Below are positions 1 to 64,000 of a stretch of 64,000 nt of DNA, piece by piece (the stretch's first letter is position 1; each line of letters starts with the position of its first letter). The notes below the pieces were generated by a model. It had not been told where the DNA came from, did not search any database, and was given only the letters and a program-made list of their open reading frames with translations. Source of the DNA: an uncultured Aquimarina sp. (GTDB taxonomy: Bacteria; Bacteroidota; Bacteroidia; Flavobacteriales; Flavobacteriaceae); the NCBI GenBank assembly GCA_947495425.1, contig CANLYR010000002.1:62001-126000 (forward strand). The letters run 5' to 3'. The position numbers and the translations under genes were made by a program.

Positions 1-488
1 AAAAAACTGACGTAGGCAAAAAATTGGATCATAGAATCTGACGGTTCTATTTTCTCTTTATATACATCTAATGTATAACTTAAAGTTTGAAATGTATAAA
101 AACTTATTCCTACAGGCAATATAATGTTAAGCGTTACGTAATCTGCCTGAAAGCCAACAACATTAAAAAGGTCGACTAATGAATCGGCAAAAAAATTGAA
201 ATATTTAAAAAATCCTAAAAGACCAAGATTCATTGCTAAACTAATAGCTACAAATCTTTTCTTTAGTAATTTTGACTGCGCATTTTTTATTCCTATGGCG
301 ACATAATAATCGATAAGTGAGCTAGCAGCAATCAAAAATAAAAACCTCCAATCCCAACAACCATAAAAAAAATAGCTAATAATAAGCAAATAAATATTCT
401 GAACCTTAAGAGATTTCTTGCCTAATAACCAATATATTGCAAATGCAATCGGTAAAAAAATTAAAAATACTACCGAATTAAATATCAT
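1..488 (-). CDS. MBOAT-family membrane O-acyltransferase, N-terminal part (truncated by window edge)
   Basis: Only the first ~162 codons are in the window; the frame runs open off base 1. The start is the ATG read from 488, preceded by an AAAGGA stretch. The visible protein opens with the hydrophobic N-terminus usual for AlgI/DltB-like MBOAT proteins (MIFNSVVFLIFLPIAF), has a YFFYGCWDWRFL segment, and reaches ILPVGISFYTFQTLSY, a conserved stretch in AlgI-type alginate and polysaccharide O-acetyltransferases. The catalytic His region lies outside the window. It is the last visible gene of the polysaccharide operon, 54 nt after a hexapeptide acyltransferase, so a role in acylating the polymer is the natural inference. 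Family assignment is good; substrate unknown. Confidence 0.85.
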   Translation of the reverse strand, partial: MIFNSVVFLIFLPIAFAIYWLLGKKSLKVQNIYLLIISYFFYGCWDWRFLFLIAASSLIDYYVAIGIKNAQSKLLKKRFVAISLAMNLGLLGFFKYFNFFADSLVDLFNVVGFQADYVTLNIILPVGISFYTFQTLSYTLDVYKEKIEPSDSMIQFFAYVSF

Positions 489-542
489 TCCTTTTATTTA
501 TTTTTTGTTCCCCTATAATTATTACGATACTAAAAAATTAAA

Positions 543-1109
543 TCATGTATCTATTGTTTTAATAACCTTTGCTGGATTACCGACAGCAACAGAATTATCA
601 GGTATACTTTTTGTAACCACTGCTCCTGCTCCAATAATTACATTGTCACCAATCGTAATATCCCCAATAATAGTACAATTCGTATATAACTTTACATTAT
701 TGCCTATTACTGGCTTTTTACCATCTTTCTCTCCCACAGTTACTAACTGATTTATATATAAATTTTTGCCGACCCGCTCTGCATTAATAATTGAACTGTA
801 GGGATGTGCTAGTATCACACCACCAGCAATCTTGGTATGCATATCAATTGTAAAACGATGATCTCTAGGGTAAAAAACTCTGAGCACATTACTCAAAAAA
901 CCTCTTGTTCTGAAATAAAACAGCGTACGGAAATACTTGTTTTGGGATAATTCTCTTGTAAGGTCGCCTGTAATTTGTGTTTTAGAGTCTGGTATGGGAG
1001 AGTTACAATACAAATCCGCTATAACCTCTGTTTTATTCTTACTCATATAAAACACAAACAAATGCGGTATAAAAAACAATTGATATATAAAGGAAAACAT
1101 TGTTCTCAT
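543..1109 (-). CDS. Hexapeptide-repeat (left-handed beta-helix) acyltransferase, serine-acetyltransferase-like
   Basis: 188 residues. The C-terminal half (from about residue 95) is a run of hexapeptide turns (IGNNVKLYTNCTIIGDITIG, then DNVIIGAGAVVTKSIPDN) ending in the usual VGNPAKVIK. The GGVILAHPYSSIINAERVG stretch resembles the CysE/SAT fold, with a His in the catalytic neighbourhood. The N-terminus is short and hydrophobic, unlike true CysE. It starts 3 nt after the stop of the glycosyltransferase at 1113-2216, so it is translationally linked to the polysaccharide operon. Most likely it transfers an acetyl group to a sugar of the repeat unit; a cysteine-biosynthesis role is much less likely in this context. 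Confidence 0.85.
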   Translation of the reverse strand: MRTMFSFIYQLFFIPHLFVFYMSKNKTEVIADLYCNSPIPDSKTQITGDLTRELSQNKYFRTLFYFRTRGFLSNVLRVFYPRDHRFTIDMHTKIAGGVILAHPYSSIINAERVGKNLYINQLVTVGEKDGKKPVIGNNVKLYTNCTIIGDITIGDNVIIGAGAVVTKSIPDNSVAVGNPAKVIKTIDT

Positions 1110-1112
1110 ACT

Positions 1113-2216
1113 CTAATTATTAATAATTTCTTTATCCCAAATTTGCATGATCTTATCCATAGTATATTTTTTAGAACTTTGGTATCCATTTTTTGCCAAG
1201 TCTATTCTTTTAGATTCATTTGTGGTTAATTCGATAAGTTTTTCTACAAATTCTTCTTTATTGTCCATTTCAACCAAAACGCCGTTTTGATCATTCGAAA
1301 TAATATTTCTCGGACCTGTAGGTGAATTATATGAAATTATCGGAAGTCCGCAAGATTGGGCTTCTAGCAATACCATCGGAAAACACTCCATAGATGATGT
1401 CATAATATACAATCCATAAGTATTCATTTTATCTTTTATTGTATTTATTGAAGCTTTTATTTCTACATAATTAGATAAATTTAATGCTATAATTTTCTGT
1501 TTCAAACCTGCTACATATTCATCGTCGCCATCTCCATAAATTTCGAGTTTCCAATCTTGTTTTTTCTTAATATATTCTGACCAAATATCAATTAGAATGT
1601 CGAATCGCTTAACTTCTGATATTCGCCCAGCTGCCATTGCAATATTTTTTCTATGACTAAAAATGGGCGCTATAGTATTATCTATTTGAATTGGATTAGA
1701 AATAGTAACTACAGTATCAAAATCATAAAATGTACTTTCTTCGGGACTTAATACTACCAAAAAATCAAATTTTGATTCTAACCAATTCTCAAGTTTCTTA
1801 AAAAGTGTTTTTGGTCTTTTGGATAGGTAATACTTAGAAAAGTGAAACTCTTTAACAAATTTCCCTTTTGTTATGAGTAATGGAAAGAAAAATGTTACTG
1901 GAATGTGATTTGCCACAATCACAATGTCCGGTTTGATTTTATTCAATTTGGATTGTAATCTGAAGTAATTTTTTAATATTTTAAATAGATTTTTTGGGCT
2001 AAAATAACTTTCAAACCTATTATAGTTAACAGATAGATCATTAATATGTATTCGCTCATTCATATCATAAAAAGGTGGATCTCCTTTTTGTTCTGTTGTA
2101 ATAATATGCACATCATAATTTCTTTGCGTGACCCAATAATTAGCCTTGAGATAAACTAAATTAGTGATACCGCCTATTTTGGAAATCTGATCTGTTAAAA
2201 TTACAATTTTCTTCAT
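1113..2216 (-). CDS. Glycosyltransferase family 4
   Basis: 367 residues with a GT-B layout. The N-terminal donor-independent domain starts with KIVILTDQISKIGGITNLVY. The C-terminal domain carries AAGRISEVKRFDILIDIW, LEIYGDGDDE and the family-4 E-x7-E region SSMECFPMVLLEAQSCGLP. It is a cytoplasmic, probably membrane-associated retaining transferase adding one sugar to the lipid-linked repeat unit. It lies 18 nt downstream of a GT2 gene and 3 nt upstream of the acyltransferase, all in one minus-strand operon. It is paralogous in layout to the GT4 genes at 3228 and 5481. The exact sugar cannot be read from sequence. Confidence 0.92.
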   Translation of the reverse strand: MKKIVILTDQISKIGGITNLVYLKANYWVTQRNYDVHIITTEQKGDPPFYDMNERIHINDLSVNYNRFESYFSPKNLFKILKNYFRLQSKLNKIKPDIVIVANHIPVTFFFPLLITKGKFVKEFHFSKYYLSKRPKTLFKKLENWLESKFDFLVVLSPEESTFYDFDTVVTISNPIQIDNTIAPIFSHRKNIAMAAGRISEVKRFDILIDIWSEYIKKKQDWKLEIYGDGDDEYVAGLKQKIIALNLSNYVEIKASINTIKDKMNTYGLYIMTSSMECFPMVLLEAQSCGLPIISYNSPTGPRNIISNDQNGVLVEMDNKEEFVEKLIELTTNESKRIDLAKNGYQSSKKYTMDKIMQIWDKEIINN

Positions 2217-2234
2217 TACAAATTTTTGATACGT

Positions 2235-3221
2235 CTACATCTGTTTTTTTAACTTTCTATTCATTCTACAAATCATTAAAAAGAGTGATTCATGATTTGC
2301 AACAGCCATAAATAACTTCTTTTTAGTATTCATTTTACTTGTGTTTACAGGATAATTGTTGTTTTCTTTTAAAGATTTTATAATTTCCTCAATGAATGTG
2401 ATACTATAGTTAAAACGAAATACACTAAATAGAAGACCATATAAATAATTATTGAGCCATGGCTTAAATATTTTCATCCTCCCCTCATAATCCTTTTCAT
2501 TTATGATTAAAAATTCTTTTATATTACTGGCAACAATTACACTATCTTTTGCTAATTTCTCTAAATGCTCTCTAGTTCTAATATTACTAATAGAATCTGG
2601 GTTCACAACATAGTTATAACTAACATCGTTGAGCATTGCAATTTTTTCAGAATAATACAATACTCTAAAACTAAAATCAAAGTCTGTAGCGGTCTTGACC
2701 GTAGGGTCGAAACTTAGCTTGTTTGATCGTATCAAGTTTCTATTAATAACCTTGGACCAAACCGTGTTGCTATATAGGGACTTACTGATCAGCTCATCGG
2801 CAGTTAATACAGCATCTTCATATTTAACTTCAGAAAGTTTTTCTCCTTCTAAATCTACACTCTTATAACCAAACAAGATAGTTTCTGGTTTTTGATTGAC
2901 TAAAGTTTTATGGATATTATTTAGGACAGTACCTTCTATATAATCATCTGCATCAATAAACCAGATATAATCTCCTTTTGCCTTTTCTAAGCCTACATTT
3001 CTAGTATGGCCTTCACCTGAATTTTGTTGGTCATATAATATTATAATTGGGTACAAATCTTGCAACCTTTTCAATATCTGTGGACTCTTGTCTGTAGATC
3101 CATCATTAATAATTACTAATTCGATATCACTAAAATCTTTTGCCTGATCGATGATTGAGTTTACACATCTTTCTATAAATTTTTCGGCATTATAAACAGG
3201 TATGATAATACTTAGTAACAT
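2235..3221 (-). CDS. Glycosyltransferase family 2
   Basis: 328 residues. A GT-A fold domain fills the first ~220 residues: it opens LLSIIIPVYNAEKFIERCVN, carries VIINDGSTDKS around residue 40, and has the metal-binding D-x-D in the WFIDADDY segment near residue 90. The C-terminal ~100 residues are a helical extension without a clear membrane anchor. It is an inverting transferase using a nucleotide sugar. It sits between two GT4 genes with 6 and 18 nt spacings, so it is part of the polysaccharide operon. Acceptor and donor are not predictable here. Confidence 0.93.
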   Translation of the reverse strand: MLLSIIIPVYNAEKFIERCVNSIIDQAKDFSDIELVIINDGSTDKSPQILKRLQDLYPIIILYDQQNSGEGHTRNVGLEKAKGDYIWFIDADDYIEGTVLNNIHKTLVNQKPETILFGYKSVDLEGEKLSEVKYEDAVLTADELISKSLYSNTVWSKVINRNLIRSNKLSFDPTVKTATDFDFSFRVLYYSEKIAMLNDVSYNYVVNPDSISNIRTREHLEKLAKDSVIVASNIKEFLIINEKDYEGRMKIFKPWLNNYLYGLLFSVFRFNYSITFIEEIIKSLKENNNYPVNTSKMNTKKKLFMAVANHESLFLMICRMNRKLKKQM

Positions 3222-3227
3222 GATAAG

Positions 3228-4331
3228 TTATTGGTTAATTAATGAGGTAAATAATTGATTCCATTGTTGTGCTATATTTTCTGGTAAATATCGCTTCACA
3301 TTATTCTTTGCGGCAATCCCCATAGCGTTTCGTTTATCTTCATTTTCGATTAAATCTAATAATGCAGTACTAAATGATTTTATGTCACCATTTTCTACCA
3401 AAATACCATCTTCGCCTTGAGAAATAATATCTGAAGGACCACAACGACAATCAAATGAAACCGGAGGAACTCCACATGACATAGCTTCAATAATGACCAT
3501 TCCAAAACCTTCAAAACGTGATGACAATACATGAATTGAAGCTTCTAAAAATTTGTCTCGAATATTTTTTACGGGAGCATAAAGCCTAATATTATCTTCA
3601 ATACCAAGATCTATAGATAACTTTTCTAGATCGTGATCAGGATTAAAGGCTCCATAAATTTCTAAAATCCAATCTGGGTGCTTTTCTACAACCAACTGCC
3701 AGCTTTCTAACAAACGATCATATCCTTTTTGATAACAATGTTTGCCTACTGCAATGACTTTTTTGTTTTTAAGTGATGATTTTTCTTCAGGATAAAAAGA
3801 TAATGGGTTAGAAATTACTTTTAAATTCTTAGATTTCCATTCTACGAGATTTCCATGAGTTAATACTACAAATGCATCATAAAACTTAGCTCCATAATCC
3901 ATCAATGCATATTTAACTTTTGCAATCAACCTTTTTATAAAACTCATTTTTCCTTCTGTCTCTGCCACTAATTTTGATACATGTCGTTCATATACCATTG
4001 GGCATGGTTTTCCTATAATTTTGGGAACAAAAAAACCTTTAACTCCATCATCACAAACACAGATCACATCTGGATTTACTTTTTCGACTACTTTACGAAT
4101 TCCTGTTCGATAACTTTTTATAAAACCTAAAGGGCTTCTATTCACGTTAATATCATGATATTGAAGTTTATCACTGAAATCATAAAACAAATCTTCATCA
4201 CCTTGATTAAGTGTGAGTATATGAACTTCGTACCCTAGATGATCAGCAAAATAGCTAGCCTTAATAGATAACACCCGTTCTAATCCTCCAGAGCTACATA
4301 TTTGATTTGTTATATATAATAGTCTTGGCAT
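3228..4331 (-). CDS. Glycosyltransferase family 4
   Basis: 367 residues, GT-B. The N-terminal acceptor domain has the typical SSGGLERVLSIKASYFAD. The donor-binding half has IAVGKHCYQKGYDRLLESW, WILEIYGAF and SSRFEGFGMVIIEAMSCGVP with the E-x7-E pair. Length matches the family. Its stop lies 6 nt upstream of the GT2 start and its own start is 4 nt after the pyruvyltransferase stop, so translational coupling is likely. This is probably one of four sequential sugar transfers in the repeat unit. Confidence 0.92.
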   Translation of the reverse strand: MPRLLYITNQICSSGGLERVLSIKASYFADHLGYEVHILTLNQGDEDLFYDFSDKLQYHDINVNRSPLGFIKSYRTGIRKVVEKVNPDVICVCDDGVKGFFVPKIIGKPCPMVYERHVSKLVAETEGKMSFIKRLIAKVKYALMDYGAKFYDAFVVLTHGNLVEWKSKNLKVISNPLSFYPEEKSSLKNKKVIAVGKHCYQKGYDRLLESWQLVVEKHPDWILEIYGAFNPDHDLEKLSIDLGIEDNIRLYAPVKNIRDKFLEASIHVLSSRFEGFGMVIIEAMSCGVPPVSFDCRCGPSDIISQGEDGILVENGDIKSFSTALLDLIENEDKRNAMGIAAKNNVKRYLPENIAQQWNQLFTSLINQ

Positions 4332-4335
4332 ACGA

Positions 4336-5457
4336 TTATTTAGTTAGTGCTTTATCAAGATAATTCTTAGATTTTTCTATGAGTACATCTAATTTTGACT
4401 GAACCTCTTTATAATCTATAGCATCAAATTTAAAATTATCTGCTTTTTTTTTATCATCAATTAAAAGATGGATTAGGTCTACAGATTGAAGTAAATCTCT
4501 CATGCGTGTATTGATTTTATCATTTCTATTGAAAACTCCTAACTTTTTATGAAATATAAAAGAAAAAGCTACTGCATGAAATGAATTTGCCAGTATAGCT
4601 TCTGCACCATTTAGCACTGTCAAAAAAAACTCTACTCCTTCAAGGTAAAAATTTTCACTTGCGTAATCAATCAATTCATTAAAAGCATAGATTTTATATC
4701 CTTTTTCTTTGTATGTCTCTGCTATATATTTTATTGATGGATCATTATCAAAATCATAGACAACAATGTATTTGCCTTTACTAATCAAGTCTTTTTCTAA
4801 TTCTGGAATCATCAATGATTTCCATTCTTGAGAATCTATTAAAAAAACTGGATCTAGCACTTGGGTCACATTAGTATAGCCTAGATCTTCAACTATTCTT
4901 TTTCCTGAAGATTCTCTAACGGAAACATGATCTAATCGACCTATTTTTTCTTTCACGAAATCTTTTATATTATCTTCAAGTTTATCGATAGCAAAACTTG
5001 CTGCGTATGATAATTTCAATTTATTATCGGGCACAAAATCTAAGTAAAAAGCAGGGTCTTTACCATTCTCAAAGAAAGAGTTCCAGATTTGATCACTACC
5101 ACATATATAAACATCAGCCTCAGGAGTATCAGCTTTTAACTCATTATTCGATCGATATAATTTTTGAGTACTCTTAATATGCTTTTCAGAAAATTTGTCA
5201 AAATTTCGTTTACGCTTTAAATTAATGATCCTCTTAGGCAATTTTAGGGTTAAATAGATAGCCCTCATAAAAATATTTCTTGCAAAAAACTCATTAGAAA
5301 CCACCCAAAGCTTGAAATGACCGCTTAGATGTGGTGGCTTATAATGGATAGTTTCTGCTTCATGTCCAAGATTTTGCAAATACCTTAATAGTGCATATTC
5401 TTGCAAACTTGCTCCATAATTATATACTTCGTGACAAGTAATAGTTTTTATTTTCAT
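4336..5457 (-). CDS. Polysaccharide pyruvyl transferase family protein
   Basis: 373 residues. The N-terminal MKIKTITCHEVYNYGASLQE and EYALLRYLQNLGHEAETIHY are the signature of the WcaK/CsaB-type pyruvyltransferase family. VYICGSDQIWN near residue 115 is the conserved GSDxxW motif, and EAILANSFHAVAFSFIFHK near residue 290 is the second conserved block with the catalytic-region His. Characterised members move the enolpyruvyl group of PEP onto a sugar to make a ketal. In this operon it would put an acidic pyruvate ketal on the polymer. Many family members in Bacteroidota operons are uncharacterised, so the reaction is inferred. Confidence 0.9.
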   Translation of the reverse strand: MKIKTITCHEVYNYGASLQEYALLRYLQNLGHEAETIHYKPPHLSGHFKLWVVSNEFFARNIFMRAIYLTLKLPKRIINLKRKRNFDKFSEKHIKSTQKLYRSNNELKADTPEADVYICGSDQIWNSFFENGKDPAFYLDFVPDNKLKLSYAASFAIDKLEDNIKDFVKEKIGRLDHVSVRESSGKRIVEDLGYTNVTQVLDPVFLIDSQEWKSLMIPELEKDLISKGKYIVVYDFDNDPSIKYIAETYKEKGYKIYAFNELIDYASENFYLEGVEFFLTVLNGAEAILANSFHAVAFSFIFHKKLGVFNRNDKINTRMRDLLQSVDLIHLLIDDKKKADNFKFDAIDYKEVQSKLDVLIEKSKNYLDKALTK

Positions 5458-5480
5458 AATCTTTTAAACAAAAAATTTAT

Positions 5481-6656
5481 CTAGCTTGTTACTATTAATT
5501 TTTTAAATTTTTGTAATGAAATTTCTTTATCATAATTATCCTTATGAGATAAATTCTCACTTACTTCTTGCATTAATTCAACATTTTCAACATACTCAAT
5601 AATAGTATCTGTAATTGCTACAGAAGTCATTTCACAGATTTTTCCAGTTTTATTGTGTTCTATTATTGAAAACGCTGTTGAAAAATTAGTAGTAACAATG
5701 GGTTTGTTTAATACTGATGCCTCAATTACCGTCATTCCCAAACCTTCAAATAATGATGTTTGCACATAAATATCGCATAATTGCATGTATGGAAAAGGAT
5801 TTTCTTTAAAACCCAGTAGTAAGAAAGAATCTTGAATTCCTTTGATTTTGATCAGTTTCTCTAATTCATTACGCTCTGGCCCATCTCCAATCACATACCA
5901 TTTTACAAAAAGCCCTTTTTCTCTCAACATCGCACATGCCTCTACAGCCATATCTAATCCTTTGGCCTTTGCTAATCGGCCTACAGTAACGATTACTATA
6001 TCTTCATCATTTTTCTCAAAATCGATCTTTTCTGAGCTCATTTTCTTCACAAAATCGGCATCAACAATATCTTTTATAACAACAACTTTTATTTTTTCAT
6101 CAATTTCAGATACCGCATTTTTAAAAGATAATTCGTTTTCCTTTGATACACATATTACCTTATCATAACTTTTGTAATGTGTGATATCAAAAGTAATGTT
6201 ATAACCAGCTTTTTGATAATCCGTATTCAACCATGCAAACTTTTTCTTTGACACAACTTTATTAGCTACATAGTATGTCGAAAAACCTTGATTATATGCT
6301 ATTGCTATATCATACTCCGTATCATGTTTTGATATGAATGATCCAAAAGCTTTCCAATACAATTGAGCCCCATGATACTTCATGAATCGATTTGCTTTTC
6401 TAAGTAACAAAAAGTGAACTCGCTTTATATTTCTTCTAAAGAAGTTATGCCTTGAAAATTGATTTTTTACAATTAAATTTACTTCAGATGGAAGAAATTT
6501 TTCGAACTCACCTCCAGGATTCATTATAATCAAATCAACATGATATGTTTCAAAATCAATATTTTGTAAAAGAGTTACAAGGCTCTTTTCTGCCCCTCCA
6601 CAATGCAATGATTCTATCACAAAAAGAATATGTATTTGATTACTTTTATTTGCCAT
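5481..6656 (-). CDS. Glycosyltransferase family 4
   Basis: 391 residues, GT-B fold. It starts with an [20 protein letters not shown] block and has [35 protein letters not shown] and [20 protein letters not shown]. Its 5' end overlaps the 3' end of the upstream acetyltransferase by 11 nt (6646-6656), so the two are co-translated. It is 24 nt upstream of the pyruvyltransferase. The role is addition of a sugar to the lipid-linked repeat on the cytoplasmic face; donor specificity is unknown. Confidence 0.92.
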
Positions 6657-7281
6657 ATTTGCTAATAAAATAATCCATCCCCTTATAAAAATCTTCTGCT
6701 CGTTCTCTTATTGTTTCATCATCCCAATCCCACCAAGATATTGCTTTCAATTTTTGAACAGTATTTATATCAAATTTATGTTCAATTATTTTTGCTGGAG
6801 TTCCCCCAACGGTAACATAATCTTCAACATCTTTGGTAACTACAGAGTTTGCTGCTATGGTTACCCCATTACCGATAGTAACTCCAGGCATTATATAAAC
6901 TCCCATACCTATCCAAACATCATTACCAATTGTAATTCCTTCACGTTGTTTTATCTCTTTTAGAAATTGATTCTTATTTTTCCCGCTAGGTAATGCTTTC
7001 TCATCCTTAAAAATATTATTAATTAATGGAAAAGAGGTTACTGCAGAAGCTTTGTGATAGCCTTCATCTACTATAAAACGTACATTATTGGCAATACTAC
7101 AATATTTACCTATTTTTAGTTTTGCATCTGTCCATCGCCATACCAGAGCACCATTATCATAGGTTTTATGACCAATTTTAGAGAAATTATCATTTTTAAG
7201 AAACACATAATCGTGTACCCTTAATGCATGATGAAAATCAATCCCTAGTAATCTCCATAAAAATACTCGCAAACGGTACAT
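6646..7281 (-). CDS. CatB-related (XAT-class) hexapeptide O-acetyltransferase
   Basis: 211 residues. The N-terminal half contains the antibiotic-acetyltransferase-like [20 protein letters not shown] loop. The C-terminal left-handed beta-helix runs [20 protein letters not shown], then [19 protein letters not shown] and GGTPAKII. The NDVWIG motif and a loop His (GYHKASAV) are typical of Vat/CatB-like acetyltransferases, which in polysaccharide loci acetylate sugars rather than drugs. It lies between the flippase (8 nt) and a GT4 (11 nt overlap). With the acyltransferase at 543 and the MBOAT protein at the left edge, the locus would have three acylation activities. Confidence 0.9.
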
Positions 7282-7289
7282 ATAATTTA

Positions 7290-8792
7290 CTATTTTTTAG
7301 AAAATTTAGAGAACACACCTATAAATAAATTTTTCTCATATTGAATCATCCCAAAGGAATACATTAATACTACAAAAGTGATACTATACAATAAACACTT
7401 TGTCAAAAAATTAATCCATCCATCTCCAGGAATAAAATTAATCCCATACCCAATAGCTATAATAAAAATATGTGTTAAAACCGTTTTACTAAATAACTCT
7501 TTAAAAAAGCGAAATAAATTAAGTTTAAGAACACGGTAATAATATACATTCATAATGTTCTGTGCTACTATCCAACCAGCTACAGAACCACTAACCATAC
7601 CTAATACTCCATATTTTTTTGCCAAAAAGAAACCCAACAATGTACCTAAAGCCATAAAAACAAGATAAGTAACAGACTTAAAAGCAACTTTATTCTGAGC
7701 TTCTATAATAGAGCCTGTAAATCCTTGTGCCAAGGGAACAGTATATGCAATCATAATCATAATAGCTATTATCCATGCGTCATAATACGATTCTCCTACC
7801 CACAAGTAAACAAATTGTTTACCATATAAAGTAAAAGCGCCAAGAATATAAATCAGCATTATGAAAGATATTCTACCAATCTTGATCATCATATCTGTTA
7901 GTTCCTTTGCTGTAGCATTAGCAACTGTCATTTGAGTTGCTCTTGGAAGAAAAACACTATTAACAGCTGATGCAAATGCACCATAATAACTGCCCAACAT
8001 AAGGCCAATAGCATATATTGCTAAAACTTCAGGTAAAGTCATCCCTCCCAAGACGATATGACCTGCCTGCCACTGAAATTGTGCGACTAATCCATAAATA
8101 AAAATCCATATAGAATAACTGAAGATTTTTTTTATAAGTGGTGAGCTAAACTTGTGTAGTTTAAACCTAACCTTAAGTTTTTTAAATACAAAAAACATAG
8201 TAATAAGAATAATAACTATGTTTAAGACTGTATCTAATAGTACAATTTCAATTGCTTTACCCCCTAATAATAAAATCGATACTAATAAACCAGCTCTAAG
8301 TAAATATCTAACTATATTAATTGTTTTTGGAAAAACGAATTGTTCATATCCTAGGCATATTCCTGTAAAGGCTCCTCCCGGTAATTTAATTGCTAAATTG
8401 AATATTAAAATGATAAACATCGTTTTTGCAATTTCGATTTCATCACTAGACATTAGACTAAAATAATCATCAATATGATCATAAAAGATAAAACCAAAAC
8501 CTATGACTAAGGATGATATAAAAAAATAGATAATCATGGTTGTAGCTAAAAAATTCTCCTCCTTGATGGTTTCTTTTTCTGCTCTATACTTAGCCACAAA
8601 ACGAATTATCGTGTTGTTTAAACCAAAATCTAACACCGAGATTGTACCAACCAATGCTCCAATCGCTGCGTATACTCCAAACTCTGCATCTCCTAATTTT
8701 TTTATAATAAACGGTGTAAGCACTATACCTACTACATTAGTCAATATAATTGTAATATAATTGAGCACTGCTCCTTTTTTTAATTGACTCAA
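7290..8792 (-). CDS. Wzx-type polysaccharide flippase (MOP superfamily)
   Basis: 500 residues with about 14 predicted membrane segments and the N-terminal signature of the RfbX/Wzx family ([20 protein letters not shown], then [20 protein letters not shown]). Length fits the family. It would move the undecaprenyl-linked repeat unit across the inner membrane. It lies between the dehydrogenase (44 nt) and the acetyltransferase (8 nt). No Wzy polymerase or initiating phosphoglycosyltransferase is recognisable in this window; they may lie beyond base 1. Confidence 0.88.
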
Positions 8793-8836
8793 GGTGGGTG
8801 GCTTTAGTTTATTTTATGGTATTGAAAAAAATGGTT

Positions 8837-10117
8837 TTATAATCTTCCGTGAACTCCTTCTTTTAAAATCCCTTTCACATCATATAATATCCCTTCAGGT
8901 TTCATTAATGATTTTAAATCAAGGCTCAAAAACTCTTTGTGTGCAACTGTTAAAACAATAGCATCAAATTTTTGATTTGGTTTATCAGTTGTGGTTTCTA
9001 AGTTGTATTCATGCATTACTTCGGCTGGATTCGCCCAAGGATCAAAAATCGTAACTTCTGTTCCAAAATCTTTTAGATTAGCAATAACATCAACAGCTCT
9101 CGTGTTCCGCACATCGGGGCAGTTTTCTTTAAAAGTAATTCCTAATACCAATATGTTGGCTCCCTTTATCTTGATATCATTCTTCACCATTAATTTAATT
9201 ACTTCTGAAGATACATACTGTCCCATACTATCATTTAATCGGCGTCCTGCTAAAATAATTTCTGGGTGATATCCAAACTCTTGTGCTCGTTGTGCTAAAT
9301 AATAAGGATCTACGCCTATACAATGACCACCAACTAAACCTGGTTTAAAAGGAAGAAAATTCCATTTTGTCCCTGCAGCCTCCAAAACTGCATGAGTATC
9401 AATATCCATTAAATTAAAAATCTTTGCCAGCTCATTCACAAAAGCGATATTAATATCTCTTTGAGAATTTTCGATTACTTTTGCTGCCTCAGCTACTTTA
9501 ATGGTAGGAGCCAAATGCGTCCCTGCAGTGATTACCGAATTATATAATGCATCTACTTTTTTACCAATTTCTGGAGTAGATCCAGCGGTAACTTTAAGGA
9601 TTTTTTCTACAGTATGTTTTTTGTCACCAGGATTAATACGTTCTGGTGAATATCCTGCATAAAAATCTATATTAAATTTTAGTCCACTAATTTTTTCTAA
9701 TACCGGTATACATTCTTCTTCTGTCACTCCTGGATATACGGTTGATTCATAGATCACAACATCTCCTTTTTTCAATACTTTGGCAACAGTTTCACTGGAT
9801 TTATACAAAGGTGTTAGATCCGGTCTATTATTTTTATCTACTGGAGTAGGGACTGTAACAACATAATAGTTGCAGTTTTTTATATTGCTAAGATTAGCTG
9901 AGCAAAATAAACCGATTTGGTCATCTGGTGAATCTTTGAGCACTGCAGATAGCACGTCATCTTCTACCTCTAAAGTCGTATCCTTACCAGAATTTAGTTC
10001 CTGAATTCGTTTTTTATTTATATCAAATCCTACTACGGCATATTTTGTAGCAAATAACCTTGCTAGAGGTAATCCTACATATCCTAATCCTATAATTGCA
10101 ATCTTAACATCTTGCAT
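8837..10117 (-). CDS. Nucleotide-sugar dehydrogenase, TviB/WbpO type (UDP-GlcNAc/GalNAc C6 dehydrogenase)
   Basis: 426 residues. The Rossmann NAD motif is IAIIGLGYVGLPLARLFA at residues ~6-23. The catalytic Cys lies in VGGHCIGVDPYYLAQR near residue 265, and the C-terminal UDP-binding domain has FKENCPDVRNTRAVDV. The early GKDTTLEVEDDVL segment and YSPERINPGDKKH match the WbpO/TviB branch acting on UDP-HexNAc rather than UDP-glucose dehydrogenases. It would make UDP-GalNAcA or UDP-GlcNAcA by two successive NAD+ oxidations. The epimerase gene is 33 nt upstream, the same pair as tviB-tviC in Vi antigen. The exact hexosamine is inferred. Confidence 0.9.
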   Translation of the reverse strand: MQDVKIAIIGLGYVGLPLARLFATKYAVVGFDINKKRIQELNSGKDTTLEVEDDVLSAVLKDSPDDQIGLFCSANLSNIKNCNYYVVTVPTPVDKNNRPDLTPLYKSSETVAKVLKKGDVVIYESTVYPGVTEEECIPVLEKISGLKFNIDFYAGYSPERINPGDKKHTVEKILKVTAGSTPEIGKKVDALYNSVITAGTHLAPTIKVAEAAKVIENSQRDINIAFVNELAKIFNLMDIDTHAVLEAAGTKWNFLPFKPGLVGGHCIGVDPYYLAQRAQEFGYHPEIILAGRRLNDSMGQYVSSEVIKLMVKNDIKIKGANILVLGITFKENCPDVRNTRAVDVIANLKDFGTEVTIFDPWANPAEVMHEYNLETTTDKPNQKFDAIVLTVAHKEFLSLDLKSLMKPEGILYDVKGILKEGVHGRL

Positions 10118-10150
10118 AATGGTTGTTTATTTATTTTTAAGTTTTAGAAT

Positions 10151-11149
10151 TTATTTTAAATGCTTCCAATACCAATGTACAGCTTCCTTTAGTCCTGATT
10201 TCATATCAAATTCTGGATTATAACCAAGAAACTTTTTCGCTTTATCTACTGAAGCCAATGAGTGTGGTACATCACCTTTGCGTTCAGGTCCAAATTTCAC
10301 ATCAACATTTGCAATTGCTGCATCATATTCTGACAAATATTCTTTTAATAACGTAGTTAGTTCACTCAATGTTGTACGCTCACCAAAGGCTGTATTATAA
10401 ACATTATTTGATGCCTCTGGATGATCAGACACCATGGCACACAAATTCATCTGAATTACATTGTCGATATATGTAAAATCTCGAGAAAATGAACCATCAC
10501 CATTAATAATTGGGGATTCGTGCTTCATAAACTGCATTACAAACTTCGGGATTACGGCTGCATATGCTCCATTAGGGTCCTGCTTACGGCCAAATACATT
10601 AAAATAACGTAATCCTATGGTATCCAAATTATACGTCTTCTTAAAATTATCCGCATATAATTCGTTAACATACTTAGTAATTGCATAGGGAGATAATGGC
10701 TTTCCAATTTTTTCTTCAACCTTAGGCAGTCCTTTAGAATCACCATATGTAGAAGAACTTGCTGCGTAGATAAAACGTTTCACATCTGCATCTCTCGAAG
10801 CAACCAGCATGTTAAGGAATCCACCAACATTAACATCATTGGTTGTTATAGGGTCGTTAATAGATCTTGGCACAGATCCCAAAGCAGCTTGATGTAATAC
10901 AAAATCTACTTCCTTGCATGCCTTAAGACAATCGTCGAGGTTTCTGATGTCACCTTCAATAAAAGTGAAATTTGGATGATCAGCTATTGACGAAAGATTT
11001 TTTTTATGTCCTGTCGCAAAATTATCAAATCCAACCACACGACTACCGATTTCAATAAGTGCTTCACAAAGATTAGATCCTATAAATCCGGCTGCACCAG
11101 TCACAAGTATTTTAGAAGAACGTACGTTTTCTAGTTGTTTTGTATTCAT
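10151..11149 (-). CDS. UDP-N-acetylglucosamine 4-epimerase, WbpP/TviC type (extended SDR)
   Basis: 332 residues. The NAD motif VTGAAGFIGSNLCEALIE lies near residues 16-33. The active-site Ser region is AASSSTYGDSKGLPK, and the YxxxK catalytic pair is in SPYAITKYVNELYADN near residue 153. The sequence LHQAALGSVPRSINDP followed by TTNDVNVGG is characteristic of the WbpP/TviC group, which interconverts UDP-GlcNAc and UDP-GalNAc. It is the first gene of the minus-strand polysaccharide operon, with a 249-nt upstream gap containing a GC palindrome. It supplies substrate to the adjacent dehydrogenase. Confidence 0.92.
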   Translation of the reverse strand: MNTKQLENVRSSKILVTGAAGFIGSNLCEALIEIGSRVVGFDNFATGHKKNLSSIADHPNFTFIEGDIRNLDDCLKACKEVDFVLHQAALGSVPRSINDPITTNDVNVGGFLNMLVASRDADVKRFIYAASSSTYGDSKGLPKVEEKIGKPLSPYAITKYVNELYADNFKKTYNLDTIGLRYFNVFGRKQDPNGAYAAVIPKFVMQFMKHESPIINGDGSFSRDFTYIDNVIQMNLCAMVSDHPEASNNVYNTAFGERTTLSELTTLLKEYLSEYDAAIANVDVKFGPERKGDVPHSLASVDKAKKFLGYNPEFDMKSGLKEAVHWYWKHLK

Positions 11150-11246
11150 AAATTTTTAACTCCCTGTTTTTTAATCCAAAAACCTATGAAATTATCATAG
11201 ATTGCGCGAAATTAAGATTTACTTACAGAACATACAACATCTGATA

Positions 11247-11263
11247 AGGGGGATTTTACCCCT
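11247..11263. promoter_or_regulatory. GC palindrome (AGGGG-n7-CCCCT) upstream of the polysaccharide operon
   Basis: In a very AT-rich 249-nt gap (11150-11398), the string AGGGG GATTTTA CCCCT forms a 5-bp dyad, about 100 nt upstream of the epimerase start on the minus strand. It could be a regulator operator or a leader hairpin. A loosely similar CCCC/TAAAAT/GGGG arrangement occurs at 18212-18251. No protein is identified that would bind it. The rest of the gap shows nothing else I can name. Confidence 0.35.
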
Positions 11264-11398
11264 ATTTACAATTCTTAATGACATGTTAACCTATAAAACC
11301 CTCATTTAAACTAAAATAAAAATTTAAATAATTGAAAATCAATAAATTAAATAAAAAAAATAATTTTATTAACTGTAACGTTTTTTTATGAGCGAAAG

Positions 11399-13405
11399 TT
11401 AATATTTTAACAATGCCAGTAGTTCTTCTTCAAATCGTTTTTTGGCCAAATACTGAGTTTCTAAATTAGCATCAAAAGGAATAGGAGTATCTAAACTAGC
11501 AACTCGTTTTACTGGTGCATCAAGAAATTCAAAACAATGTTCCATAAGTATTGCTGAAATATCTGAAGCGATACCTCCAAATAAACTATCTTCCTGAAGA
11601 ATGATTGCCTTCCCTGTTTTTTTAACTGATACACAGATGGTATCAACATCCAATGGCTGTAGCGTTCTTAAATCAATAAGATCGGCAGAAATCGATCGAT
11701 ATTTTTCTAATATATTGATAGCCCAATGCACGCCTAGTCCATAACTAATAATGGTAATATCCTCTCCTTGATAAATTTGAGTGGCTTTCCCAATTGGTAA
11801 AGTATAATATCCTTTAGGAACTTCCTGACGAATGCTTCTATACAAAGCTTTATGCTCAAAAAACAATACGGGGTTTGGGTCTTCAATTGCAGTTGCCAAT
11901 AAACCCTTTGCATCAAATGGAAATGCAGGATAAACAACTTTGAGCCCAGGTGTTTTGATAAACCAAGCTTCATTAGTCTGACTATGAAATGGTCCAGCCC
12001 CTACTCCAGCTCCGCATGGCATACGAATTACGACATCAGAGGATTGCCCCCAACGATAGTTTGATTTAGCTAACAGATTTACAATGGGATTGAATCCTGA
12101 AGAAACAAAATCTGCAAATTGCATTTCTATTATTGCTTTATAATCATTAATAGACAAACCATACCCTGTAGATACAATTCCAGATTCACAGATAGGCGTA
12201 TTTCTAACACGCTCTTTACCATATACATCAACAAAACCTTCGGTGATTTTAAATACTCCTCCATACGCTGCAATATCTTGCCCCATAATAATAAGATTTT
12301 CATATCGCTTCATAGATTCATCCAACCCTTCAGAGATCGCATCGATAAGTCTCAACTCGTGTGTATCAGCACTTGGTTTTATTTCTTTAAAATCAAAACT
12401 TTTAAATACATCGTTTAGTTCTTTATCTAATGCTACACGTATGGATTCCTCTTCATTTGCATTCTCCCAATGAGATTCTATTTCTGTCTTTAGAGCAGCT
12501 CTGTATTGAAGTTCTTCATCAACAGAAATTATTTTTTGATCAATCAGATACGCTTTATAATTTTCTATAGGGTCTTTGGCGCTCCAATAGTCCATCAATT
12601 CCTGAGGAACATATTTTGTTCCACTTGCCTCTTCATGGCCACGCATCCTAAAGGTTTTAAATTCTAGTAAGATTGGCCTGGGTTTTTTTCTAATACTGCT
12701 TACAAATTCGCGAACATGATGATATACATCTAGTATATTATTCCCTTCAATAATGTGTGATTCTATACCGTATCCAACACCTTTATCAGCAAGATTATTA
12801 CAATTATACTGTTCTTTGGTTGGAGTAGACAAGCCATATCCATTGTTCTCGATGCAAAACAAGATAGGCAAGCTCCATACCGATGCAATATTTAACGCTT
12901 CATGAAAATCACCTTCGCTGGTCCCACCTTCTCCGGTAAATACAGCTGTAGCCTTATTATTTCTCTTTAACAAATTACCCAGGGCAATCCCACAGGCTAT
13001 ACCCATCTGAGGTCCTAAGTGAGAAATCATTCCAATGATTTTATGCTCCTGTGTGCCAAAATGAAAAGAGCGATCACGACCATTGGTAAATCCATTTGCC
13101 TTGCCTTGCCATTGACTAAATAATCTATGCAATGGGACATTGCGTGTTGTAAACACCCCCAAGTTGCGATGCATTGGCAATATATATTCTTCATCACTTA
13201 AGGCTAATGTAATCCCTACTGATATTGCCTCTTGACCTATACCACTAAACCACTTTGATATTTTTCCTTGCCGTAACAACACTAACATCTTCTCTTCAAT
13301 AAGCCTGGGTATAAGCATTTTTTGGTAAAGAGAAGCCAGTATCTCATTACTGTATTCTTTACGATCAAAATCTAACTGCGATTTTTCGTTTGAAATATGA
13401 TTCAT
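11399..13405 (-). CDS. Fused 2-oxoacid dehydrogenase E1 (alpha + beta) subunit, branched-chain type
   Basis: 668 residues. The N-terminal half (1-~320) is E1-alpha: GITLALSDEEYILPMHRNLG, then the thiamine-diphosphate motif GEGGTSEGDFHEALN running to IENNGYGLSTP near residue 155-190. The C-terminal half (~345-668) is E1-beta: YGGVFKITEGFVDVYG, FADFVSSGFNPIVN and GYYTLPIGKATQIYQGEDIT. Such fusions are common in Bacteroidota and decarboxylate branched-chain 2-oxoacids or pyruvate with E2/E3 partners encoded elsewhere. It stands alone, without E2 or E3 beside it. The specific substrate is not certain; a branched-chain 2-oxoacid is the usual annotation. Confidence 0.88.
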   Translation of the reverse strand: MNHISNEKSQLDFDRKEYSNEILASLYQKMLIPRLIEEKMLVLLRQGKISKWFSGIGQEAISVGITLALSDEEYILPMHRNLGVFTTRNVPLHRLFSQWQGKANGFTNGRDRSFHFGTQEHKIIGMISHLGPQMGIACGIALGNLLKRNNKATAVFTGEGGTSEGDFHEALNIASVWSLPILFCIENNGYGLSTPTKEQYNCNNLADKGVGYGIESHIIEGNNILDVYHHVREFVSSIRKKPRPILLEFKTFRMRGHEEASGTKYVPQELMDYWSAKDPIENYKAYLIDQKIISVDEELQYRAALKTEIESHWENANEEESIRVALDKELNDVFKSFDFKEIKPSADTHELRLIDAISEGLDESMKRYENLIIMGQDIAAYGGVFKITEGFVDVYGKERVRNTPICESGIVSTGYGLSINDYKAIIEMQFADFVSSGFNPIVNLLAKSNYRWGQSSDVVIRMPCGAGVGAGPFHSQTNEAWFIKTPGLKVVYPAFPFDAKGLLATAIEDPNPVLFFEHKALYRSIRQEVPKGYYTLPIGKATQIYQGEDITIISYGLGVHWAINILEKYRSISADLIDLRTLQPLDVDTICVSVKKTGKAIILQEDSLFGGIASDISAILMEHCFEFLDAPVKRVASLDTPIPFDANLETQYLAKKRFEEELLALLKY

Positions 13406-13529
13406 AAAAGAAAATTTGTTACGTAAATGTAATTATTTTTATTTCAGAATGCATTGCATACTATTATTATTGTAAAGTAGTTGTTAATTTACCTAGAACA
13501 ATTCTATGAATTAGTTAAATTTACTATCT

Positions 13530-13690
13530 GAAGCGGTTTAAACTTTTTTGATTTAAGTAAAAAATAGTGGTTTTGTGTTCAGATGAAGTAATTTTTTAGT
13601 TGCATAGCAGAGCTACGGAAGTTAAAAATTGTGAAATATGGGCGCAAAAAGACATTTTTTTAGCAAATTGAAAAAAGTTTAAAACACTTC
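13530..13690. repeat. 161-bp imperfect palindrome with hairpin tip GCATAGC-AGA-GCTACGG
   Basis: The 419-nt gap 13406-13824 holds no gene. Its centre is an element whose left arm (13530-13608, 79 nt) and reverse-complemented right arm (13612-13690, 79 nt) align without gaps. By eye about 55 of 79 positions match, and 18 of the outermost 20. The outer ends read GAAGCGGTTTAAACTTTTTT and, on the other strand, GAAGTGTTTTAAACTTTTTT. The tip at 13602-13618 is shared with a second large palindrome at 33683-33801. It is probably a dispersed intergenic repeat or MITE-like relic. The remaining gap should contain the divergent promoters of the flanking genes. Confidence 0.6.
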
Positions 13691-13824
13691 TCTATTAAAG
13701 ATTCTGAATACAATACTAACTAAATTGATTAATTTTTTAAAGATGTTAACTTTTTTGAACGACTATGCACGGTTTTAAACCAAATACATCTATTTTAGTT
13801 CTTCAATATTAAGATATAGTACTA

Positions 13825-14775
13825 ATGAATAATATACCAAGTGTAGATTTATCTGATTTTTTGTCTGATGACCCATTACGCAAACAAAAATTTATTAATG
13901 AAATAGGGAAAGCTTATGAAGAAATAGGTTTTGTAGCATTAAAAAATCATTTTCTAAGCGATAAACTCGTAGAAAACTTATATCAAGAAGTAAAAGCATT
14001 CTTTGCGCTACCAACAGAAATTAAAGAGCATTATGAAATAGATGGGCTTGGTGGACAACGTGGGTATACATCTTTTGGTAAAGAACATGCCAAAGGCAAA
14101 AAAGAAGGAGATCTTAAAGAATTCTGGCACTTTGGACAAGAACCAGATACTGATGCTAATTTAATAGAAGAGTATCCTAAAAATGTACAGGTTGGAGAAC
14201 TTAAAGATTTCAACACAACAGGTATGGAAGCCTACAGAATGCTTGAAAAAACAGGTATTTATGTACTTAGAGCGCTTGCTATATATATAGGATTAGATGA
14301 AAATTATTTTGATCATTGGGCAAGTAATGGCAATAGTATTTTGCGCCCGATACATTATCCTCCTATCAAAGAGGAGCCTAAAGGAGCAGTTCGAGCGGGA
14401 GCTCATGGTGATATTAACTTAATAACACTTTTAATGGGAGCTTCTACTGGTGGTTTGCAAGTACAGCGCAAAGATGGAGAATGGATTGATGCCATACCAC
14501 AAGAAGATGAGCTGGTAATTAATGTGGGAGATATGCTAGAGCGTCATACCAACAACAAACTTCGATCCACAATACATCGCGTAGTAAATCCTCCAAAAGA
14601 GCAATGGGGAAAGCCAAGATACTCAATACCATTTTTTATGCATCCAAGAAGTGATATGAAATTAAATTGTCTTGAAGAATGCATTACTAATGACAACCCT
14701 AAACAGTATGATGATATTACTGCGGGAGAGTTTTTACATCAAAGACTTGTAGAAATTGGATTAATAAAAAAATAA
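13825..14775 (+). CDS. 2-oxoglutarate/Fe(II)-dependent oxygenase, isopenicillin-N-synthase-like
   Basis: 316 residues. The DIOX_N domain is at the start (IPSVDLSDFLSDDPLRKQKF, then EEIGFVALKNHFL). The C-terminal jelly roll carries the iron triad: HxD in GAHGDINLITLLMGAS near residue 193 and the distal His in RSTIHRVVNPP near residue 250. The 2-oxoglutarate-binding Arg is in PRYSIPFFMHP. All expected metal ligands are present, so it should be active. Substrate is unknown; bacterial members include ethylene-forming-like and secondary-metabolite oxygenases. It leads a plus-strand run with SUI1, DUF1835 and a nucleoside phosphorylase at 9, 15 and 1 nt spacings. Confidence 0.9.
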   Translation: MNNIPSVDLSDFLSDDPLRKQKFINEIGKAYEEIGFVALKNHFLSDKLVENLYQEVKAFFALPTEIKEHYEIDGLGGQRGYTSFGKEHAKGKKEGDLKEFWHFGQEPDTDANLIEEYPKNVQVGELKDFNTTGMEAYRMLEKTGIYVLRALAIYIGLDENYFDHWASNGNSILRPIHYPPIKEEPKGAVRAGAHGDINLITLLMGASTGGLQVQRKDGEWIDAIPQEDELVINVGDMLERHTNNKLRSTIHRVVNPPKEQWGKPRYSIPFFMHPRSDMKLNCLEECITNDNPKQYDDITAGEFLHQRLVEIGLIKK

Positions 14776-14784
14776 AATGCAGAT

Positions 14785-15114
14785 ATGGATTTGCAAGATC
14801 AATTAAAAAATCTATTTCCTGATCATAAAATTGAAGAGGAAGAAACTGTAAAAGAACCAGAAAATAAGATTTGGATGCAAGACGATCCTATTCTCTGTAA
14901 ATATGAAAAACGAAAAGGAAAGCCAATTACAATACTTGAAGGCTATACTGGTGCTGATAAAGATTTTAAAAAATTAGCCAAAGAACTTAAGACTCGTTTA
15001 AGTGTTGGTGGAAGCTTTAAAAATGACAGCATTATTATACAAGGGGACTATCGGGATCAAATCATGAAAATCCTCACAGAAAAAGGATTTAGCGTGAAAC
15101 GTGTTGGCGGATAA
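14785..15114 (+). CDS. SUI1/YciH-type translation initiation factor-like protein
   Basis: 109 residues, normal for bacterial YciH/eIF1 homologues. The SUI1 domain covers the C-terminal two thirds: KRKGKPITILEGYTGADKDF, KELKTRLSVGGSFKND and IIIQGDYRDQIMKILTEKGF, ending KRVGG. The GGSFKND and IQGD motifs are the family hallmarks. Bacterial members are thought to influence initiation fidelity, though the role is not settled. It starts 9 nt after the oxygenase and ends 15 nt before the DUF1835 gene, so it is probably co-transcribed with both. Confidence 0.92.
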   Translation: MDLQDQLKNLFPDHKIEEEETVKEPENKIWMQDDPILCKYEKRKGKPITILEGYTGADKDFKKLAKELKTRLSVGGSFKNDSIIIQGDYRDQIMKILTEKGFSVKRVGG

Positions 15115-15129
15115 TACATAATTTACATT

Positions 15130-16068
15130 TTGGGAAAAAACACTTTACACATTACCAACGGAGATAGTCTTACCTATCGGTTAAAAGACTTAAAACTTGC
15201 ACAAGGCGAGGTTATGACCTGGCGTGAAATGCTATGCGAGGGACCTACAGAAATTAATATCGAAACCGAAAGTTCAATCAAAAAACGAAAGACTTTCCTC
15301 AATAAATATTATAAAATTTCTCCAGAAGATTATGAAGAAAAATTTATTTCTGAACTTAAAAAACTCGATCAACTATCTGATTATAAAAACGTAGTACTTT
15401 GGTTTGAGTATGATCTATTTTGTCATGTCAATATGATGGCGGCCATTAATTTATTATTACACAAAGGAATTAATGACACACCTGTTTATCTGGTTTGTAG
15501 TGGTAGAATTGAACATGAAAAAAGACTTATGGGACTTGGCGAATTATCAGATCATCAGTTAAAAAATCATTATAAAAATAAAATACAATTAACCATTGAT
15601 GACTTGGAGCTTGCTCAATATATATGGACCTTATATTGCGAGTCAAATCCTAAAAAAATTGCCGGTCAGATTAAGAAAAATTCATCTTTTGAATATTTAT
15701 CTATATGCCTTAGAGCACATTTGCAACGTTTTCCAAACATGCTTACCGGACTCAATGTTTTAGAACATAATATTGTAGAAATGGTAGATAAATACCAAAT
15801 TAAAAATATTAAGCAGCTAATGGGATACGCACTTGAATATCAAGGGTATTATGGTTACGGAGATATGCAAATGAAACGTGTTATTGCCAGGCTTTTTCAA
15901 TTTCTTGATCAAACCAAAGACCAGTTAATTTTATCAGAACGTGGGAAATTAGCACTACAGCACAAAAAGAATTTTTATAACACACAAACATTGGATTGGT
16001 TCTATGGGGGAGTAAAGAAATATGATTACTTATACAATGATGAAACGCACTCACTTCTAAAATTATAA
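15130..16068 (+). CDS. DUF1835 domain-containing protein
   Basis: 312 residues. The N-terminal DUF1835 signature LHITNGDSLTYRLKDLKL begins within six residues of the start, then QGEVMTWREMLCEGP. The C-terminal part resembles the DUF3658-type helical region (ADYQ-free in detail, but containing MKRVIARLFQFL). The initiation codon is TTG: no ATG or GTG lies in frame between the preceding stop at 15112-15114 and the domain, and the first internal ATG would cut into the domain. Function is unknown for the family. It ends 1 nt before the phosphorylase start. Confidence 0.85.
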   Translation: MGKNTLHITNGDSLTYRLKDLKLAQGEVMTWREMLCEGPTEINIETESSIKKRKTFLNKYYKISPEDYEEKFISELKKLDQLSDYKNVVLWFEYDLFCHVNMMAAINLLLHKGINDTPVYLVCSGRIEHEKRLMGLGELSDHQLKNHYKNKIQLTIDDLELAQYIWTLYCESNPKKIAGQIKKNSSFEYLSICLRAHLQRFPNMLTGLNVLEHNIVEMVDKYQIKNIKQLMGYALEYQGYYGYGDMQMKRVIARLFQFLDQTKDQLILSERGKLALQHKKNFYNTQTLDWFYGGVKKYDYLYNDETHSLLKL

Positions 16069-16069
16069 T

Positions 16070-16954
16070 ATGGCTATAGCCAATTCTGAGCTCATTCTAA
16101 ATGAAGATGGTAGCATATATCATCTCAATCTTAAACCAGAACACCTTGCACATACTATAATCACAGTAGGTGATCCTGATCGTGTAGCACAAGTAACTCA
16201 GTATTTTGATCACGTAGAGTATACAATTCATAAGCGCGAATTTCATACACAAACAGGAATATACAAAGGTCATAGAATTACTGTAATTTCTACTGGTATT
16301 GGTACTGATAATATCGATATTGTACTCAATGAACTTGATGCTTTAGTCAATGTTAACTTAGAAACTCGTAAAATTAAAGAAAAACATACTGTGCTTACTA
16401 TTATTCGTATAGGAACCTCAGGAGCTATACAACCAGATATTCCTATTGATAGCTTTGTCATTTCTGAGATAGCCATTGGTTTTGATAATCTTTTACATTT
16501 TTATGATAGTAAACATGTGCAAGCACATAATATCGCAATAGCATTGATAAAACATTTAAATTGGGATCAAAACAAATCGGCCCCCTATGTTGTTAGTGCA
16601 AACCAAGAATTAAAAGCTGCTATGCAAAGCGATCAAACCCACAACGGATATACTGTAACTAATGTTGGGTTTTATGGCCCGCAAGGAAGAGTGATTAGGC
16701 TTGCATTACAAGATGATAACTTAAACAAAAAAATAGCTAAGTTTGAACACACAGGTAAAAAAATAACAAATTTAGAAATGGAAACTGCTGGCATCTATGG
16801 GATGGCAAAGCTTTTAGGGCATCGCGCTATATCTATGAATGTAATCTTAGCAAATAGAGCTACTGGCGAGTTTAGCCAAGACCCAAAAAAAGCAATAGAT
16901 AAACTGATAACATATTCACTTGATAAAATTATAAGTTACGAATGTAAACTATAA
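16070..16954 (+). CDS. Nucleoside phosphorylase (uridine-phosphorylase-like)
   Basis: 294 residues of the PNP/UDP family. HTIITVGDPDRVAQVTQYFD near residue 29 contributes phosphate binding, STGIGTDNIDIVLNELDAL is the conserved G-[TS]-x-N-like block, and IIRIGTSGAIQPDIP is the RxGT[SC]G phosphate loop. NLEMETAGIYGMAKLLGH holds the E-M-E ribose-binding motif. It would split nucleosides by phosphorolysis for pyrimidine or purine salvage in the cytoplasm. Base specificity is not certain from sequence. It is the fourth gene of the run from 13825. Confidence 0.9.
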   Translation: MAIANSELILNEDGSIYHLNLKPEHLAHTIITVGDPDRVAQVTQYFDHVEYTIHKREFHTQTGIYKGHRITVISTGIGTDNIDIVLNELDALVNVNLETRKIKEKHTVLTIIRIGTSGAIQPDIPIDSFVISEIAIGFDNLLHFYDSKHVQAHNIAIALIKHLNWDQNKSAPYVVSANQELKAAMQSDQTHNGYTVTNVGFYGPQGRVIRLALQDDNLNKKIAKFEHTGKKITNLEMETAGIYGMAKLLGHRAISMNVILANRATGEFSQDPKKAIDKLITYSLDKIISYECKL

Positions 16955-16983
16955 AAAAAGAAAGGATGGAAATTAATCCATCC
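16953..16983 (-). terminator. Intrinsic terminator for the minus-strand small gene at 17032-17178
   Basis: GGATGGA (16964-16970) pairs with TCCATCC (16977-16983) around a six-base loop. Read on the minus strand the stem is followed by TTTCTTTTTTT, the complement of 16953-16963, so the signal faces leftwards. It lies 48 nt past the stop of the small minus-strand ORF. It may also help end the plus-strand phosphorylase transcript, though the T-tract is on the wrong side for that. Confidence 0.6.
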
Positions 16984-17031
16984 AATCACACTCAATATAT
17001 AATAAATTATTTTCAACGTTTTATACTACTA

Positions 17032-17178
17032 TTAGCCAAATAATATTTTTAAGCTAATTAGAAGATTAGTACATAATAATACTGCAATAAAGACTACAAT
17101 TCCATTCTCGAGGTGATTATTTTTTAGCTTAGCAACTTTAACATCTACGTTTTTGTTATTTAAAAAGTTCTTTTTCAT
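17032..17178 (-). CDS. Small single-pass membrane protein (48 residues), unrecognised
   Basis: Start ATG at 17178, stop TAA at 17032. The N-terminus is Lys/Asn-rich (MKKNFLNNKNVDVKVAKLKN), followed by one hydrophobic segment (GIVVFIAVLLCTNLLISLKI, residues ~26-45) and LFG. I do not recognise a family. A TATATTTG box sits 67 nt upstream and a leftward terminator 48 nt downstream, which supports a real monocistronic transcript. It overlaps antisense the only available N-terminal extension of the plus-strand gene (17153 TTG), another reason to start that gene at 17330. Coding status is unproven. Confidence 0.5.
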   Translation of the reverse strand: MKKNFLNNKNVDVKVAKLKNNHLENGIVVFIAVLLCTNLLISLKILFG

Positions 17179-17244
17179 AGCAATATTATTTATTTTGGGG
17201 TTAAAACTATATCAAAATCATAATCTCCTGGAAGAATTATATTT

Positions 17245-17252
17245 CAAATATA
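17245..17252 (-). promoter_or_regulatory. Bacteroidota-type -7 box (TATATTTG, minus strand)
   Basis: The complement of CAAATATA at 17245-17252 fits the TAnnTTTG -7 consensus of the Bacteroidota primary sigma factor, about 67 nt upstream of the small minus-strand ORF. No clear TTTG -33 element is seen at the expected distance, so this is moderate support only. Confidence 0.35.
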
Positions 17253-17329
17253 CACAAAATAAAATCATATCATCGTTAAAAAACAATAATAATCGATTAA
17301 ATACACTATTTTTTAACACTTATAGCATT

Positions 17330-18181
17330 ATGTATACAATTAGAATAGGGGGCGTCCCTGAGCATTTTAATCTACCTTGGCATCTGGCTATTGAAGACAG
17401 AAGCTTTTCAAAAGAGAATATAACATTAAAATGGAGAGACTATCCAGGAGGAACTGGTGCTATGTGCGAAGCATTAAGAAAGAGTGATATTGACATAGCA
17501 ATAATTCTAACCGAGGGCATTATAAAAGATATTATTGCCGACAATCCATGCAAAATTGTTCAGGCTTATATTCAATCTCCGTTAATTTGGGGGATTCATG
17601 TTGCCGAAACCTCTAACTATACTAACTATTCTCAATTGAAAAATACCACAGCAGCTATAAGCCGGTATGGATCTGGATCACATTTAATGGCGTATGTACA
17701 TGCACAAAATCAAGGGTGGCCAACTTCAGACCTTACATTTAAGGTAGTAAAGAATCTCGATGGAGCAGTAGAAGCCTTAACTCATGGAAAAGCTGATTAT
17801 TTTATGTGGGAACGCTTTACTACAAAACCTTTGGTGGACAATAAAACTTTTAGAAGATTAACAGACTGCCCTACTCCATGGCCTTGTTTTGTGGTTGCGG
17901 TAAGAGAAGAAGTATTGGCTAGTAAAAAAGAGCAGGTAAAGACTATTCTAGATATTATCAACACGACCACTTCTGACTTCAAATCAATCCCTAGTATTGA
18001 TAAGACTTTAGCGCATAGGTATAATCAAAAACTCGAAGATATTCAAAAATGGTTAACTCATACCGAATGGAGTCAATCTCAGATGGAGACACAAATCCTT
18101 TCAGAGGTGCAGAATCAATTGTATTCATTAGATATTATTGACAAAAAACTTTCTCCAGAAGAATTTATAGTTACATTATAG
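17330..18181 (+). CDS. Periplasmic-binding-like (type 2) substrate-binding domain protein
   Basis: 283 residues from the ATG at 17330. It opens with MYTIRIGGVPEHFNLPWHLA, the conserved start of this family. Further blocks are WRDYPGGTGAMCEALRKSD, CKIVQAYIQSPLIWGIHVAE and ISRYGSGSHLMAYVHAQ. The fold resembles NitT/TauT-type solute-binding proteins, yet from this start there is no signal peptide, so it may be cytoplasmic. The frame is open back to a TTG at 17153, which would add a hydrophobic leader of 59 residues; I prefer 17330 because the domain begins there and a minus-strand gene with its own terminator covers the extension. No permease gene lies nearby. Ligand unknown. Confidence 0.75.
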   Translation: MYTIRIGGVPEHFNLPWHLAIEDRSFSKENITLKWRDYPGGTGAMCEALRKSDIDIAIILTEGIIKDIIADNPCKIVQAYIQSPLIWGIHVAETSNYTNYSQLKNTTAAISRYGSGSHLMAYVHAQNQGWPTSDLTFKVVKNLDGAVEALTHGKADYFMWERFTTKPLVDNKTFRRLTDCPTPWPCFVVAVREEVLASKKEQVKTILDIINTTTSDFKSIPSIDKTLAHRYNQKLEDIQKWLTHTEWSQSQMETQILSEVQNQLYSLDIIDKKLSPEEFIVTL

Positions 18182-18190
18182 TATACAATT

Positions 18191-18251
18191 ATACCAGTTC
18201 TGGTATTAGCCCCCCTAAAATTTTTATAATTTAAAAATTTATAGGTAGGGG
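18191..18251. terminator. Two adjacent hairpins after the binding-protein gene
   Basis: Just past the stop at 18181, ATACCAG (18191-18197) and CTGGTAT (18200-18206) form a perfect 7-bp stem. Next, CCCCTA (18212-18217) pairs with TAGGGG (18246-18251) and inside it AAATTTTTA pairs with TAAAAATTT. There is no strong T-tract, so termination is a guess. The rest of the 334-nt gap to 18515 holds a promoter box at 18403 and no other gene I can support. Confidence 0.45.
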
Positions 18252-18379
18252 TTATTAACAATCAAACGTTATTAACATAGAGAATAATTTAAAAAATTAA
18301 GATAAAAAATATGATATATTACATGTAATCATCTTAATTTTTTAAAACACTTAATAATTAAACTCCTATAAAACAAGGA

Positions 18380-18410
18380 CTTGGATAATTCAAAAATTTT
18401 TGTATTTTTG
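18380..18410 (+). promoter_or_regulatory. Bacteroidota promoter (CTTG-19-TATTTTTG)
   Basis: TATTTTTG at 18403-18410 matches the TAnnTTTG -7 consensus exactly, with CTTG (three of four bases of TTTG) 19 nt upstream at 18380. It would drive the 55-residue gene at 18516 with a leader of roughly 100 nt. Confidence 0.5.
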
Positions 18411-18515
18411 CAAAGCCTACCCCATGAACGATATTAATTAATTATTAACATACACAAGCAACCATTTTAACTTTAGTGCATCTAATAATTAACTACAACG
18501 AATAACAAATCTATT

Positions 18516-18683
18516 ATGGTTACATTTATACTTATATTGGCTGGTCTAGTTACCTTCAATTTTATCTTATTAAAATTTAGTATGCAATCTGTTGATACTA
18601 AGAAGAAAAAATCAAAAATAGCCAAAGTTGCTATGCATACTTCTGATAAGTCGAAATCAGAGGAAATACCTAACGCAGCATAA
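18516..18683 (+). CDS. Small membrane protein (55 residues), unrecognised
   Basis: ATG at 18516, TAA at 18681-18683. The N-terminus is a hydrophobic helix (MVTFILILAGLVTFNFILLK), followed by a Lys-rich hydrophilic tail (DTKKKKSKIAKVAMHTSDKS) ending EEIPNAA. The topology would be one membrane anchor with a cytoplasmic basic tail. A well-formed promoter lies about 105 nt upstream. Its stop codon directly abuts the stop of ung on the other strand, with no bases between. I do not recognise a family and assign no function. Confidence 0.55.
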   Translation: MVTFILILAGLVTFNFILLKFSMQSVDTKKKKSKIAKVAMHTSDKSKSEEIPNAA

Positions 18684-19349
18684 TTACCAATTTATTTTAT
18701 CTTTATTTTTATCAAGCAAAAATTTGTTTGTTTGACTAAAATGCTTGTTTCCAAACCAATATCCTCTGTTAGCACTTAATGGCGAAGGATGACCACTAGT
18801 TAAAATATAATGTTTAGTTGCATCTATTTTAGCTCCTTTTTTCTTCGCATACCCACCCCATAACAAAAAAACTATATTTTCTTTTTTATTTGATAGAACT
18901 TCTATAACAGCGTCAGTAAATTGTTCCCAACCTTTATTTTGATGAGAACCTGCTTCATGTGCTCTTACAGTTAGTGTTGCGTTTAATAATAAAACGCCTT
19001 GCTTCGCCCAACGAAGTAAATTTCCGCTAGACGGAAAGGGAACCGATAAATCTGTCTCGATTTCTTTAAAAATATTAATCAAAGAAGGAGGCATCGGGAC
19101 ACCATCATTTACAGAAAAACATAATCCATTAGCCTGTCCGACTCCATGATATGGATCTTGGCCGATGATTACAACTTTCACATCGTCAAAACTACAATGA
19201 TCAAAAGCAGCAAAAATCTCTGACCCTTTAGGATAACATGTAGTATTAGAATATTCTGTTTTCACAAAGGCAATTAACTCAGCGAAATAAGGTTTGATAA
19301 ATTCATCTTTAAGTTGTTCTTTCCAACTCGATTCAATATTAACACTCAT
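18684..19349 (-). CDS. ung: Uracil-DNA glycosylase, family 1
   Basis: 221 residues, the usual Ung length. VIIGQDPYHGVGQANGLCFS holds the water-activating Asp motif GQDPYHG. LLLNATLTVRAHEAGSHQNK is the next conserved block, and LTSGHPSPLSANRGYWFGN carries the HPSPLS DNA-intercalation loop. The enzyme removes uracil from DNA as the first step of base excision repair. It is divergent from the mutS2-like gene, with 87 nt between starts, and convergent with a small membrane protein gene. All key residues are present. Confidence 0.96.
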   Translation of the reverse strand: MSVNIESSWKEQLKDEFIKPYFAELIAFVKTEYSNTTCYPKGSEIFAAFDHCSFDDVKVVIIGQDPYHGVGQANGLCFSVNDGVPMPPSLINIFKEIETDLSVPFPSSGNLLRWAKQGVLLLNATLTVRAHEAGSHQNKGWEQFTDAVIEVLSNKKENIVFLLWGGYAKKKGAKIDATKHYILTSGHPSPLSANRGYWFGNKHFSQTNKFLLDKNKDKINW

Positions 19350-19377
19350 ATAAATAATATAAATTATAGTAATTACG

Positions 19378-19385
19378 TATTTTTG
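19378..19385 (+). promoter_or_regulatory. -7 promoter box (TATTTTTG) for mutS2
   Basis: Exact TAnnTTTG match 51 nt upstream of the mutS2 ATG, in the 87-nt divergent spacer with ung. No convincing -33 element at 19-21 nt. Confidence 0.4.
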
Positions 19386-19436
19386 CTTTGCTCAAAAATT
19401 GATAGCACACAACCCAAAAATAGGGTAAAAAAAAGT

Positions 19437-21611
19437 ATGATTCGCATTTCTAAAAAAACATTAGACGATCTGGAGTTTAACACCGTTCTTGATCACATTG
19501 CAGAACTATGCAACACAGATTACGGTAGATCAAAAGCATTACAAATTACTCCTTTTAAAACCAAAGAGCAATTACATACCTCATTACAAGAAGTATTCGA
19601 ATATAAATCTTCTTATCTCAATGATACTCGAATCCCTAATCACGGATTTGATAGCATAGACAAAGAGCTTCAGTTATTACAGATAGAGAATACCTTTCTC
19701 GAAGCATCTAATCTAAAAAAAATAGTTTCAATTGGTATTACAGTTAATGATCTTTTACTTTTTTTTAAAGCAAATAAGGAATACTATCCTATATTATATC
19801 GTACTTCTTCACACGTTCAATTTACCAAGGAGATCATTAATTTTATCGAAGCCATTATCGATAAATTTGGAGAAGTAAAAGACGACGCTTCCCCTACGTT
19901 GCGAGGACTTAGAAGAGACATCAACAGTGTGCAAGGAAAATTGAATGGAAGCTTTGGCAAAGACCTTTCTCGATATAACAGTCTTGGTTATTTGGATGAG
20001 ATTAAAGAAAGTGTTGTAGATAATCGAAGAGTACTTGCCGTAACTGCCATGTATCGCCGTAAGGTAAAAGGTTCTATTATGGGTAGTTCTAAAACCGGCA
20101 GCATTGTGTATATAGAACCCGAAGCCACGTTGCAATACAGTAGAGAACTAAGCAATCTTGAGTATGAAGAGCGAGAAGAAGTTGTAAAAATTCTAAAAGG
20201 ACTCACAAACAAGTTGCGTCCTTTTATTGAATTGTTACAACACTATCAAGAATATTTGAGTCATATAGATGTCGTATCTGCAAAATCAAAATATGCAGAC
20301 AAATTAAATGCAGTATTACCCAAAATTTCAGACCATAGAGAAGTAACGCTAAAAGAAGCATATCATCCCTTACTATATCTTTCGAATAAAGCAAAAGCAG
20401 AAAAAACACATCCGCAGACCATATCCTTAGATCAAAATAATAGAATCATCGTTATTTCTGGTCCCAATGCCGGTGGTAAAAGTATTACCTTAAAAACGAT
20501 TGGTTTATTGCAAGTAATGCTTCAGAGTGGCATGTTAATCCCTGTGCATGAGTATAGTAGAGTATCTATATTTAACTCAATCCTTACTGATATCGGTGAT
20601 AATCAATCTATAGAAAATCACTTGAGCACCTATAGTTATCGCTTAAAAAATATGAATAATTTCTTACGGAAATGTAATGATAAAACGTTATTCCTGATTG
20701 ATGAATTCGGCACCGGTAGTGATCCAGAATTAGGAGGAGCACTGGCTGAAGCTTTTCTTGAAGTTTTTTATGAGCGTGAATCATTTGGGATCATAACCAC
20801 ACATTATGCAAATCTAAAGATACTGGCTAATGAGCTTCCGAATATGACTAATGCCAATATGCTGTTTGATGCAAATACATTAGAGCCGCTATTCAAATTG
20901 CATTTGGGTGAAGCCGGAAGTTCTTTTACTTTTGAAGTAGCACAAAAAAACGGCATCCCATATAGCTTAATAAATAAAGCAAAGAAAAAAGTTGAGCGTG
21001 GCAAGATTCGTTTTGATAAAAGTATTGCGAATCTTCAAAAAGAAAGATCAAAATTACAAAAAACAACATCTTCTTTAAAAACAAAAGAACAAAAAGCCGA
21101 AGAAGAAAAAGAACGCTTAGAAAAAACAAATGACAAAATACAACGAAAATTAGAAAGCTATCAAGAACTCTATGATACTAATCAAAGAATGATTTACCTT
21201 GGAAGAAAAGTAAACGATCTTAGTGAAAAGTATTTCAACAACAAGAAAAAACGAGAACTTATCGATGAGTTCATGAAAATTGTACAGGTCGAAAACTCAA
21301 AACGAAAGAAACAATCTGCCAAACAGCGGAATGTAGAAAAGGTAAAAAAGCAAAAAATAGTTCAGGAAGTAGAAAATAAAGTGAAGGTAATTCGCGAAAA
21401 GAAAAAAGAAGAAAAAAAGAAAGAAGAAAAAATCATTCAACAACAACCAAAAGTTGTATTACAAATAGGTGATAGAGTACGGATGATAGATGGAAGATCA
21501 GTAGGCACTATCGACAGTACCGAAAAAGGAAAAGCGATCGTCAATTATGGAATTTTCACAACCAACGTTGCTCTTGATCAATTAGAACTTGTAGAACGTA
21601 AAAAGAAATAA
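19437..21611 (+). CDS. mutS2: MutS2-family DNA-binding ATPase without a recognisable Smr domain
   Basis: 724 residues from the ATG at 19437, where the family N-terminus IRISKKTLDDLEFNTVLDHI begins; the open frame runs 41 codons further up but through unrelated sequence. The core domain is at ~100-330. Walker A is SGPNAGGKSITLKTIG near residue 342, Walker B is LFLIDEFGTGSDPELGG near 418, and TTHYANLKILANE follows. A long Lys/Glu-rich coiled coil spans ~510-670. It ends in a short beta-rich segment (IGDRVRMIDGRSVGTIDST), after which no Smr nuclease domain is seen. MutS2 proteins act on branched DNA or collided ribosomes; which applies here is open. Confidence 0.88.
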   Translation: MIRISKKTLDDLEFNTVLDHIAELCNTDYGRSKALQITPFKTKEQLHTSLQEVFEYKSSYLNDTRIPNHGFDSIDKELQLLQIENTFLEASNLKKIVSIGITVNDLLLFFKANKEYYPILYRTSSHVQFTKEIINFIEAIIDKFGEVKDDASPTLRGLRRDINSVQGKLNGSFGKDLSRYNSLGYLDEIKESVVDNRRVLAVTAMYRRKVKGSIMGSSKTGSIVYIEPEATLQYSRELSNLEYEEREEVVKILKGLTNKLRPFIELLQHYQEYLSHIDVVSAKSKYADKLNAVLPKISDHREVTLKEAYHPLLYLSNKAKAEKTHPQTISLDQNNRIIVISGPNAGGKSITLKTIGLLQVMLQSGMLIPVHEYSRVSIFNSILTDIGDNQSIENHLSTYSYRLKNMNNFLRKCNDKTLFLIDEFGTGSDPELGGALAEAFLEVFYERESFGIITTHYANLKILANELPNMTNANMLFDANTLEPLFKLHLGEAGSSFTFEVAQKNGIPYSLINKAKKKVERGKIRFDKSIANLQKERSKLQKTTSSLKTKEQKAEEEKERLEKTNDKIQRKLESYQELYDTNQRMIYLGRKVNDLSEKYFNNKKKRELIDEFMKIVQVENSKRKKQSAKQRNVEKVKKQKIVQEVENKVKVIREKKKEEKKKEEKIIQQQPKVVLQIGDRVRMIDGRSVGTIDSTEKGKAIVNYGIFTTNVALDQLELVERKKK

Positions 21612-21684
21612 TTCACCTTCTACCCCATAATAATTAGTCTTGTTAAAGTATCCTTAAACCATAATCGTGAGAATTTTATCTTTA

Positions 21685-21692
21685 TATATTTG
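21685..21692 (+). promoter_or_regulatory. -7 promoter box (TATATTTG) for the PIG-L gene
   Basis: Exact TAnnTTTG match 33 nt before the ATG at 21725. The -33 region is not clear. Confidence 0.4.
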
Positions 21693-21724
21693 AGAAAATT
21701 ACTATTTAAATTGTTCTCACAATC

Positions 21725-24223
21725 ATGCGAAAATTACTTTTTGTAATCAGTTTTTGTTTACTAACCTTATCAACATTAAAGGCACAACAACCCAACAAAC
21801 CCAATGCATCAGAAATACACGAAGCCATAAAAAAACTTAATTTTTTGGGCTCTGTTTTATATGTTGCAGCGCATCCTGATGATGAAAACACAAGGCTTAT
21901 TTCGTATATGTCGAACCAGGTCAAGGCAAGAACAGCATATCTATCTCTAACCAGGGGCGATGGCGGACAAAACCTTGTCGGACCAGAAATTAGAGAGCTT
22001 TTAGGAGTGATTAGAACGCAAGAATTATTAGCAGCACGTAGAACCGACGGCGGTGAACAAATGTTTACTCGTGCTAATGATTTTGGATATTCTAAACACC
22101 CTGATGAAACACTATCTATATGGAATAAAAAAGAAGTATTAAGTGATGTGGTTTGGGCTATTCGCAAATTTAAACCCGATGTGATTATTAATCGTTTCAA
22201 TCACAGAACACCAGGGTCTACCCATGGTCATCACACATCCTCGGCTATGCTAAGTGTTGAAGCCTTTGATCTAACAGCAGATAAAAATATATATCCAGAC
22301 CAATTAAAATACGTTGCCCCATGGCAACCAAAACGCTTATTTTTTAATACATCATGGTGGTTCTATGGGAGTAGAGAAAATTTTGCAAAAGCAGATAAGA
22401 GTAAGTTATTAGAATTTGATACAGGAGTATATTATCCTTCTGTCGGACTTTCTAATACCGAAATAGCATCATTAAGTCGAAGCCAACATAAATCTCAAGG
22501 ATTTGGGAGCACAGGGACTCGTGGACAATCAAAAGAATACGTTGAGCTGATTAAAGGAGAATTACCTAAAGATAAAACCAATATTTTTGAAGGAATTGAT
22601 ACTTCCTGGAATCGTGTTCAAGGAGGAAAAGCAATAGGTGACATCTTACATCAAGTAGAAAAGGATTTTAATTTCAGAAATCCTTCTGCTTCAATTCCTC
22701 AACTTATAAAAGCATACCAATTGATTCAGCAATTAGAGGATACCCATTGGAAAACAATAAAAACCAAAGAAATCAAAGAAATAATCAGTGCAGCTGCTGG
22801 TCTTTATCTCGAAGCCGTATCTATAGATCCCTACACAACCAAAGGGAGTGAAATTAACCTGAAATTAGAAGCAATCAATAGAAGTCAATCTGCTATAACA
22901 TTAAAATCTATCAAAGTAGATGCAATAGGTATAGATAAAACTGTAGAAAAACCATTAATAAACAACACAAAAAATAGCTTTGAATATAGAGGAACTATTC
23001 CTAATACCTTTGATTACACCAACCCCTATTGGCTAAATAAAAAAGGGACCTTAGGCATGTATCTGGTTGATGAAAGACCGTTAATCGGAAAACCCGAAAC
23101 TGATCACAAAACCAAAGCAGTGTTCAATCTGGAGATCGAGGGTGTTGCTATTCCATTTTCAAAAGAAATTGTTTACAAGACCAATGATCCTGTAAAGGGA
23201 GAAGTGTATAAACCATTTGAGGTCATTCCCGCAGTTTCTGGTCATATCAAAGACAAGGTAATGATCTATGCTAATGGGCTTTCAAAACAAGTTCCCGTAA
23301 CCATCAAAGGGGGAAAAGAGAATATCAAAGGTTCAGTTTCTTTAGCATATCCAGATGGCTGGCAAATCACACCCAAAAGTATAGATTTTAATCTTGCCCA
23401 AAAAGGAGAGGAAAAAACAGTAGTTTTTACCCTTACATCACCAGAAAATCAAAGTGAAGGATACATTTCGCCAATCATCAAAATTAATAATGATATATTT
23501 TCTAAAGAAGTCGTAACTATAGATTATGATCATATTCCTTATCAAACAGTAATATTACCATCGGAGACAAAAGTTGTTCGATTAAATATTAAAAAGAAAG
23601 GTCAAAACATTGGATATATAGAAGGTGCAGGAGACATTGTTCCCGAAAGTTTACAACAAATTGGATATAAGGTAACAATTATTAATCCCAAATCTATTTC
23701 GCCAGAAGTATTGAAACCTTTTGATGCAATCGTGGTAGGAATAAGAGCATATAATATTGTAGAACAATTGAAGTTTAAACAACAACACCTACTGGATTAT
23801 GTGAAAAATGGAGGCAATTTGGTTATTCAATATAACACTAACAGAAGACTTAAAGTAGAAGATAATCTAGGACCTTATCCCTTAAAACTATCTAGAGATC
23901 GTGTAACCGATGAGAATGCTAAAATCACATTCCTAGCACCAGAACATGAAGTCTTAAATTCACCTAATAAGATTACACAAGATGATTTCGAAGGATGGGT
24001 ACAAGAACGTGGATTATATTTTCCAAACGAATGGTCAAAAGAATATACCGCCATTTTGGCTGCCAATGATAAAGGAGAATCGCAGAAAAAAGGTCCGCTG
24101 CTAGTCGCTCAATACGGCAAAGGATATTATATCTATACTGGGCTTAGTTTTTTTAGAGAATTCCCTGCTGGAGTATCCGGAGCATATCGACTTTTTGCAA
24201 ATATGTTATCTTTAGGAAAATAA
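21725..24223 (+). CDS. Secreted PIG-L family deacetylase, multidomain
   Basis: 832 residues. A signal peptide (MRKLLFVISFCLLTLSTLKA) precedes the LmbE/PIG-L deacetylase domain, with the zinc motif VAAHPDDENTRLISYM near residue 49 and HGHHTSSAMLSVEAFD near 170. From about 500 there is a beta-sandwich NEW3-like region (GLSKQVPVTIKGGKENIKG), and the C-terminal ~200 residues resemble a glutamine-amidotransferase-like fold (FDAIVVGIRAYNIVEQ, KNGGNLVIQYNTNRR). Family members hydrolyse N-acetyl groups from sugars. Ten nt downstream is a 36-residue membrane protein and then a sodium symporter, so the product sugar may be imported. The substrate is not known. Confidence 0.88.
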   Translation: MRKLLFVISFCLLTLSTLKAQQPNKPNASEIHEAIKKLNFLGSVLYVAAHPDDENTRLISYMSNQVKARTAYLSLTRGDGGQNLVGPEIRELLGVIRTQELLAARRTDGGEQMFTRANDFGYSKHPDETLSIWNKKEVLSDVVWAIRKFKPDVIINRFNHRTPGSTHGHHTSSAMLSVEAFDLTADKNIYPDQLKYVAPWQPKRLFFNTSWWFYGSRENFAKADKSKLLEFDTGVYYPSVGLSNTEIASLSRSQHKSQGFGSTGTRGQSKEYVELIKGELPKDKTNIFEGIDTSWNRVQGGKAIGDILHQVEKDFNFRNPSASIPQLIKAYQLIQQLEDTHWKTIKTKEIKEIISAAAGLYLEAVSIDPYTTKGSEINLKLEAINRSQSAITLKSIKVDAIGIDKTVEKPLINNTKNSFEYRGTIPNTFDYTNPYWLNKKGTLGMYLVDERPLIGKPETDHKTKAVFNLEIEGVAIPFSKEIVYKTNDPVKGEVYKPFEVIPAVSGHIKDKVMIYANGLSKQVPVTIKGGKENIKGSVSLAYPDGWQITPKSIDFNLAQKGEEKTVVFTLTSPENQSEGYISPIIKINNDIFSKEVVTIDYDHIPYQTVILPSETKVVRLNIKKKGQNIGYIEGAGDIVPESLQQIGYKVTIINPKSISPEVLKPFDAIVVGIRAYNIVEQLKFKQQHLLDYVKNGGNLVIQYNTNRRLKVEDNLGPYPLKLSRDRVTDENAKITFLAPEHEVLNSPNKITQDDFEGWVQERGLYFPNEWSKEYTAILAANDKGESQKKGPLLVAQYGKGYYIYTGLSFFREFPAGVSGAYRLFANMLSLGK

Positions 24224-24233
24224 TCTGTATCAC

Positions 24234-24344
24234 ATGGAAGAATCAAAAGAAAAATTCACTTGGAAAATAGTATACTCAGCGGTATTAATTGCAAATGCTG
24301 TTTATATTATTCTATTTTATTTGATTACAACTATCTATTCTTAA
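24234..24344 (+). CDS. Small single-pass membrane protein (36 residues) between deacetylase and symporter
   Basis: ATG at 24234, ten nt after the PIG-L stop; TAA at 24342-24344; 51 nt before the symporter. The sequence is a charged start (MEESKEKFTWK) and one strongly hydrophobic helix (IVYSAVLIANAVYIILFYLI) to a TIYS end. Placement, spacing and topology suggest a small symporter-associated subunit. I recall no named family with certainty, so function is inferred only from position. Confidence 0.6.
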   Translation: MEESKEKFTWKIVYSAVLIANAVYIILFYLITTIYS

Positions 24345-24395
24345 TACAAAATTCATTTTTTCATTAATTAACTGTTTCATTTGATTAAATAATAT

Positions 24396-26108
24396 ATGCA
24401 AATCGTAGATTGGATCGTACTTATAGGAACATTATTATTTATTGTCCTATACGGAACATGGAAAACAAAAGGAAGCAAAAACGTACAAGAATATATTCGA
24501 GGAGGTAATCAAGCCAGCTCTTGGACCATAGGGCTTTCTGTAATGGCCACCCAAGCTAGTGCTATAACTTTTCTGTCTACTCCCGGACAAGCATTTCATA
24601 GCGGAATGGGTTTTGTACAATTTTATTTTGGTTTACCAATTGCCATGATTATAATTTGTATGGTTTTTATTCCGTTATATCGCAATCTCAATGTATACAC
24701 TGCTTATGAATATCTCGAAACCAGATTTGATTTAAAAACAAGAAGTCTTACTGCTATACTTTTTTTAATCCAAAGAGGGCTTGCTGCCGGAATAACAATT
24801 TTTGCGCCGGCAATTATATTATCCGCTGTATTAGGTTGGAATCTCACAGTACTCAACATTATTATAGGAATATTGGTTATTGTTTATACAGTTTCCGGAG
24901 GAACCAAAGCAGTAAGTGTTACACAAAAACAACAAATGGCCATTATCTTCACGGGTATGTTCATTGCTTTTTTTCTTATCATAAGCTACTTACCCGAAGG
25001 CATCACATTTTCAAAAGCTTTAGAAATAGCAGGCGCTAGCGGAAAAATGGAAATATTAGACTTCTCATTTAATTTAGACAACCGTTATACATTTTGGAGT
25101 GGTATCATTGGCGGAACTTTTCTTGCACTCTCCTACTTTGGTACAGACCAAAGTCAGGTACAACGCTACTTATCAGGAAAATCAATCAAAGAAAGTCAGT
25201 TGGGTCTTATATTTAATGGACTACTCAAAGTACCCATGCAGTTCTTCATCCTATTGGTTGGGGTTATGGTTTTTGTGTTTTATCAATTCAATCCTTCCCC
25301 TTTAAACTTCAACCCAAAAGCAAATGAGACTGTATTAAATTCTGAATACGCTACCGAATACAAAAAGTTAGAAGCTGAAAATCAAAAAGTTTTTCAAGAA
25401 AAAAAAGAGGCGCTAACACAATTTGCTCAATATGCTGCCGATCATCAAATAACTTTGGGGCTAGAAGAAAAAATAGCGACAAAAAAAACTATTATTACAT
25501 TAAATGAATTAGATCAAAACAATCGTGAAACTGCCAAAGAGCTGATCGCAAAAGCTAATCCAAATGTGGAGACCAACGATAAAGATTATGTGTTTATTCA
25601 TTTTATCCTCAATAACCTTCCTCGAGGACTTATTGGCTTGTTGTTAGCGGTAATATTATCTGCCGCAATGTCGTCTACAGCCTCAGAACTTAATGCATTA
25701 GCTTCAACAACAGTTATCGATCTCTATAAACGAAATGTCGGAACAGAAAAAACAGAAAAACACTACGTAAATACTTCTAAATTGTTCACCTTAATTTGGG
25801 GAGTTCTCGCAATTTTTGTAGCCTGTTTCGCTGATTTATTTGACAATTTGATCCAATTGGTGAATATCATAGGCTCTATTTTTTACGGAAATGTACTTGG
25901 GATATTCTTACTAGCTTTCTTTATAAAATTTGTTCGCAGTAATGCCACCTTCACAGCTGCAATAATTACTCAAGCAATTGTAATTATGGGTTGGTATTAT
26001 GACTGGATGCCATATCTATGGCTTAATTTATTTGGATGTGCTTTGGTGATGACCATCGCAATGATTTTACAACCTATGATGGGATCAAAACCTAAATTAG
26101 AGATCTAA
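24396..26108 (+). CDS. Sodium:solute symporter (SSS family)
   Basis: 570 residues with about 13 membrane segments. The family start is SKNVQEYIRGGNQASSWTIG, then STPGQAFHSGMGFVQFYFG and SQVQRYLSGKSIKESQLG, the sodium-symporter signature region. A hydrophilic insertion of roughly 80 residues, rich in Glu/Lys/Gln (about residues 310-395), sits between membrane segments. It should be an inner-membrane Na+-coupled importer; a sugar or sialic-acid-like solute is plausible given the PIG-L deacetylase upstream. Substrate specificity cannot be read off. Confidence 0.9.
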   Translation: MQIVDWIVLIGTLLFIVLYGTWKTKGSKNVQEYIRGGNQASSWTIGLSVMATQASAITFLSTPGQAFHSGMGFVQFYFGLPIAMIIICMVFIPLYRNLNVYTAYEYLETRFDLKTRSLTAILFLIQRGLAAGITIFAPAIILSAVLGWNLTVLNIIIGILVIVYTVSGGTKAVSVTQKQQMAIIFTGMFIAFFLIISYLPEGITFSKALEIAGASGKMEILDFSFNLDNRYTFWSGIIGGTFLALSYFGTDQSQVQRYLSGKSIKESQLGLIFNGLLKVPMQFFILLVGVMVFVFYQFNPSPLNFNPKANETVLNSEYATEYKKLEAENQKVFQEKKEALTQFAQYAADHQITLGLEEKIATKKTIITLNELDQNNRETAKELIAKANPNVETNDKDYVFIHFILNNLPRGLIGLLLAVILSAAMSSTASELNALASTTVIDLYKRNVGTEKTEKHYVNTSKLFTLIWGVLAIFVACFADLFDNLIQLVNIIGSIFYGNVLGIFLLAFFIKFVRSNATFTAAIITQAIVIMGWYYDWMPYLWLNLFGCALVMTIAMILQPMMGSKPKLEI

Positions 26109-26152
26109 GAAATTCAAAAAACAATAAAATTTCATAAGATATATCGTTTGCT

Positions 26153-26243
26153 TATAGTTTGTTGCATGTATTAAGCACCTAGTTTAACAAATAAAAACTG
26201 GATAAAAATCCGTAAAGATTTTTGTAAGTAAGCAACAACTATC
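26153..26243. repeat. Imperfect palindrome resembling a cassette recombination site
   Basis: The outer arms ATAGTTTGTTGC (26154-26165) and GCAACAACTAT (26232-26242) are inverted copies with one bulged base. The centre is GGATAAAAATCC (26200-26211), and further partial pairing lies between. The 164-nt gap 26109-26272 contains little else. Bulged single-strand-foldable palindromes beside small accessory genes are typical of attC-like cassette sites, but no integrase is present in the window, so this reading is tentative. Confidence 0.35.
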
Positions 26244-26272
26244 AATAAATTATACTTTGTAATATTCAGGTT

Positions 26273-26725
26273 TTATTCCTTTTCTGAATTTATAATTCTC
26301 CTTCTTCTTTTTAATATTTCTGAAGTTTCATTATTCATCCATTCAGTCAATTCTATTAGTTTTTCAGCATAATTCAATCCAAATTTAGTTAGTTGATATT
26401 CTACTCTAATCGGAACTTCTGAATATTGTTTTCTGATGATATAACCATCTATTTCAAGTGATTTAAGTTTCTCGCTCAAGGTTTTAGATGAAACACCATA
26501 AAGCATTTTTTTTAGCCCATTAAAACGTAAAATTTTGTACCCTCCAAGGTGTAAAATAATTAAAACACTCCATTTATCTGATGCAACAGATAAAATATCA
26601 CGAACTGGACAGATTTCTGGCGGTTTTTTATAATCCAAATGACCGAAAACTATTTTCATTTTTTTTTGTAGCTTAATATATTGATTTCCATCGACAGTTT
26701 CTTTTGCGCTACTTGATTCATTCAT
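26273..26725 (-). CDS. HxlR/MarR-like winged-helix transcriptional regulator
   Basis: 150 residues. The HxlR domain occupies ~35-140: ICPVRDILSVASDKWSVLII with the conserved early Cys, then LKKMLYGVSSKTLSEKLKSL (recognition helix) and IRKQYSEVPIRVEYQLTKFG (wing). HxlR regulators often use the N-terminal Cys as a redox or electrophile sensor. The N-terminal ~22 residues before a second Met are not part of the domain, so the real start could be at MKIVFGHLDYK. It is divergent from the alpha/beta hydrolase, 77 nt apart, which it most likely regulates. Confidence 0.88.
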   Translation of the reverse strand: MNESSSAKETVDGNQYIKLQKKMKIVFGHLDYKKPPEICPVRDILSVASDKWSVLIILHLGGYKILRFNGLKKMLYGVSSKTLSEKLKSLEIDGYIIRKQYSEVPIRVEYQLTKFGLNYAEKLIELTEWMNNETSEILKRRRRIINSEKE

Positions 26726-26802
26726 AGTTACTTATTGTTTTTTTGAATTGTAAATAATATATTTGGTTTATAAAAGTAACTTAATTTATAAAATAAACTA
26801 TA

Positions 26803-27645
26803 ATGGTTCAAAGAAAATTTTACAAAGTATACAATAATAAGCTGTCAGTATTAGAATGTGGAAATTCACAGAATCCGATAATAGTTTTTTTACATGGAAT
26901 ACCTGCATCAGCTGAATTATGGCGTACCACGATTAGCAAATTATCCGCTCAAGGATACTATTGTTTAGCTCCTGATATTTCGGGTTATGGTGAAACAGAA
27001 ATTAATAACAATAAATATTATAATTTGACAAAATTTTCGGAACTTCTCATTCATTTTTTTACACAAAAACAATTTAGAAATATAACGTTAGTTGGTCACG
27101 ATATTGGAGGCGGTCTTGCTCAAATTTTAATAGCAAATAATGAAAAACTATTTGATAGGGCTGTTTTGAGTAATTGTGTTACTGGTGATAGTTGGCCTGT
27201 TACAAATGTAGAAAAAATGATTAAAGCCAGTAAACTAGGTTTGTTTTATTGGTTGGCAATTTTTGGTAAGTTTAGTTCTGAAAAATTATTTATGACTCTT
27301 TCCAAATCATTTTGTAGAAATAGAATATCTAAGAGTGATTTTGAAAGAATTTTTTATGATGGAAAATTTAATAAAAATACAAAAATTAAGAAATTCCAGG
27401 AAATGCTTAAATCACTTGATAATTCTCATACGTCAAAAAATATGGAAGCACTTTCAAAAATTCAAATACCTGTAGATTTAGTTTGGGGAATGAACGACAA
27501 ATTTCAGCCTTGGAATAAGTCTGGATTAACCTTAAAATCAACAATCAAAAATTCACAGGTTTTTCAAATAGAAAATTGTGGTCACTTTTTACAAATAGAT
27601 GCTTTTGAAGAATACTTAAAAATATTGCAAGAGAGGTTGTCTTAA
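26803..27645 (+). CDS. Alpha/beta hydrolase with Asp nucleophile (epoxide hydrolase / dehalogenase-like)
   Basis: 280 residues. VFLHGIPASAELWRTTIS gives the oxyanion HGxP. The nucleophile elbow is LVGHDIGGGLAQILIA with Asp in place of Ser (near residue 104), the acid is in LVWGMNDKFQPWNKS, and the catalytic His is in ENCGHFLQIDAFEE. An Asp nucleophile points to epoxide hydrolases, haloalkane dehalogenases or fluoroacetate dehalogenases rather than esterases. It is divergent from an HxlR regulator. Codon use looks more AT-rich than in the flanking genes, suggesting transfer. Substrate unknown. The 234 nt to the next gene hold nothing I can name. Confidence 0.85.
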   Translation: MVQRKFYKVYNNKLSVLECGNSQNPIIVFLHGIPASAELWRTTISKLSAQGYYCLAPDISGYGETEINNNKYYNLTKFSELLIHFFTQKQFRNITLVGHDIGGGLAQILIANNEKLFDRAVLSNCVTGDSWPVTNVEKMIKASKLGLFYWLAIFGKFSSEKLFMTLSKSFCRNRISKSDFERIFYDGKFNKNTKIKKFQEMLKSLDNSHTSKNMEALSKIQIPVDLVWGMNDKFQPWNKSGLTLKSTIKNSQVFQIENCGHFLQIDAFEEYLKILQERLS

Positions 27646-27879
27646 CTTGTACATGATAGAGTAATATTCACAATATAAATAGAAAAATCAATGATGAATT
27701 ACTGCTTCTGCTAAGTATACAGTGAGAGATTTTTGAAACAAATGATACTTTTTTATAACTCAGTTAATTTCTTCACCAATGTTATTGGAAAACTTAACAG
27801 AATTTTGCACTTGACCATTAGCTTTATAAATGGTTCGTTTTAATTATTTTTGAAATTAATCAAATAAACAGGCAAATAT

Positions 27880-28860
27880 ATGAGTCAAAATAAAAACACA
27901 AAATGGGGGATTTTGGGCTGTGGGAAAATTGCAAACAAATTTGCCGAAGATTTAGCTACGATTCCCAATGCTGTATTATACGCTGTAGCAAGTCGTGATC
28001 TTCAAAAAGCAAAAGATTTTGGAAACATCTATAATGCTTTTTCCTGCTACGGAAGTTATAAAGAGCTTACAAACAATTCTAATATTGATGTTATTTACAT
28101 CGCTACTCCTCATGTTCTTCACTATGAAAATACACTTATGTGTCTCAACAACAAAAAAGCTGTACTATGTGAAAAACCATTTGCAATGAATACGTTACAA
28201 GTAGAAGAAATGATTGCAACGGCAAAAAAGAATCAAGTGTTCCTCATGGAAGCTCTTTGGACCTACTTTTTACCTCATTATCAACACGCGCTGCACATCA
28301 TCGCTTCAAAAGAACTCGGAGAAATAAAAAGTTTGCGCGCAGATTTTGGATTTATAACTACATTTGATCCTGAAGAAAGGGTTTTCAATAAAAAATTAGG
28401 TGGTGGTAGTCTATTGGATGTTGGGATATATCCCCTTTTTGCCGCTTTAAGTATCTTAGGGTATCCAGATAAAATACAGGCTGAAGCCACTATCGGACAA
28501 ACTGATGTGGATGAAACTTGCACAATGCAGCTTTATTATAAAAACGAAGTAATAGCCTCTTTATATAGTGCAATTATCGAAAAAACTGAAACTACTGCCA
28601 GTATCGAATTCGAGAATGGAACACTTACGATCAATAGCCGTTTTCATGAACCATCATAGATAACCATTCAAAAAAATGGAAATTCAGAACGAATTGAATT
28701 TGAAGTAAAAACTAATGGATACAGCTTTGAAGCGATTCATGTGCAAGAAATGCTGCTTCAAAAACGCACAGAGAGTACCATTATGACTTTTGAAAAAAGT
28801 CTTCAGCTAATTGGCTTATTAGATACTGTGAGAGATCGTATTGGATTACACTACGAATAA
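27880..28860 (+). pseudogene. Gfo/Idh/MocA-family oxidoreductase interrupted by an in-frame TAG
   Basis: The frame from ATG 27880 encodes an NAD(P)-binding start (WGILGCGKIANKFAEDLATI), the EKP motif in LCEKPFAMNTLQVEEMI, and the C-terminal alpha/beta domain (VFNKKLGGGSLLDVGIYPLF). At 28657-28659 it meets TAG after residue 259. The same frame then continues without interruption for 66 more codons to TAA at 28858-28860, giving a helical tail (IHVQEMLLQKRTESTIMTFE, LLDTVRDRIGLHYE) expected of the family. The restored length of about 326 fits dihydrodiol-dehydrogenase-like members. Either the gene is inactivated by one nonsense change, the truncated form works, or the base is a sequencing error. 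Confidence 0.8.
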
Positions 28861-28907
28861 TCGTACCGATTTAAATTCGCACTAAATATTTTTGTCAACA
28901 TCAAAAC

Positions 28908-28943
28908 AAAAAAAGCATTTTGATAAACTCAAAATGCTTTTTT
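28908..28943. terminator. Bidirectional intrinsic terminator
   Basis: GCATTTTGA (28915-28923) and TCAAAATGC (28929-28937) form a perfect 9-bp stem with a 5-base loop, bounded by seven A on the left and six T on the right. It serves both the plus-strand oxidoreductase and the minus-strand DUF2911 gene that converge here. Confidence 0.85.
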
Positions 28944-28971
28944 AAAATGATTTGTGTGTGAAAAAGAGTGA

Positions 28972-29814
28972 CTATTTTGCTCCCCACTCTGCAAGGGAGT
29001 CTTTATTTAGTTTTACGTAATCTGCGTTATTTGCTTTTTCTGCTAAAGATAACGAAGTTTTTGCTGCTTTTATTGCCCCAGGTTTATCTCCTGTTTTGGC
29101 ATAGATTAAAGATTGCTGTCTGTGATACCAAAAAGCTGGCTCTTTACGCATAGATATAGCTTTATCAATGTGTTCTTTTGCTTTAGCATAATTTTCTACT
29201 TCTTTGTAAAAAACTGCTGCTTGATAATGATCTCCTGCAGAAGGACCAGCCATTACTTTTTCAATATTAGCCATGGCCGTTTCTTTAGCAGGAACTTCTA
29301 TTTTAACTGCAGCTTCTGTATTTTCCCAAAGAAAGTTCATTACTGCAGAATCCATTGTAAAATCGCTAAATACTATTGTAAATGTCTCAACATTTACAGG
29401 AATAGTGGTTGCTTTTACAGAGGTCTTTGCAGCTACTTTAGCATCATCCCACTCTCTTGGAGTTCCCCAGTTATCAGTGTCCTTATAAAATATTATTTCC
29501 CAGTTCTCTTTACCTGGCTTTGTAAAAATAGCATACGAACCTTTTTTAAGTTCTTTACCACCAACTTTCACATCATCACTAAAAGTGATTTGTGTATTTT
29601 TATTAGCACCTGTTCTCCAAAGTTTATCAAATGGTACTAAATTTCCAAAAATAGTTCTACCCTTCATGCTAGGGCGAGCATATTCAACAGAAACATCCGT
29701 TAATCCAATAACTTGTTCGATTTTAGAACTTGGACTAGGTTGTGGTGTTTTAACCTGAGCTTCAATACCAAAAGATAATAAAGCCACAAAAATGAGTAAA
29801 AAAGTCTTTTTCAT
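28972..29814 (-). CDS. DUF2911 domain-containing secreted protein with TPR-like tail
   Basis: 280 residues from the ATG at 29814, which begins a clear signal peptide (MKKTFLLIFVALLSFGIEAQ); the frame runs further up but without a better start. DUF2911 follows: VSVEYARPSMKGRTIFGNLV, DKLWRTGANKNTQITFSDDV, KKGSYAIFTKPGKENWEIIF. The last ~90 residues are helical and TPR-like (AKAKEHIDKAISMRKEPAFW, KTGDKPGAIKAAKTSLSLAE). It is a periplasmic or outer-membrane-facing protein of unknown function, common in Bacteroidota. It diverges from the aquaporin gene, and the 119-nt gap holds their promoters. Confidence 0.9.
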   Translation of the reverse strand: MKKTFLLIFVALLSFGIEAQVKTPQPSPSSKIEQVIGLTDVSVEYARPSMKGRTIFGNLVPFDKLWRTGANKNTQITFSDDVKVGGKELKKGSYAIFTKPGKENWEIIFYKDTDNWGTPREWDDAKVAAKTSVKATTIPVNVETFTIVFSDFTMDSAVMNFLWENTEAAVKIEVPAKETAMANIEKVMAGPSAGDHYQAAVFYKEVENYAKAKEHIDKAISMRKEPAFWYHRQQSLIYAKTGDKPGAIKAAKTSLSLAEKANNADYVKLNKDSLAEWGAK

Positions 29815-29906
29815 TGTGTGTAGTTTAGTTTGTTTGAATTCGTAATAACGAAAGTAAAGGATTACATATACATTAATAGTTAACAAAAACTTAAAATAAG
29901 GAGTAG

Positions 29907-29914
29907 TATATTTG
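29907..29914 (+). promoter_or_regulatory. -7 promoter box (TATATTTG) for the aquaporin gene
   Basis: Exact TAnnTTTG match 19 nt before the aquaporin ATG, implying a very short leader. The -33 element is not evident. Confidence 0.4.
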
Positions 29915-29933
29915 TCAAAATATAAGAAATACA

Positions 29934-30593
29934 ATGCATAAATATATCGCAGAGAGTATTGGAACCTTTAGTTTAGTATTTTGTGGTACTGGTGCAATGA
30001 CTATTAATGAAGTTACTGGTGGTGATGTTACTCATGTGGGAGTAGCTATTACCTGGGGGCTTATCGTGATGGCTATGATTTATGCTTTTGGAGAGTTATC
30101 AGGTGCTCATTTCAACCCCGCAGTTACTATAGCATTTGCATATGCCAAAAAATTCGAATGGAGAGAAGTTCCTAAGTACATAGCAGCGCAATGTTTAGGT
30201 GCCATACTAGCAAGTAGTATTTTGCTTTTTCTATTTCCGGATAGTGAATATTTGGGAGGAACAATACCAACTATCGATAGCCATAGGGCTTTTATATTAG
30301 AAATGATACTCACCTATTTTCTCATGGTAGTCATTATACATGTTTCTACAGGTTCTAAAGAAAGTGGTACTATGGCTGGGATTGCAATTGGTGGTGTCGT
30401 TTTATTAGAAGCTATGTTTGCAGGGCCTGTAACCAAAGCATCTATGAACCCTGCAAGATCTCTAGGTCCTGCCCTTCTGTCTGGTCACTGGGAACATCAA
30501 TGGTTATATTTTATTGCTCCGGTTACAGGAGCAATACTAGCAGTATTGACATGCAAATTAATGAAACCAAATAATTGCTGTGATGATTGTTGA
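29934..30593 (+). CDS. MIP-family aquaporin / glycerol facilitator-like channel
   Basis: 219 residues, six membrane helices plus two half-helices. The first NPA motif is SGAHFNPAVTIAFAYAKK near residue 60, the second is ASMNPARSLGPALLSG near 173. The N-terminal AESIGTFSLVFCGTGAM is standard for the family. The Arg after the second NPA is present. Length and the absence of the long glycerol-facilitator loops favour a water-channel or AqpZ-like protein, but selectivity is not decided here. Cys-rich end (NCCDDC). Followed 49 nt later by a STAS-like protein. Confidence 0.92.
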   Translation: MHKYIAESIGTFSLVFCGTGAMTINEVTGGDVTHVGVAITWGLIVMAMIYAFGELSGAHFNPAVTIAFAYAKKFEWREVPKYIAAQCLGAILASSILLFLFPDSEYLGGTIPTIDSHRAFILEMILTYFLMVVIIHVSTGSKESGTMAGIAIGGVVLLEAMFAGPVTKASMNPARSLGPALLSGHWEHQWLYFIAPVTGAILAVLTCKLMKPNNCCDDC

Positions 30594-30642
30594 AACCAAT
30601 GTTTTTACAATAAATATTTTCGAATAAAAGTAAACAATATTA

Positions 30643-31005
30643 ATGAATATAGATACCGAACAATTTTATGAATTAGAGTTCCACGATTCTTTTGTTATTG
30701 TCACCATATCTAAGGACACAATACTAACGCTTGATAAGGCTAACGTAATTAGAAATCGAATTAGATTACATTTTAAGTCTAATGATTTTGTAATGATTAC
30801 TCATAGAAAGTTCAAACATAAAGTTACTGATAAAGTATTTGCAAAAGGACAATTAAAAAATATGAATGGCCTTGCAATCGTATCTCAAGAAAAAACTGAA
30901 CGTGATGCAGCTTTAATACAGCAAAAGTTATTCGATAAATCATTTGCCTTTTTCACCTCTCTAGATGCTGCAAAATCCTGGGCAGAAGCATATTTTCTAA
31001 AATAA
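30643..31005 (+). CDS. STAS/SpoIIAA-like small protein, function unknown
   Basis: 120 residues. The alternating beta/alpha pattern (FHDSFVIVTISKDTILTLDK, NGLAIVSQEKTERDAALIQ, SFAFFTSLDAAKSWAEAYF) resembles the STAS-like SpoIIAA fold seen in short flavobacterial proteins, with the typical final helix containing the SLDAAKSWAE run. No phosphorylatable Ser position can be assigned with confidence. It ends five nt before the inverted repeat of the photolyase operon. Confidence 0.6.
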   Translation: MNIDTEQFYELEFHDSFVIVTISKDTILTLDKANVIRNRIRLHFKSNDFVMITHRKFKHKVTDKVFAKGQLKNMNGLAIVSQEKTERDAALIQQKLFDKSFAFFTSLDAAKSWAEAYFLK

Positions 31006-31009
31006 ATTT

Positions 31010-31049
31010 AATTTTGTTTAACATTTAATAATTTATGTTAAACAAAATT
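31010..31049. promoter_or_regulatory. 15-bp perfect inverted repeat upstream of the photolyase operon
   Basis: AATTTTGTTTAACAT (31010-31024) and ATGTTAAACAAAATT (31035-31049) are exact inverted copies, separated by 10 nt. A near-consensus -7 box (TATTTTTA, 31055-31062) follows, and the SRPBCC start is 31 nt downstream. The placement suits a repressor operator; a weak terminator for the gene ending at 31005 is the alternative. No regulator gene for it is in the window. Confidence 0.55.
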
Positions 31050-31080
31050 GGTTGTATTTTTACTACAAATATTTCAAAGT

Positions 31081-31575
31081 ATGAAAATATATACACTAAA
31101 ATCCAAGCAAAACTTACCTATATCTATAGATGAAGCTTGGGATTTCTTATCCAATCCAAAAAACCTTAAAACTATAACTCCAGATTACATGGGGTTTGAA
31201 ATTTTATCAGGTGCAGATCGAGAAATGTACGCAGGCCAAATAATACAATATATAGTTACGCCCGTGGCCGGGATCAAAACAAAATGGGTGACAGAGATTA
31301 CCCACGTAAAAGATAAAGAGTATTTTGTTGATGAGCAACGTTTTGGACCTTACGCATTATGGCATCACAAGCATTTTTTGAAAGAAATCTCTGGTGGTGT
31401 AGAAATGGAAGATATTATTGATTATAAAATTCCCCTAGGAATATTAGGGCAACTTGCACACCCCATATTGGTAAAACCAAAATTGAAAGAAATTTTTGAA
31501 TATCGAGAAAAAAAGCTGATCGAGTTATTTGGTAACTTCGAGACAAAAACAGAAAATCAAATTACATTCGCATAA
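31081..31575 (+). CDS. SRPBCC-family ligand-binding protein
   Basis: 164 residues from the ATG at 31081; an upstream in-frame codon would add eleven residues lying within promoter sequence. The START/Bet v1-like fold opens with YTLKSKQNLPISIDEAWDFL, then SNPKNLKTITPDYMGFEIL, and KFIE-type strands end with a long C-terminal helix (LVKPKLKEIFEYREKKLIEL). It is 18 nt upstream of an SDR gene and in one operon with photolyase. Such SRPBCC-SDR-photolyase neighbourhoods recur in bacteria, often under light control. Its ligand is unknown. Confidence 0.85.
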   Translation: MKIYTLKSKQNLPISIDEAWDFLSNPKNLKTITPDYMGFEILSGADREMYAGQIIQYIVTPVAGIKTKWVTEITHVKDKEYFVDEQRFGPYALWHHKHFLKEISGGVEMEDIIDYKIPLGILGQLAHPILVKPKLKEIFEYREKKLIELFGNFETKTENQITFA

Positions 31576-31593
31576 TCATCCTAAAAACATAAC

Positions 31594-32292
31594 ATGAGAA
31601 AAAATATACTACTCATAGGAGGAAGTCATGGAATAGGCTTCGAAATTGCCTTAAAACTTTATAAAGAACATAATATTTATGTTGCATCCAGAACTTCAGA
31701 GAACCTTGGTAATTTAGAAGTAACTCATATCCCTTATGATGCTTCAACAGATGAAATCGATACGGCAGCACTGCCAGAGCGTATTGATGGATTTGTATAT
31801 TGCCCAGGGAGTATTAATTTAAAACCTTTCAAAACGCTTACTCCCAGTGCATTTGAAGAAGATATGCAAATTAATTTTATGTTTCTAATCAAAATTATTC
31901 ATGGTATTTTGCCTAAACTCAAAAATTCTGATCAAGCGAGCTTGGTGTTTTTTAGCACTGTAGCTGTAAAAGTTGGGATGCCCTTTCATACTAGCATCGC
32001 TGCGGCAAAAGGTGCCATCGAAGGATTTGCAAAAGCGCTGGCAGCAGAATACGCACCACAGTTTAGAGTAAATGTAATTGCGCCTTCACTCACTGATACA
32101 CCACTAGCAAAACGATTATTAGGCAATGAAAAAAAGAAAGAAATGATGAATGAACGGCACCCTATGAAGCGTGTGGGTAACCCAGAAGACATCGCAAATA
32201 TTGCCAGCTTCCTTTTAAGCGATCAGAGTAGTTGGATTACTGGACAGATACTCGGTGTTGATGGTGGTATGTCTACTCTAAATGTAAATTAA
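31594..32292 (+). CDS. Short-chain dehydrogenase/reductase (SDR)
   Basis: 232 residues. The cofactor motif is NILLIGGSHGIGFEIALKLY, with IGGSHGIG in place of the classical TGxxxGIG. The active site contains FFSTVAVKVGMPFHTSIAAA followed by KGAIEGFAKALAAE. The expected YxxxK appears altered: the position before AAAKGAI reads HTSIAAAK, without the usual Tyr. The end WITGQILGVDGGMS is canonical. It lies 2 nt upstream of photolyase. The missing Tyr may mean an atypical reductase or a non-catalytic member. Substrate unknown. Confidence 0.85.
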   Translation: MRKNILLIGGSHGIGFEIALKLYKEHNIYVASRTSENLGNLEVTHIPYDASTDEIDTAALPERIDGFVYCPGSINLKPFKTLTPSAFEEDMQINFMFLIKIIHGILPKLKNSDQASLVFFSTVAVKVGMPFHTSIAAAKGAIEGFAKALAAEYAPQFRVNVIAPSLTDTPLAKRLLGNEKKKEMMNERHPMKRVGNPEDIANIASFLLSDQSSWITGQILGVDGGMSTLNVN

Positions 32293-32294
32293 AA

Positions 32295-33602
32295 ATGAGT
32301 CAAAAAGTTTCTGTATTCTGGTTTAGAAGAGACCTAAGATTAGATGATAATATAGGGTTCCTCGAAGCACTTAAAAGCGACTTGCCTGTTTTACCTGTTT
32401 TTATTTTTGACAAAAGTATTTTAGATAAACTACCAGAAGATGATGCCAGAGTATCTTTTATCTATGAGCAGATTCAATCGATGCGCAATGAACTTCAAAA
32501 AGAACATGATAGTTCATTAGCTGTTTTTTATGGTAACTCCAAAGATATTTTTGAAGATTTAGTATTAAATTATACTATAGAAAACGTATTTACAAATCAT
32601 GATTATGAGCCCTATGCTAGGGAGCGAGATAAAACCATAAAGGAATTTTTAGAAAAAAAGAGTATCAATTTCATCACCTTCAAAGATCAGGTAATCTTTG
32701 AAAAAGACGAAGTAGTTAAATCAGACGGAGACCCTTATGTGGTCTACACACCCTATAAAAATAAATGGAAAGAAATTTTTGATGCATCCAAACTAGAAAT
32801 CCATTATACTGCTCAATATCTTGATCACTTAATTAAAAACACACGACTTCCAAACCTTACGTTGAGTGACATGGGATTTAAAAAATCTTCTATAAAAATT
32901 CCTGAATATACCGTAACTCCTACATTAATCGAAAATTATGAAAATACGCGCAATTATCCTGCTAAAGAAGACGGTACTTCCAGATTAGGACCTCACTTAC
33001 GCTTTGGCACTGTGAGCATAAGGAAGATGATGAAAAAAGCAATCGCCGAAGAGAATGAAATATTCTGGTCAGAGTTAATATGGCGAGAATTTTTTATGCA
33101 GATTCTCTGGCACTATCCCCATACAAAAGACGAAGCTTTTAGATCTAAATATGATCGTATAGATTGGCGAAATAATGAAGATGAGTTTGAAAAGTGGAAA
33201 AAAGGTGAAACAGGATACCCGCTAGTCGATGCAGGGATGCGAGAACTTAATACAACAGGATACATGCATAATCGAGTTCGTATGGTAGTTGCAAGTTTTT
33301 TATGCAAACACCTATTAATTGATTGGCGATGGGGAGAAGCTTATTTTGCCGAGAAATTATTAGACTATGATATGTCTGCTAATGTTGGTAATTGGCAATG
33401 GGCTGCGGGTTCTGGTGTTGATGCAGCACCTTATTTCAGAATATTTAATCCAACCACACAGATAACCAAATTCGACAAAAATTTAGAATATATCAATACA
33501 TGGGTGAAAGATCTTAATGAGCTTAGTTACCCAGAACCAATGGTGGATCATAAAGAGGCACGAGAACGTTGTTTAAAAACATACAAAGAAGCGGTTGGCT
33601 AA
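32295..33602 (+). CDS. phrB: Deoxyribodipyrimidine photolyase, class I
   Basis: 435 residues. The N-terminal antenna domain starts VSVFWFRRDLRLDDNIGFLE. The FAD-binding domain has GTSRLGPHLRFGTVSIRKMM, SELIWREFFMQILWHYPH, and the hallmark stretch LNTTGYMHNRVRMVVASFLC, then DMSANVGNWQWAAGSGVDAA and YFRIFNPTTQ. It repairs cyclobutane pyrimidine dimers using light. It is the last gene of the SRPBCC-SDR-phr operon, so UV or light regulation is likely. A cryptochrome-like function cannot be fully excluded without a tree. Confidence 0.94.
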   Translation: MSQKVSVFWFRRDLRLDDNIGFLEALKSDLPVLPVFIFDKSILDKLPEDDARVSFIYEQIQSMRNELQKEHDSSLAVFYGNSKDIFEDLVLNYTIENVFTNHDYEPYARERDKTIKEFLEKKSINFITFKDQVIFEKDEVVKSDGDPYVVYTPYKNKWKEIFDASKLEIHYTAQYLDHLIKNTRLPNLTLSDMGFKKSSIKIPEYTVTPTLIENYENTRNYPAKEDGTSRLGPHLRFGTVSIRKMMKKAIAEENEIFWSELIWREFFMQILWHYPHTKDEAFRSKYDRIDWRNNEDEFEKWKKGETGYPLVDAGMRELNTTGYMHNRVRMVVASFLCKHLLIDWRWGEAYFAEKLLDYDMSANVGNWQWAAGSGVDAAPYFRIFNPTTQITKFDKNLEYINTWVKDLNELSYPEPMVDHKEARERCLKTYKEAVG

Positions 33603-33682
33603 CAATGAATTATAACATTTATTTATAATAGTGAAATTGAAGTTTTTTGTAATTTAAATCTGTTTTAGGTATTAGAACTTCG

Positions 33683-33801
33683 TCATAAAGTTTTCAGATG
33701 CAATAAAATATGACATTTTCTAAGTTTTAGCATAGCCCCGCTACGGTTAAACTAAAGATGTAGCGTTTCATTATATTTTGCAATAGCTGAAAGCTTTAAC
33801 A
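33683..33801. repeat. Second large imperfect palindrome, tip GCATAGC-CCC-GCTACGG
   Basis: In the 282-nt gap 33603-33884, the hairpin tip at 33730-33746 is the same as at 13602-13618 except for the 3-nt loop. The arms extend outwards: AAAGTTTTCAG (33687-33697) faces CTGAAAGCTTT (33787-33797), with further partial pairing such as AAAATAT on both sides. The right arm is about eight bases longer. The same tip, mismatch positions and nearby TCAGATG argue for a shared origin with the 13530 element. No coding capacity is visible. Confidence 0.5.
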
Positions 33802-33884
33802 CCAGCCTGACCGGCAAGCGGAGATTTTATAATGGACAAAGCGGGTCAAACGCAGTTTTATATCAACCACCAAATTATATACTA

Positions 33885-34247
33885 ATGAATACACAACAAG
33901 TAGCAGAACGTTTAGTAGAACTTTGCCGCCTTGGCGAAAACATGCAAGCCGTTAATGAATTATATGCCAAAAATATCGTGAGTAAAGAAATGCCTGGAGC
34001 ACCAAACGAAATTACTTCGGGTAAAGATGCAGTAATCAAAAAAAGTGAAGAATGGTATGCCACAGTAGAGGAGTTTCATGGGGGCGAAATTTCTGACCCC
34101 ATCGTTGCAGAAGATCATTTTAGTTGTACAATGAAAATGGATTGTACTTTTAAAGGGCAAGGACGTATGCAGATTGAAGAACTTGCAGTATACCGTGTAA
34201 ATAATGGTAAAATTACAGAAGAACAATTCTTCTACACTATGCCATAA
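33885..34247 (+). CDS. NTF2-like / SnoaL-type small protein
   Basis: 120 residues. The cone-shaped NTF2 pattern is apparent: QQVAERLVELCRLGENMQAV, NELYAKNIVSKEMPG, GKDAVIKKSEEWYATVEEFH, and beta strands FSCTMKMDCTFKGQGRMQIE and AVYRVNNGKITEEQFFYTMP. Members are enzymes (isomerases, cyclases) or ligand-binding proteins, and no catalytic dyad can be assigned. It stands alone after the palindromic repeat. A 17-codon ORF upstream overlaps its start as TAATG but is not convincing. Confidence 0.82.
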   Translation: MNTQQVAERLVELCRLGENMQAVNELYAKNIVSKEMPGAPNEITSGKDAVIKKSEEWYATVEEFHGGEISDPIVAEDHFSCTMKMDCTFKGQGRMQIEELAVYRVNNGKITEEQFFYTMP

Positions 34248-34330
34248 GCCTACTATTAAGAGGATAAAGTGTGAACATAGTTTTTTGATTTCCTGGGCTA
34301 GTCACGAAGAATAAGGCTCCACAATATGAA

Positions 34331-34966
34331 TTAAAATTTATATCCGGCAGATAATTGAATGACCGAATGTTGCTGCACAAAATCATCGCTATCAAAACCT
34401 TCTATATCAATTATATTGGCTAAACCGAGGCTATAACGTGCCTGTAAAAAAATCCCGTCTTCAAATTGATATCCTAATCCAAAATTAGCTCCATAATCAA
34501 TATCAGAGGTAATCTCCTTTACATCAATATCTGATCTCTCGGTAACACCACTTGTAGTGTTTCTGAGTTCTCGTACCGCTCCGGCTAAATATCCAACTTG
34601 CGGACCAACTTCGATACTAAACCCGGGAACTACATAAAATGGATAGTATTTAACCATTATCGGCAGATATATATAATCCAGTTTAAGTACTTCGTCTTTA
34701 AAATTTGGTTCTTGGCTATCGTATTTAACTCCTTGGAAAGAGTATAATAATTCGGGTTGAAGCGCCAGATATTCATTAATAGGAATTTCTGCAGCTAACC
34801 CGATATGAATGCTTGTTCTTGGATCAAAACCTTTTGTGGCATCACCTTCTAAATCGGCCACGTTGAGACCAATTTTAAAACCCATATCAAAAGATTCAAC
34901 CTGAGCAGTAGCTAATTGACAAAGTAAACCAAAAACTAAAAGAACTAGATAATAATTTTTAATCAT
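34331..34966 (-). CDS. PorT-like outer-membrane beta-barrel protein
   Basis: 211 residues from the ATG at 34966, which starts a signal peptide (MIKNYYLVLLVFGLLCQLAT). The mature part alternates polar and aromatic residues as in an eight-stranded barrel (MGFKIGLNVADLEGD, LALQPELLYSFQGVKYDSQE, FSIEVGPQVGYLAGAVREL) and ends with a strand closing in Phe (HSVIQLSAGYKF), the usual outer-membrane insertion signal. It belongs to the PorT-like/OMP_b-brl_2 group, function unknown. Flanking gaps hold no other gene. Confidence 0.87.
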   Translation of the reverse strand: MIKNYYLVLLVFGLLCQLATAQVESFDMGFKIGLNVADLEGDATKGFDPRTSIHIGLAAEIPINEYLALQPELLYSFQGVKYDSQEPNFKDEVLKLDYIYLPIMVKYYPFYVVPGFSIEVGPQVGYLAGAVRELRNTTSGVTERSDIDVKEITSDIDYGANFGLGYQFEDGIFLQARYSLGLANIIDIEGFDSDDFVQQHSVIQLSAGYKF

Positions 34967-35187
34967 AACGTATAAAATTTGGAGCGATATTAATATATAA
35001 ACGGAAAACATTCCGTAAAATTTCTTCAGCGATTATATAATTACTTTTTTTAGCTATCCTTAAGTACTGTAAATTCATTTTAGATAATAAATTTATAATA
35101 ACTGATAATACTTAAAATATAAACGTTAAAAGTAAACAACCTGATCCAGAAATAAAAAGAATTTGGTCATACGTATTAACAATTCTT

Positions 35188-36072
35188 TCACACTTCTAAT
35201 AGATTTTTGATATGTTGTAAAGCTGGATTTCGATTATTTTCTTTCCAGATTACAGATAACATAGCCTTTTGTGGTATGCTGGGAATTTCTAAAAATTTAA
35301 CTCCAAGATCAAACCCATATTGCAAAGAAGTAGGCACTATGGCTACTCCTAGCCCACTCTCTACTAATTTATAGATAGTTTGCGCATGAACAGATTTATG
35401 CGACACTCTTGGTGTAAACCCTTTATCCTCACAGATACTCATAATCTTATCATAATATAAAGAACTATAATCTGATGAAAACAAAATAAAGTTTTCCTGA
35501 GATACTTGATCAACCCCCGTAAAGGTTTTTGCATTGAGTACGTGGTTTTTTGGTACAACCAAAGAAAAAGTATCTGTATACAGCGGTTTCAACTTTAAAC
35601 CTTTAGTAACTCTGGCAAGTCTTACAAAGCCCAAATCCAAGTGATCCTTTTCTATGGCTTCTACCTGAAGATGATTAGACATTTCTTCCAAACTAAACTG
35701 TATCCCTGGAAACTGCTTATTTGATTTGACTAATAATTCTGGAATAACTGTTTGCATAGCAGATCCCAAAAAACCAATCCGTATTTCTCCTTCATTACCC
35801 GCATCGATTAAGCGGGTTTGCTTCACAGTGAAATCAACATGATTAAAAATATAAGCTAACTCTTTTTTTAGATACTGTCCTGCGGGTGTTAAACGTACAT
35901 TTCTTTTATCTCTAATAAATAATATCGCTCCAATGATTTTTTCCATTTGTTTTATCTGCCGACTTAGACCAGGTTGCGATATAAACAAACGGTCTGCCGC
36001 TTTTCTAAAGTGTAATTCTTCGGCCACAGCCAAAAAATAAGTGAAGTGACGAAGTTCTAACTGATAACTCAT
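35188..36072 (-). CDS. LysR-family transcriptional regulator
   Basis: 294 residues from the ATG at 36072. The winged-helix domain is LRHFTYFLAVAEELHFRKAA followed by DRLFISQPGLSRQIKQMEK. The effector domain contains IRIGFLGSAMQTVIPELLV and LVVPKNHVLNAKTFTG, and ends VSHKSVHAQTIYKLVESGLG. It is divergent from hutH with 84 nt between starts, so it probably regulates the hut operon and itself. Repeats GGTATT-TACA-GGTATT lie in that gap. In other bacteria hut regulation uses HutC, HutP or LysR types; the inducer would be histidine or urocanate by analogy. Confidence 0.9.
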   Translation of the reverse strand: MSYQLELRHFTYFLAVAEELHFRKAADRLFISQPGLSRQIKQMEKIIGAILFIRDKRNVRLTPAGQYLKKELAYIFNHVDFTVKQTRLIDAGNEGEIRIGFLGSAMQTVIPELLVKSNKQFPGIQFSLEEMSNHLQVEAIEKDHLDLGFVRLARVTKGLKLKPLYTDTFSLVVPKNHVLNAKTFTGVDQVSQENFILFSSDYSSLYYDKIMSICEDKGFTPRVSHKSVHAQTIYKLVESGLGVAIVPTSLQYGFDLGVKFLEIPSIPQKAMLSVIWKENNRNPALQHIKNLLEV

Positions 36073-36095
36073 AGTTATTAATAATTGATAATATT

Positions 36096-36111
36096 GGTAT
36101 TTACAGGTATT
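36096..36111. promoter_or_regulatory. Direct repeat GGTATT-TACA-GGTATT in the LysR-hutH divergent region
   Basis: Two GGTATT copies 10 bp apart (one helical turn) lie between the LysR start (36072) and the hutH start (36157). This is a plausible part of the LysR binding site. No T-n11-A dyad is unambiguous in this AT-rich gap. Confidence 0.3.
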
Positions 36112-36156
36112 AAAAGTAAGTATTATTTTAGTAGTCACAAATTAGAAATATCAATA

Positions 36157-37737
36157 ATGTCAAACATATCACAAGATTTTTCATATGGAGAAGACTACCT
36201 CACTGCAGGAATAGCTATAAAAATAGCTCGCAGAACGACAAAAGGAATCATCTCTCCCAATGCACGTAAGAAGATTCAAACAAGTAGACAAGTAGTAGAC
36301 AACATTGTTGAAACCGGAGATCCCGTTTACGGTATTAACACAGGGTTTGGTCCACTTTGTACCACCAAGGTATCAAGAGAAGAAACAAAAATATTACAAA
36401 GCAACATACTACAAAGTCATAGCGTAGGTGTTGGCGATCCAATCGATACTGAAACTGCTAAACTCATGTTGATTCTAAAAGTACAGTCATTATCCAAGGG
36501 GTATTCTGGTATTGCAGAAACTACTCTAGACAGGATGCTATGGCATATAGATAATGATGCTATTCCTGTAGTTCCATCTCAAGGATCAGTAGGAGCTTCG
36601 GGTGATTTAGCACCGCTTTCTCATCTTTTTCTACCGTTAATTGGCTTAGGAAAAGTGAGTTATCAAGGTAAAACAATACCTGCAAAAAAATTATTTGAGA
36701 TCACAGGATTAGAAGGGCTTGATTTAGGTCCAAAAGAAGGGCTTGCATTAATAAACGGAACCCAATTTATAGCAGCACATGCAGTACAGGTAATAGTAAA
36801 ATTGCATAGCTGTCTTACGCAAGCTGATATTATTGGCGCTATGATGATCGAAGGCTTGCAGGGATCTGTAAAACCGTTTTATCAAGAATTACATAGTCTA
36901 CGTCCATTCAAAGGAAACATCCACACAGCAGCAAGAGTAAAATCTCTTTTAAAAGGCTCCGAAATTATGGAAGCCCATATTGACTGCGACCGAGTACAGG
37001 ATCCATACTCTTTGCGGTGTATTCCTCAAGTACATGGAGCTTCAAGAAACGCATGGTTGCATTTAAAAGAACTGCTGGAAGTAGAATTAAACGCCGTAAC
37101 AGACAATCCAATCATCATTGATGAGCATCTCACTATAAGTGGTGGTAGTTTTCATGGCCAGCCCTTGGCAATGGCTCTGGATTATGCCTGCTTAGCAGCT
37201 TCAGAGCTAGGTAACATTTCAGACCGTAGAATATATCTTGCCTTAGAAGGAAATTCTTCTGGCGTTCCAAAATTACTAATGGAAGATACAGGTATCAATT
37301 CTGGATACATGATTCTTCAATATACAACCGCAGCGTTGGCTAGCGAAAATAAAGGGTTATGTTTTCCTTCAAGTGCAGATAGTATTCCCACATCACTAGG
37401 GCAAGAAGATCATGTGAGTATGGGTTCTATAGGAGGTAGAAAAGCGTTAACCGTTATTCAGAATGTCGAAAAAATATTAGCTATTGAACTTTTGACAGCA
37501 GCACAAGCTTTTGAATTTAGAAAACCTCTGAAATCAGGAGTAATTCTTGATGAAATCCATAAAGAAATAAGAACCAAAGTTTCATTTGCAAGTAAAGATC
37601 GCGTATTCGCAGATGACATAGAAAAGGGAATAGATATGATTAAAAATAAAACCATAATTACCATCGCAGAAGAGGTATCACAAAGAGAAAATTTATCATT
37701 AGAAACCCAATTTTCTAATGAATTTGAAGTATATTAA
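36157..37737 (+). CDS. hutH: Histidine ammonia-lyase
   Basis: 526 residues from the ATG at 36157. The MIO cofactor triad Ala-Ser-Gly sits in SQGSVGASGDLAPLSHLFLP near residue 147. Other conserved blocks are VYGINTGFGPLCTTKVS, CDRVQDPYSLRCIPQVHGAS, VTDNPIIIDEHLTISGGSFH and SSADSIPTSLGQEDHVSMGS. It deaminates histidine to urocanate. First gene of hutH-I-U-G; hutI follows after 37 nt. It is divergent from a LysR regulator. Length and motifs are complete. Confidence 0.95.
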   Translation: MSNISQDFSYGEDYLTAGIAIKIARRTTKGIISPNARKKIQTSRQVVDNIVETGDPVYGINTGFGPLCTTKVSREETKILQSNILQSHSVGVGDPIDTETAKLMLILKVQSLSKGYSGIAETTLDRMLWHIDNDAIPVVPSQGSVGASGDLAPLSHLFLPLIGLGKVSYQGKTIPAKKLFEITGLEGLDLGPKEGLALINGTQFIAAHAVQVIVKLHSCLTQADIIGAMMIEGLQGSVKPFYQELHSLRPFKGNIHTAARVKSLLKGSEIMEAHIDCDRVQDPYSLRCIPQVHGASRNAWLHLKELLEVELNAVTDNPIIIDEHLTISGGSFHGQPLAMALDYACLAASELGNISDRRIYLALEGNSSGVPKLLMEDTGINSGYMILQYTTAALASENKGLCFPSSADSIPTSLGQEDHVSMGSIGGRKALTVIQNVEKILAIELLTAAQAFEFRKPLKSGVILDEIHKEIRTKVSFASKDRVFADDIEKGIDMIKNKTIITIAEEVSQRENLSLETQFSNEFEVY

Positions 37738-37774
37738 TAGGTAAATAGATAAAGAGAAACAGCAAGGCTATAGT

Positions 37775-39040
37775 ATGAAAAAATATAAAGTAATAGGTCC
37801 TATAACTCAACTCTTGAGTATGGAAAATTTAGCCGTTAAGGGACCTCTGAAAGATGAAGAATTATCGGTAGTAGAAAATGCCGGAATACTAATTGAAAAC
37901 GAAAAAATTCATACTATCGGTCAGTATTCAGATATTGTAAAAAAGGGAACAGCACTTGACGCAGAAAGTATTGAATTACAGGGAGATCATGTATGCGTAC
38001 CAGGATTCGTAGATGCGCATACACATATTTGTTTTTCTGGCTCCAGAGCAAGAGACTATGCCATGCGTAATGCTGGAAAAACATATTTAGAAATCGCTGA
38101 GGCCGGAGGCGGAATCTGGGATACTGTAACTCAAACCAGAAAGGCACAACAACAAGAATTAACCTCTGGCGTAATTAAAAGAGCAAATGCGCTATTAAAA
38201 TCAGGGATTACAACTATCGAGGTTAAAAGTGGATACGGACTTTCTGTACAAGAAGAACTTAAAATGCTACGTGCGATAAAAAAAGCAAATAGCAACACAG
38301 CAGCAGATTTGATAGCAACTTGTCTTGCAGGACATATGCTCCCCAGAGATTTTGAAGGAGATCATAAAACCTATCTTGAAGCTATTAGTAATTCACTTTT
38401 TCCCATTCTAAAAGAAGAAAACCTCACAAATCGAATCGATGCTTTTATCGAAAAAAGTGCTTTTCTACCATCAGATATTTACCCGTATTTTAAGAAAGCC
38501 AAAGCTATGGGATTTGATATCACAGTACACGCTGATCAGTTTAGTACAGGAGGTAGCGAAGTTGCCGTAGAAATGAATGCCATTAGTGCTGACCATCTTG
38601 AAGCGAGTACCGAGGATGAGATAGAGATGTTAGCCAAAAGTAATGTGATTTCTGTTGCACTCCCCGGCGCCTCTATAGGCTTAGGGTGCAATTTTACCCC
38701 TGCAAGAAAAATTTTAGACGCAGGAGGTGGATTAGCTATCGCAAGTGATTGGAATCCAGGTTCGGCACCAATGGGTGATTTATTAACACAAGCCTGTATT
38801 TTAGGAACATTTCAAAAATTATCAAATACTGAAGTCCTTGCCGGAATAACATTCAGAGCCTCTGCAGCACTAAACCTGAAGGATAGAGGAAAACTATCCC
38901 CCGGCATGTTAGCAGATTTCAATCTATTTCAAACCGATCACTTTAATGAAATTTTCTATCATCAAGGTAAGCTTGTTCCCTCACAAGTATGGAAACGAGG
39001 AAAAGTCGTGTATAACAAACATAATAACAAAAACAAATGA
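37775..39040 (+). CDS. hutI: Imidazolonepropionase
   Basis: 421 residues, amidohydrolase fold. The HxH metal motif is in FVDAHTHICFSGSRARDY near residue 80. Then GGIWDTVTQTRKAQQQELTS, SGYGLSVQEELKMLRAIKKA, and the second metal ligands in DITVHADQFSTGGSEVAVE and SADHLEASTEDEIEML. ALPGASIGLGCNFTPARKIL and IASDWNPGSAPMGDLLTQ complete the active site. It opens the imidazolone ring to formiminoglutamate. It overlaps hutU by 4 nt (ATGA), so the two are translationally coupled. Confidence 0.95.
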   Translation: MKKYKVIGPITQLLSMENLAVKGPLKDEELSVVENAGILIENEKIHTIGQYSDIVKKGTALDAESIELQGDHVCVPGFVDAHTHICFSGSRARDYAMRNAGKTYLEIAEAGGGIWDTVTQTRKAQQQELTSGVIKRANALLKSGITTIEVKSGYGLSVQEELKMLRAIKKANSNTAADLIATCLAGHMLPRDFEGDHKTYLEAISNSLFPILKEENLTNRIDAFIEKSAFLPSDIYPYFKKAKAMGFDITVHADQFSTGGSEVAVEMNAISADHLEASTEDEIEMLAKSNVISVALPGASIGLGCNFTPARKILDAGGGLAIASDWNPGSAPMGDLLTQACILGTFQKLSNTEVLAGITFRASAALNLKDRGKLSPGMLADFNLFQTDHFNEIFYHQGKLVPSQVWKRGKVVYNKHNNKNK

Positions 39041-41043
39041 CCTTTACAGCACAAATACTTCAGGGCATTCCTAAAGAATTACCTCAAAAAAAATCACTAA
39101 ACCCCAAGGTTAGCCGTGCTCCTAAACGAAAGCAAATTCTTACTTTAGAGGAGAAAAAACTTGCGCTTAGAAACGCATTACGATATTTTCCTAATAACTG
39201 GCATGAACTACTTGCTGAAGAATTCCTAGAAGAACTAAATGAATTTGGCCGTATTTATATGTATCGTTTTATGCCAGAGTATACAATCTATGCAAGACCA
39301 TTAGATGAATATCCAGCAAAGATTAAACAAGCAGCAGGAGTAATGTTAATGATTCAAAACAATCTGGATCATGCAGTTGCTCAACATCCTTATGAGCTCA
39401 TCACTTATGGAGGTAATGGTGCTGTATTTCAAAATTGGGCACAATACATACTTACCATGCAATATCTTGCAATGATAAACGAAGAACAGACCCTACATAT
39501 GTATTCTGGTCATCCCATGGGATTGTTTCCCTCTTCAAAAAGTGCCCCACGAGTTGTTGTTACCAACGGAATGATGATTCCTAATTACTCTACACCCGAT
39601 GATTGGGAAAAATATAATGCTTTAGGAGTTACACAATATGGACAAATGACTGCAGGTAGTTATATGTATATTGGTCCGCAAGGTATTGTTCATGGTACTA
39701 CGATCACTGTGATGAATGCTTTCAGGAAAACATTAAAACCTGGTGAATCCTATGCGGGAAAAATTTTCTTGACAGCTGGTCTGGGAGGTATGAGCGGTGC
39801 GCAACCCAAAGCTGGAAACATTGCGGGATGCATAACCGTATGTGCAGAAGTAAATCCTCAAGCCGCTACAAAACGGTATGAACAAGGCTGGGTAGACGAA
39901 ATTTTGGATGATTTAGGTAAATTAGTCATTAGAGTAAAGAAAGCCATAGATAACAGAGAAATTGTATCCATCGCATACCAAGGTAATATTGTTGATGTAT
40001 GGGAACAGTTTTATAAAGAAAATATTGATATAACGCTTGGTTCAGATCAAACCTCTCTACATAATCCCTGGTCTGGGGGATATTATCCTGTTGGATTGAG
40101 TTTTGAAGAATCAAACACAATGATCAGCAATGATCCTGAGAATTTTAAAAGAAAAGTTCAGGAATCACTACGAAGACATGCAGCAGCAATCAATAAGCAC
40201 ACAAAAAAAGGTACTTATTTTTTCGATTATGGCAATGCTTTCCTATTAGAAGCATCACGATCAGGTGCAGATATAATGGCAAAAAACGGTATAGATTTCA
40301 AATACTCATCCTATGTACAAGATATTTTAGGTCCGATGTGCTTTGATTATGGATTTGGTCCGTTTCGATGGGTCTGTACTTCTGGCAAGCCTGAAGACCT
40401 AGATAAAACGGATCAAATTGCGTTGGAAGTAATGGAGGCTATTAAAAATGTCTCTCCACAAGAAATCCAACAACAACTGCAAGATAATATCACCTGGATA
40501 CGCGAAGCAAAACAAAATAAGCTCGTAGTAGGTTCTCAAGCTAGGATTCTATATGCCGATTCAGAAGGAAGGATAAAAATCGCTGAAGCCTTTAATAAAG
40601 CGATAAAAAATGGGGAGATCTCTGCTCCTATAGTTTTAGGGAGAGATCACCACGATGTTAGTGGTACCGATTCTCCATATAGAGAAACTAGTAATATCTA
40701 TGACGGTAGTAAGTTTACAGCAGATATGGCAATTCATAATGTCATTGGTGATAGTTTTAGAGGAGCTACCTGGGTTTCTATCCATAATGGCGGAGGTGTT
40801 GGATGGGGTGAAGTCATTAATGGTGGGTTTGGTTTACTACTTGACGGATCGCAAGATGCCTCAGAAAGATTAAAAAACATGCTCTTTTATGATGTAAATA
40901 ATGGCATTTCAAGAAGAAGTTGGGCAAGAAATAAAGAAGCTTTATTTGCGATAAAAAGAGAAATGGAGCGTACTCCCGAACTAAAAGTTACTTTAGCAAA
41001 CCATGTTGATGATGCTATTTTGAATGCTACTTTTGAGAATTAA
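39037..41043 (+). CDS. hutU: Urocanate hydratase
   Basis: 668 residues, NAD+-dependent. Conserved blocks: LITYGGNGAVFQNWAQYILT, YSGHPMGLFPSSKSAPRVVV, TAGSYMYIGPQGIVHGTTIT, AGLGGMSGAQPKAGNIAGC and DQTSLHNPWSGGYYPVGLSF. The C-terminal part has YVQDILGPMCFDYGFGPFRW, with the conserved Cys, and SGTDSPYRETSNIYDGS. It is longer than the classic ~555-residue HutU, which fits the long form seen in Bacteroidota. It converts urocanate to imidazolonepropionate. Start codon overlaps the hutI stop. Confidence 0.95.
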   Translation: MTFTAQILQGIPKELPQKKSLNPKVSRAPKRKQILTLEEKKLALRNALRYFPNNWHELLAEEFLEELNEFGRIYMYRFMPEYTIYARPLDEYPAKIKQAAGVMLMIQNNLDHAVAQHPYELITYGGNGAVFQNWAQYILTMQYLAMINEEQTLHMYSGHPMGLFPSSKSAPRVVVTNGMMIPNYSTPDDWEKYNALGVTQYGQMTAGSYMYIGPQGIVHGTTITVMNAFRKTLKPGESYAGKIFLTAGLGGMSGAQPKAGNIAGCITVCAEVNPQAATKRYEQGWVDEILDDLGKLVIRVKKAIDNREIVSIAYQGNIVDVWEQFYKENIDITLGSDQTSLHNPWSGGYYPVGLSFEESNTMISNDPENFKRKVQESLRRHAAAINKHTKKGTYFFDYGNAFLLEASRSGADIMAKNGIDFKYSSYVQDILGPMCFDYGFGPFRWVCTSGKPEDLDKTDQIALEVMEAIKNVSPQEIQQQLQDNITWIREAKQNKLVVGSQARILYADSEGRIKIAEAFNKAIKNGEISAPIVLGRDHHDVSGTDSPYRETSNIYDGSKFTADMAIHNVIGDSFRGATWVSIHNGGGVGWGEVINGGFGLLLDGSQDASERLKNMLFYDVNNGISRRSWARNKEALFAIKREMERTPELKVTLANHVDDAILNATFEN

Positions 41044-41052
41044 ATAGTATAT

Positions 41053-42021
41053 ATGATTTCAAAAAAGATGAAAAACTACTTAAAACCAGAGGCTAATTTT
41101 TGGAGTGGGCGTAGCTCTGCGAATCAATTGTACTTACATGAAAAAATAAAATGTATTGATCTACAAAATGATACACTTCCAAAAACCAAAAAAAAATCAT
41201 TTAGCATATTAGGATATGCATGTGATGAAGGCGTAAAAAGAAACCAAGGGAGAATTGGCGCTGCTCAAGGCCCTAATACTATCAGAAAAATGCTTGCACC
41301 TTTATCAAATCATTTTTCTGATCAGATTGAAATTTTGGATGTTGGCAATATCATTTGCAATAAAGAAGACCTAGAATCAACGCAACAAGAAACTTCTCAT
41401 AGCATTGCCGCGCTCTTGCATCATAACATGTTTCCGATAGTTCTGGGAGGAGGTCATGACCTTGCCTATGCACACTATAATGGAATTAAAAAACAGTTCC
41501 CTGATAAAACTATTGGTATTATTAATCTTGATGCACATTTTGATCTTAGAAAAGTAGAAACTCAAGGAAATTCTGGCACACCTTTTTATCAGATCGCCAA
41601 AGAAAATGAATCTTTTAAATATTTATGCCTTGGTATTCAGAAAGAAGCAAATAATCCAGAATTGTTTAAAACCGCTAATGAATTAAATGTTAAACACATA
41701 GAAAACACACAATTCACTATTGAAAATAAAAATGTTGTTTTTACTAAAGTTAAAGACTTCATTTCATCAGTAGATCATATTTATTTAACTATAGATATTG
41801 ATGGATTTTCTTCTGCATATGCTCCCGGAGTGAGCGCACCATCTCCAATGGGATTTTCAATAGATATTGCATTAGAAACCATACAATTAATTTGCAAATC
41901 TGAGGCATTACTGAGTATTGATATGGTAGAACTTAATCCAAAATATGATATAGACCATTGTACTGCAAGACTTTGTTCAAGATTAATTTACAATATCATA
42001 CATTGGTTGTCATTTCCATAG
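41053..42021 (+). CDS. hutG: Formimidoylglutamase (arginase/ureohydrolase family)
   Basis: 322 residues. The binuclear Mn ligands are visible: GGGHDLAYAHYNGIKKQF, IGIINLDAHFDLRKVETQG (DAHxD) and YLTIDIDGFSSAYAPGVSAP (DxDxxD-like). It splits formiminoglutamate into formamide and glutamate. It lies 9 nt after hutU and ends the operon; its presence means the locus uses the one-step HutG route rather than HutF plus deformylase. A second in-frame ATG eight codons in is also possible as start. Confidence 0.93.
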   Translation: MISKKMKNYLKPEANFWSGRSSANQLYLHEKIKCIDLQNDTLPKTKKKSFSILGYACDEGVKRNQGRIGAAQGPNTIRKMLAPLSNHFSDQIEILDVGNIICNKEDLESTQQETSHSIAALLHHNMFPIVLGGGHDLAYAHYNGIKKQFPDKTIGIINLDAHFDLRKVETQGNSGTPFYQIAKENESFKYLCLGIQKEANNPELFKTANELNVKHIENTQFTIENKNVVFTKVKDFISSVDHIYLTIDIDGFSSAYAPGVSAPSPMGFSIDIALETIQLICKSEALLSIDMVELNPKYDIDHCTARLCSRLIYNIIHWLSFP

Positions 42022-42158
42022 TTTTTGTTACAGAATACTACCTTAGTCGTCTAGTATATTATATTAACACTTATATTGATAGTCTATACATAAAATTAAA
42101 TCTATGTTGTAGTTAAAAGATAAAGTGTAGCAATCCATTCATTTTGAAAATATAACAT

Positions 42159-43373
42159 ATGAAAAGTCTATTATCTATACTCATACTTTCTATTTTCTCA
42201 TTAGTTAGTAACGCACAAGATTATAATTCTATATCAGGAAAAATAATAGATAAAGAAACCAAAGAACCATTACCATTTGCTTCGATTTACATAAAAAATA
42301 ATGCAACAGGAACTACATCTAATAAAGATGGTACATTTATATTTCATGTATCTTCTCATATAGGTACCGAACCCGTAACCATCTCAATGATTGGATACAT
42401 AAGCACCCAAATACCAGCTGATCAATTTACTAAAAACCAAATAATTTATCTTCAACAAGGCGTTTCACAACTTGATCAAGTGATTCTAACTTCAGAAAAA
42501 CCACTAACAGCTAAAAAAATTGTTAAAAAAGCATACAAGTCTATTGACATAAACTATCCTAAAGAGCCTTATATTCTTGAGGGGTTTATACGCGATCTTC
42601 AAAATGAGGACGGTAGATATGTCGAACTATTAGAGTGTGCTGTTAAGTTTCGCTATGAAAACTACAAGGATTATAACTCACCAAAAGTCGAGTTACAAGA
42701 AGTAAGACGAAGCTATATAGCTAAAAAACACTCCTGGAATGAAGATTTTGAAAGAAAAAACTCAATTGTAGATATAATTGAAGACGACTTTATACGATAT
42801 GATTATGGACCAATTAAAGTAAAAAATGGATGGGTATACAAAATCGAAAGTGTATTACCGTTTGCAGACAGATTAGTTTATAAAATTACAGGCACAAACC
42901 CACCATTTCAAAAAGCTACCCTGTACATTGACACCAAAAATTTTGCTTTTGTACGAATTGAATTAAACCGGTCTAGAAATAAAAAAAAATATTACAAAAG
43001 AAGATTAACCAATGGACAGCAAGAAGCTGGGTATGATATCATATTTGAGTATCAAGAATATAAAGGTAAAATGTATCTAAAGTATTTAAAAGAAGAAGAC
43101 ACCTGGCATATCTATGAAGGGCTTGGATCCAATCAGATATTATTTATAAAACATCCTAAAAAAGAGTTATTTATCAATAAAATAATCACTAAAAATATTG
43201 GAGCCAACAATTTTAGTCACAACCACAATAGTAATAAAAGTATAGAAAATCAAGCTGGTTTATACAATCCAGAGTTTTGGAAATATTACAATGCCCCAAC
43301 ACTTACTAATGAAGAAAGCAAAATCGTTGAAGAACTTAAAAAAGCCAACATTAATAGCTTACAAAAAGAATAG
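42159..43373 (+). CDS. Exported protein with carboxypeptidase-regulatory-like domain
   Basis: 404 residues. Signal peptide MKSLLSILILSIFSLVSNAQ. A CarboxypepD_reg-like beta-sandwich follows at ~25-105 (SISGKIIDKETKEPLPFASI, GTTSNKDGTFIFHV). The remaining ~300 residues look like the periplasmic part of DUF5686-like proteins (KPLTAKKIVKKAYKSIDINY, GYDIIFEYQEYKGKMYLKYL) but stop before an outer-membrane barrel. It is probably periplasmic or outer-membrane anchored. Function is unknown. An intrinsic terminator follows directly. Confidence 0.85.
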   Translation: MKSLLSILILSIFSLVSNAQDYNSISGKIIDKETKEPLPFASIYIKNNATGTTSNKDGTFIFHVSSHIGTEPVTISMIGYISTQIPADQFTKNQIIYLQQGVSQLDQVILTSEKPLTAKKIVKKAYKSIDINYPKEPYILEGFIRDLQNEDGRYVELLECAVKFRYENYKDYNSPKVELQEVRRSYIAKKHSWNEDFERKNSIVDIIEDDFIRYDYGPIKVKNGWVYKIESVLPFADRLVYKITGTNPPFQKATLYIDTKNFAFVRIELNRSRNKKKYYKRRLTNGQQEAGYDIIFEYQEYKGKMYLKYLKEEDTWHIYEGLGSNQILFIKHPKKELFINKIITKNIGANNFSHNHNSNKSIENQAGLYNPEFWKYYNAPTLTNEESKIVEELKKANINSLQKE

Positions 43374-43376
43374 CCA

Positions 43377-43402
43377 ATAAGGCATCTCCTTATCATTTTT
43401 TT
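43377..43402 (+). terminator. Intrinsic terminator after the regulatory-domain protein gene
   Basis: ATAAGG (43377-43382) pairs with CCTTAT (43388-43393) around CATCT, followed by CATTTTTTT. It begins four nt past the stop of the plus-strand gene. Confidence 0.6.
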
Positions 43403-43452
43403 AGCATCACTTCAAATTCGAAGCACATGTATGATTTTTAGAATATCGAATT

Positions 43453-43484
43453 AAAAAAAGGGATTACCAGAAAATAATCCCTTT
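43453..43484 (-). terminator. Intrinsic terminator for the 32-residue minus-strand gene
   Basis: GGGATTA (43460-43466) and TAATCCC (43475-43481) form a stem, extended by AAA/TTT. On the minus strand it is followed by seven T (complement of 43453-43459), so it terminates leftward transcription, about 45 nt past the small ORF stop at 43528. Confidence 0.7.
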
Positions 43485-43527
43485 GATAGATTTGAAAAAC
43501 AAAAACTCAAACTTTTTTATATCCCTG

Positions 43528-43626
43528 TTACTTACGAATTGCATAACTAGAAGCTTTAGGAAGTTCGCTTAAAAAACTAATAATACTACTAAAGTTTAGT
43601 CCAAACGTAGAATTTAAATTATTCAT
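43528..43626 (-). CDS. 32-residue peptide gene with dedicated terminator, unrecognised
   Basis: ATG at 43626, TAA at 43528. The peptide is amphipathic and Ser-rich: MNNLNSTFGLNFSSIISF then LSELPKASSYAIRK. No signal peptide or membrane helix. A TTTGG...TAGTATTTTG arrangement lies upstream on the minus strand, roughly like a Bacteroidota promoter but with imperfect spacing. A strong leftward terminator lies just downstream. These bracket a monocistronic transcript of about 200 nt. It could equally be a small RNA. I recognise no family and propose no function. Confidence 0.5.
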   Translation of the reverse strand: MNNLNSTFGLNFSSIISFLSELPKASSYAIRK

Positions 43627-44015
43627 AATTGTGCGATTTAAGGTTAATTTGATACCAAAATACTATGTTATCAACATAAAACCAAATAAAATGTTCATTA
43701 ATTGTTGATAATTTGTTGAAATAATAAATTTTACCGATATAATACACATTAATCTTGTAAAAAAATAAATTAACATGTATTAACTTACATATCATGTTAA
43801 TAACTATGTTAACAACTCTAATTTTAATTACAAACAGTAGCTCTCCGCAGTTATAAAAATGAGCATAACCATTTATTTAACAAATGATTACCAGAAAACT
43901 CCGTATTTAAAATAAATACATTGCTTTGATGATAAACTCTTCGATAAAAGTTAGATTAAAAATTATGACACCTCAACCATAATAATCTATTCTTTCTTTT
44001 ATCTACATTGCAATT
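43627..44015. other. Gene-free AT-rich spacer
   Basis: 389 nt without a convincing ORF. It contains the promoter region of the 32-residue gene at its left end and that of the 159-residue gene at its right end. Several TTATCAAC/GTTGATAA and ATGTTAA words occur between 43665 and 43815; these look like AT-rich repeats, and I do not read them as an origin. Confidence 0.4.
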
Positions 44016-44495
44016 ATGAAAGCTACCACTATAAAAGAGATTAAAACAGAGCTTGTGCATCGCTCCCATCAGGAACTTATTGAGCTATGTCTTCATCTGT
44101 CGAGATTTAAAAAAGAAAATAAAGAACTCCTTACTTATCTATTGTTTGAAAGTATTAATGAAGAAGGATATATAGAAAGTATAAAAAGTGAAGTAGACGA
44201 GCAATTTGAAATGATCAACACCAAATCACATCACTATATAAAAAAAAGTGTTCGTAAAATTTTACGGATTATAAGAAAATACATTAGATACTCAAAGAAT
44301 AAAGAGACCGAGGTAGAGCTATTACTTTATTTTTGTGAAAAATTAAAAAACTATACTCCATATATTCAGAAAAGTAGTGTTCTGAAGCATATACAATCTC
44401 GCGAACTTCTAGCCATTAAAAAAAAAGTGTCTAAACTACACGAGGATTTACAGTATGACTATACTATCGAGTTAGAAAAACTACACATCAAATAG
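44016..44495 (+). CDS. Helical hypothetical protein (159 residues)
   Basis: Predicted almost wholly alpha-helical and strongly charged: TIKEIKTELVHRSHQELIEL, ESINEEGYIESIKSEVDEQF, SVRKILRIIRKYIRYSKNKE, RELLAIKKKVSKLHEDLQYD. It resembles the short helical DUF6155-type proteins of Bacteroidota in composition and in the opening 'xELIELCLHL' pattern, but I cannot assign it firmly. No signal peptide or membrane helix. It stands alone, 160 nt upstream of the cold-shock gene. Confidence 0.7.
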   Translation: MKATTIKEIKTELVHRSHQELIELCLHLSRFKKENKELLTYLLFESINEEGYIESIKSEVDEQFEMINTKSHHYIKKSVRKILRIIRKYIRYSKNKETEVELLLYFCEKLKNYTPYIQKSSVLKHIQSRELLAIKKKVSKLHEDLQYDYTIELEKLHIK

Positions 44496-44593
44496 TAACC
44501 TAAAATTATAGCTGATTATAATGTTTTTGATAACCAAACGTTTAAACCGTAAAAAAAATAACTTTTAATAGTAAAGAGTATTTAAAAAACATT

Positions 44594-44653
44594 ATGGTCT
44601 TTTGGATATTTGGTACTATCTTTGGAACTGTATTAACTAATTTAAAATTTTAA
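44594..44653 (+). CDS. Possible 19-residue hydrophobic leader ORF before the cold-shock gene
   Basis: ATG at 44594, TAA at 44651-44653, two nt before the cold-shock ATG at 44656. The peptide would be MVFWIFGTIFGTVLTNLKF. The tight spacing is what invites attention. It could be a translated leader that couples to the cold-shock gene, or chance in an AT-rich leader. No other support. Confidence 0.2.
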   Translation: MVFWIFGTIFGTVLTNLKF

Positions 44654-44655
44654 CA

Positions 44656-44847
44656 ATGAATAAAGGAACAGTAAAATTCTTCAACGATGCCAAAGGATTT
44701 GGTTTTATAACTGAAGAAGGTTCAAACAAAGAGCATTTTGTACACATCTCTGGGCTAATCGATGAAGTTCGTGAAGGTGATGAAGTCGAATTTGACTTAC
44801 AAGAAGGTAAAAAAGGATTAAACGCAGTAAATGTAAAAGTAATTTAA
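44656..44847 (+). CDS. Cold-shock protein (CspA family)
   Basis: 63 residues, one OB-fold. GTVKFFNDAKGFGFIT contains RNP1 (KGFGFI), and KEHFVHISGLIDEVREGDEV contains RNP2 (HFVHIS). It binds single-stranded RNA or DNA and acts as an RNA chaperone. Length and all aromatic surface residues are standard. It is followed by a good intrinsic terminator at 44875. A short ORF immediately upstream may couple to it. Confidence 0.95.
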   Translation: MNKGTVKFFNDAKGFGFITEEGSNKEHFVHISGLIDEVREGDEVEFDLQEGKKGLNAVNVKVI

Positions 44848-44874
44848 TATATACTATTTAATTTTTTAAAGTAC

Positions 44875-44903
44875 AAAACCTGTCGAATTTGACAGGTTTT
44901 TTT
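44875..44903 (+). terminator. Intrinsic terminator after the cold-shock gene
   Basis: AAAACCTGTC (44875-44884) and GACAGGTTTT (44891-44900) form a perfect 10-bp stem with loop GAATTT, followed by more T. The A-rich left side lets it also act on the converging minus-strand MaoC gene. Confidence 0.85.
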
Positions 44904-44935
44904 ATTCAATAGCCAATACGGAAGGATTTCAAAAA

Positions 44936-45400
44936 TTACTCAAACATCAAAGAAATAAACTCGGCAACGCACGCAGGTTTTTCGATGTTTTCAATTTCAA
45001 CATTACAATCCCATGTAATCTTAAGTCCATTATCGCTATACGCTTCAATTTTAGCAATGCTGCCATGCAAACGAATACGACTATCAACTGGTAGTACATG
45101 CGGAAAACGTACTTTATTCAGTCCGTAATTTACGCCCATGGTCAAACTCTCGACAACAACAAGATCCATAAGCATTTTAGACAACAGAGAAATCGATAAG
45201 AATCCATGTGCTATTGGTTTCTTAAAAGGTGATTCCTTTTTAATTCTCTCTATATCAACATGCACCCACTGAAAATCTTGGGTCGCCTCGGCAAATGCAT
45301 TGATCATTTCCTGAGTCACCAGTACCCATTCTCCTGTTGGTAATGATTTTCCTTCATAGGTTTTAAACACTTCAAAGTTTTCGCAAATTAGTTGATTCAT
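44936..45400 (-). CDS. MaoC-family dehydratase (R-specific enoyl-CoA hydratase-like)
   Basis: 154 residues, hot-dog fold. The catalytic Asp/His region is in MINAFAEATQDFQWVHVDIE (ATxDxxxxH form: ATQDFQWVH), followed by KPIAHGFLSISLLSKMLMDL (AHGxLS). It hydrates enoyl-CoA or dehydrates hydroxyacyl-CoA. It is the last gene of the minus-strand run from 50124, 79 nt after the FabG-like reductase, in a region of acyl-CoA metabolism. The hot-dog motifs are intact. Confidence 0.92.
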   Translation of the reverse strand: MNQLICENFEVFKTYEGKSLPTGEWVLVTQEMINAFAEATQDFQWVHVDIERIKKESPFKKPIAHGFLSISLLSKMLMDLVVVESLTMGVNYGLNKVRFPHVLPVDSRIRLHGSIAKIEAYSDNGLKITWDCNVEIENIEKPACVAEFISLMFE

Positions 45401-45432
45401 AATGTTATACTTTAGTGATCAGATTAAATGCT

Positions 45433-45475
45433 CTCACCCTTCGAGAGCCTCACCCTTCGAGAGCCTCAGGGTTCG
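45433..45475. repeat. Tandem 16-bp repeat (2.7 copies)
   Basis: CTCACCCTTCGAGAGC occurs at 45433-45448 and again at 45449-45464, with a partial third copy CTCAGGGTTCG to 45475. It lies between the reductase stop and the MaoC start. CTCTC and GAGAG can pair into small hairpins. It is markedly more GC-rich than its surroundings. It may be a dispersed intergenic repeat; no other copy was seen in this window. Confidence 0.6.
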
Positions 45476-45479
45476 TGCG

Positions 45480-46217
45480 CTATCTTGATATTCCTCCATC
45501 AATGGTTAAACAAATACCCGAGACATAAGATGCTTCGTCTGATGCCAAATATAAATACCCATAAGCAATATCCATAGGTGTAGCTGCTTTTTGGAGCGGT
45601 ATCTGCTTTTTTATACCTTCAATATGTTCTTCAGGAATTTGCTCTGTCATCTCTGTTAAGGTAAAACCGGGTGCTAGTGCATTGGCGGTTATCCCATATT
45701 TACCCAATTCCATCGTCCAAGTTTTTGACATCGCTATTACACCAGCTTTGGTAGCTGCATAATTCGTTTGACCAAAATTTCCTCGTAAACCCACATTGGA
45801 TGCTGCAGAAACTATTCGACCATAGCCGGCATCTTTCATATATTGCGAAACTACTTGCGTACACAGAAAAACACCTTTGAGATTCACATCGATCACAGCA
45901 TCCCACTCAGCCTCACTCATTTTATGAAGCGTTCGATCTTTTGTTATACCTGCATTATTGATTAGAATATCGATCTTTCCGTATTGATCATAAATTCTTT
46001 TAGCTTCAGTTTTTATGGCGTCTTTATCGGTTACTGAAATGTGAGTAAACTCGGCGGTATGATTTTTTGCAGTAATCGCTTTGGCCACACGTTCACCTTC
46101 TGGCAAAAGATCCCATATAATCACAGTAGCTCCTTCTCTGGCGAATAAGGTTGATATAGCTTTTCCTATTCCTCTGGCACCACCGGTTACGATCGCTACT
46201 TTATTTTTTAGTCTCAT
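45480..46217 (-). CDS. SDR-family 3-oxoacyl-(ACP/CoA) reductase, FabG-like
   Basis: 245 residues. The cofactor motif is AIVTGGARGIGKAISTLFAR, then NNAG in DILINNAGITKDRTLHKM. The catalytic Ser and YxxxK lie in GRIVSAASNVGLRGNFGQ and TNYAATKAGVIAMSKTW. ANALAPGFTLTEMTEQIPE and GICLTIDGGIS close the domain. FabG-like reductases act on 3-oxoacyl thioesters. Since the surrounding genes are catabolic, a 3-hydroxyacyl-CoA/3-oxoacyl-CoA step is more likely than fatty-acid synthesis. Confidence 0.92.
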   Translation of the reverse strand: MRLKNKVAIVTGGARGIGKAISTLFAREGATVIIWDLLPEGERVAKAITAKNHTAEFTHISVTDKDAIKTEAKRIYDQYGKIDILINNAGITKDRTLHKMSEAEWDAVIDVNLKGVFLCTQVVSQYMKDAGYGRIVSAASNVGLRGNFGQTNYAATKAGVIAMSKTWTMELGKYGITANALAPGFTLTEMTEQIPEEHIEGIKKQIPLQKAATPMDIAYGYLYLASDEASYVSGICLTIDGGISR

Positions 46218-46241
46218 TTTTTATATTTTTATAGCATTAGT

Positions 46242-47219
46242 TTAAGAACATTCAATAACAACCTTACCTCTTACCTTTCTATTCATCATTTCTTCCAGAG
46301 CTTTTGATGTCTGATCCAAAGGGTAGATTTTGTGTATATGTGGTTTCAATTTACCTGCTTCATACCATTGCATAAGTTCTATAGTGTTTTGCATATTTTT
46401 TCCGGGTGTTTTCATGGCAAAACTCCCCCAAAACACTCCTACTATTGCACACCCTTTGAGTAAAGCAAGGTTAAGAGGTACTTTTGGTATGTCTCCTGCT
46501 GCAAATCCTACTACAAGATAACGTCCCTCCCATGCCATACTTCGTATTGCAGGTTCAGAATATGATCCTCCGACCGGGTCATATACGACATCAACGCCTC
46601 TGCCTTGTGTTAACTCCTTCATTTTTAATTTCAAATCCACGTCAGAATAATTAATTACCTCATCAGCACCATATTGGCTACATAACTGTAATTTTTCTTC
46701 TGAAGATGCTGCTGCGATAACCTTTGCCCCCATAAGCTTACCTAGTTCAACAGCAGCTAAACCCACGCCACCAGAAGCCCCTAAAACCAATAGCGTTTCT
46801 CCTTCCTTAAGCTTAGCTCTATCTTTTAATGCATGATATGAGGTGCTATATGCCATCATAAAGGACGCTGCAATAGGAAAATCCATTAACGGAAGTTTTT
46901 TAAAACAGGCACTGGCAGGAACCGCAACAGCTTGAGCATAACCACCATGCATTACAAATCCAAAAACCTCTTCGTCAACATTTAGATGAGTAACTCCTTC
47001 TCCAACTTCTTTAACTATTCCTGCGATGTCACTTCCGGGTGTGAATGGTAATTCTGGCTTAAATTGGTATAACCCCTGGATAATCAAAGTATCCGGAAAG
47101 TTAACTCCACAAGCTTTTACCTTAACAATAACCTCATCAGACTTTGGCTTTGGCTCTTTAACTTCTTCAAGAACCAAGTCAGACGGCGGACCAAATTTTT
47201 TACAAACAATTGCTTTCAT
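46242..47219 (-). CDS. NADPH:quinone oxidoreductase-like MDR protein
   Basis: 325 residues, zinc-free medium-chain reductase. N-terminal catalytic domain: VKACGVNFPDTLIIQGLYQF, LPFTPGSDIAGIVKEVGEGV. The nucleotide-binding domain has TLLVLGASGGVGLAAVELGK near residue 142. It reduces quinones or enoyl thioesters/alkenals with NADPH. It lies 14 nt from the following MDR gene's end and 24 nt before the SDR, so all share one transcript. Physiological substrate unknown. Confidence 0.9.
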   Translation of the reverse strand: MKAIVCKKFGPPSDLVLEEVKEPKPKSDEVIVKVKACGVNFPDTLIIQGLYQFKPELPFTPGSDIAGIVKEVGEGVTHLNVDEEVFGFVMHGGYAQAVAVPASACFKKLPLMDFPIAASFMMAYSTSYHALKDRAKLKEGETLLVLGASGGVGLAAVELGKLMGAKVIAAASSEEKLQLCSQYGADEVINYSDVDLKLKMKELTQGRGVDVVYDPVGGSYSEPAIRSMAWEGRYLVVGFAAGDIPKVPLNLALLKGCAIVGVFWGSFAMKTPGKNMQNTIELMQWYEAGKLKPHIHKIYPLDQTSKALEEMMNRKVRGKVVIECS

Positions 47220-47233
47220 AAAAGATGGCTTAT

Positions 47234-48238
47234 TTATTCTTCAATAACTTTTAATACTAATTTTCCTTTTTTATCACCCGAGAATAATCGCAGGAAAGTT
47301 TCATGAAAATTTTCTATCCCATTATATATATCTTCTTTACTTTTCAGTTTTCCATGAGCCATCCAGCCGCCCATTTCTTTGGCTGCTTTACCGTAATCTT
47401 TGGCATAATCCATAACGACCATCCCTTGCATTGTGGCGCGATTTACCAAGAGTGATAAATAGTTTGAAGGACCTTTGATAGCTGTTTTACTATTGTACTG
47501 CGAAATCGCTCCACAAATTACAATACGGGCATGCATTCGTAATCTACCCAAAGCAGCATCCAAAATTTCACCTCCTACATTATCAAAATACACATCGATC
47601 CCTTTAGGGCATTCTCTTTTTAAACCTGTATGAATATTTTCTGATTTATAATCGATCGCACCATCAAACCCCAATTCTTTGACAACATATTTGCATTTAT
47701 CTGCTCCACCTGCAATTCCGATTACTTTACAACCTTTAATCTTTGCTATTTGACCAACAACACTACCAACAGCGCCTGCTGCTCCTGATACTAAAACAGT
47801 ATCCCCTTCTTTAATCTTTCCTACTTCTAAAATTCCGAAATATGCGGTCATTCCGGGCATTCCTAAGGTACCTATATACATTGGCAAAGGAGCCAAATCA
47901 GGATCGACCTGATACCAGTTATTTCCATCTGTTACCGCGTATTGTTGAACGCCACCCCAGCCTGTGAGGTAATCTCCTTCTTTAAATTTTGGATGATTGT
48001 TGGCTTTTATCACCTTGCCCACAGAGCCAGAACGCATCACGTCATCTATTTGCACTGGTTCTATATATGACTTACCTTCATTCATCCAACCTCGCATTGC
48101 AGGGTCTAGAGATATATAATGTTGTTGAATAAGCACTTCACCTTCCTTAGGCTCGGGAATTGGATTTGTTTGCAGTTCCCACGTATCTTCTTCAGGAAGT
48201 CCTGATGGTCTTTTTTTAAATATTAATTGCTTATTCAT
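47234..48238 (-). CDS. NADP-dependent alkenal/prostaglandin reductase-like MDR protein (CurA-like)
   Basis: 334 residues. The start (RPSGLPEEDTWELQTNPIPE, then HYISLDPAMRGWMNEG) is diagnostic of the prostaglandin reductase / leukotriene B4 dehydrogenase branch. VLVSGAAGAVGSVVGQIAKI is the cofactor loop, and GIDVYFDNVGGEILDAAL the conserved C-terminal block. It reduces conjugated double bonds of alpha,beta-unsaturated carbonyls. It is one of two MDR reductases in this run, consistent with handling reactive enones or enoyl intermediates. Confidence 0.92.
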   Translation of the reverse strand: MNKQLIFKKRPSGLPEEDTWELQTNPIPEPKEGEVLIQQHYISLDPAMRGWMNEGKSYIEPVQIDDVMRSGSVGKVIKANNHPKFKEGDYLTGWGGVQQYAVTDGNNWYQVDPDLAPLPMYIGTLGMPGMTAYFGILEVGKIKEGDTVLVSGAAGAVGSVVGQIAKIKGCKVIGIAGGADKCKYVVKELGFDGAIDYKSENIHTGLKRECPKGIDVYFDNVGGEILDAALGRLRMHARIVICGAISQYNSKTAIKGPSNYLSLLVNRATMQGMVVMDYAKDYGKAAKEMGGWMAHGKLKSKEDIYNGIENFHETFLRLFSGDKKGKLVLKVIEE

Positions 48239-48292
48239 GATTTGTGTTTTTTAGTATTAAAGTTGTTTGCTTACTTTTTATTTTGAAAATGT

Positions 48293-49048
48293 TCACAGTG
48301 AAGTTCCGCCGTCAAGGGTTATCGTTTGCCCTGTGATAAATTTAGTAGTATCAGAAGCTAACCATACGACAGCTTCTGCAATTTCTTCTGCAAGCCCGTA
48401 GCGTTTCATAGGAATTACGCTTTTAAGCAATTGATCCATATCGGGTCGAGCAGATAACAGCTTATCTAATAAGGCAGACTCGGTATATCCTGGGCATACT
48501 GCATTGATACGTATATTTTTGGTTGCATATTCTAATGCTGCAGATTTTGTCATTCCTACTACTGCAAATTTACTAGCACTATATGATAGGTTATTTAATG
48601 AAGCTTTCAAACCCGCTAATGAAGCAATATTTACAATATTCCCTCCTCCTTGTTTTATCATTTGTTGTAAGGCAAGTTTCATACAATAGAATACACCGGT
48701 CTGATTTACTGCGATCACACTATTCCAATCTTCGAGTGTATATTCTCCTGTTTTTGTCATATGCCTAGGGCCAATACCTGCATTATTTACGATTACATCT
48801 AATCGTCCATGCGTTGCAACTGTTTTAGCAATCAACTGCTCAACATCATCAAACTTTGTAACATTAGCGGTAATTACCTTAGCATTACCTCCAGCTTTAT
48901 TAATTTCATCAGCTATTTTTTGTGCTTTTTCTTCTTTGATATCAGAAACGATCACGTTAGCCTGATACGTTCCAAAGTGTTTAGCAGTAGCAGCTCCAAT
49001 ACCTGAGCCTGCTCCGGTAATGATAACTATTTTATCTTTTACTTCCAT
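48293..49048 (-). CDS. SDR-family oxidoreductase
   Basis: 251 residues. Cofactor motif IVIITGAGSGIGAATAKHFG, NNAG in RLDVIVNNAGIGPRHMTK, active site NIVNIASLAGLKASLNNLSY followed by SASKFAVVGMTKS (YSASK). NAVCPGYTESALLDKLLSA and FITGQTITLDGGTS are typical. Substrate unknown; a hydroxyacyl-CoA or alcohol dehydrogenase function would suit the neighbourhood. It is 54 nt upstream of the alkenal reductase gene and 19 nt after the DUF1330 gene. Confidence 0.92.
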   Translation of the reverse strand: MEVKDKIVIITGAGSGIGAATAKHFGTYQANVIVSDIKEEKAQKIADEINKAGGNAKVITANVTKFDDVEQLIAKTVATHGRLDVIVNNAGIGPRHMTKTGEYTLEDWNSVIAVNQTGVFYCMKLALQQMIKQGGGNIVNIASLAGLKASLNNLSYSASKFAVVGMTKSAALEYATKNIRINAVCPGYTESALLDKLLSARPDMDQLLKSVIPMKRYGLAEEIAEAVVWLASDTTKFITGQTITLDGGTSL

Positions 49049-49067
49049 ATTATTCTGTTTTTACATC

Positions 49068-49454
49068 CTATTTAGAGGTACATACTATTAATCGTGAATC
49101 TTGTAATGCCAGGCTACGCAGTTTTGCAGGATATCCTTCTGCTGTTATCATTCTTAAAAAATCTTTCTTACTAGCGTATTCTATAATCAATATTTTATCC
49201 CATTCATTATAATTTTCGGGACCAATAAGGTTAAAAATTGGTTTCCCTTGATATATTATTTTTGCTTTTGAGGCAATAAAAAAAGGAATCACAGCATTCA
49301 TGTATTGTGCATATACCTCTACTCCTGTCGTTCCGGTTTCAACTACTTTATCTTTGAATTTTAAAAGATTGAGCATTTCAAAAGGCCCTTCTAAAGGGAA
49401 GGCAGAAAAATCTTCGAACTGCTTAGTTGTAACATTTACATATGGATCGTTCAT
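49068..49454 (-). CDS. DUF1330 domain-containing protein
   Basis: 128 residues of the dimeric alpha/beta-barrel type: GPFEMLNLLKFKDKVVETG, AQYMNAVIPFFIASKAKIIY, and IEYASKKDFLRMITAEGYPA, the DUF1330 signature. Family function is unknown; related folds include monooxygenases and muconolactone isomerases. It sits 34 nt after the transglutaminase-like gene and 19 nt before an SDR, in the same transcript. Confidence 0.88.
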   Translation of the reverse strand: MNDPYVNVTTKQFEDFSAFPLEGPFEMLNLLKFKDKVVETGTTGVEVYAQYMNAVIPFFIASKAKIIYQGKPIFNLIGPENYNEWDKILIIEYASKKDFLRMITAEGYPAKLRSLALQDSRLIVCTSK

Positions 49455-49488
49455 GCCTGTATTATATAAATTTTAAAATTCATTATTT

Positions 49489-50124
49489 TTATAACTTAAT
49501 TTCGGTTACATTTTTATATTTCTCGAAAAGTTCGGGATAATGTTCTTGTACATTATTAAAAATGAAATCTACAGGAACATCCTCAAAATGACCGTAGTCT
49601 TCTAAATATTCCATGAACTCGTTTCCTGCATTGTTATACTCTTGAAAAATAGAATCATTTTCTCCATCAAAATCTAATGGCGCTACATTGCACATCCTAC
49701 ATAAAGATTCGTTGAATGCTGGTGATACTTTTAACCATGTATCATTTATAAACAAATCAACCATACCATGAGGTGTTAATTCGTTGGTACCGAATTTTTC
49801 GACTAATCGCTCTACTGCTATATGATTCTTTACTTTTGCCAAATGAATCCTTGCAGGTATTCCCAAAGCTCGTAAACCCGCAATTAAAAGAATAGACTTG
49901 TCAATACAATGTCCTGTTGTTTTTTTTGCAATGATGCTCGCGATATATCCTTCTTTAGAAAAATTTAATGTGTAAGGATCATATCGCCATTCATCACGCA
50001 CTTTGATATATAATCGTTTTGCTTTTTCTTTTTGAGTTAATTCATCCGTTTTGAACTCTTTAACGAGTTCTTGAATTTCTTCGGTCTGATAATCAAAAAA
50101 ATATGTTGGTGCTAAATAATCCAT
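49489..50124 (-). CDS. Transglutaminase-like cysteine protease fold protein
   Basis: 211 residues. The Cys-His-Asp triad is readable: KTTGHCIDKSILLIAGLRAL (Cys near residue 75), and LTPHGMVDLFINDTWLKVSP (His and Asp near 118-123). AKRLYIKVRDEWRYDPYTLN precedes it as in transglut_core proteins. There is no signal peptide, so it is cytoplasmic. It is the first gene of the minus-strand run 50124-44936; the 152-nt gap upstream holds no gene. Function in an acyl-CoA cluster is unclear: amide hydrolysis or a structural role are both possible. Confidence 0.88.
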   Translation of the reverse strand: MDYLAPTYFFDYQTEEIQELVKEFKTDELTQKEKAKRLYIKVRDEWRYDPYTLNFSKEGYIASIIAKKTTGHCIDKSILLIAGLRALGIPARIHLAKVKNHIAVERLVEKFGTNELTPHGMVDLFINDTWLKVSPAFNESLCRMCNVAPLDFDGENDSIFQEYNNAGNEFMEYLEDYGHFEDVPVDFIFNNVQEHYPELFEKYKNVTEIKL

Positions 50125-50276
50125 TTAAATAATAATAAGTTACGTCTATTAATAAGTATTTTCGTTTACTATTCTGCCTCTAGTAGGCTATTTCTTAATA
50201 CTCCGAGGTCACATTTCTAGCTTTCAAAGGTTATTTTCATTTTCTGAAGGTCATTTTATACAGTTTTGGTATATGA

Positions 50277-51329
50277 TTAATCTATTTTGTTCTTTTGAAT
50301 CGCTTGCAGAGCAAGATTGCAAAGCAACGCTGCAGCTTTATCTAATTCTGCAAAACGAGAATCTTCAGTAAGTCCTTTACTATATCTATAAAAAATCTGT
50401 TGTGCAATTACTGCGATCTTAAAAAGTCCGAATACATAATAAAATACGATATGATCCACTTCTTTTCCACTTTTCTTTGCATATAGTTCTACAATTTCGC
50501 TTCTCCCCGGATTACCATCCATAACCGTTGGTGATGGGATTCCTTGTTGTACAAGAGGATGGTCACTTCCCATAGTCCAATACCCAAGAGAAGTTCCCAA
50601 ATCCATCAAAGGGTCACCCAAGGTTGCCATTTCCCAATCCAATACTGCTACTACATCTTGCCAATTATCATTTTTGAAAACAATATTATCATACTTAAAA
50701 TCATTATGAACTAAGCTGTGTCGATATGCTTTTGGTTGATTATCTTCTATCCATCGTATTACTTTGGCTGCTGCAGGAACATCTTCAGTTGCAGCATTTA
50801 GATATTGCTTGCCCCAATTAAACACTTGGCGCTCTACATATCCCTCTGGTTTGCCCAAATCTGCTAATCCTGCTGCTTTATAATCTACAGTATGAAGTGC
50901 GACGAAGGTATCGAGCCAGGAATTGGCTATAGTTTTAAAATCTGCTGCTGGAATATTTCTTTTTTTAGCTTCGTGTGCATTAAGAATAATCCCATTTACT
51001 TTTTCCATGATATAAAAGGAGCAACCTAGAATACTATCATCTTCTGTATACGCATACATCTTGGGAACTTTGGAAAAGGCATTATATATTTTAGATTGTA
51101 CTTTGTATTCTCGCCCCATATCATGACCTCTTTTGATTGCTCCAAAAGGCGGACGCCGTAATACATATTCTTTGTTTTCTATCTGTAATAAATAGGTAAG
51201 GTTGGAATACCCATGCGTAAACTGCGTTACTTGCCAATCACTTTGATCACTAGTAATAAGTCCTTCTTTTTGAAGAAAAGATTTTAATGTGGTTTCGTTT
51301 AGTTCTTCGCCTTTGCGTACTTCTTGCAT
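50277..51329 (-). CDS. APH-type phosphotransferase, ACAD10/11 N-terminal-like or LvaA-like (hydroxyacyl kinase)
   Basis: 350 residues. Kinase-like landmarks: the ATP-lid region VTQFTHGYSNLTYLLQIENK and YVLRRPPFGAIKRGHDMG, the catalytic loop HSLVHNDFKYDNIVFKNDN (HxDxxxxN), and VLDWEMATLGDPLMDLGTSL (metal-binding D). This branch includes the kinase domain of human ACAD10/11 and Pseudomonas LvaA, which phosphorylate the 4-hydroxyl of 4-hydroxyacyl-CoAs. The acyl-CoA dehydrogenase gene lies only 6 nt upstream, which strengthens that reading. Function is inferred by family and context. Confidence 0.88.
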   Translation of the reverse strand: MQEVRKGEELNETTLKSFLQKEGLITSDQSDWQVTQFTHGYSNLTYLLQIENKEYVLRRPPFGAIKRGHDMGREYKVQSKIYNAFSKVPKMYAYTEDDSILGCSFYIMEKVNGIILNAHEAKKRNIPAADFKTIANSWLDTFVALHTVDYKAAGLADLGKPEGYVERQVFNWGKQYLNAATEDVPAAAKVIRWIEDNQPKAYRHSLVHNDFKYDNIVFKNDNWQDVVAVLDWEMATLGDPLMDLGTSLGYWTMGSDHPLVQQGIPSPTVMDGNPGRSEIVELYAKKSGKEVDHIVFYYVFGLFKIAVIAQQIFYRYSKGLTEDSRFAELDKAAALLCNLALQAIQKNKID

Positions 51330-51335
51330 ATTGTA

Positions 51336-52556
51336 TTAATTGATATTCGAATATGTATTGATCACACTTTTCCCCAGTTGGTACATATGTACTTCATCGG
51401 GACCATCTGCCAGGCGAAGCATTCTTGCTGCCGCGAAAAAGTGTGCTAGCGGAGTATCGGGCCCAACCCCTTTACCACCATGAATTTGCATGGCTCTATC
51501 AATCACTTTCAGTGCCATATTAGGAGCTACAATTTTAATCATAGCAATGAGATCTTTAGACGTTTTATTACCTTCTTTATCCATTTTGTCGGCTGCGGAA
51601 AGTGTCAGCAATCTAGCCTGTTCGATTTCGCATTGAGACAAAGCTATTTCCTGTCGAATACTACTATAATCTTTAAACATTTTACCAAAAGCAATACGTT
51701 CTGAAGCCCTTTGAGACATTAGTTCTAGTGAACGCTGTGCCATACCGATCAGTCGCATACAATGATGAATTCTTCCAGGACCCAGCCGTCCTTGGGCTAT
51801 TTCGAAACCTTTGCCCTCGCCCAGAATTAAATTTTCTTTGGGTACGCGTACATTTTCGAGTACAATTTCGGCATGCCCCTCTGGAGAATCATAAAACCCA
51901 AATACAGACAATGGTCTGATTATATTTACTCCTGTTGCATCCATAGGCACTAAAACCATGCTTTGTTGTTGATGTCTGTGCGCATTTGGATCAGTTTTTC
52001 CCATAACAATAGCAATCTTACAATGTGGATCCATACCGCCAGAAGACCACCACTTACGACCATTGATCACAAAATCATCGCCATCTAATACAATCGAAGT
52101 TTCAATATTTGTAGCATCAGAAGAAGCTACTTGAGGTTCTGTCATCAAAAATGCAGAACGTATTTCTCCGTTCATTAATGGGTCTAGCCATTGTTTTTGT
52201 TGATCAGGAGAACCATATTTTGCCAGAACCTCCATATTACCAGTATCAGGAGCGCTACAGTTAAACACTTCTGAAGACCACAATACGCGCCCCATGATCT
52301 CTGCCAATGGCGCATATTCTAAATTGGTTAATCCAGGGCTTAACGCTCCATAGCTTTTTGGCAAAAAGAGATTCCATAATCCAGCTGCTTTAGCTTTAGT
52401 TTTAAGATCTTCTAATCCTGGCCATCGCTTCCAACGATTATCAGGGTTATAATTAAATGTATTTACTTCTTCCTCTACCGGATATATGTGTGCATCAAAA
52501 AAAGCATTTAATTTTTCTTGAAGCGAACTTATTTTTTCTGAGTACTCAAAATTCAT
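51336..52556 (-). CDS. Acyl-CoA dehydrogenase, ACAD10/11-like
   Basis: 406 residues. FAD/acyl-CoA landmarks: [40 protein letters not shown], the FAD-binding segment [20 protein letters not shown], and [20 protein letters not shown] near the C-terminus. The WWSSGG and [15 protein letters not shown] features match the ACAD11/LvaC branch rather than ordinary beta-oxidation enzymes. In that branch the enzyme works with a kinase to remove a 4-phospho group, giving an enoyl-CoA. It is in tandem with the kinase gene (6 nt). Confidence 0.92.
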
Positions 52557-52636
52557 TCTAAAAATTATTTATTGTCTCTCGACTACCATGAAGATAAAAG
52601 TCATATTATTTTCTTTATTCAGTATAGAAAGAGGTC

Positions 52637-53413
52637 TTATCCCGCGATCATATATCCTCCATCTGCAGTATAGACACCACCTGTCATATATGCTCCGGCA
52701 TCAGATGCCAATAGGCAAACCACGCCTGCCATCTCCTCTGGCATTCCCATCCTTCCACTTGGTAAGGTTTTTTCAATCTTGTTAAGCACCTGTTCATTTT
52801 GCCAAAGTGCAGCACTAAATTTGGTTTTAATTAATCCGGGGCACAGTACATTGGCACGAATCCCATGTGTACCCCACTCTTTAGCTTGGTTTTTAGTTAG
52901 CATCAATAAAGCTGCTTTACTAGTACTATATAAACCCAAACCTGCACTTGGATGTAATGCCTCTACCGAAGCAATATTAATAATGCTGCCTCCTCCACGT
53001 TTTGTCATCGAGGGTAATATTAAATTGGATAGTATCCAAGGTGCTTTTACATTTATATCCATTATCTTATCAAAAACTCCTTCATCGGCATCTTCAATAG
53101 GGCCATATACTGGATTAATCGCAGCATTATTGACTAAAATATCTATGCCGCCAAAATGATCGATAGTTCTTTGCACTAAGTGTTCGCGTTGTTCTGCCTT
53201 TCCGATGTGGCAGGCAATTCCAACAGCCTCTAATCCAACTGTTTTAAATTCGGTAACCACTTTATCAATTGATTCCTGGCTTCGGCTACTAATTACTACT
53301 TTTGCACCATGCTCTGCTAATCCTTGAGCAATTGACTTTCCTATTCCTTTGCTAGAACCTGTAACGATGGCAACTTTTCCTTCGAGATTAAAAGATTGTT
53401 TACTGCTATTCAT
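52637..53413 (-). CDS. SDR-family oxidoreductase
   Basis: 258 residues. Cofactor motif AIVTGSSKGIGKSIAQGLAE, NNAA in DILVNNAAINPVYGPIED, active site SIINIASVEALHPSAGLGLY followed by STSKAALLMLTKNQ (YSTSK). ANVLCPGLIKTKFSAALWQN and YMTGGVYTADGGYMIAG are typical. It resembles peroxisomal-type DHRS4-like and 3-oxoacyl reductases. It lies 80 nt upstream of the ACAD gene and probably provides the 3-hydroxyacyl or ketoacyl step. The substrate is not proven. Confidence 0.92.
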   Translation of the reverse strand: MNSSKQSFNLEGKVAIVTGSSKGIGKSIAQGLAEHGAKVVISSRSQESIDKVVTEFKTVGLEAVGIACHIGKAEQREHLVQRTIDHFGGIDILVNNAAINPVYGPIEDADEGVFDKIMDINVKAPWILSNLILPSMTKRGGGSIINIASVEALHPSAGLGLYSTSKAALLMLTKNQAKEWGTHGIRANVLCPGLIKTKFSAALWQNEQVLNKIEKTLPSGRMGMPEEMAGVVCLLASDAGAYMTGGVYTADGGYMIAG

Positions 53414-53511
53414 GTATTGGCTGGTATATATTTTTATGTGAAAAGTGAATTTAGAAAGTTATCGTTTTAATAGTTGCTTTATACTTTCCTAATTTCAACT
53501 ACCTCGATGTT

Positions 53512-55326
53512 TTAGTTTAAAATTTCTTTTTCTCCGACTATTGTTAGCACCTCTTCATCCATTAGGATTTCTGCAAGACCATTCGTTTTTGGTAATTCGT
53601 ATTTAAAAAAGAATTTCATTGCATGAATCTTACTTTCATAGAAATTTTCTGTATGTTTTTTATCCCCGGTAACCAATGCATTTTTTGAATGTGAAGCAAT
53701 ATCTAACCATATCCATGCCATGGTAATTGTACTTAGAAACTCCATAAATGGTGTTGCATCAGATAAAAAGCGTTGATAATCACCTTTTTTAGCAAATCCT
53801 ACTAAGAAGCCTATTACCTTTTGAGCCAATTGTAATTTTTCTCCGAGCTTCGTTGCATATTTTCGTACATCATCATATTTGGATACATCTTGAATGGTTT
53901 GCATAATTTCGGTGGTTAACAATTCTAGCGCTTTGCCGTTTTCCATAAGTAACTTTCTACCCAATAAATCTTGAGACTGAATTCCGGTTGTACCTTCATA
54001 AATTGGAAATATGCGAATATCTCTATGATATTGCTGTAAAATGAAGTCTGAACAGAAACCATACCCACCCAATACTTGTAATCCATTAGATACTGCCTCT
54101 GCTCCCATTTCAGAAGGATATGTTTTTACCATGGGTATAATTAACTCGAGTAATAAGGCATATTTTTCTTTTTCTGCTGCATCCTGAAGCGTTTCTTTAA
54201 GATCAAAATATCTTGAAGCGAGTAATACTAAACTTAAAGAGCCTTCTGCCACTACTTTTTGTTGTAGCAACATCCTGCGAACATCTGGGTGATTGAGGAT
54301 CAGTGTTTGTCCTTTGTCGGGATCTTTCTTTCCGGTACTACTTAGCTTTCGACCTTGTGGACGTTCTTTGGCATATTGCAAAGAAGCATGATACGCGGCA
54401 GAAGCGATAGCTGCTGCACCACGTCCTACGGCAATTCGAGCGCCATTCATCATTAGAAACATATATTTCAGACCTTGGTGTGCTTCGCCTACTAACCACC
54501 CTTGACAATCATCTGCGTCACCAAATCCAAGATGTGTAGTACAATATCCACGTTGTCCCATTTTTTGAAAATCAGCAACAGTAGTTACATCATTTTGTTG
54601 TAATTCCCCGTTTCCATCTGGGCGCTTTTTTGGTACTACAAATAATGAAATTCCTTTGGTTCCTGCAGGTGCACCTTTTATACGTGCTAATACTAAATGC
54701 ACAAAATTATCGGCATACTGATGATCTCCTCCTGATATAAAAATTTTCTGTCCGGTAATTTTATAGTGTCCACTATCAGTTGGTACTGCTTTAGTAACAA
54801 CATCAGATAATGAGCTACCTGCTTGCGGTTCTGTAAGGCACATGGTACCACCCCACTCACCAGAAAGCATGTGAGGTACGTACGTATCATTAAGCTCTTT
54901 ATTCCCAAAGTGCACAATAAGTTCTGCTGCACCTAGTGTAAGTCCGGCATAACCAGGCAGATGGTTATTAGCTGCATCCTGAATAAATGCAGATGCAGTA
55001 TACATCATCATAGGTAATTGCAAACCACCAGCATCGTAGTCAAAGGTTCCAGAAATGAGTCCCATCTCTCCTCCTTTTTTCATCATCACCTCTACCTGTT
55101 TATGTACGATCACTTTCCCATTTTCATAATAGGCAGGATGCTCATCCATCTCCTTTATGTATGGAAACAATTCTCTGTCTGAAAACTCTTTTACAGAATC
55201 CAAAAACATATCTAAAGAAGCTGTATCATGATCGATAAACCGGTCTTGCTGTAATACTTCTCCTAGTTGATGTACATCATATAAAAGATATTTTAGGGTC
55301 TCAAAATCTATATATTCTTTTGCCAT
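53512..55326 (-). CDS. Long-form acyl-CoA dehydrogenase (FadE-like)
   Basis: 604 residues, longer than the ~380 of classical enzymes because of an N-terminal cap and C-terminal helical extension. Landmarks: GEWGGTMCLTEPQAGSSLSD, KITGQKIFISGGDHQYADN, FLMMNGARIAVGRGAAAIAS, and NGLQVLGGYGFCSDFILQQY. The FYEGTTGIQSQDLLGRKLL-type motif (IYEGTTGIQ) holds the region after the catalytic-base loop. It oxidises acyl-CoAs to enoyl-CoAs. A 20-bp palindrome lies 66 nt upstream of the start, and a Crp/Fnr gene further up. Confidence 0.92.
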   Translation of the reverse strand: MAKEYIDFETLKYLLYDVHQLGEVLQQDRFIDHDTASLDMFLDSVKEFSDRELFPYIKEMDEHPAYYENGKVIVHKQVEVMMKKGGEMGLISGTFDYDAGGLQLPMMMYTASAFIQDAANNHLPGYAGLTLGAAELIVHFGNKELNDTYVPHMLSGEWGGTMCLTEPQAGSSLSDVVTKAVPTDSGHYKITGQKIFISGGDHQYADNFVHLVLARIKGAPAGTKGISLFVVPKKRPDGNGELQQNDVTTVADFQKMGQRGYCTTHLGFGDADDCQGWLVGEAHQGLKYMFLMMNGARIAVGRGAAAIASAAYHASLQYAKERPQGRKLSSTGKKDPDKGQTLILNHPDVRRMLLQQKVVAEGSLSLVLLASRYFDLKETLQDAAEKEKYALLLELIIPMVKTYPSEMGAEAVSNGLQVLGGYGFCSDFILQQYHRDIRIFPIYEGTTGIQSQDLLGRKLLMENGKALELLTTEIMQTIQDVSKYDDVRKYATKLGEKLQLAQKVIGFLVGFAKKGDYQRFLSDATPFMEFLSTITMAWIWLDIASHSKNALVTGDKKHTENFYESKIHAMKFFFKYELPKTNGLAEILMDEEVLTIVGEKEILN

Positions 55327-55391
55327 TGTGTGAAGTTTTTTACTATTGAGTATTAATACTTCACTAAATTTCGTAAATATTTGATGATATC

Positions 55392-55411
55392 TTATTAAAC
55401 TAGTTTAATAA
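55392..55411. promoter_or_regulatory. Perfect 20-bp palindrome upstream of the long acyl-CoA dehydrogenase gene
   Basis: TTATTAAACTAGTTTAATAA reads identically on both strands. It lies 66 nt upstream of the dehydrogenase start and 101 nt downstream of the Crp/Fnr gene end, in a 185-nt gap with no ORF. This is the expected location and symmetry for a dimeric repressor operator (TetR/FadR-like or Crp/Fnr half-sites). Confidence 0.55.
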
Positions 55412-55511
55412 ATACAGAATTTTAGATACTCTTAACTTTTATTACATATATAAGTACTTCCTTAGAGCCTACGATTAGTAAAAGGTGAAATCCTTGGTAT
55501 TTGAGAACACT

Positions 55512-56117
55512 TTATTTCTTCTCGCTAAGTCGTTTTCGAATTTTAGAAAGTCCGACTGGTGTTATACCAAGATAGGAAGCTATAAGATATTGCGGAACAC
55601 GTTGTAAAAGTGTTGGACGTTTCTCTAGCAATTGCAGATAGCGTTCCTGATTAGAAAGATTTCTTAATTGATTAATTCGCTGAAAATTTATAACAAACGT
55701 TCTTTGCATTGATAATCGACCAAATCGCTCTAACTGATGCGAATGATCATAGACCTTTTGCTGGTCTGTTTTTGATATAGAATATACAATAGAATCTTCT
55801 GTCGCTTCAAGATACGTCTCTGAAGGAGTTTGCTCTATAAACGCATATAAATCTGTAAAGAAATAACCTTCAGTAAAGAATTCCATGACTCGAGTGGTAC
55901 CTTCTTCTATGGTATAATAAGAGATACATCCTTGCTTTACAAAATAAAAATCATGTATGTAGTGATTTGGTTTTAATAAAAATGTTCCTTTTTTAAAGGT
56001 TTCTTTTTTAAAAAACTTAAGGCCAAACTCCATATCTGAATCACTAACATGGGTAAAAGATCGTATCGTTTTCTTTAAATCTTCCAAAGTATACTTGCTA
56101 TTTCTACTAAAGAACAA
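55512..56117 (-). CDS. Crp/Fnr-family transcriptional regulator
   Basis: 201 residues. The cyclic-nucleotide-binding-like beta roll spans ~35-120 (KGTFLLKPNHYIHDFYFVKQ, GCISYYTIEEGTTRVMEFFT). The C-terminal winged-helix part is short (RYLQLLEKRPTLLQRVPQYL, IASYLGITPVGLSKIRKRLS). The canonical cAMP-contact residues are not obvious, and no Fnr-type N-terminal Cys cluster exists. Start is TTG at 56117 (no ATG or GTG in frame after the stop); a second TTG at 56087 is also possible. It is divergent from the histidine kinase gene. It may regulate the downstream acyl-CoA genes. Confidence 0.85.
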   Translation of the reverse strand: MFFSRNSKYTLEDLKKTIRSFTHVSDSDMEFGLKFFKKETFKKGTFLLKPNHYIHDFYFVKQGCISYYTIEEGTTRVMEFFTEGYFFTDLYAFIEQTPSETYLEATEDSIVYSISKTDQQKVYDHSHQLERFGRLSMQRTFVINFQRINQLRNLSNQERYLQLLEKRPTLLQRVPQYLIASYLGITPVGLSKIRKRLSEKK

Positions 56118-56286
56118 AATATTTTATGATTAGCAAAAGAAAAATGAAAATCTATCAAATACTATATTTCCTAAGAGAACTTTACTGAATATTATCTGAA
56201 GTTGTTATCAAAAACGAAGAATTTGACTACACAACACCATTAATTTAACTATTGTTCGTAGCTTTAAGGGACAAAAACTATGAATC

Positions 56287-56335
56287 AGGCTTTATAAAAG
56301 CCTAAAAAACAAGCTATCCAATGTAAAAATTGGAT
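56287..56335 (+). promoter_or_regulatory. Two small hairpins in the leader of the histidine kinase gene
   Basis: AGGCTTT/AAAGCCT (56287-56303, 3-nt loop) and ATCCAAT/ATTGGAT (56316-56335, 6-nt loop) are each perfect 7-bp inverted repeats. The second ends three nt before the ATG at 56339 and could occlude ribosome entry. The first might serve as an operator or terminator. Confidence 0.35.
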
Positions 56336-56338
56336 GTT

Positions 56339-58219
56339 ATGGAAACAATTAATTTCTACCAAATATCTATTTTCCTTTTCCAAGGTTTTGTAGTAGCATC
56401 GTTGATATTGCTATTATACCGCTTACGTACCATAATGGGAAATAGTTTATTGTTTACCTCGCTGGGCTTATTTCAGTTTATTCAGGTTTTTTTTGCAAGC
56501 ACACTTTATTTCGAAATTTCTGAATATATCGTAATCTCTCCTGGATCAACAATCCTATTCTCTGCTACTATGTTTGGAGTGCTTCTAGTCTATATCAAAG
56601 AGGATGCTATCACAGCAAGAAAATTAATTTATGCCCTGGTCATTGCTAATATTGTACTGTGTTTTTTATTACTTTCTTTTAGATTGAATATTGAAGGTGC
56701 ATATAATTATAATCCTTTTGACATTTCCACAGAATTCTTTTACACTAACGTTTTTGTTCTGTTTGTAGGCACGGGGATTCTATATATAGATTCAATACTG
56801 ATTATTTATATTTTTGAGTTTATTTCAAAACATAGTATACATTTATTTTTGAGAATTTTAATCACTATGACCTTGGTACTAAGTTTTGATGCTATTATGT
56901 TTTCTCTGGGTTCATTTTGGTTTTTTGAAAATACATTGCAAATACTATATTCTGGATTGATTTCTAAGATTTTTATAGCGTTTTTCTACAGTATTTTGTT
57001 TACTATTTATCTCAAATATTTTGAAAAAGATGAATACAAAACGAACTATGTTACTTTTAAAGACATCTATCATTCTTTAACGTATAGACAAAAATTTGAA
57101 GTTGCCGAAAAGGCCATCCAACTAACAGAAAGTAGGTATCACACCCTTACCAATCTAGTTCCTGTTGGCATATTTATGACTAGCGGAGATGGAAAAACTA
57201 CTTTTGTAAACCCAAAATGGTGTGCCATATCTGGGTTATCACTAGAAGAAGCTTTAAATGATGGTTGGCTAAACGCAGTGCATCCGGAAGACAGAGTAAA
57301 ATTAAAACAAGGGTGGTATGATGATGCCGAAAAAAGGAAAAACTCAGACGCTGAATATCGTTTTTTAAAACCTGATGGCTCAATTACGTGGGTGTTGGGT
57401 CAGGCAATACCAGAATATGATGAAAAAGAAAAAATTATAGGCTATGTTGGGACTATTACTGACATCACAAATATAAAACTATACGAACTAGAATTAAGCA
57501 GGTTAAAGAATAAAGCCGAAGAAAGTGATCGACTTAAATCTTCCTTTCTGGCAAATATGAGCCATGAGATACGCACCCCAATGAATGGAATATTAGGGCT
57601 GGCAGAACTGCTTAAAGAACCAAGACTTTCTGGCGATGAACAGCAACTGTACTTAGATCTCATAAAAGAAAGTGGCGCTAGAATGCTCAATATTATTAAG
57701 GACATTATTGATATTTCTAAAATTGAAGCTGATCAGGTAAATGTTTTTTTTAGTGAGTTTAATATTAATGAACAAACCGAATACTTATTTAACTTTTTCA
57801 AACCAGAAACTGATAAGAAAGGAATTTCTTTATCGCTACATAATGGATTCGCTAAAGAAGAAGCTATGATTAACACGGATAAAGAAAAATTCAACGCGAT
57901 ACTAACGAACCTGGTCAAAAATGCTATTAAATATACCAATGAAGGTACTATTGAATTTGGATACCATCACAAAAATGATTTTTTACAGTTTTATGTAAAA
58001 GATACAGGCATGGGCATTGCAAAAAACCGCCAAAAAGCTATTTTTGATCGATTTGTACAGGCTGATATAGAAGATCGATATGCGCTAGAAGGTGCAGGAA
58101 TTGGTCTATCAATTGCTAAAGCCTACGTAGAGATGCTGGATGGTAAAATTTGGGTAGATAGTAAAAAAGATATCGGTTCTACATTTTATTTTACTATTCC
58201 TTACGTCATCATTTCATAA
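56339..58219 (+). CDS. Membrane-bound PAS sensor histidine kinase
   Basis: 626 residues from the ATG at 56339; a TTG nine nt upstream is possible but lies inside a hairpin. The N-terminal ~230 residues form about seven membrane helices (FLFQGFVVASLILLLYRLRT at the start). A PAS/PAC domain is at ~265-385 (TLTNLVPVGIFMTSGDGKTT, GSITWVLGQAIPEYDEKEKI). HisKA has the phospho-acceptor His in LANMSHEIRTPMNGILGLAE near residue 405. HATPase boxes are NLVKNAIKYTNEG (N), DTGMGIAKNRQ (G1) and EGAGIGLSIAKAYVEM (G2). There is no receiver domain and no regulator next door. Signal unknown. Confidence 0.92.
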   Translation: METINFYQISIFLFQGFVVASLILLLYRLRTIMGNSLLFTSLGLFQFIQVFFASTLYFEISEYIVISPGSTILFSATMFGVLLVYIKEDAITARKLIYALVIANIVLCFLLLSFRLNIEGAYNYNPFDISTEFFYTNVFVLFVGTGILYIDSILIIYIFEFISKHSIHLFLRILITMTLVLSFDAIMFSLGSFWFFENTLQILYSGLISKIFIAFFYSILFTIYLKYFEKDEYKTNYVTFKDIYHSLTYRQKFEVAEKAIQLTESRYHTLTNLVPVGIFMTSGDGKTTFVNPKWCAISGLSLEEALNDGWLNAVHPEDRVKLKQGWYDDAEKRKNSDAEYRFLKPDGSITWVLGQAIPEYDEKEKIIGYVGTITDITNIKLYELELSRLKNKAEESDRLKSSFLANMSHEIRTPMNGILGLAELLKEPRLSGDEQQLYLDLIKESGARMLNIIKDIIDISKIEADQVNVFFSEFNINEQTEYLFNFFKPETDKKGISLSLHNGFAKEEAMINTDKEKFNAILTNLVKNAIKYTNEGTIEFGYHHKNDFLQFYVKDTGMGIAKNRQKAIFDRFVQADIEDRYALEGAGIGLSIAKAYVEMLDGKIWVDSKKDIGSTFYFTIPYVIIS

Positions 58220-58376
58220 ATAACTAAAAATATTTTTTCTATCTTTAACTCACCCTACCATAAAGCAATAAAATTTAAAGACCATATCTCGGATTTTATA
58301 TTCTAAAATAATACAAAATGGCTACAAATTTAGGTAGTTGATTTCTTTGATTACTCTATAAATAACTCTAAAACCA

Positions 58377-58877
58377 ATGACCAAAGAACAACAGCAATTA
58401 ATTCTAAACTGGGTTGAAGATGCTCAAGTCTTATTGAATTGTCATCTGTCTATGGCAGAATCAACTAGAAAAAAACACAGAAATATAGGAATTCTTTCGG
58501 CTGTTTTATCAGCGCTTGTAGGCTCTAGTATATTTGCATCCTTGGGGCATGAAGACACTAGTAAAACACTTATAATCCTAACAGGATTGATTAGTCTTTG
58601 CGCTACCATTTTAACAAGTGTACTTGCCTTTTTAAAACTTCCAGAAATTGCTAATCAATATCATAATTCTGGCAACGAATATGCTGCCATACGCAAAGAA
58701 CTTGAATTTTTATTCACTTTTGAATCTTCAAATGATGAGTACGTTAAAAACGAGATTAAGCGGTTAAAGATTAGATGGGATGAAATACGAAAAAGTTCAA
58801 TCCCTATTTCTACAAAAAGCATTAAAAAATTTAACCCGAATGTATCATTAAACATGGGTAGTTTTTCCAATAATTAA
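58377..58877 (+). CDS. SLATT-domain two-TM protein
   Basis: 166 residues. A short amphipathic N-terminal helix (LILNWVEDAQVLLNCHLSMA) is followed by two membrane helices (NIGILSAVLSALVGSSIFAS, ~37-57; TLIILTGLISLCATILTSVL, ~64-84) and a long charged C-terminal helix (YAAIRKELEFLFTFE, YVKNEIKRLKIRWDEI). This matches SLATT domains, predicted pore-forming effectors of nucleotide-signal defence systems (established for the family by Burroughs et al.). It is 23 nt upstream of a YaaC-family gene on the same strand. No cyclase or SLOG partner is visible. Role is inferred. Confidence 0.75.
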   Translation: MTKEQQQLILNWVEDAQVLLNCHLSMAESTRKKHRNIGILSAVLSALVGSSIFASLGHEDTSKTLIILTGLISLCATILTSVLAFLKLPEIANQYHNSGNEYAAIRKELEFLFTFESSNDEYVKNEIKRLKIRWDEIRKSSIPISTKSIKKFNPNVSLNMGSFSNN

Positions 58878-58900
58878 AACCTTAGGATAATCAAAAGAAT

Positions 58901-59920
58901 TTGACAGAGATAGAAGAAAAATACGGCTTCCCCCTCTTTACTAGAGAAAACAACAAGGTTTATCTTGGTAATAGTAAGAAAATTGTAATTTCAGATATTT
59001 GGGCTTTTTGGGATTATGTAATTAAAAAATTCAATTTTGAAAAAGAGTTTATGAACTCCTTATTAGAGCAAGCCAAACACTTTTATAATGCTGCCGAGAA
59101 TAGTCCTGTACATTCTAAACCGTTACTCTATTATTATTCATTCCTGAATCTATCTAAAGTTTTGATTAATATCGATAAAAAGTATGGGAAAATGAGATAT
59201 TTGCACGGTATTGGTGAAAAACACAATAACCGATTTAGTCAGTCTACCATACGAATCGCCGAGAAAAAACATAATCTTAAGAATGTATCTATAGAACTTC
59301 ATGAGTCTTTGGATGGTATTGGTATTAACCTTCGCAGACCTCTAATTATAAATCTAAAAGAGTATATGAGGCATTGTATTGGTGTGCATAGAGCATATAG
59401 CGAAATATATAACTTAGATGAAGTGTTTTTTCGAATTAAGGACATGAAAATATATAAGAGCGGTAAGAAAATAATTTCCAGATTTAGAATTTCCTCTGCA
59501 TCGCCAAACATTTTATCTTTGAAAGACGTGGGATATAATATCATACAAGAGGAAGACGAATATTATTGGCAAGAAGAAGTTCTAACTACTAGTTATAGTA
59601 TGACTAGAAGTGCATATTATACATTATCAAATCATCTGCGAACTAAGGGTATTTGGTATTTTGTAAATGACGATGGATATACGCTGTATATATCGAATCA
59701 TCCAAAAGATCGTTATGCTCCAGAAATAATAATATACAACACTATGTTTTTTTTGGGTTCAATAACAAGATACCATCCTTACATGTTTGATCAGATTTTT
59801 TCGGATAAAGAACAATGGCTAATGAGCGAGTTTTTGACAACACAACCTAAGCAATTTTTATATTTGTCTACTGCCAAAATTTTAGGATTAACTGTGTATA
59901 GTGCTTATACTAAGTTTTAA
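58901..59920 (+). CDS. YaaC-family protein
   Basis: 339 residues, starting with TTG at 58901: the frame is open only from 58886, and the first internal ATG is at about residue 48, inside the domain. The signature segments are LEQAKHFYNAAENSPVHSKP followed by LLYYYSFLNLSKVLIN, and the C-terminal MFFLGSITRYHPYMFDQIFS and QFLYLSTAKILGLTVYSAY, as in YaaC-like proteins. No enzyme motif or membrane helix is evident. YaaC function is unknown. The SLATT gene 23 nt upstream is probably its partner. Confidence 0.72.
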   Translation: MTEIEEKYGFPLFTRENNKVYLGNSKKIVISDIWAFWDYVIKKFNFEKEFMNSLLEQAKHFYNAAENSPVHSKPLLYYYSFLNLSKVLINIDKKYGKMRYLHGIGEKHNNRFSQSTIRIAEKKHNLKNVSIELHESLDGIGINLRRPLIINLKEYMRHCIGVHRAYSEIYNLDEVFFRIKDMKIYKSGKKIISRFRISSASPNILSLKDVGYNIIQEEDEYYWQEEVLTTSYSMTRSAYYTLSNHLRTKGIWYFVNDDGYTLYISNHPKDRYAPEIIIYNTMFFLGSITRYHPYMFDQIFSDKEQWLMSEFLTTQPKQFLYLSTAKILGLTVYSAYTKF

Positions 59921-59979
59921 CCCGGATTATACACGTACTAGTAAACTACCTCGAGGCATCGATTGGAACATAATATTAT

Positions 59980-60128
59980 AAATGAATGCTTTGTTCTTAA
60001 AACGATATTTTTTTTAAAGCTTGTTTCGTTGTAGAAGCACTCACCCCAAAACCTCTCCTACAGGAGAGGGAAGTATTAGCTTTTGCCGGATAAGAGCAAT
60101 AGTTTTTTAGAACAAAGCCCAAATGAAT
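59980..60128. mobile_element. MITE-like element with terminal inverted repeats and 8-bp direct repeats
   Basis: The 207-nt gap after YaaC contains terminal inverted repeats GCTTTGTTCTTAAAAC (59988-60003) and, inverted, GTTTTTTAGAACAAAGC (60102-60118). Both are flanked by AAATGAAT (59980-59987 and 60121-60128), as for a target-site duplication. The centre has the perfect CCTCTCCTACAGGAGAGG (60053-60070). The element has no ORF. The right direct repeat touches the last base of the murA stop codon (60128-60130, read leftwards). No transposase with matching ends is in the window. Confidence 0.5.
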
Positions 60129-61444
60129 TATGCTTGAGTTCTAATAATCTTAGCTCCTATAGCTCGAAGACGTTCGTCGATATCTTCATATCCTCGATCT
60201 ATTTGTTCAATATTGTGTATTGTAGACGTCCCTTTTGCACTTAGTGCTGCAATTAATAATGAGATTCCGGCTCTGATATCCGGAGACACCATAGTCGTAG
60301 CTTTTAGTGTTGATTTGAAGTCATGGCCTATGATTGTAGCTCTGTGTGGATCACATAAGATGATTTTTGCTCCCATATCGATAAGTTTATCCACAAAAAA
60401 CAAACGACTTTCAAACATTTTTTGATGTACCATTACTTCGCCTCTAGCCTGAGTCGCTACTACTAATATAATACTCAACAAATCAGGTGTAAATCCTGGC
60501 CAAGGAGCATCAGAAATTGTCATAAAAGATCCATCAATATAACTTTCTATTTGATATCCATTTTTATGCGAAGGAATATAAATATCATCCCCTTTACGTT
60601 CTAATGTAATTCCGAGCTTTCTGAACGTATTTGGTATAATCCCCAGGTTTTCCCAGCTCACATTTTTGATGGTGATTTCACTTTTAGTCATAGCGGCCAA
60701 ACCGATCCATGAACCAATCTCAATCATATCAGGTAATACATGATGTTCACATCCAACCAGAGCTTTTACTCCTTCAATAGTAAGCATATTTGAACCTACC
60801 CCGGTTATTTTTGCTCCCATCGAATTGAGCATTTTGCAAAGCTGTTGTAAATAAGGTTCGCAAGCAGCATTATATATGGTAGTACTACCTTTGGCAAGTA
60901 CAGCGGCCATAACAATATTAGCAGTACCTGTTACTGAAGCTTCATCAAGCAGCATGTAGGTTCCTGTTAAGCCATCTTTTGCTTCAACTCCATAAAAACG
61001 TTCTTCTTTATTATACCTAAATTTAGCTCCGAGATTAATAAATCCTTCAAAATGAGTATCCAAACGTCTTCTCCCTATTTTATCGCCACCCGGTCTTGGG
61101 ATATAGCCTTTTCCAAATCTGGCTAATAATGGTCCAACAATCATTATAGATCCCCTTAAACCACTTCCTTCTTTTTTAAACTGTTCGCTCTCTAAATATT
61201 TTAAGTTTAATTCATCACTTATGAAGGTATATTCACCTTTTCCCAGTTTTTGGATCTTTACGCCTAAGTTTCTAAGGATCTCAATTAGTTTATTGACATC
61301 ACGAATGTCTGGAATATTTGAAATTGTAACTTTTTCTGGAGTTAACAATACTGCACAAAGAATCTGTAGGGCTTCATTTTTTGCCCCTTGAGGAGTGATA
61401 TCCCCTTTGAGCTGATGCCCTCCTTCTATCTGAAAAGTACCCAT
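60128..61444 (-). CDS. murA: UDP-N-acetylglucosamine 1-carboxyvinyltransferase
   Basis: 438 residues. The start FQIEGGHQLKGDITPQGAKN shows the (I/L)xGxxxLxGxxxxxGAKN motif with the substrate-binding Lys/Asn. The catalytic loop region around residue 118 reads ARFGKGYIPRPGGDKIGRRR. Note that the usual Cys of the loop (R-x-x-x-PGGCxIG) is Asp here, as in the fosfomycin-resistant MurA class (RPGGDKIG). It catalyses the first committed step of peptidoglycan synthesis. It is followed downstream by the MITE-like element. DUF4290 lies 45 nt upstream. Family and role are secure. Confidence 0.95.
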   Translation of the reverse strand: MGTFQIEGGHQLKGDITPQGAKNEALQILCAVLLTPEKVTISNIPDIRDVNKLIEILRNLGVKIQKLGKGEYTFISDELNLKYLESEQFKKEGSGLRGSIMIVGPLLARFGKGYIPRPGGDKIGRRRLDTHFEGFINLGAKFRYNKEERFYGVEAKDGLTGTYMLLDEASVTGTANIVMAAVLAKGSTTIYNAACEPYLQQLCKMLNSMGAKITGVGSNMLTIEGVKALVGCEHHVLPDMIEIGSWIGLAAMTKSEITIKNVSWENLGIIPNTFRKLGITLERKGDDIYIPSHKNGYQIESYIDGSFMTISDAPWPGFTPDLLSIILVVATQARGEVMVHQKMFESRLFFVDKLIDMGAKIILCDPHRATIIGHDFKSTLKATTMVSPDIRAGISLLIAALSAKGTSTIHNIEQIDRGYEDIDERLRAIGAKIIRTQA

Positions 61445-61489
61445 TTAGTATGTAATCATTAGTGGTTAGTAATTGAGATTGGTAAAAAA

Positions 61490-62137
61490 TTAATAGCGTT
61501 TTTTACCACGGTTGCGGTAGTTCTTTTTACTCGAGTTACTGCTATTCGTATGCTTTTTCTTTTTACCTCTCATCAAATTAGTAGCATCTGTGAGGTCTTC
61601 ACTGCTTCCCTTTAAGTTAATTTTACCATCACTCAACTCATAAAGATGATTAAAAATTGCACTATCCTCTACCGTATCTTTATTCCAGTTGAGATAGCAT
61701 TTTTTCATGTGATTAGCGATAGTATATGTGAGCGCAGTTTTTAGATCACCATCTTCCCAACTATTAGCTACATCAATCATTCTCTTGATATTATTTCCAT
61801 AAAATCTGTATTTAGGAAAATTTTGAGGGTATTCTAAGGGTTCAGGTCGCTCCTGTAATTTTTCCTTAGTTAATACTTGAAATGGTGTATCAACATCTAG
61901 TTTAAAATCACTAATTATAAATAACTGATCCCATAGCTTGTGCTGAAACTCCGGCACGTCGCGCAAATGCGGTTGCAAGTTTCCCATGACTGCTATAATC
62001 GACTTAGCAACCTTATTTCGTTCTTCTCTATCTTCAATAGTTATGGCATAATTTATCATTTTTTGTAAATGACGACCATATTCAGGTATGATGAGGTGTT
62101 CTCGTTCTGTATTGTATTCTAAATTATCAATCTCCAT
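61490..62137 (-). CDS. DUF4290 domain-containing protein
   Basis: 215 residues. It opens with LEYNTEREHLIIPEYGRHLQ followed by KMINYAITIEDREERN, the signature of DUF4290, a Bacteroidota-restricted family. The middle is helical with KVAKSIIAVMGNLQPHLRDV and NFPKYRFYGNNIKRMIDVAN. The last ~25 residues are very basic (RGKKKKHTNSSNSSKKNYRN), suggesting nucleic-acid or polyanion contact. It lies 45 nt upstream of murA and is probably co-transcribed with it. Function unknown. The 219-nt gap before it shows nothing I can name. Confidence 0.9.
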   Translation of the reverse strand: MEIDNLEYNTEREHLIIPEYGRHLQKMINYAITIEDREERNKVAKSIIAVMGNLQPHLRDVPEFQHKLWDQLFIISDFKLDVDTPFQVLTKEKLQERPEPLEYPQNFPKYRFYGNNIKRMIDVANSWEDGDLKTALTYTIANHMKKCYLNWNKDTVEDSAIFNHLYELSDGKINLKGSSEDLTDATNLMRGKKKKHTNSSNSSKKNYRNRGKKRY

Positions 62138-62356
62138 AAAATATAAATATAAAATTGAATTATTTTAAAGCGTTGTGTAGAAAAATAATTCGTTTTGCAA
62201 AATACTAAAATAAAATAAGTAAGCTATTGTGCCTTGGTAATTTTATTTGTCTTTAAATTATCTTTTGAAAGTGAAAAATACATGTCTATAGTTCGTTTTG
62301 TATACGCGAGTAGTATAACTCATAAAATGTAAACATATTTTTTATCTAAAAAATTG

Positions 62357-62641
62357 CTATAATGAAATTACGCCTTCTACTTTAGAAGCAACTTCTTTGT
62401 ACTTAAGAATGACTTGGTCTGGGTTTTTCATTCTCACATTAATAGAAACGCTAGTGTATTTTCCGTTTTTGGACTGTTTTGTATGTATTACTGCACCAAG
62501 GTTATCAAATATGGATTCAATCAGTACAATTTTGGACCTATCTGTGGGTACTATAAACTTATATAAATATGCGGTTGGCCAAAGTGCAGTATCTGCTAAT
62601 TGTACTTTTAATTTTTTATAAAATTCTTCAGGATCATTCAT
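62357..62641 (-). CDS. DUF493 (YbeD-like) domain protein
   Basis: 94 residues from the ATG at 62641 (MNDPEEFYKKLKVQLADTAL). The fold pattern WPTAYLYKFIVPTDRSKIVL and KNGKYTSVSINVRMKNPDQV is DUF493/YbeD-like, an ACT-like alpha/beta domain of unclear function. The frame is open to a TTG at 62668, but that TTG lies inside the probable -7 promoter box (62666-62673) and would not be transcribed, so 62641 is preferred. It is monocistronic, between DUF4290 and the MocA-like gene. Confidence 0.88.
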   Translation of the reverse strand: MNDPEEFYKKLKVQLADTALWPTAYLYKFIVPTDRSKIVLIESIFDNLGAVIHTKQSKNGKYTSVSINVRMKNPDQVILKYKEVASKVEGVISL

Positions 62642-62665
62642 GTTCTTGTCTAGCAAATTTTGGAA

Positions 62666-62673
62666 CAAATATA
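62666..62673 (-). promoter_or_regulatory. -7 promoter box (TATATTTG, minus strand) for the DUF493 gene
   Basis: The complement of CAAATATA matches TAnnTTTG exactly, 25 nt before the ATG at 62641. No good TTTG is seen at 19-21 nt upstream. Confidence 0.45.
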
Positions 62674-62727
62674 CATGATCTGATTCATAAAAACGAAGTT
62701 AAATTATCATTACTATGTAACACTGCA

Positions 62728-63351
62728 TTATGTAGGAAAATTACGTTTCAGCAGCTTGGCATATTGTTTCATGGTATCTATATCAATTCCAGTGTTGCTA
62801 GCAGAAATAGTCTTAACATCATCACTATAATTTTTAATAATATAACGTGCTCCAAAATCTTCTTCCAATTGCATTAATGCACTAAAAACAGATGTTGGGA
62901 AAATTGCTGGAACTCCAATCCTGCTTTCTAGTTGAGTAGCTATTATATGCTTAGAAGTTTTTACAAATTCAGTGATCAGCGTATTAAAATGAGTAACATC
63001 AAGTAAGGGTTGATCTATTAAAGAAATTAAAATTCCATCAAACGAAACATTCTCTTTTTGAATAGCTGTAATTCCATAACTGATTGATGATCCCATTCCT
63101 TTTTCCCAATCCAAATGTTTAAGCACCGTAACAGGAAGCATATTGATCTCTTCGTAGATTATATCATAATATGCTCCCAAAACCACATAAATACGCACCT
63201 CACCTTTAACAGATAATGCTTGTTGGATCGCATGCCTTATTAATGTAGTATTATTACCCCAGGGTAATAGCTGTTTTGGATGTCCCATTCTTGATGAAGA
63301 ACCTGCTGCGAGAATAAGATGTGCAATTTTAGGCTTCACTTGAGAAAGCAT
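62728..63351 (-). CDS. MobA/MocA-like nucleotidyltransferase
   Basis: 207 residues. The NTP-transferase start IAHLILAAGSSSRMGHPKQL has the LAAGxSxRMGxPK motif, followed by WEKGMGSSISYGITAIQKEN and DGILISLIDQPLLDVTHFNT (the D-Q-P metal motif) and GVPAIFPTSVFSALMQLEED. Members add CMP or GMP to molybdopterin; the MocA-type (CTP) is more likely because XdhC is adjacent. It overlaps the XdhC gene by 23 nt (63329-63351), so translation is coupled. Catalytic residues are intact. Confidence 0.92.
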   Translation of the reverse strand: MLSQVKPKIAHLILAAGSSSRMGHPKQLLPWGNNTTLIRHAIQQALSVKGEVRIYVVLGAYYDIIYEEINMLPVTVLKHLDWEKGMGSSISYGITAIQKENVSFDGILISLIDQPLLDVTHFNTLITEFVKTSKHIIATQLESRIGVPAIFPTSVFSALMQLEEDFGARYIIKNYSDDVKTISASNTGIDIDTMKQYAKLLKRNFPT

Positions 63352-64000
63352 CTATATTTTTTCTTTTAAAGTCATCATGAATCGCTCCTTCCTTCTCTTG
63401 TAACGGTATTGGCTTTTGATTTCGAATCACTGACAAAATTTCTGCAATGATTGCTATAGCAATCTCTTGTGGTGTCTCTGCTCCTAGATTTAACCCAGCT
63501 GGTCCATGTATAGAATCCATAAACTCATCTGCAACCTCTGGAGCATACTCTATAAAAGCCGAAAGTAGCTTCTCCCGCCGCCGTGCAGGGCCAAGTAAGC
63601 CTAAATAAGCTGGTTTAACACCTTTTATTGCTTGTAGATATAACAGATCCTTGGCAAAATTATGATTCATTAGAATGATTGCTGTTTGATGATCTACATT
63701 TTGAATTATCAAATCTTCTGGCGAATGATTAATAATCTTATTTGCTCCAGGGAAATTTTCTAATCGCTTAGGATTTTTGGGTGAAGCAACTACTTCAACC
63801 TCCCAACCTGTAATTGAAGCTATTTTACAAAGCACTACAGCATCATGCTCTGTTCCTATGATTATAAGACGAAAACATGGCAGCATTGCTCTCTGAAAAC
63901 ACAATAAAGAAGTTTCTTGTTGGATTAAATTCGTATCAACGCTATCTGAGAAACGAAACTTCGCACCATTTTCAAATTGAATTATTGATCCCATAAATGG
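63329..64000 (-). CDS. XdhC/CoxI-family molybdoenzyme maturation protein (partial)
   Basis: The C-terminal ~224 residues are visible; the frame runs open off the right edge and an internal Met is at 63994. The Rossmann domain starts PCFRLIIIGTEHDAVVLCKI and has HQTAIILMNHNFAKDLLYLQ and PAYLGLLGPARRREKLLSAF, then SIHGPAGLNLGAETPQEIA near the end. XdhC proteins insert the sulfurated Moco into xanthine-dehydrogenase-like enzymes. The family length is ~350-380, so roughly a third lies beyond base 64000. It is paired with the MocA-like gene. No molybdoenzyme is in view. Confidence 0.9.
   Translation of the reverse strand, partial: PFMGSIIQFENGAKFRFSDSVDTNLIQQETSLLCFQRAMLPCFRLIIIGTEHDAVVLCKIASITGWEVEVVASPKNPKRLENFPGANKIINHSPEDLIIQNVDHQTAIILMNHNFAKDLLYLQAIKGVKPAYLGLLGPARRREKLLSAFIEYAPEVADEFMDSIHGPAGLNLGAETPQEIAIAIIAEILSVIRNQKPIPLQEKEGAIHDDFKRKNIDAFSSEA

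Follow-up and report, generated by a model that had tools for sequence, protein, structure and literature searches.

A phosphotransferase gene and an acyl-CoA dehydrogenase (ACAD) gene that lie side by side in an uncultured Aquimarina sp. probably encode an ACAD11-like two-step chemistry, in which a 4-hydroxyacyl-CoA would be phosphorylated and the phosphate then eliminated, within a lipid-catabolic operon. The pair was studied in a stretch of 64,000 nucleotides (contig CANLYR010000002.1, positions 62,001 to 126,000), which is referred to here as the window.

Both ORFs are intact and lie on the minus strand, and the end of the dehydrogenase gene is separated from the start of the kinase gene by six nucleotides (51330-51335), in agreement with the coordinates and spacing of the initial annotation (Table 1). 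The same annotation had placed an SDR upstream of the pair and MaoC, MDR and SDR genes in its neighbourhood, and these were all found, the neighbours being a second SDR, two MDRs, a FabG-like SDR and a MaoC-like hydratase. The block also contains four genes which had not been listed there, encoding a 604-aa ACAD (ACAD604), a CRP-like regulator, a transglutaminase-core protein and a 128-aa protein. When the 17 kb surrounding the pair were compared in 14 further congeneric genomes that carry it, the gene order was common to all 14 loci except for the last three genes (the PIG3-type MDR, the FabG-like SDR and MaoC), which were present in 13 and missing from L196. An extra enoyl-CoA hydratase is located between SDR b and the CurA-type MDR in L039 (detected by Pfam) and L220 (detected by tblastn); at the same position L187 carries a 254-aa ORF of similar start. 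No acyl-CoA synthetase or thiolase was detected among the scanned operon genes. The pair had initially been described as a split fusion, a term which we do not retain: in the compared loci the kinase and ACAD matches never continue into an ORF that reaches 520 aa in length, and separate kinase and dehydrogenase genes are the usual bacterial arrangement.

Table 1. Genes of the conserved block in the window, from the first to the last gene.
Feature	Coordinates	Strand	Basis or conservation
CRP-like regulator, cNMP-binding domain; first gene of conserved block	55512..56117	-	14/14 congeneric loci
ACAD604, acyl-CoA dehydrogenase, PF12806 C-terminal domain	53512..55326	-	14/14 congeneric loci
SDR a, 258 aa, nearest solved protein DHRS4	52637..53413	-	14/14 congeneric loci
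ACAD11/LvaC-type acyl-CoA dehydrogenase, 406 aa; predicted 4-phosphoacyl-CoA phosphate eliminase	51336..52556	-	Pfam, structure matches, signature residues
APH-fold kinase, 350 aa, clade B; predicted 4-hydroxyacyl-CoA kinase	50277..51329	-	Pfam, structure matches, residues, tree
Transglutaminase-core protein, 211 aa	49489..50124	-	14/14 congeneric loci
128-aa DUF1330-like ferredoxin-fold protein	49068..49454	-	14/14 congeneric loci
SDR b, 251 aa	48293..49048	-	14/14 congeneric loci
MDR, CurA / prostaglandin reductase / 2-alkenal reductase family, 334 aa	47234..48238	-	14/14 congeneric loci
MDR, PIG3/quinone oxidoreductase-like, 325 aa	46242..47219	-	13/14 congeneric loci
FabG-like SDR, 245 aa	45480..46217	-	13/14 congeneric loci
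MaoC-like hydratase, 154 aa; last gene of block	44936..45400	-	13/14 congeneric loci

The dehydrogenase carries the N-terminal, middle and C-terminal acyl-CoA dehydrogenase domains of Pfam. Its best matches among solved proteins are the ACAD11 entries 8v3u and 2wbi (E 2e-130, 439 bits), followed by 4hr3 (E 9e-128, 430 bits), which is named only as a putative acyl-CoA dehydrogenase, and then by a steep fall to 5ol2 (E 7e-40, 141 bits). According to the available text of the 2025 ACAD11 structure study, the 4-phosphate is held by R626, H634 and R637, residues described there as absent from conventional ACADs, D753 is the catalytic base, and a non-conservative substitution at any one of the three phosphate-binding residues stops the phosphate step (PMC12440821). 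In the window dehydrogenase R257, R262, H265-C266-M267-R268 and D384 correspond to R626, R631, the HCMR motif at 634-637 and D753 of mouse ACAD11, so that the three phosphate contacts (R257, H265 and R268) are all present and an aspartate, D384 within the motif LADGPDE, stands in place of the catalytic glutamate. The second dehydrogenase of the block, ACAD604, shows M, V, G and E at the four signature positions, that is no R..H..R set and Glu for Asp. The HCMR motif was found in 158 of 159 ACAD rows, duplicates included, a count which is partly circular because one of the scan patterns contained part of the motif. The genome motif scan retained the best 80 of at least 595 stretches and is no measure of overall spread; among those best 80 the named loci nearest to the window came from Flavobacteriaceae and Saprospiraceae assemblies. 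The description of the dehydrogenase as ACAD11-like therefore stands, since the protein is of the ACAD11/LvaC type by every residue tested and far nearer to ACAD11 than to ordinary ACADs; on these sequence features it is a member of the ACAD10/11-LvaC subfamily, with the corresponding predicted activity.

The kinase matches the APH family of Pfam (E 5.9e-41) and, among solved proteins, 9o56 (E 5e-85), 3dxp (E 4e-46) and the ACAD11 entry 8v3v (E 5e-46). Its identity with mouse ACAD11 is 33% across 293 aligned columns, against 36-46% for bacterial kinases of the clade termed A below; an identity of 29% between LvaA and the ACAD10/11 kinase domains is given in the available text of PMC11342911. 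Residues D210, N215, R167 and D231 correspond to D220, N225, R176 and the DWE aspartate of mouse ACAD11, and the window kinase thus holds the PKL catalytic residues, the DWE aspartate and the CoA-contact arginine (R176 of ACAD11). R73-E74 represents the arginine beside the presumed alphaC glutamate, a contact assigned by neighbourhood only, as the published R86 falls on F by position count. No relative of the kinase was found in the viral contigs scanned. Where kinase relatives are annotated in public records, they bear the names 'phosphotransferase family protein' or 'aminoglycoside phosphotransferase'.

Kinase trees of 58 and 57 rows resolved three groups, each with 99-100% support. Clade A (25 rows) includes mouse ACAD11, 3dxp and kinases of Burkholderia, Marinobacter, Microbulbifer and others; clade B (26 rows) covers seven phyla on the tree and includes the window, other Bacteroidota, Pseudomonas, Pseudoalteromonas, Streptomyces, Bacilli, Deinococcus, Planctomycetota, Acidobacteriota and 9o56; clade R (5 rows) is composed of Sulfitobacter, Novosphingobium and Parvibaculum kinases. 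An archaeal kinase, from Halocatena, falls outside all three. The HxD histidine and aspartate, the asparagine, R176 and the DWE aspartate are kept in 25/25 clade-A and 26/26 clade-B kinases, and the catalytic aspartate and asparagine, R176 and the DWE aspartate throughout the clade R rows too. The initial assignment of the kinase to the ACAD10/11 branch thus holds in part: the protein is related to the kinase domain of ACAD11 and retains the catalytic residues, but it lies in the sister clade B (100/99 support) and not in the clade of ACAD11 itself. A tree in which nine Bacteroidota kinases were made to group with mouse ACAD11 alone was rejected (AU p 7e-5, a value which is optimistic because the groups were named after the first trees).

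The two clades are separated at several positions of the window kinase. Position 209 is G in 25/25 clade-A kinases and N in 21, Y in 4 and G in 1 of the 26 clade-B kinases; position 276 is E in 22/25 of A and R in 26/26 of B; position 311 is G in 25/25 and Q in 26/26; and position 326 is A in 23/25 and F in 26/26. Positions 44, 163, 245 and 321 also passed the cut; it should be noted that all were chosen from the whole alignment and that some such positions are expected between any two clades. Since the window kinase lies outside the ACAD11 kinase clade and shows these nearly fixed differences, its substrate may differ. No biochemistry of a clade-B kinase was found in the literature searched, the scope of which left out most subscription papers.

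Pairing of the two genes was assessed at two levels. Among 56 genomes, the window's own included, both genes were present in 15 and neither in 41 at the cut-offs used; the 15 all belong to one genus, representing 15 of the 33 genomes of that genus which were searched, and for this reason do not count as independent events. Together with the operon order kept in the 14 other congeneric loci, this distribution argues that the pairing of kinase and ACAD is not due to chance. In a wider survey of 198 Bacteroidota genomes of at least 90% completeness, again including the window's own, the ACAD was detected in six at E <= 1e-100 and the kinase in 18 at E <= 1e-25, all six falling within the 18. In 17 of these 18 genomes an ACAD with the R, H, R, D residues lies either in the window itself or in the 16-17 kb examined on both sides of the kinase; the lone exception is L205, in which 17 kb were examined. 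Eleven of these ACADs are diverged (38-42% identity) and were found through the kinase only, not through the motif. All four residues are present in 16/16 ACADs of the other genomes, with the Cys position of HCMR occupied by C in 12 and by A in 4, a count free of the circularity noted above for HCMR. For 15 of the 16 the distance to the kinase is no more than about 2.5 kb, against about 8 kb in L217. All 17 kinases of the other Bacteroidota genomes belong to clade B (97% support).

The ACAD tree was built from 54 rows labelled A, B or R according to their partner kinase, less 12 near-duplicate or redundant rows, giving 42; the fused mouse protein and rows labelled 'none' were left out. Partner labels were taken from the best-matching query within 6 kb and not from the tree, and the 47 'none' labels among 102 rows are not evidence of absence, because many of these rows are Pseudomonas or short contigs. 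The ACADs paired with clade-B kinases (17 of the 42 rows) did not form one clade (AU p 4e-4, optimistic for the same reason as above), from which it follows that dehydrogenases have switched between kinase lineages and retained their phosphate site. This is the best sequence evidence that clade-B kinases may give the same kind of phosphorylated product.

These observations bear directly on the strongest alternative, which follows the same module logic with another substrate: the clade-B kinase would phosphorylate a different hydroxyl, whether in position, stereochemistry or chain class, or on a hydroxylated non-fatty acyl-CoA, and the dehydrogenase would eliminate that phosphate. The full support separating clade B from clade A favours such a shift, as do the differences at 209, 276, 311, 326 and the four further positions, to the extent that these exceed what any two clades show. 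Yet the partner ACAD keeps unchanged the ACAD11 phosphate site, which holds the 4-phosphate in the ACAD11 model as given in the available text (PMC12440821), and ACADs have moved between kinase clades. We therefore consider this alternative unlikely.

Under the preferred ACAD11-like chemistry, the kinase would move a phosphate from ATP onto the 4-hydroxyl of a 4-hydroxyacyl-CoA, giving a 4-phosphoacyl-CoA which the dehydrogenase would bind via R257, H265 and R268. D384 would then take the alpha-proton, and transient use of FAD would expel the phosphate to leave a 2-enoyl-CoA without net oxidation; in ACAD11 the FAD is not consumed in phosphate elimination, according to the available text of PMC12440821. 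MaoC would hydrate the 2-enoyl-CoA, an SDR would oxidise the resulting 3-hydroxyacyl-CoA and thiolysis would be left to an enzyme encoded elsewhere. The remaining SDRs and the CurA-type reductase would supply the module by reducing 4-oxo groups and the double bonds of enals or enones, and SDR a may be the candidate for 4-oxo/4-hydroxy interconversion. The proposal that the neighbours finish beta-oxidation can accordingly be kept for MaoC and the FabG-type SDR, which could do so, but not for the CurA-type MDR, which groups with enone/2-alkenal double-bond reductases; its nearest solved protein is 4b7c, named only as a probable oxidoreductase, followed by double-bond, prostaglandin and 2-alkenal reductases. 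The DHRS4-like SDR and CurA-type MDR families act on carbonyls and enones, which suggests that the pathway is fed by oxidised lipid fragments or oxylipins, although this is a guess. The 128-aa protein has its nearest fold in 3dca/3hhl (RPA0582), and DUF1330 matches below the Pfam cut-off were seen in two of three members of its family but not in the window ORF itself. It is also present in L039, where it directly follows the kinase, and in L040, and had no match in L041-L043 or L204-L220; the transglutaminase-core protein had none in L039-L043.

Operation of the block as a strict lva operon, leading from levulinyl-CoA via 4-hydroxyvaleryl-CoA to 3-hydroxyvaleryl-CoA, was rejected as very improbable. 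A kinase, an LvaC-type ACAD and an SDR do occur together, a combination also described for P. putida and P. citronellolis in the available text of PMC6692424, but LvaR (sigma-54 type), the LvaE ligase, LvaF/G transport and a histidine phosphatase were all missing among the operon genes at 44936-56117, the comparison with the lva cluster, which has lvaR, lvaE and transporter genes, being made by published description. A CRP-like regulator, a second ACAD and a double-bond reductase are present instead. With LvaE, LvaR and transport genes missing from the operon and DHRS4-like and enone-reductase-like genes present in it, 4-hydroxy/4-oxo lipid products fit better than levulinate. In the available texts, loss of an ACAD11-like gene in Rhodosporidium abolished growth on ricinoleate (PMC5922974), and microorganisms fed ricinoleate yield 4-hydroxydecanoate (PMC12440821).

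Reference lva loci were sought in eight named genomes (both genes), in 149 and 36 of the 398 genomes of one Pseudomonas genus (ACAD), in all 398 with the clade-A kinase (among the matches listed), in 25 genomes of a second Pseudomonas genus (ACAD) and in 14 further stretches, mostly around second ACAD copies; no lva operon was recognised across these genomes and stretches, among the matches listed. The ACAD was present in 144/149 genomes of the first genus and in 25/25 of the second, and the clade-A query matched a kinase at E <= 1e-8 in at least 386 of 398 genomes of the first, clades being unsorted. For the 149 shared genomes, among the matches listed, 143 had both genes, one the ACAD only, two the kinase only and three neither (Fisher p 7e-5, kinship ignored). 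Several observations count against the preferred reading, besides the exception L205 and the lack of a synthetase or thiolase among the scanned operon genes: the best kinase and ACAD were on different contigs in five of six Pseudomonas genomes and 195 kb apart in the sixth, and five Pseudomonas ACADs of this type (L146-L149 and L181) had no nearby kinase match. Of the other loci, L150 and L182 carry a clade-B pair, L201-L203 carry clade-A pairs, L197 has an ACAD with no kinase match, and L198-L200 have phosphatase-kinase-SDR-ACAD clusters resembling part of the P. citronellolis lva cluster. The weakest alternative, in which an ACAD of ordinary beta-oxidation adjoins an unrelated kinase of APH type acting on an antibiotic or small molecule, could appeal to weak thiamine-kinase and APH model matches far below cut-offs and to the name aminoglycoside phosphotransferase borne by 9o56, but was rejected as scarcely credible given the ACAD signature residues, the similarity of the kinase to that of ACAD11 (E 5e-46) and the finding that 17 of the 18 Bacteroidota genomes with the kinase have such an ACAD close to it.

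Much of the ACAD11-like reading has precedent. ACAD10/11, lva and the Burkholderia orthologues already provide the chemistry, the dehydrogenase subfamily and the arrangement as two genes, and the two papers defining the ACAD10/11 biochemistry date from 2024 and 2025 (PMC11342911, PMC12440821, available text). Mammalian ACAD11, which is peroxisomal, has the same two domains, and the R..H..R plus Asp dehydrogenase and the kinase catalytic residues are common to both systems; in ACAD11 the domains are fused, whereas the window has separate genes and a kinase of the sister clade. Mitochondrial ACAD10 was compared from papers only. The lva systems of P. putida and P. citronellolis (LvaA, LvaC, LvaD) have separate kinase, ACAD and SDR genes, as in the window, and a 4-phosphoacyl-CoA intermediate is predicted for their pathway (PMC6692424, PMC11342911, available text). 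LvaA of P. putida KT2440 is listed as UniProt Q88G01 in PMC11342911. Burkholderia LvaA/LvaC orthologues, again a separate kinase and ACAD as in the window, replaced the ACAD10 halves in vitro, according to the available text of PMC11342911; the Burkholderia kinases on our tree (B. guangdongensis L067, L127 and L138, not the assayed protein itself) are of clade A and the window kinase is of clade B. PDB 9o56, annotated as an aminoglycoside phosphotransferase, is 42% identical to the window kinase, belongs to clade B like it and groups with Bacilli kinases; a literature search retrieved no paper naming this entry. Three features appear to be new, at least to us: the occurrence of the pair in an operon that is shared across congeneric flavobacterial loci, the clean separation of the kinases into A and B with the window in B, and diverged ACADs which keep R..H..R and Asp near clade-B kinases. 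Reports of these features, and of Bacteroidota or clade-B kinases of this pathway, were absent from the literature searched as judged by titles and the opening of abstracts, a scope that excluded most subscription papers.

More tentatively, and as a possibility we regard as rather doubtful, clade B may be a separate, widespread class of hydroxyacyl-CoA kinases with near-fixed residues and perhaps its own substrate range, which in these flavobacteria, together with the DHRS4-like SDR, the 2-alkenal-reductase-like MDR and the DUF1330-like protein, would detoxify and consume 4-hydroxy/4-oxo products of lipid peroxidation. A single assay of a clade-B kinase would point to a role for many genes, PDB 9o56 among them, and reveal whether the 4-hydroxy route draws on several kinase lineages. 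If the wider proposal is true, the flavobacterial pathway would be the bacterial counterpart of mammalian 4-hydroxynonenal clearance.

The ACADs encoded near clade-B kinases (the clade of the window kinase, sister to that containing mouse ACAD11) in the fetched stretches L204, L206-L208 and L210-L216 from other Bacteroidota are diverged, with 38-42% identity to the window ACAD. All of these diverged ACADs retain the signature R, H, R and Asp (R257, H265, R268 and D384 in the window ACAD), and the motif reads HCMR in seven of them and HAMR in the other four.

For the five Pseudomonas dehydrogenases listed in the table, no kinase match was found nearby. Clade-A kinases, i.e., those grouping with mouse ACAD11, were seen in the Pseudomonas genomes of L141 and L153, and the ACAD adjoining the kinase in L141 shows only 31% identity to the window ACAD.

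Coordinates of the features discussed, with their basis of assignment
Feature	Location	Remarks
DUF1330-like protein, 128 aa	window 49068-49454	
ACAD11-type dehydrogenases, Pseudomonas	L146:7598-8776, L147:7742-8920, L148:7390-8568, L149:7732-8910, L181:8443-9621	52-54% identity
Histidine utilisation genes	window 36085-42021	Pfam domains: amidohydrolase, aromatic amino acid lyase
Further histidine utilisation genes: urocanase and formimidoylglutamase	within window 36085-42021	assigned by eye only
SLATT_4 protein, then YaaC-like protein	window 58377-59920	strand opposite to operon; Pfam

The PLSDB resistance prediction "vanG Van ligase", which overlaps the ACAD11-type match on Sulfitobacter plasmids (matches H3, H5 and H25), is probably an annotation artefact. 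In L056, a MAG titled Klebsiella pneumoniae, the ACAD11-type gene groups with mostly alphaproteobacterial ones (91%, not starred), and this title may be wrong.

A histidine phosphatase gene was repeatedly observed near the kinase or ACAD (L032, L034, L035, L046, L048, L150 and L198-L200), and the lva cluster of P. citronellolis likewise includes one (PMC6692424); no such gene is among the window operon genes scanned. The DUF1330-like protein is encoded in 14/14 congeneric operons and is absent from several other relatives. Judging by size and place, it is possibly a functional analogue of LvaB, the small partner of LvaA.
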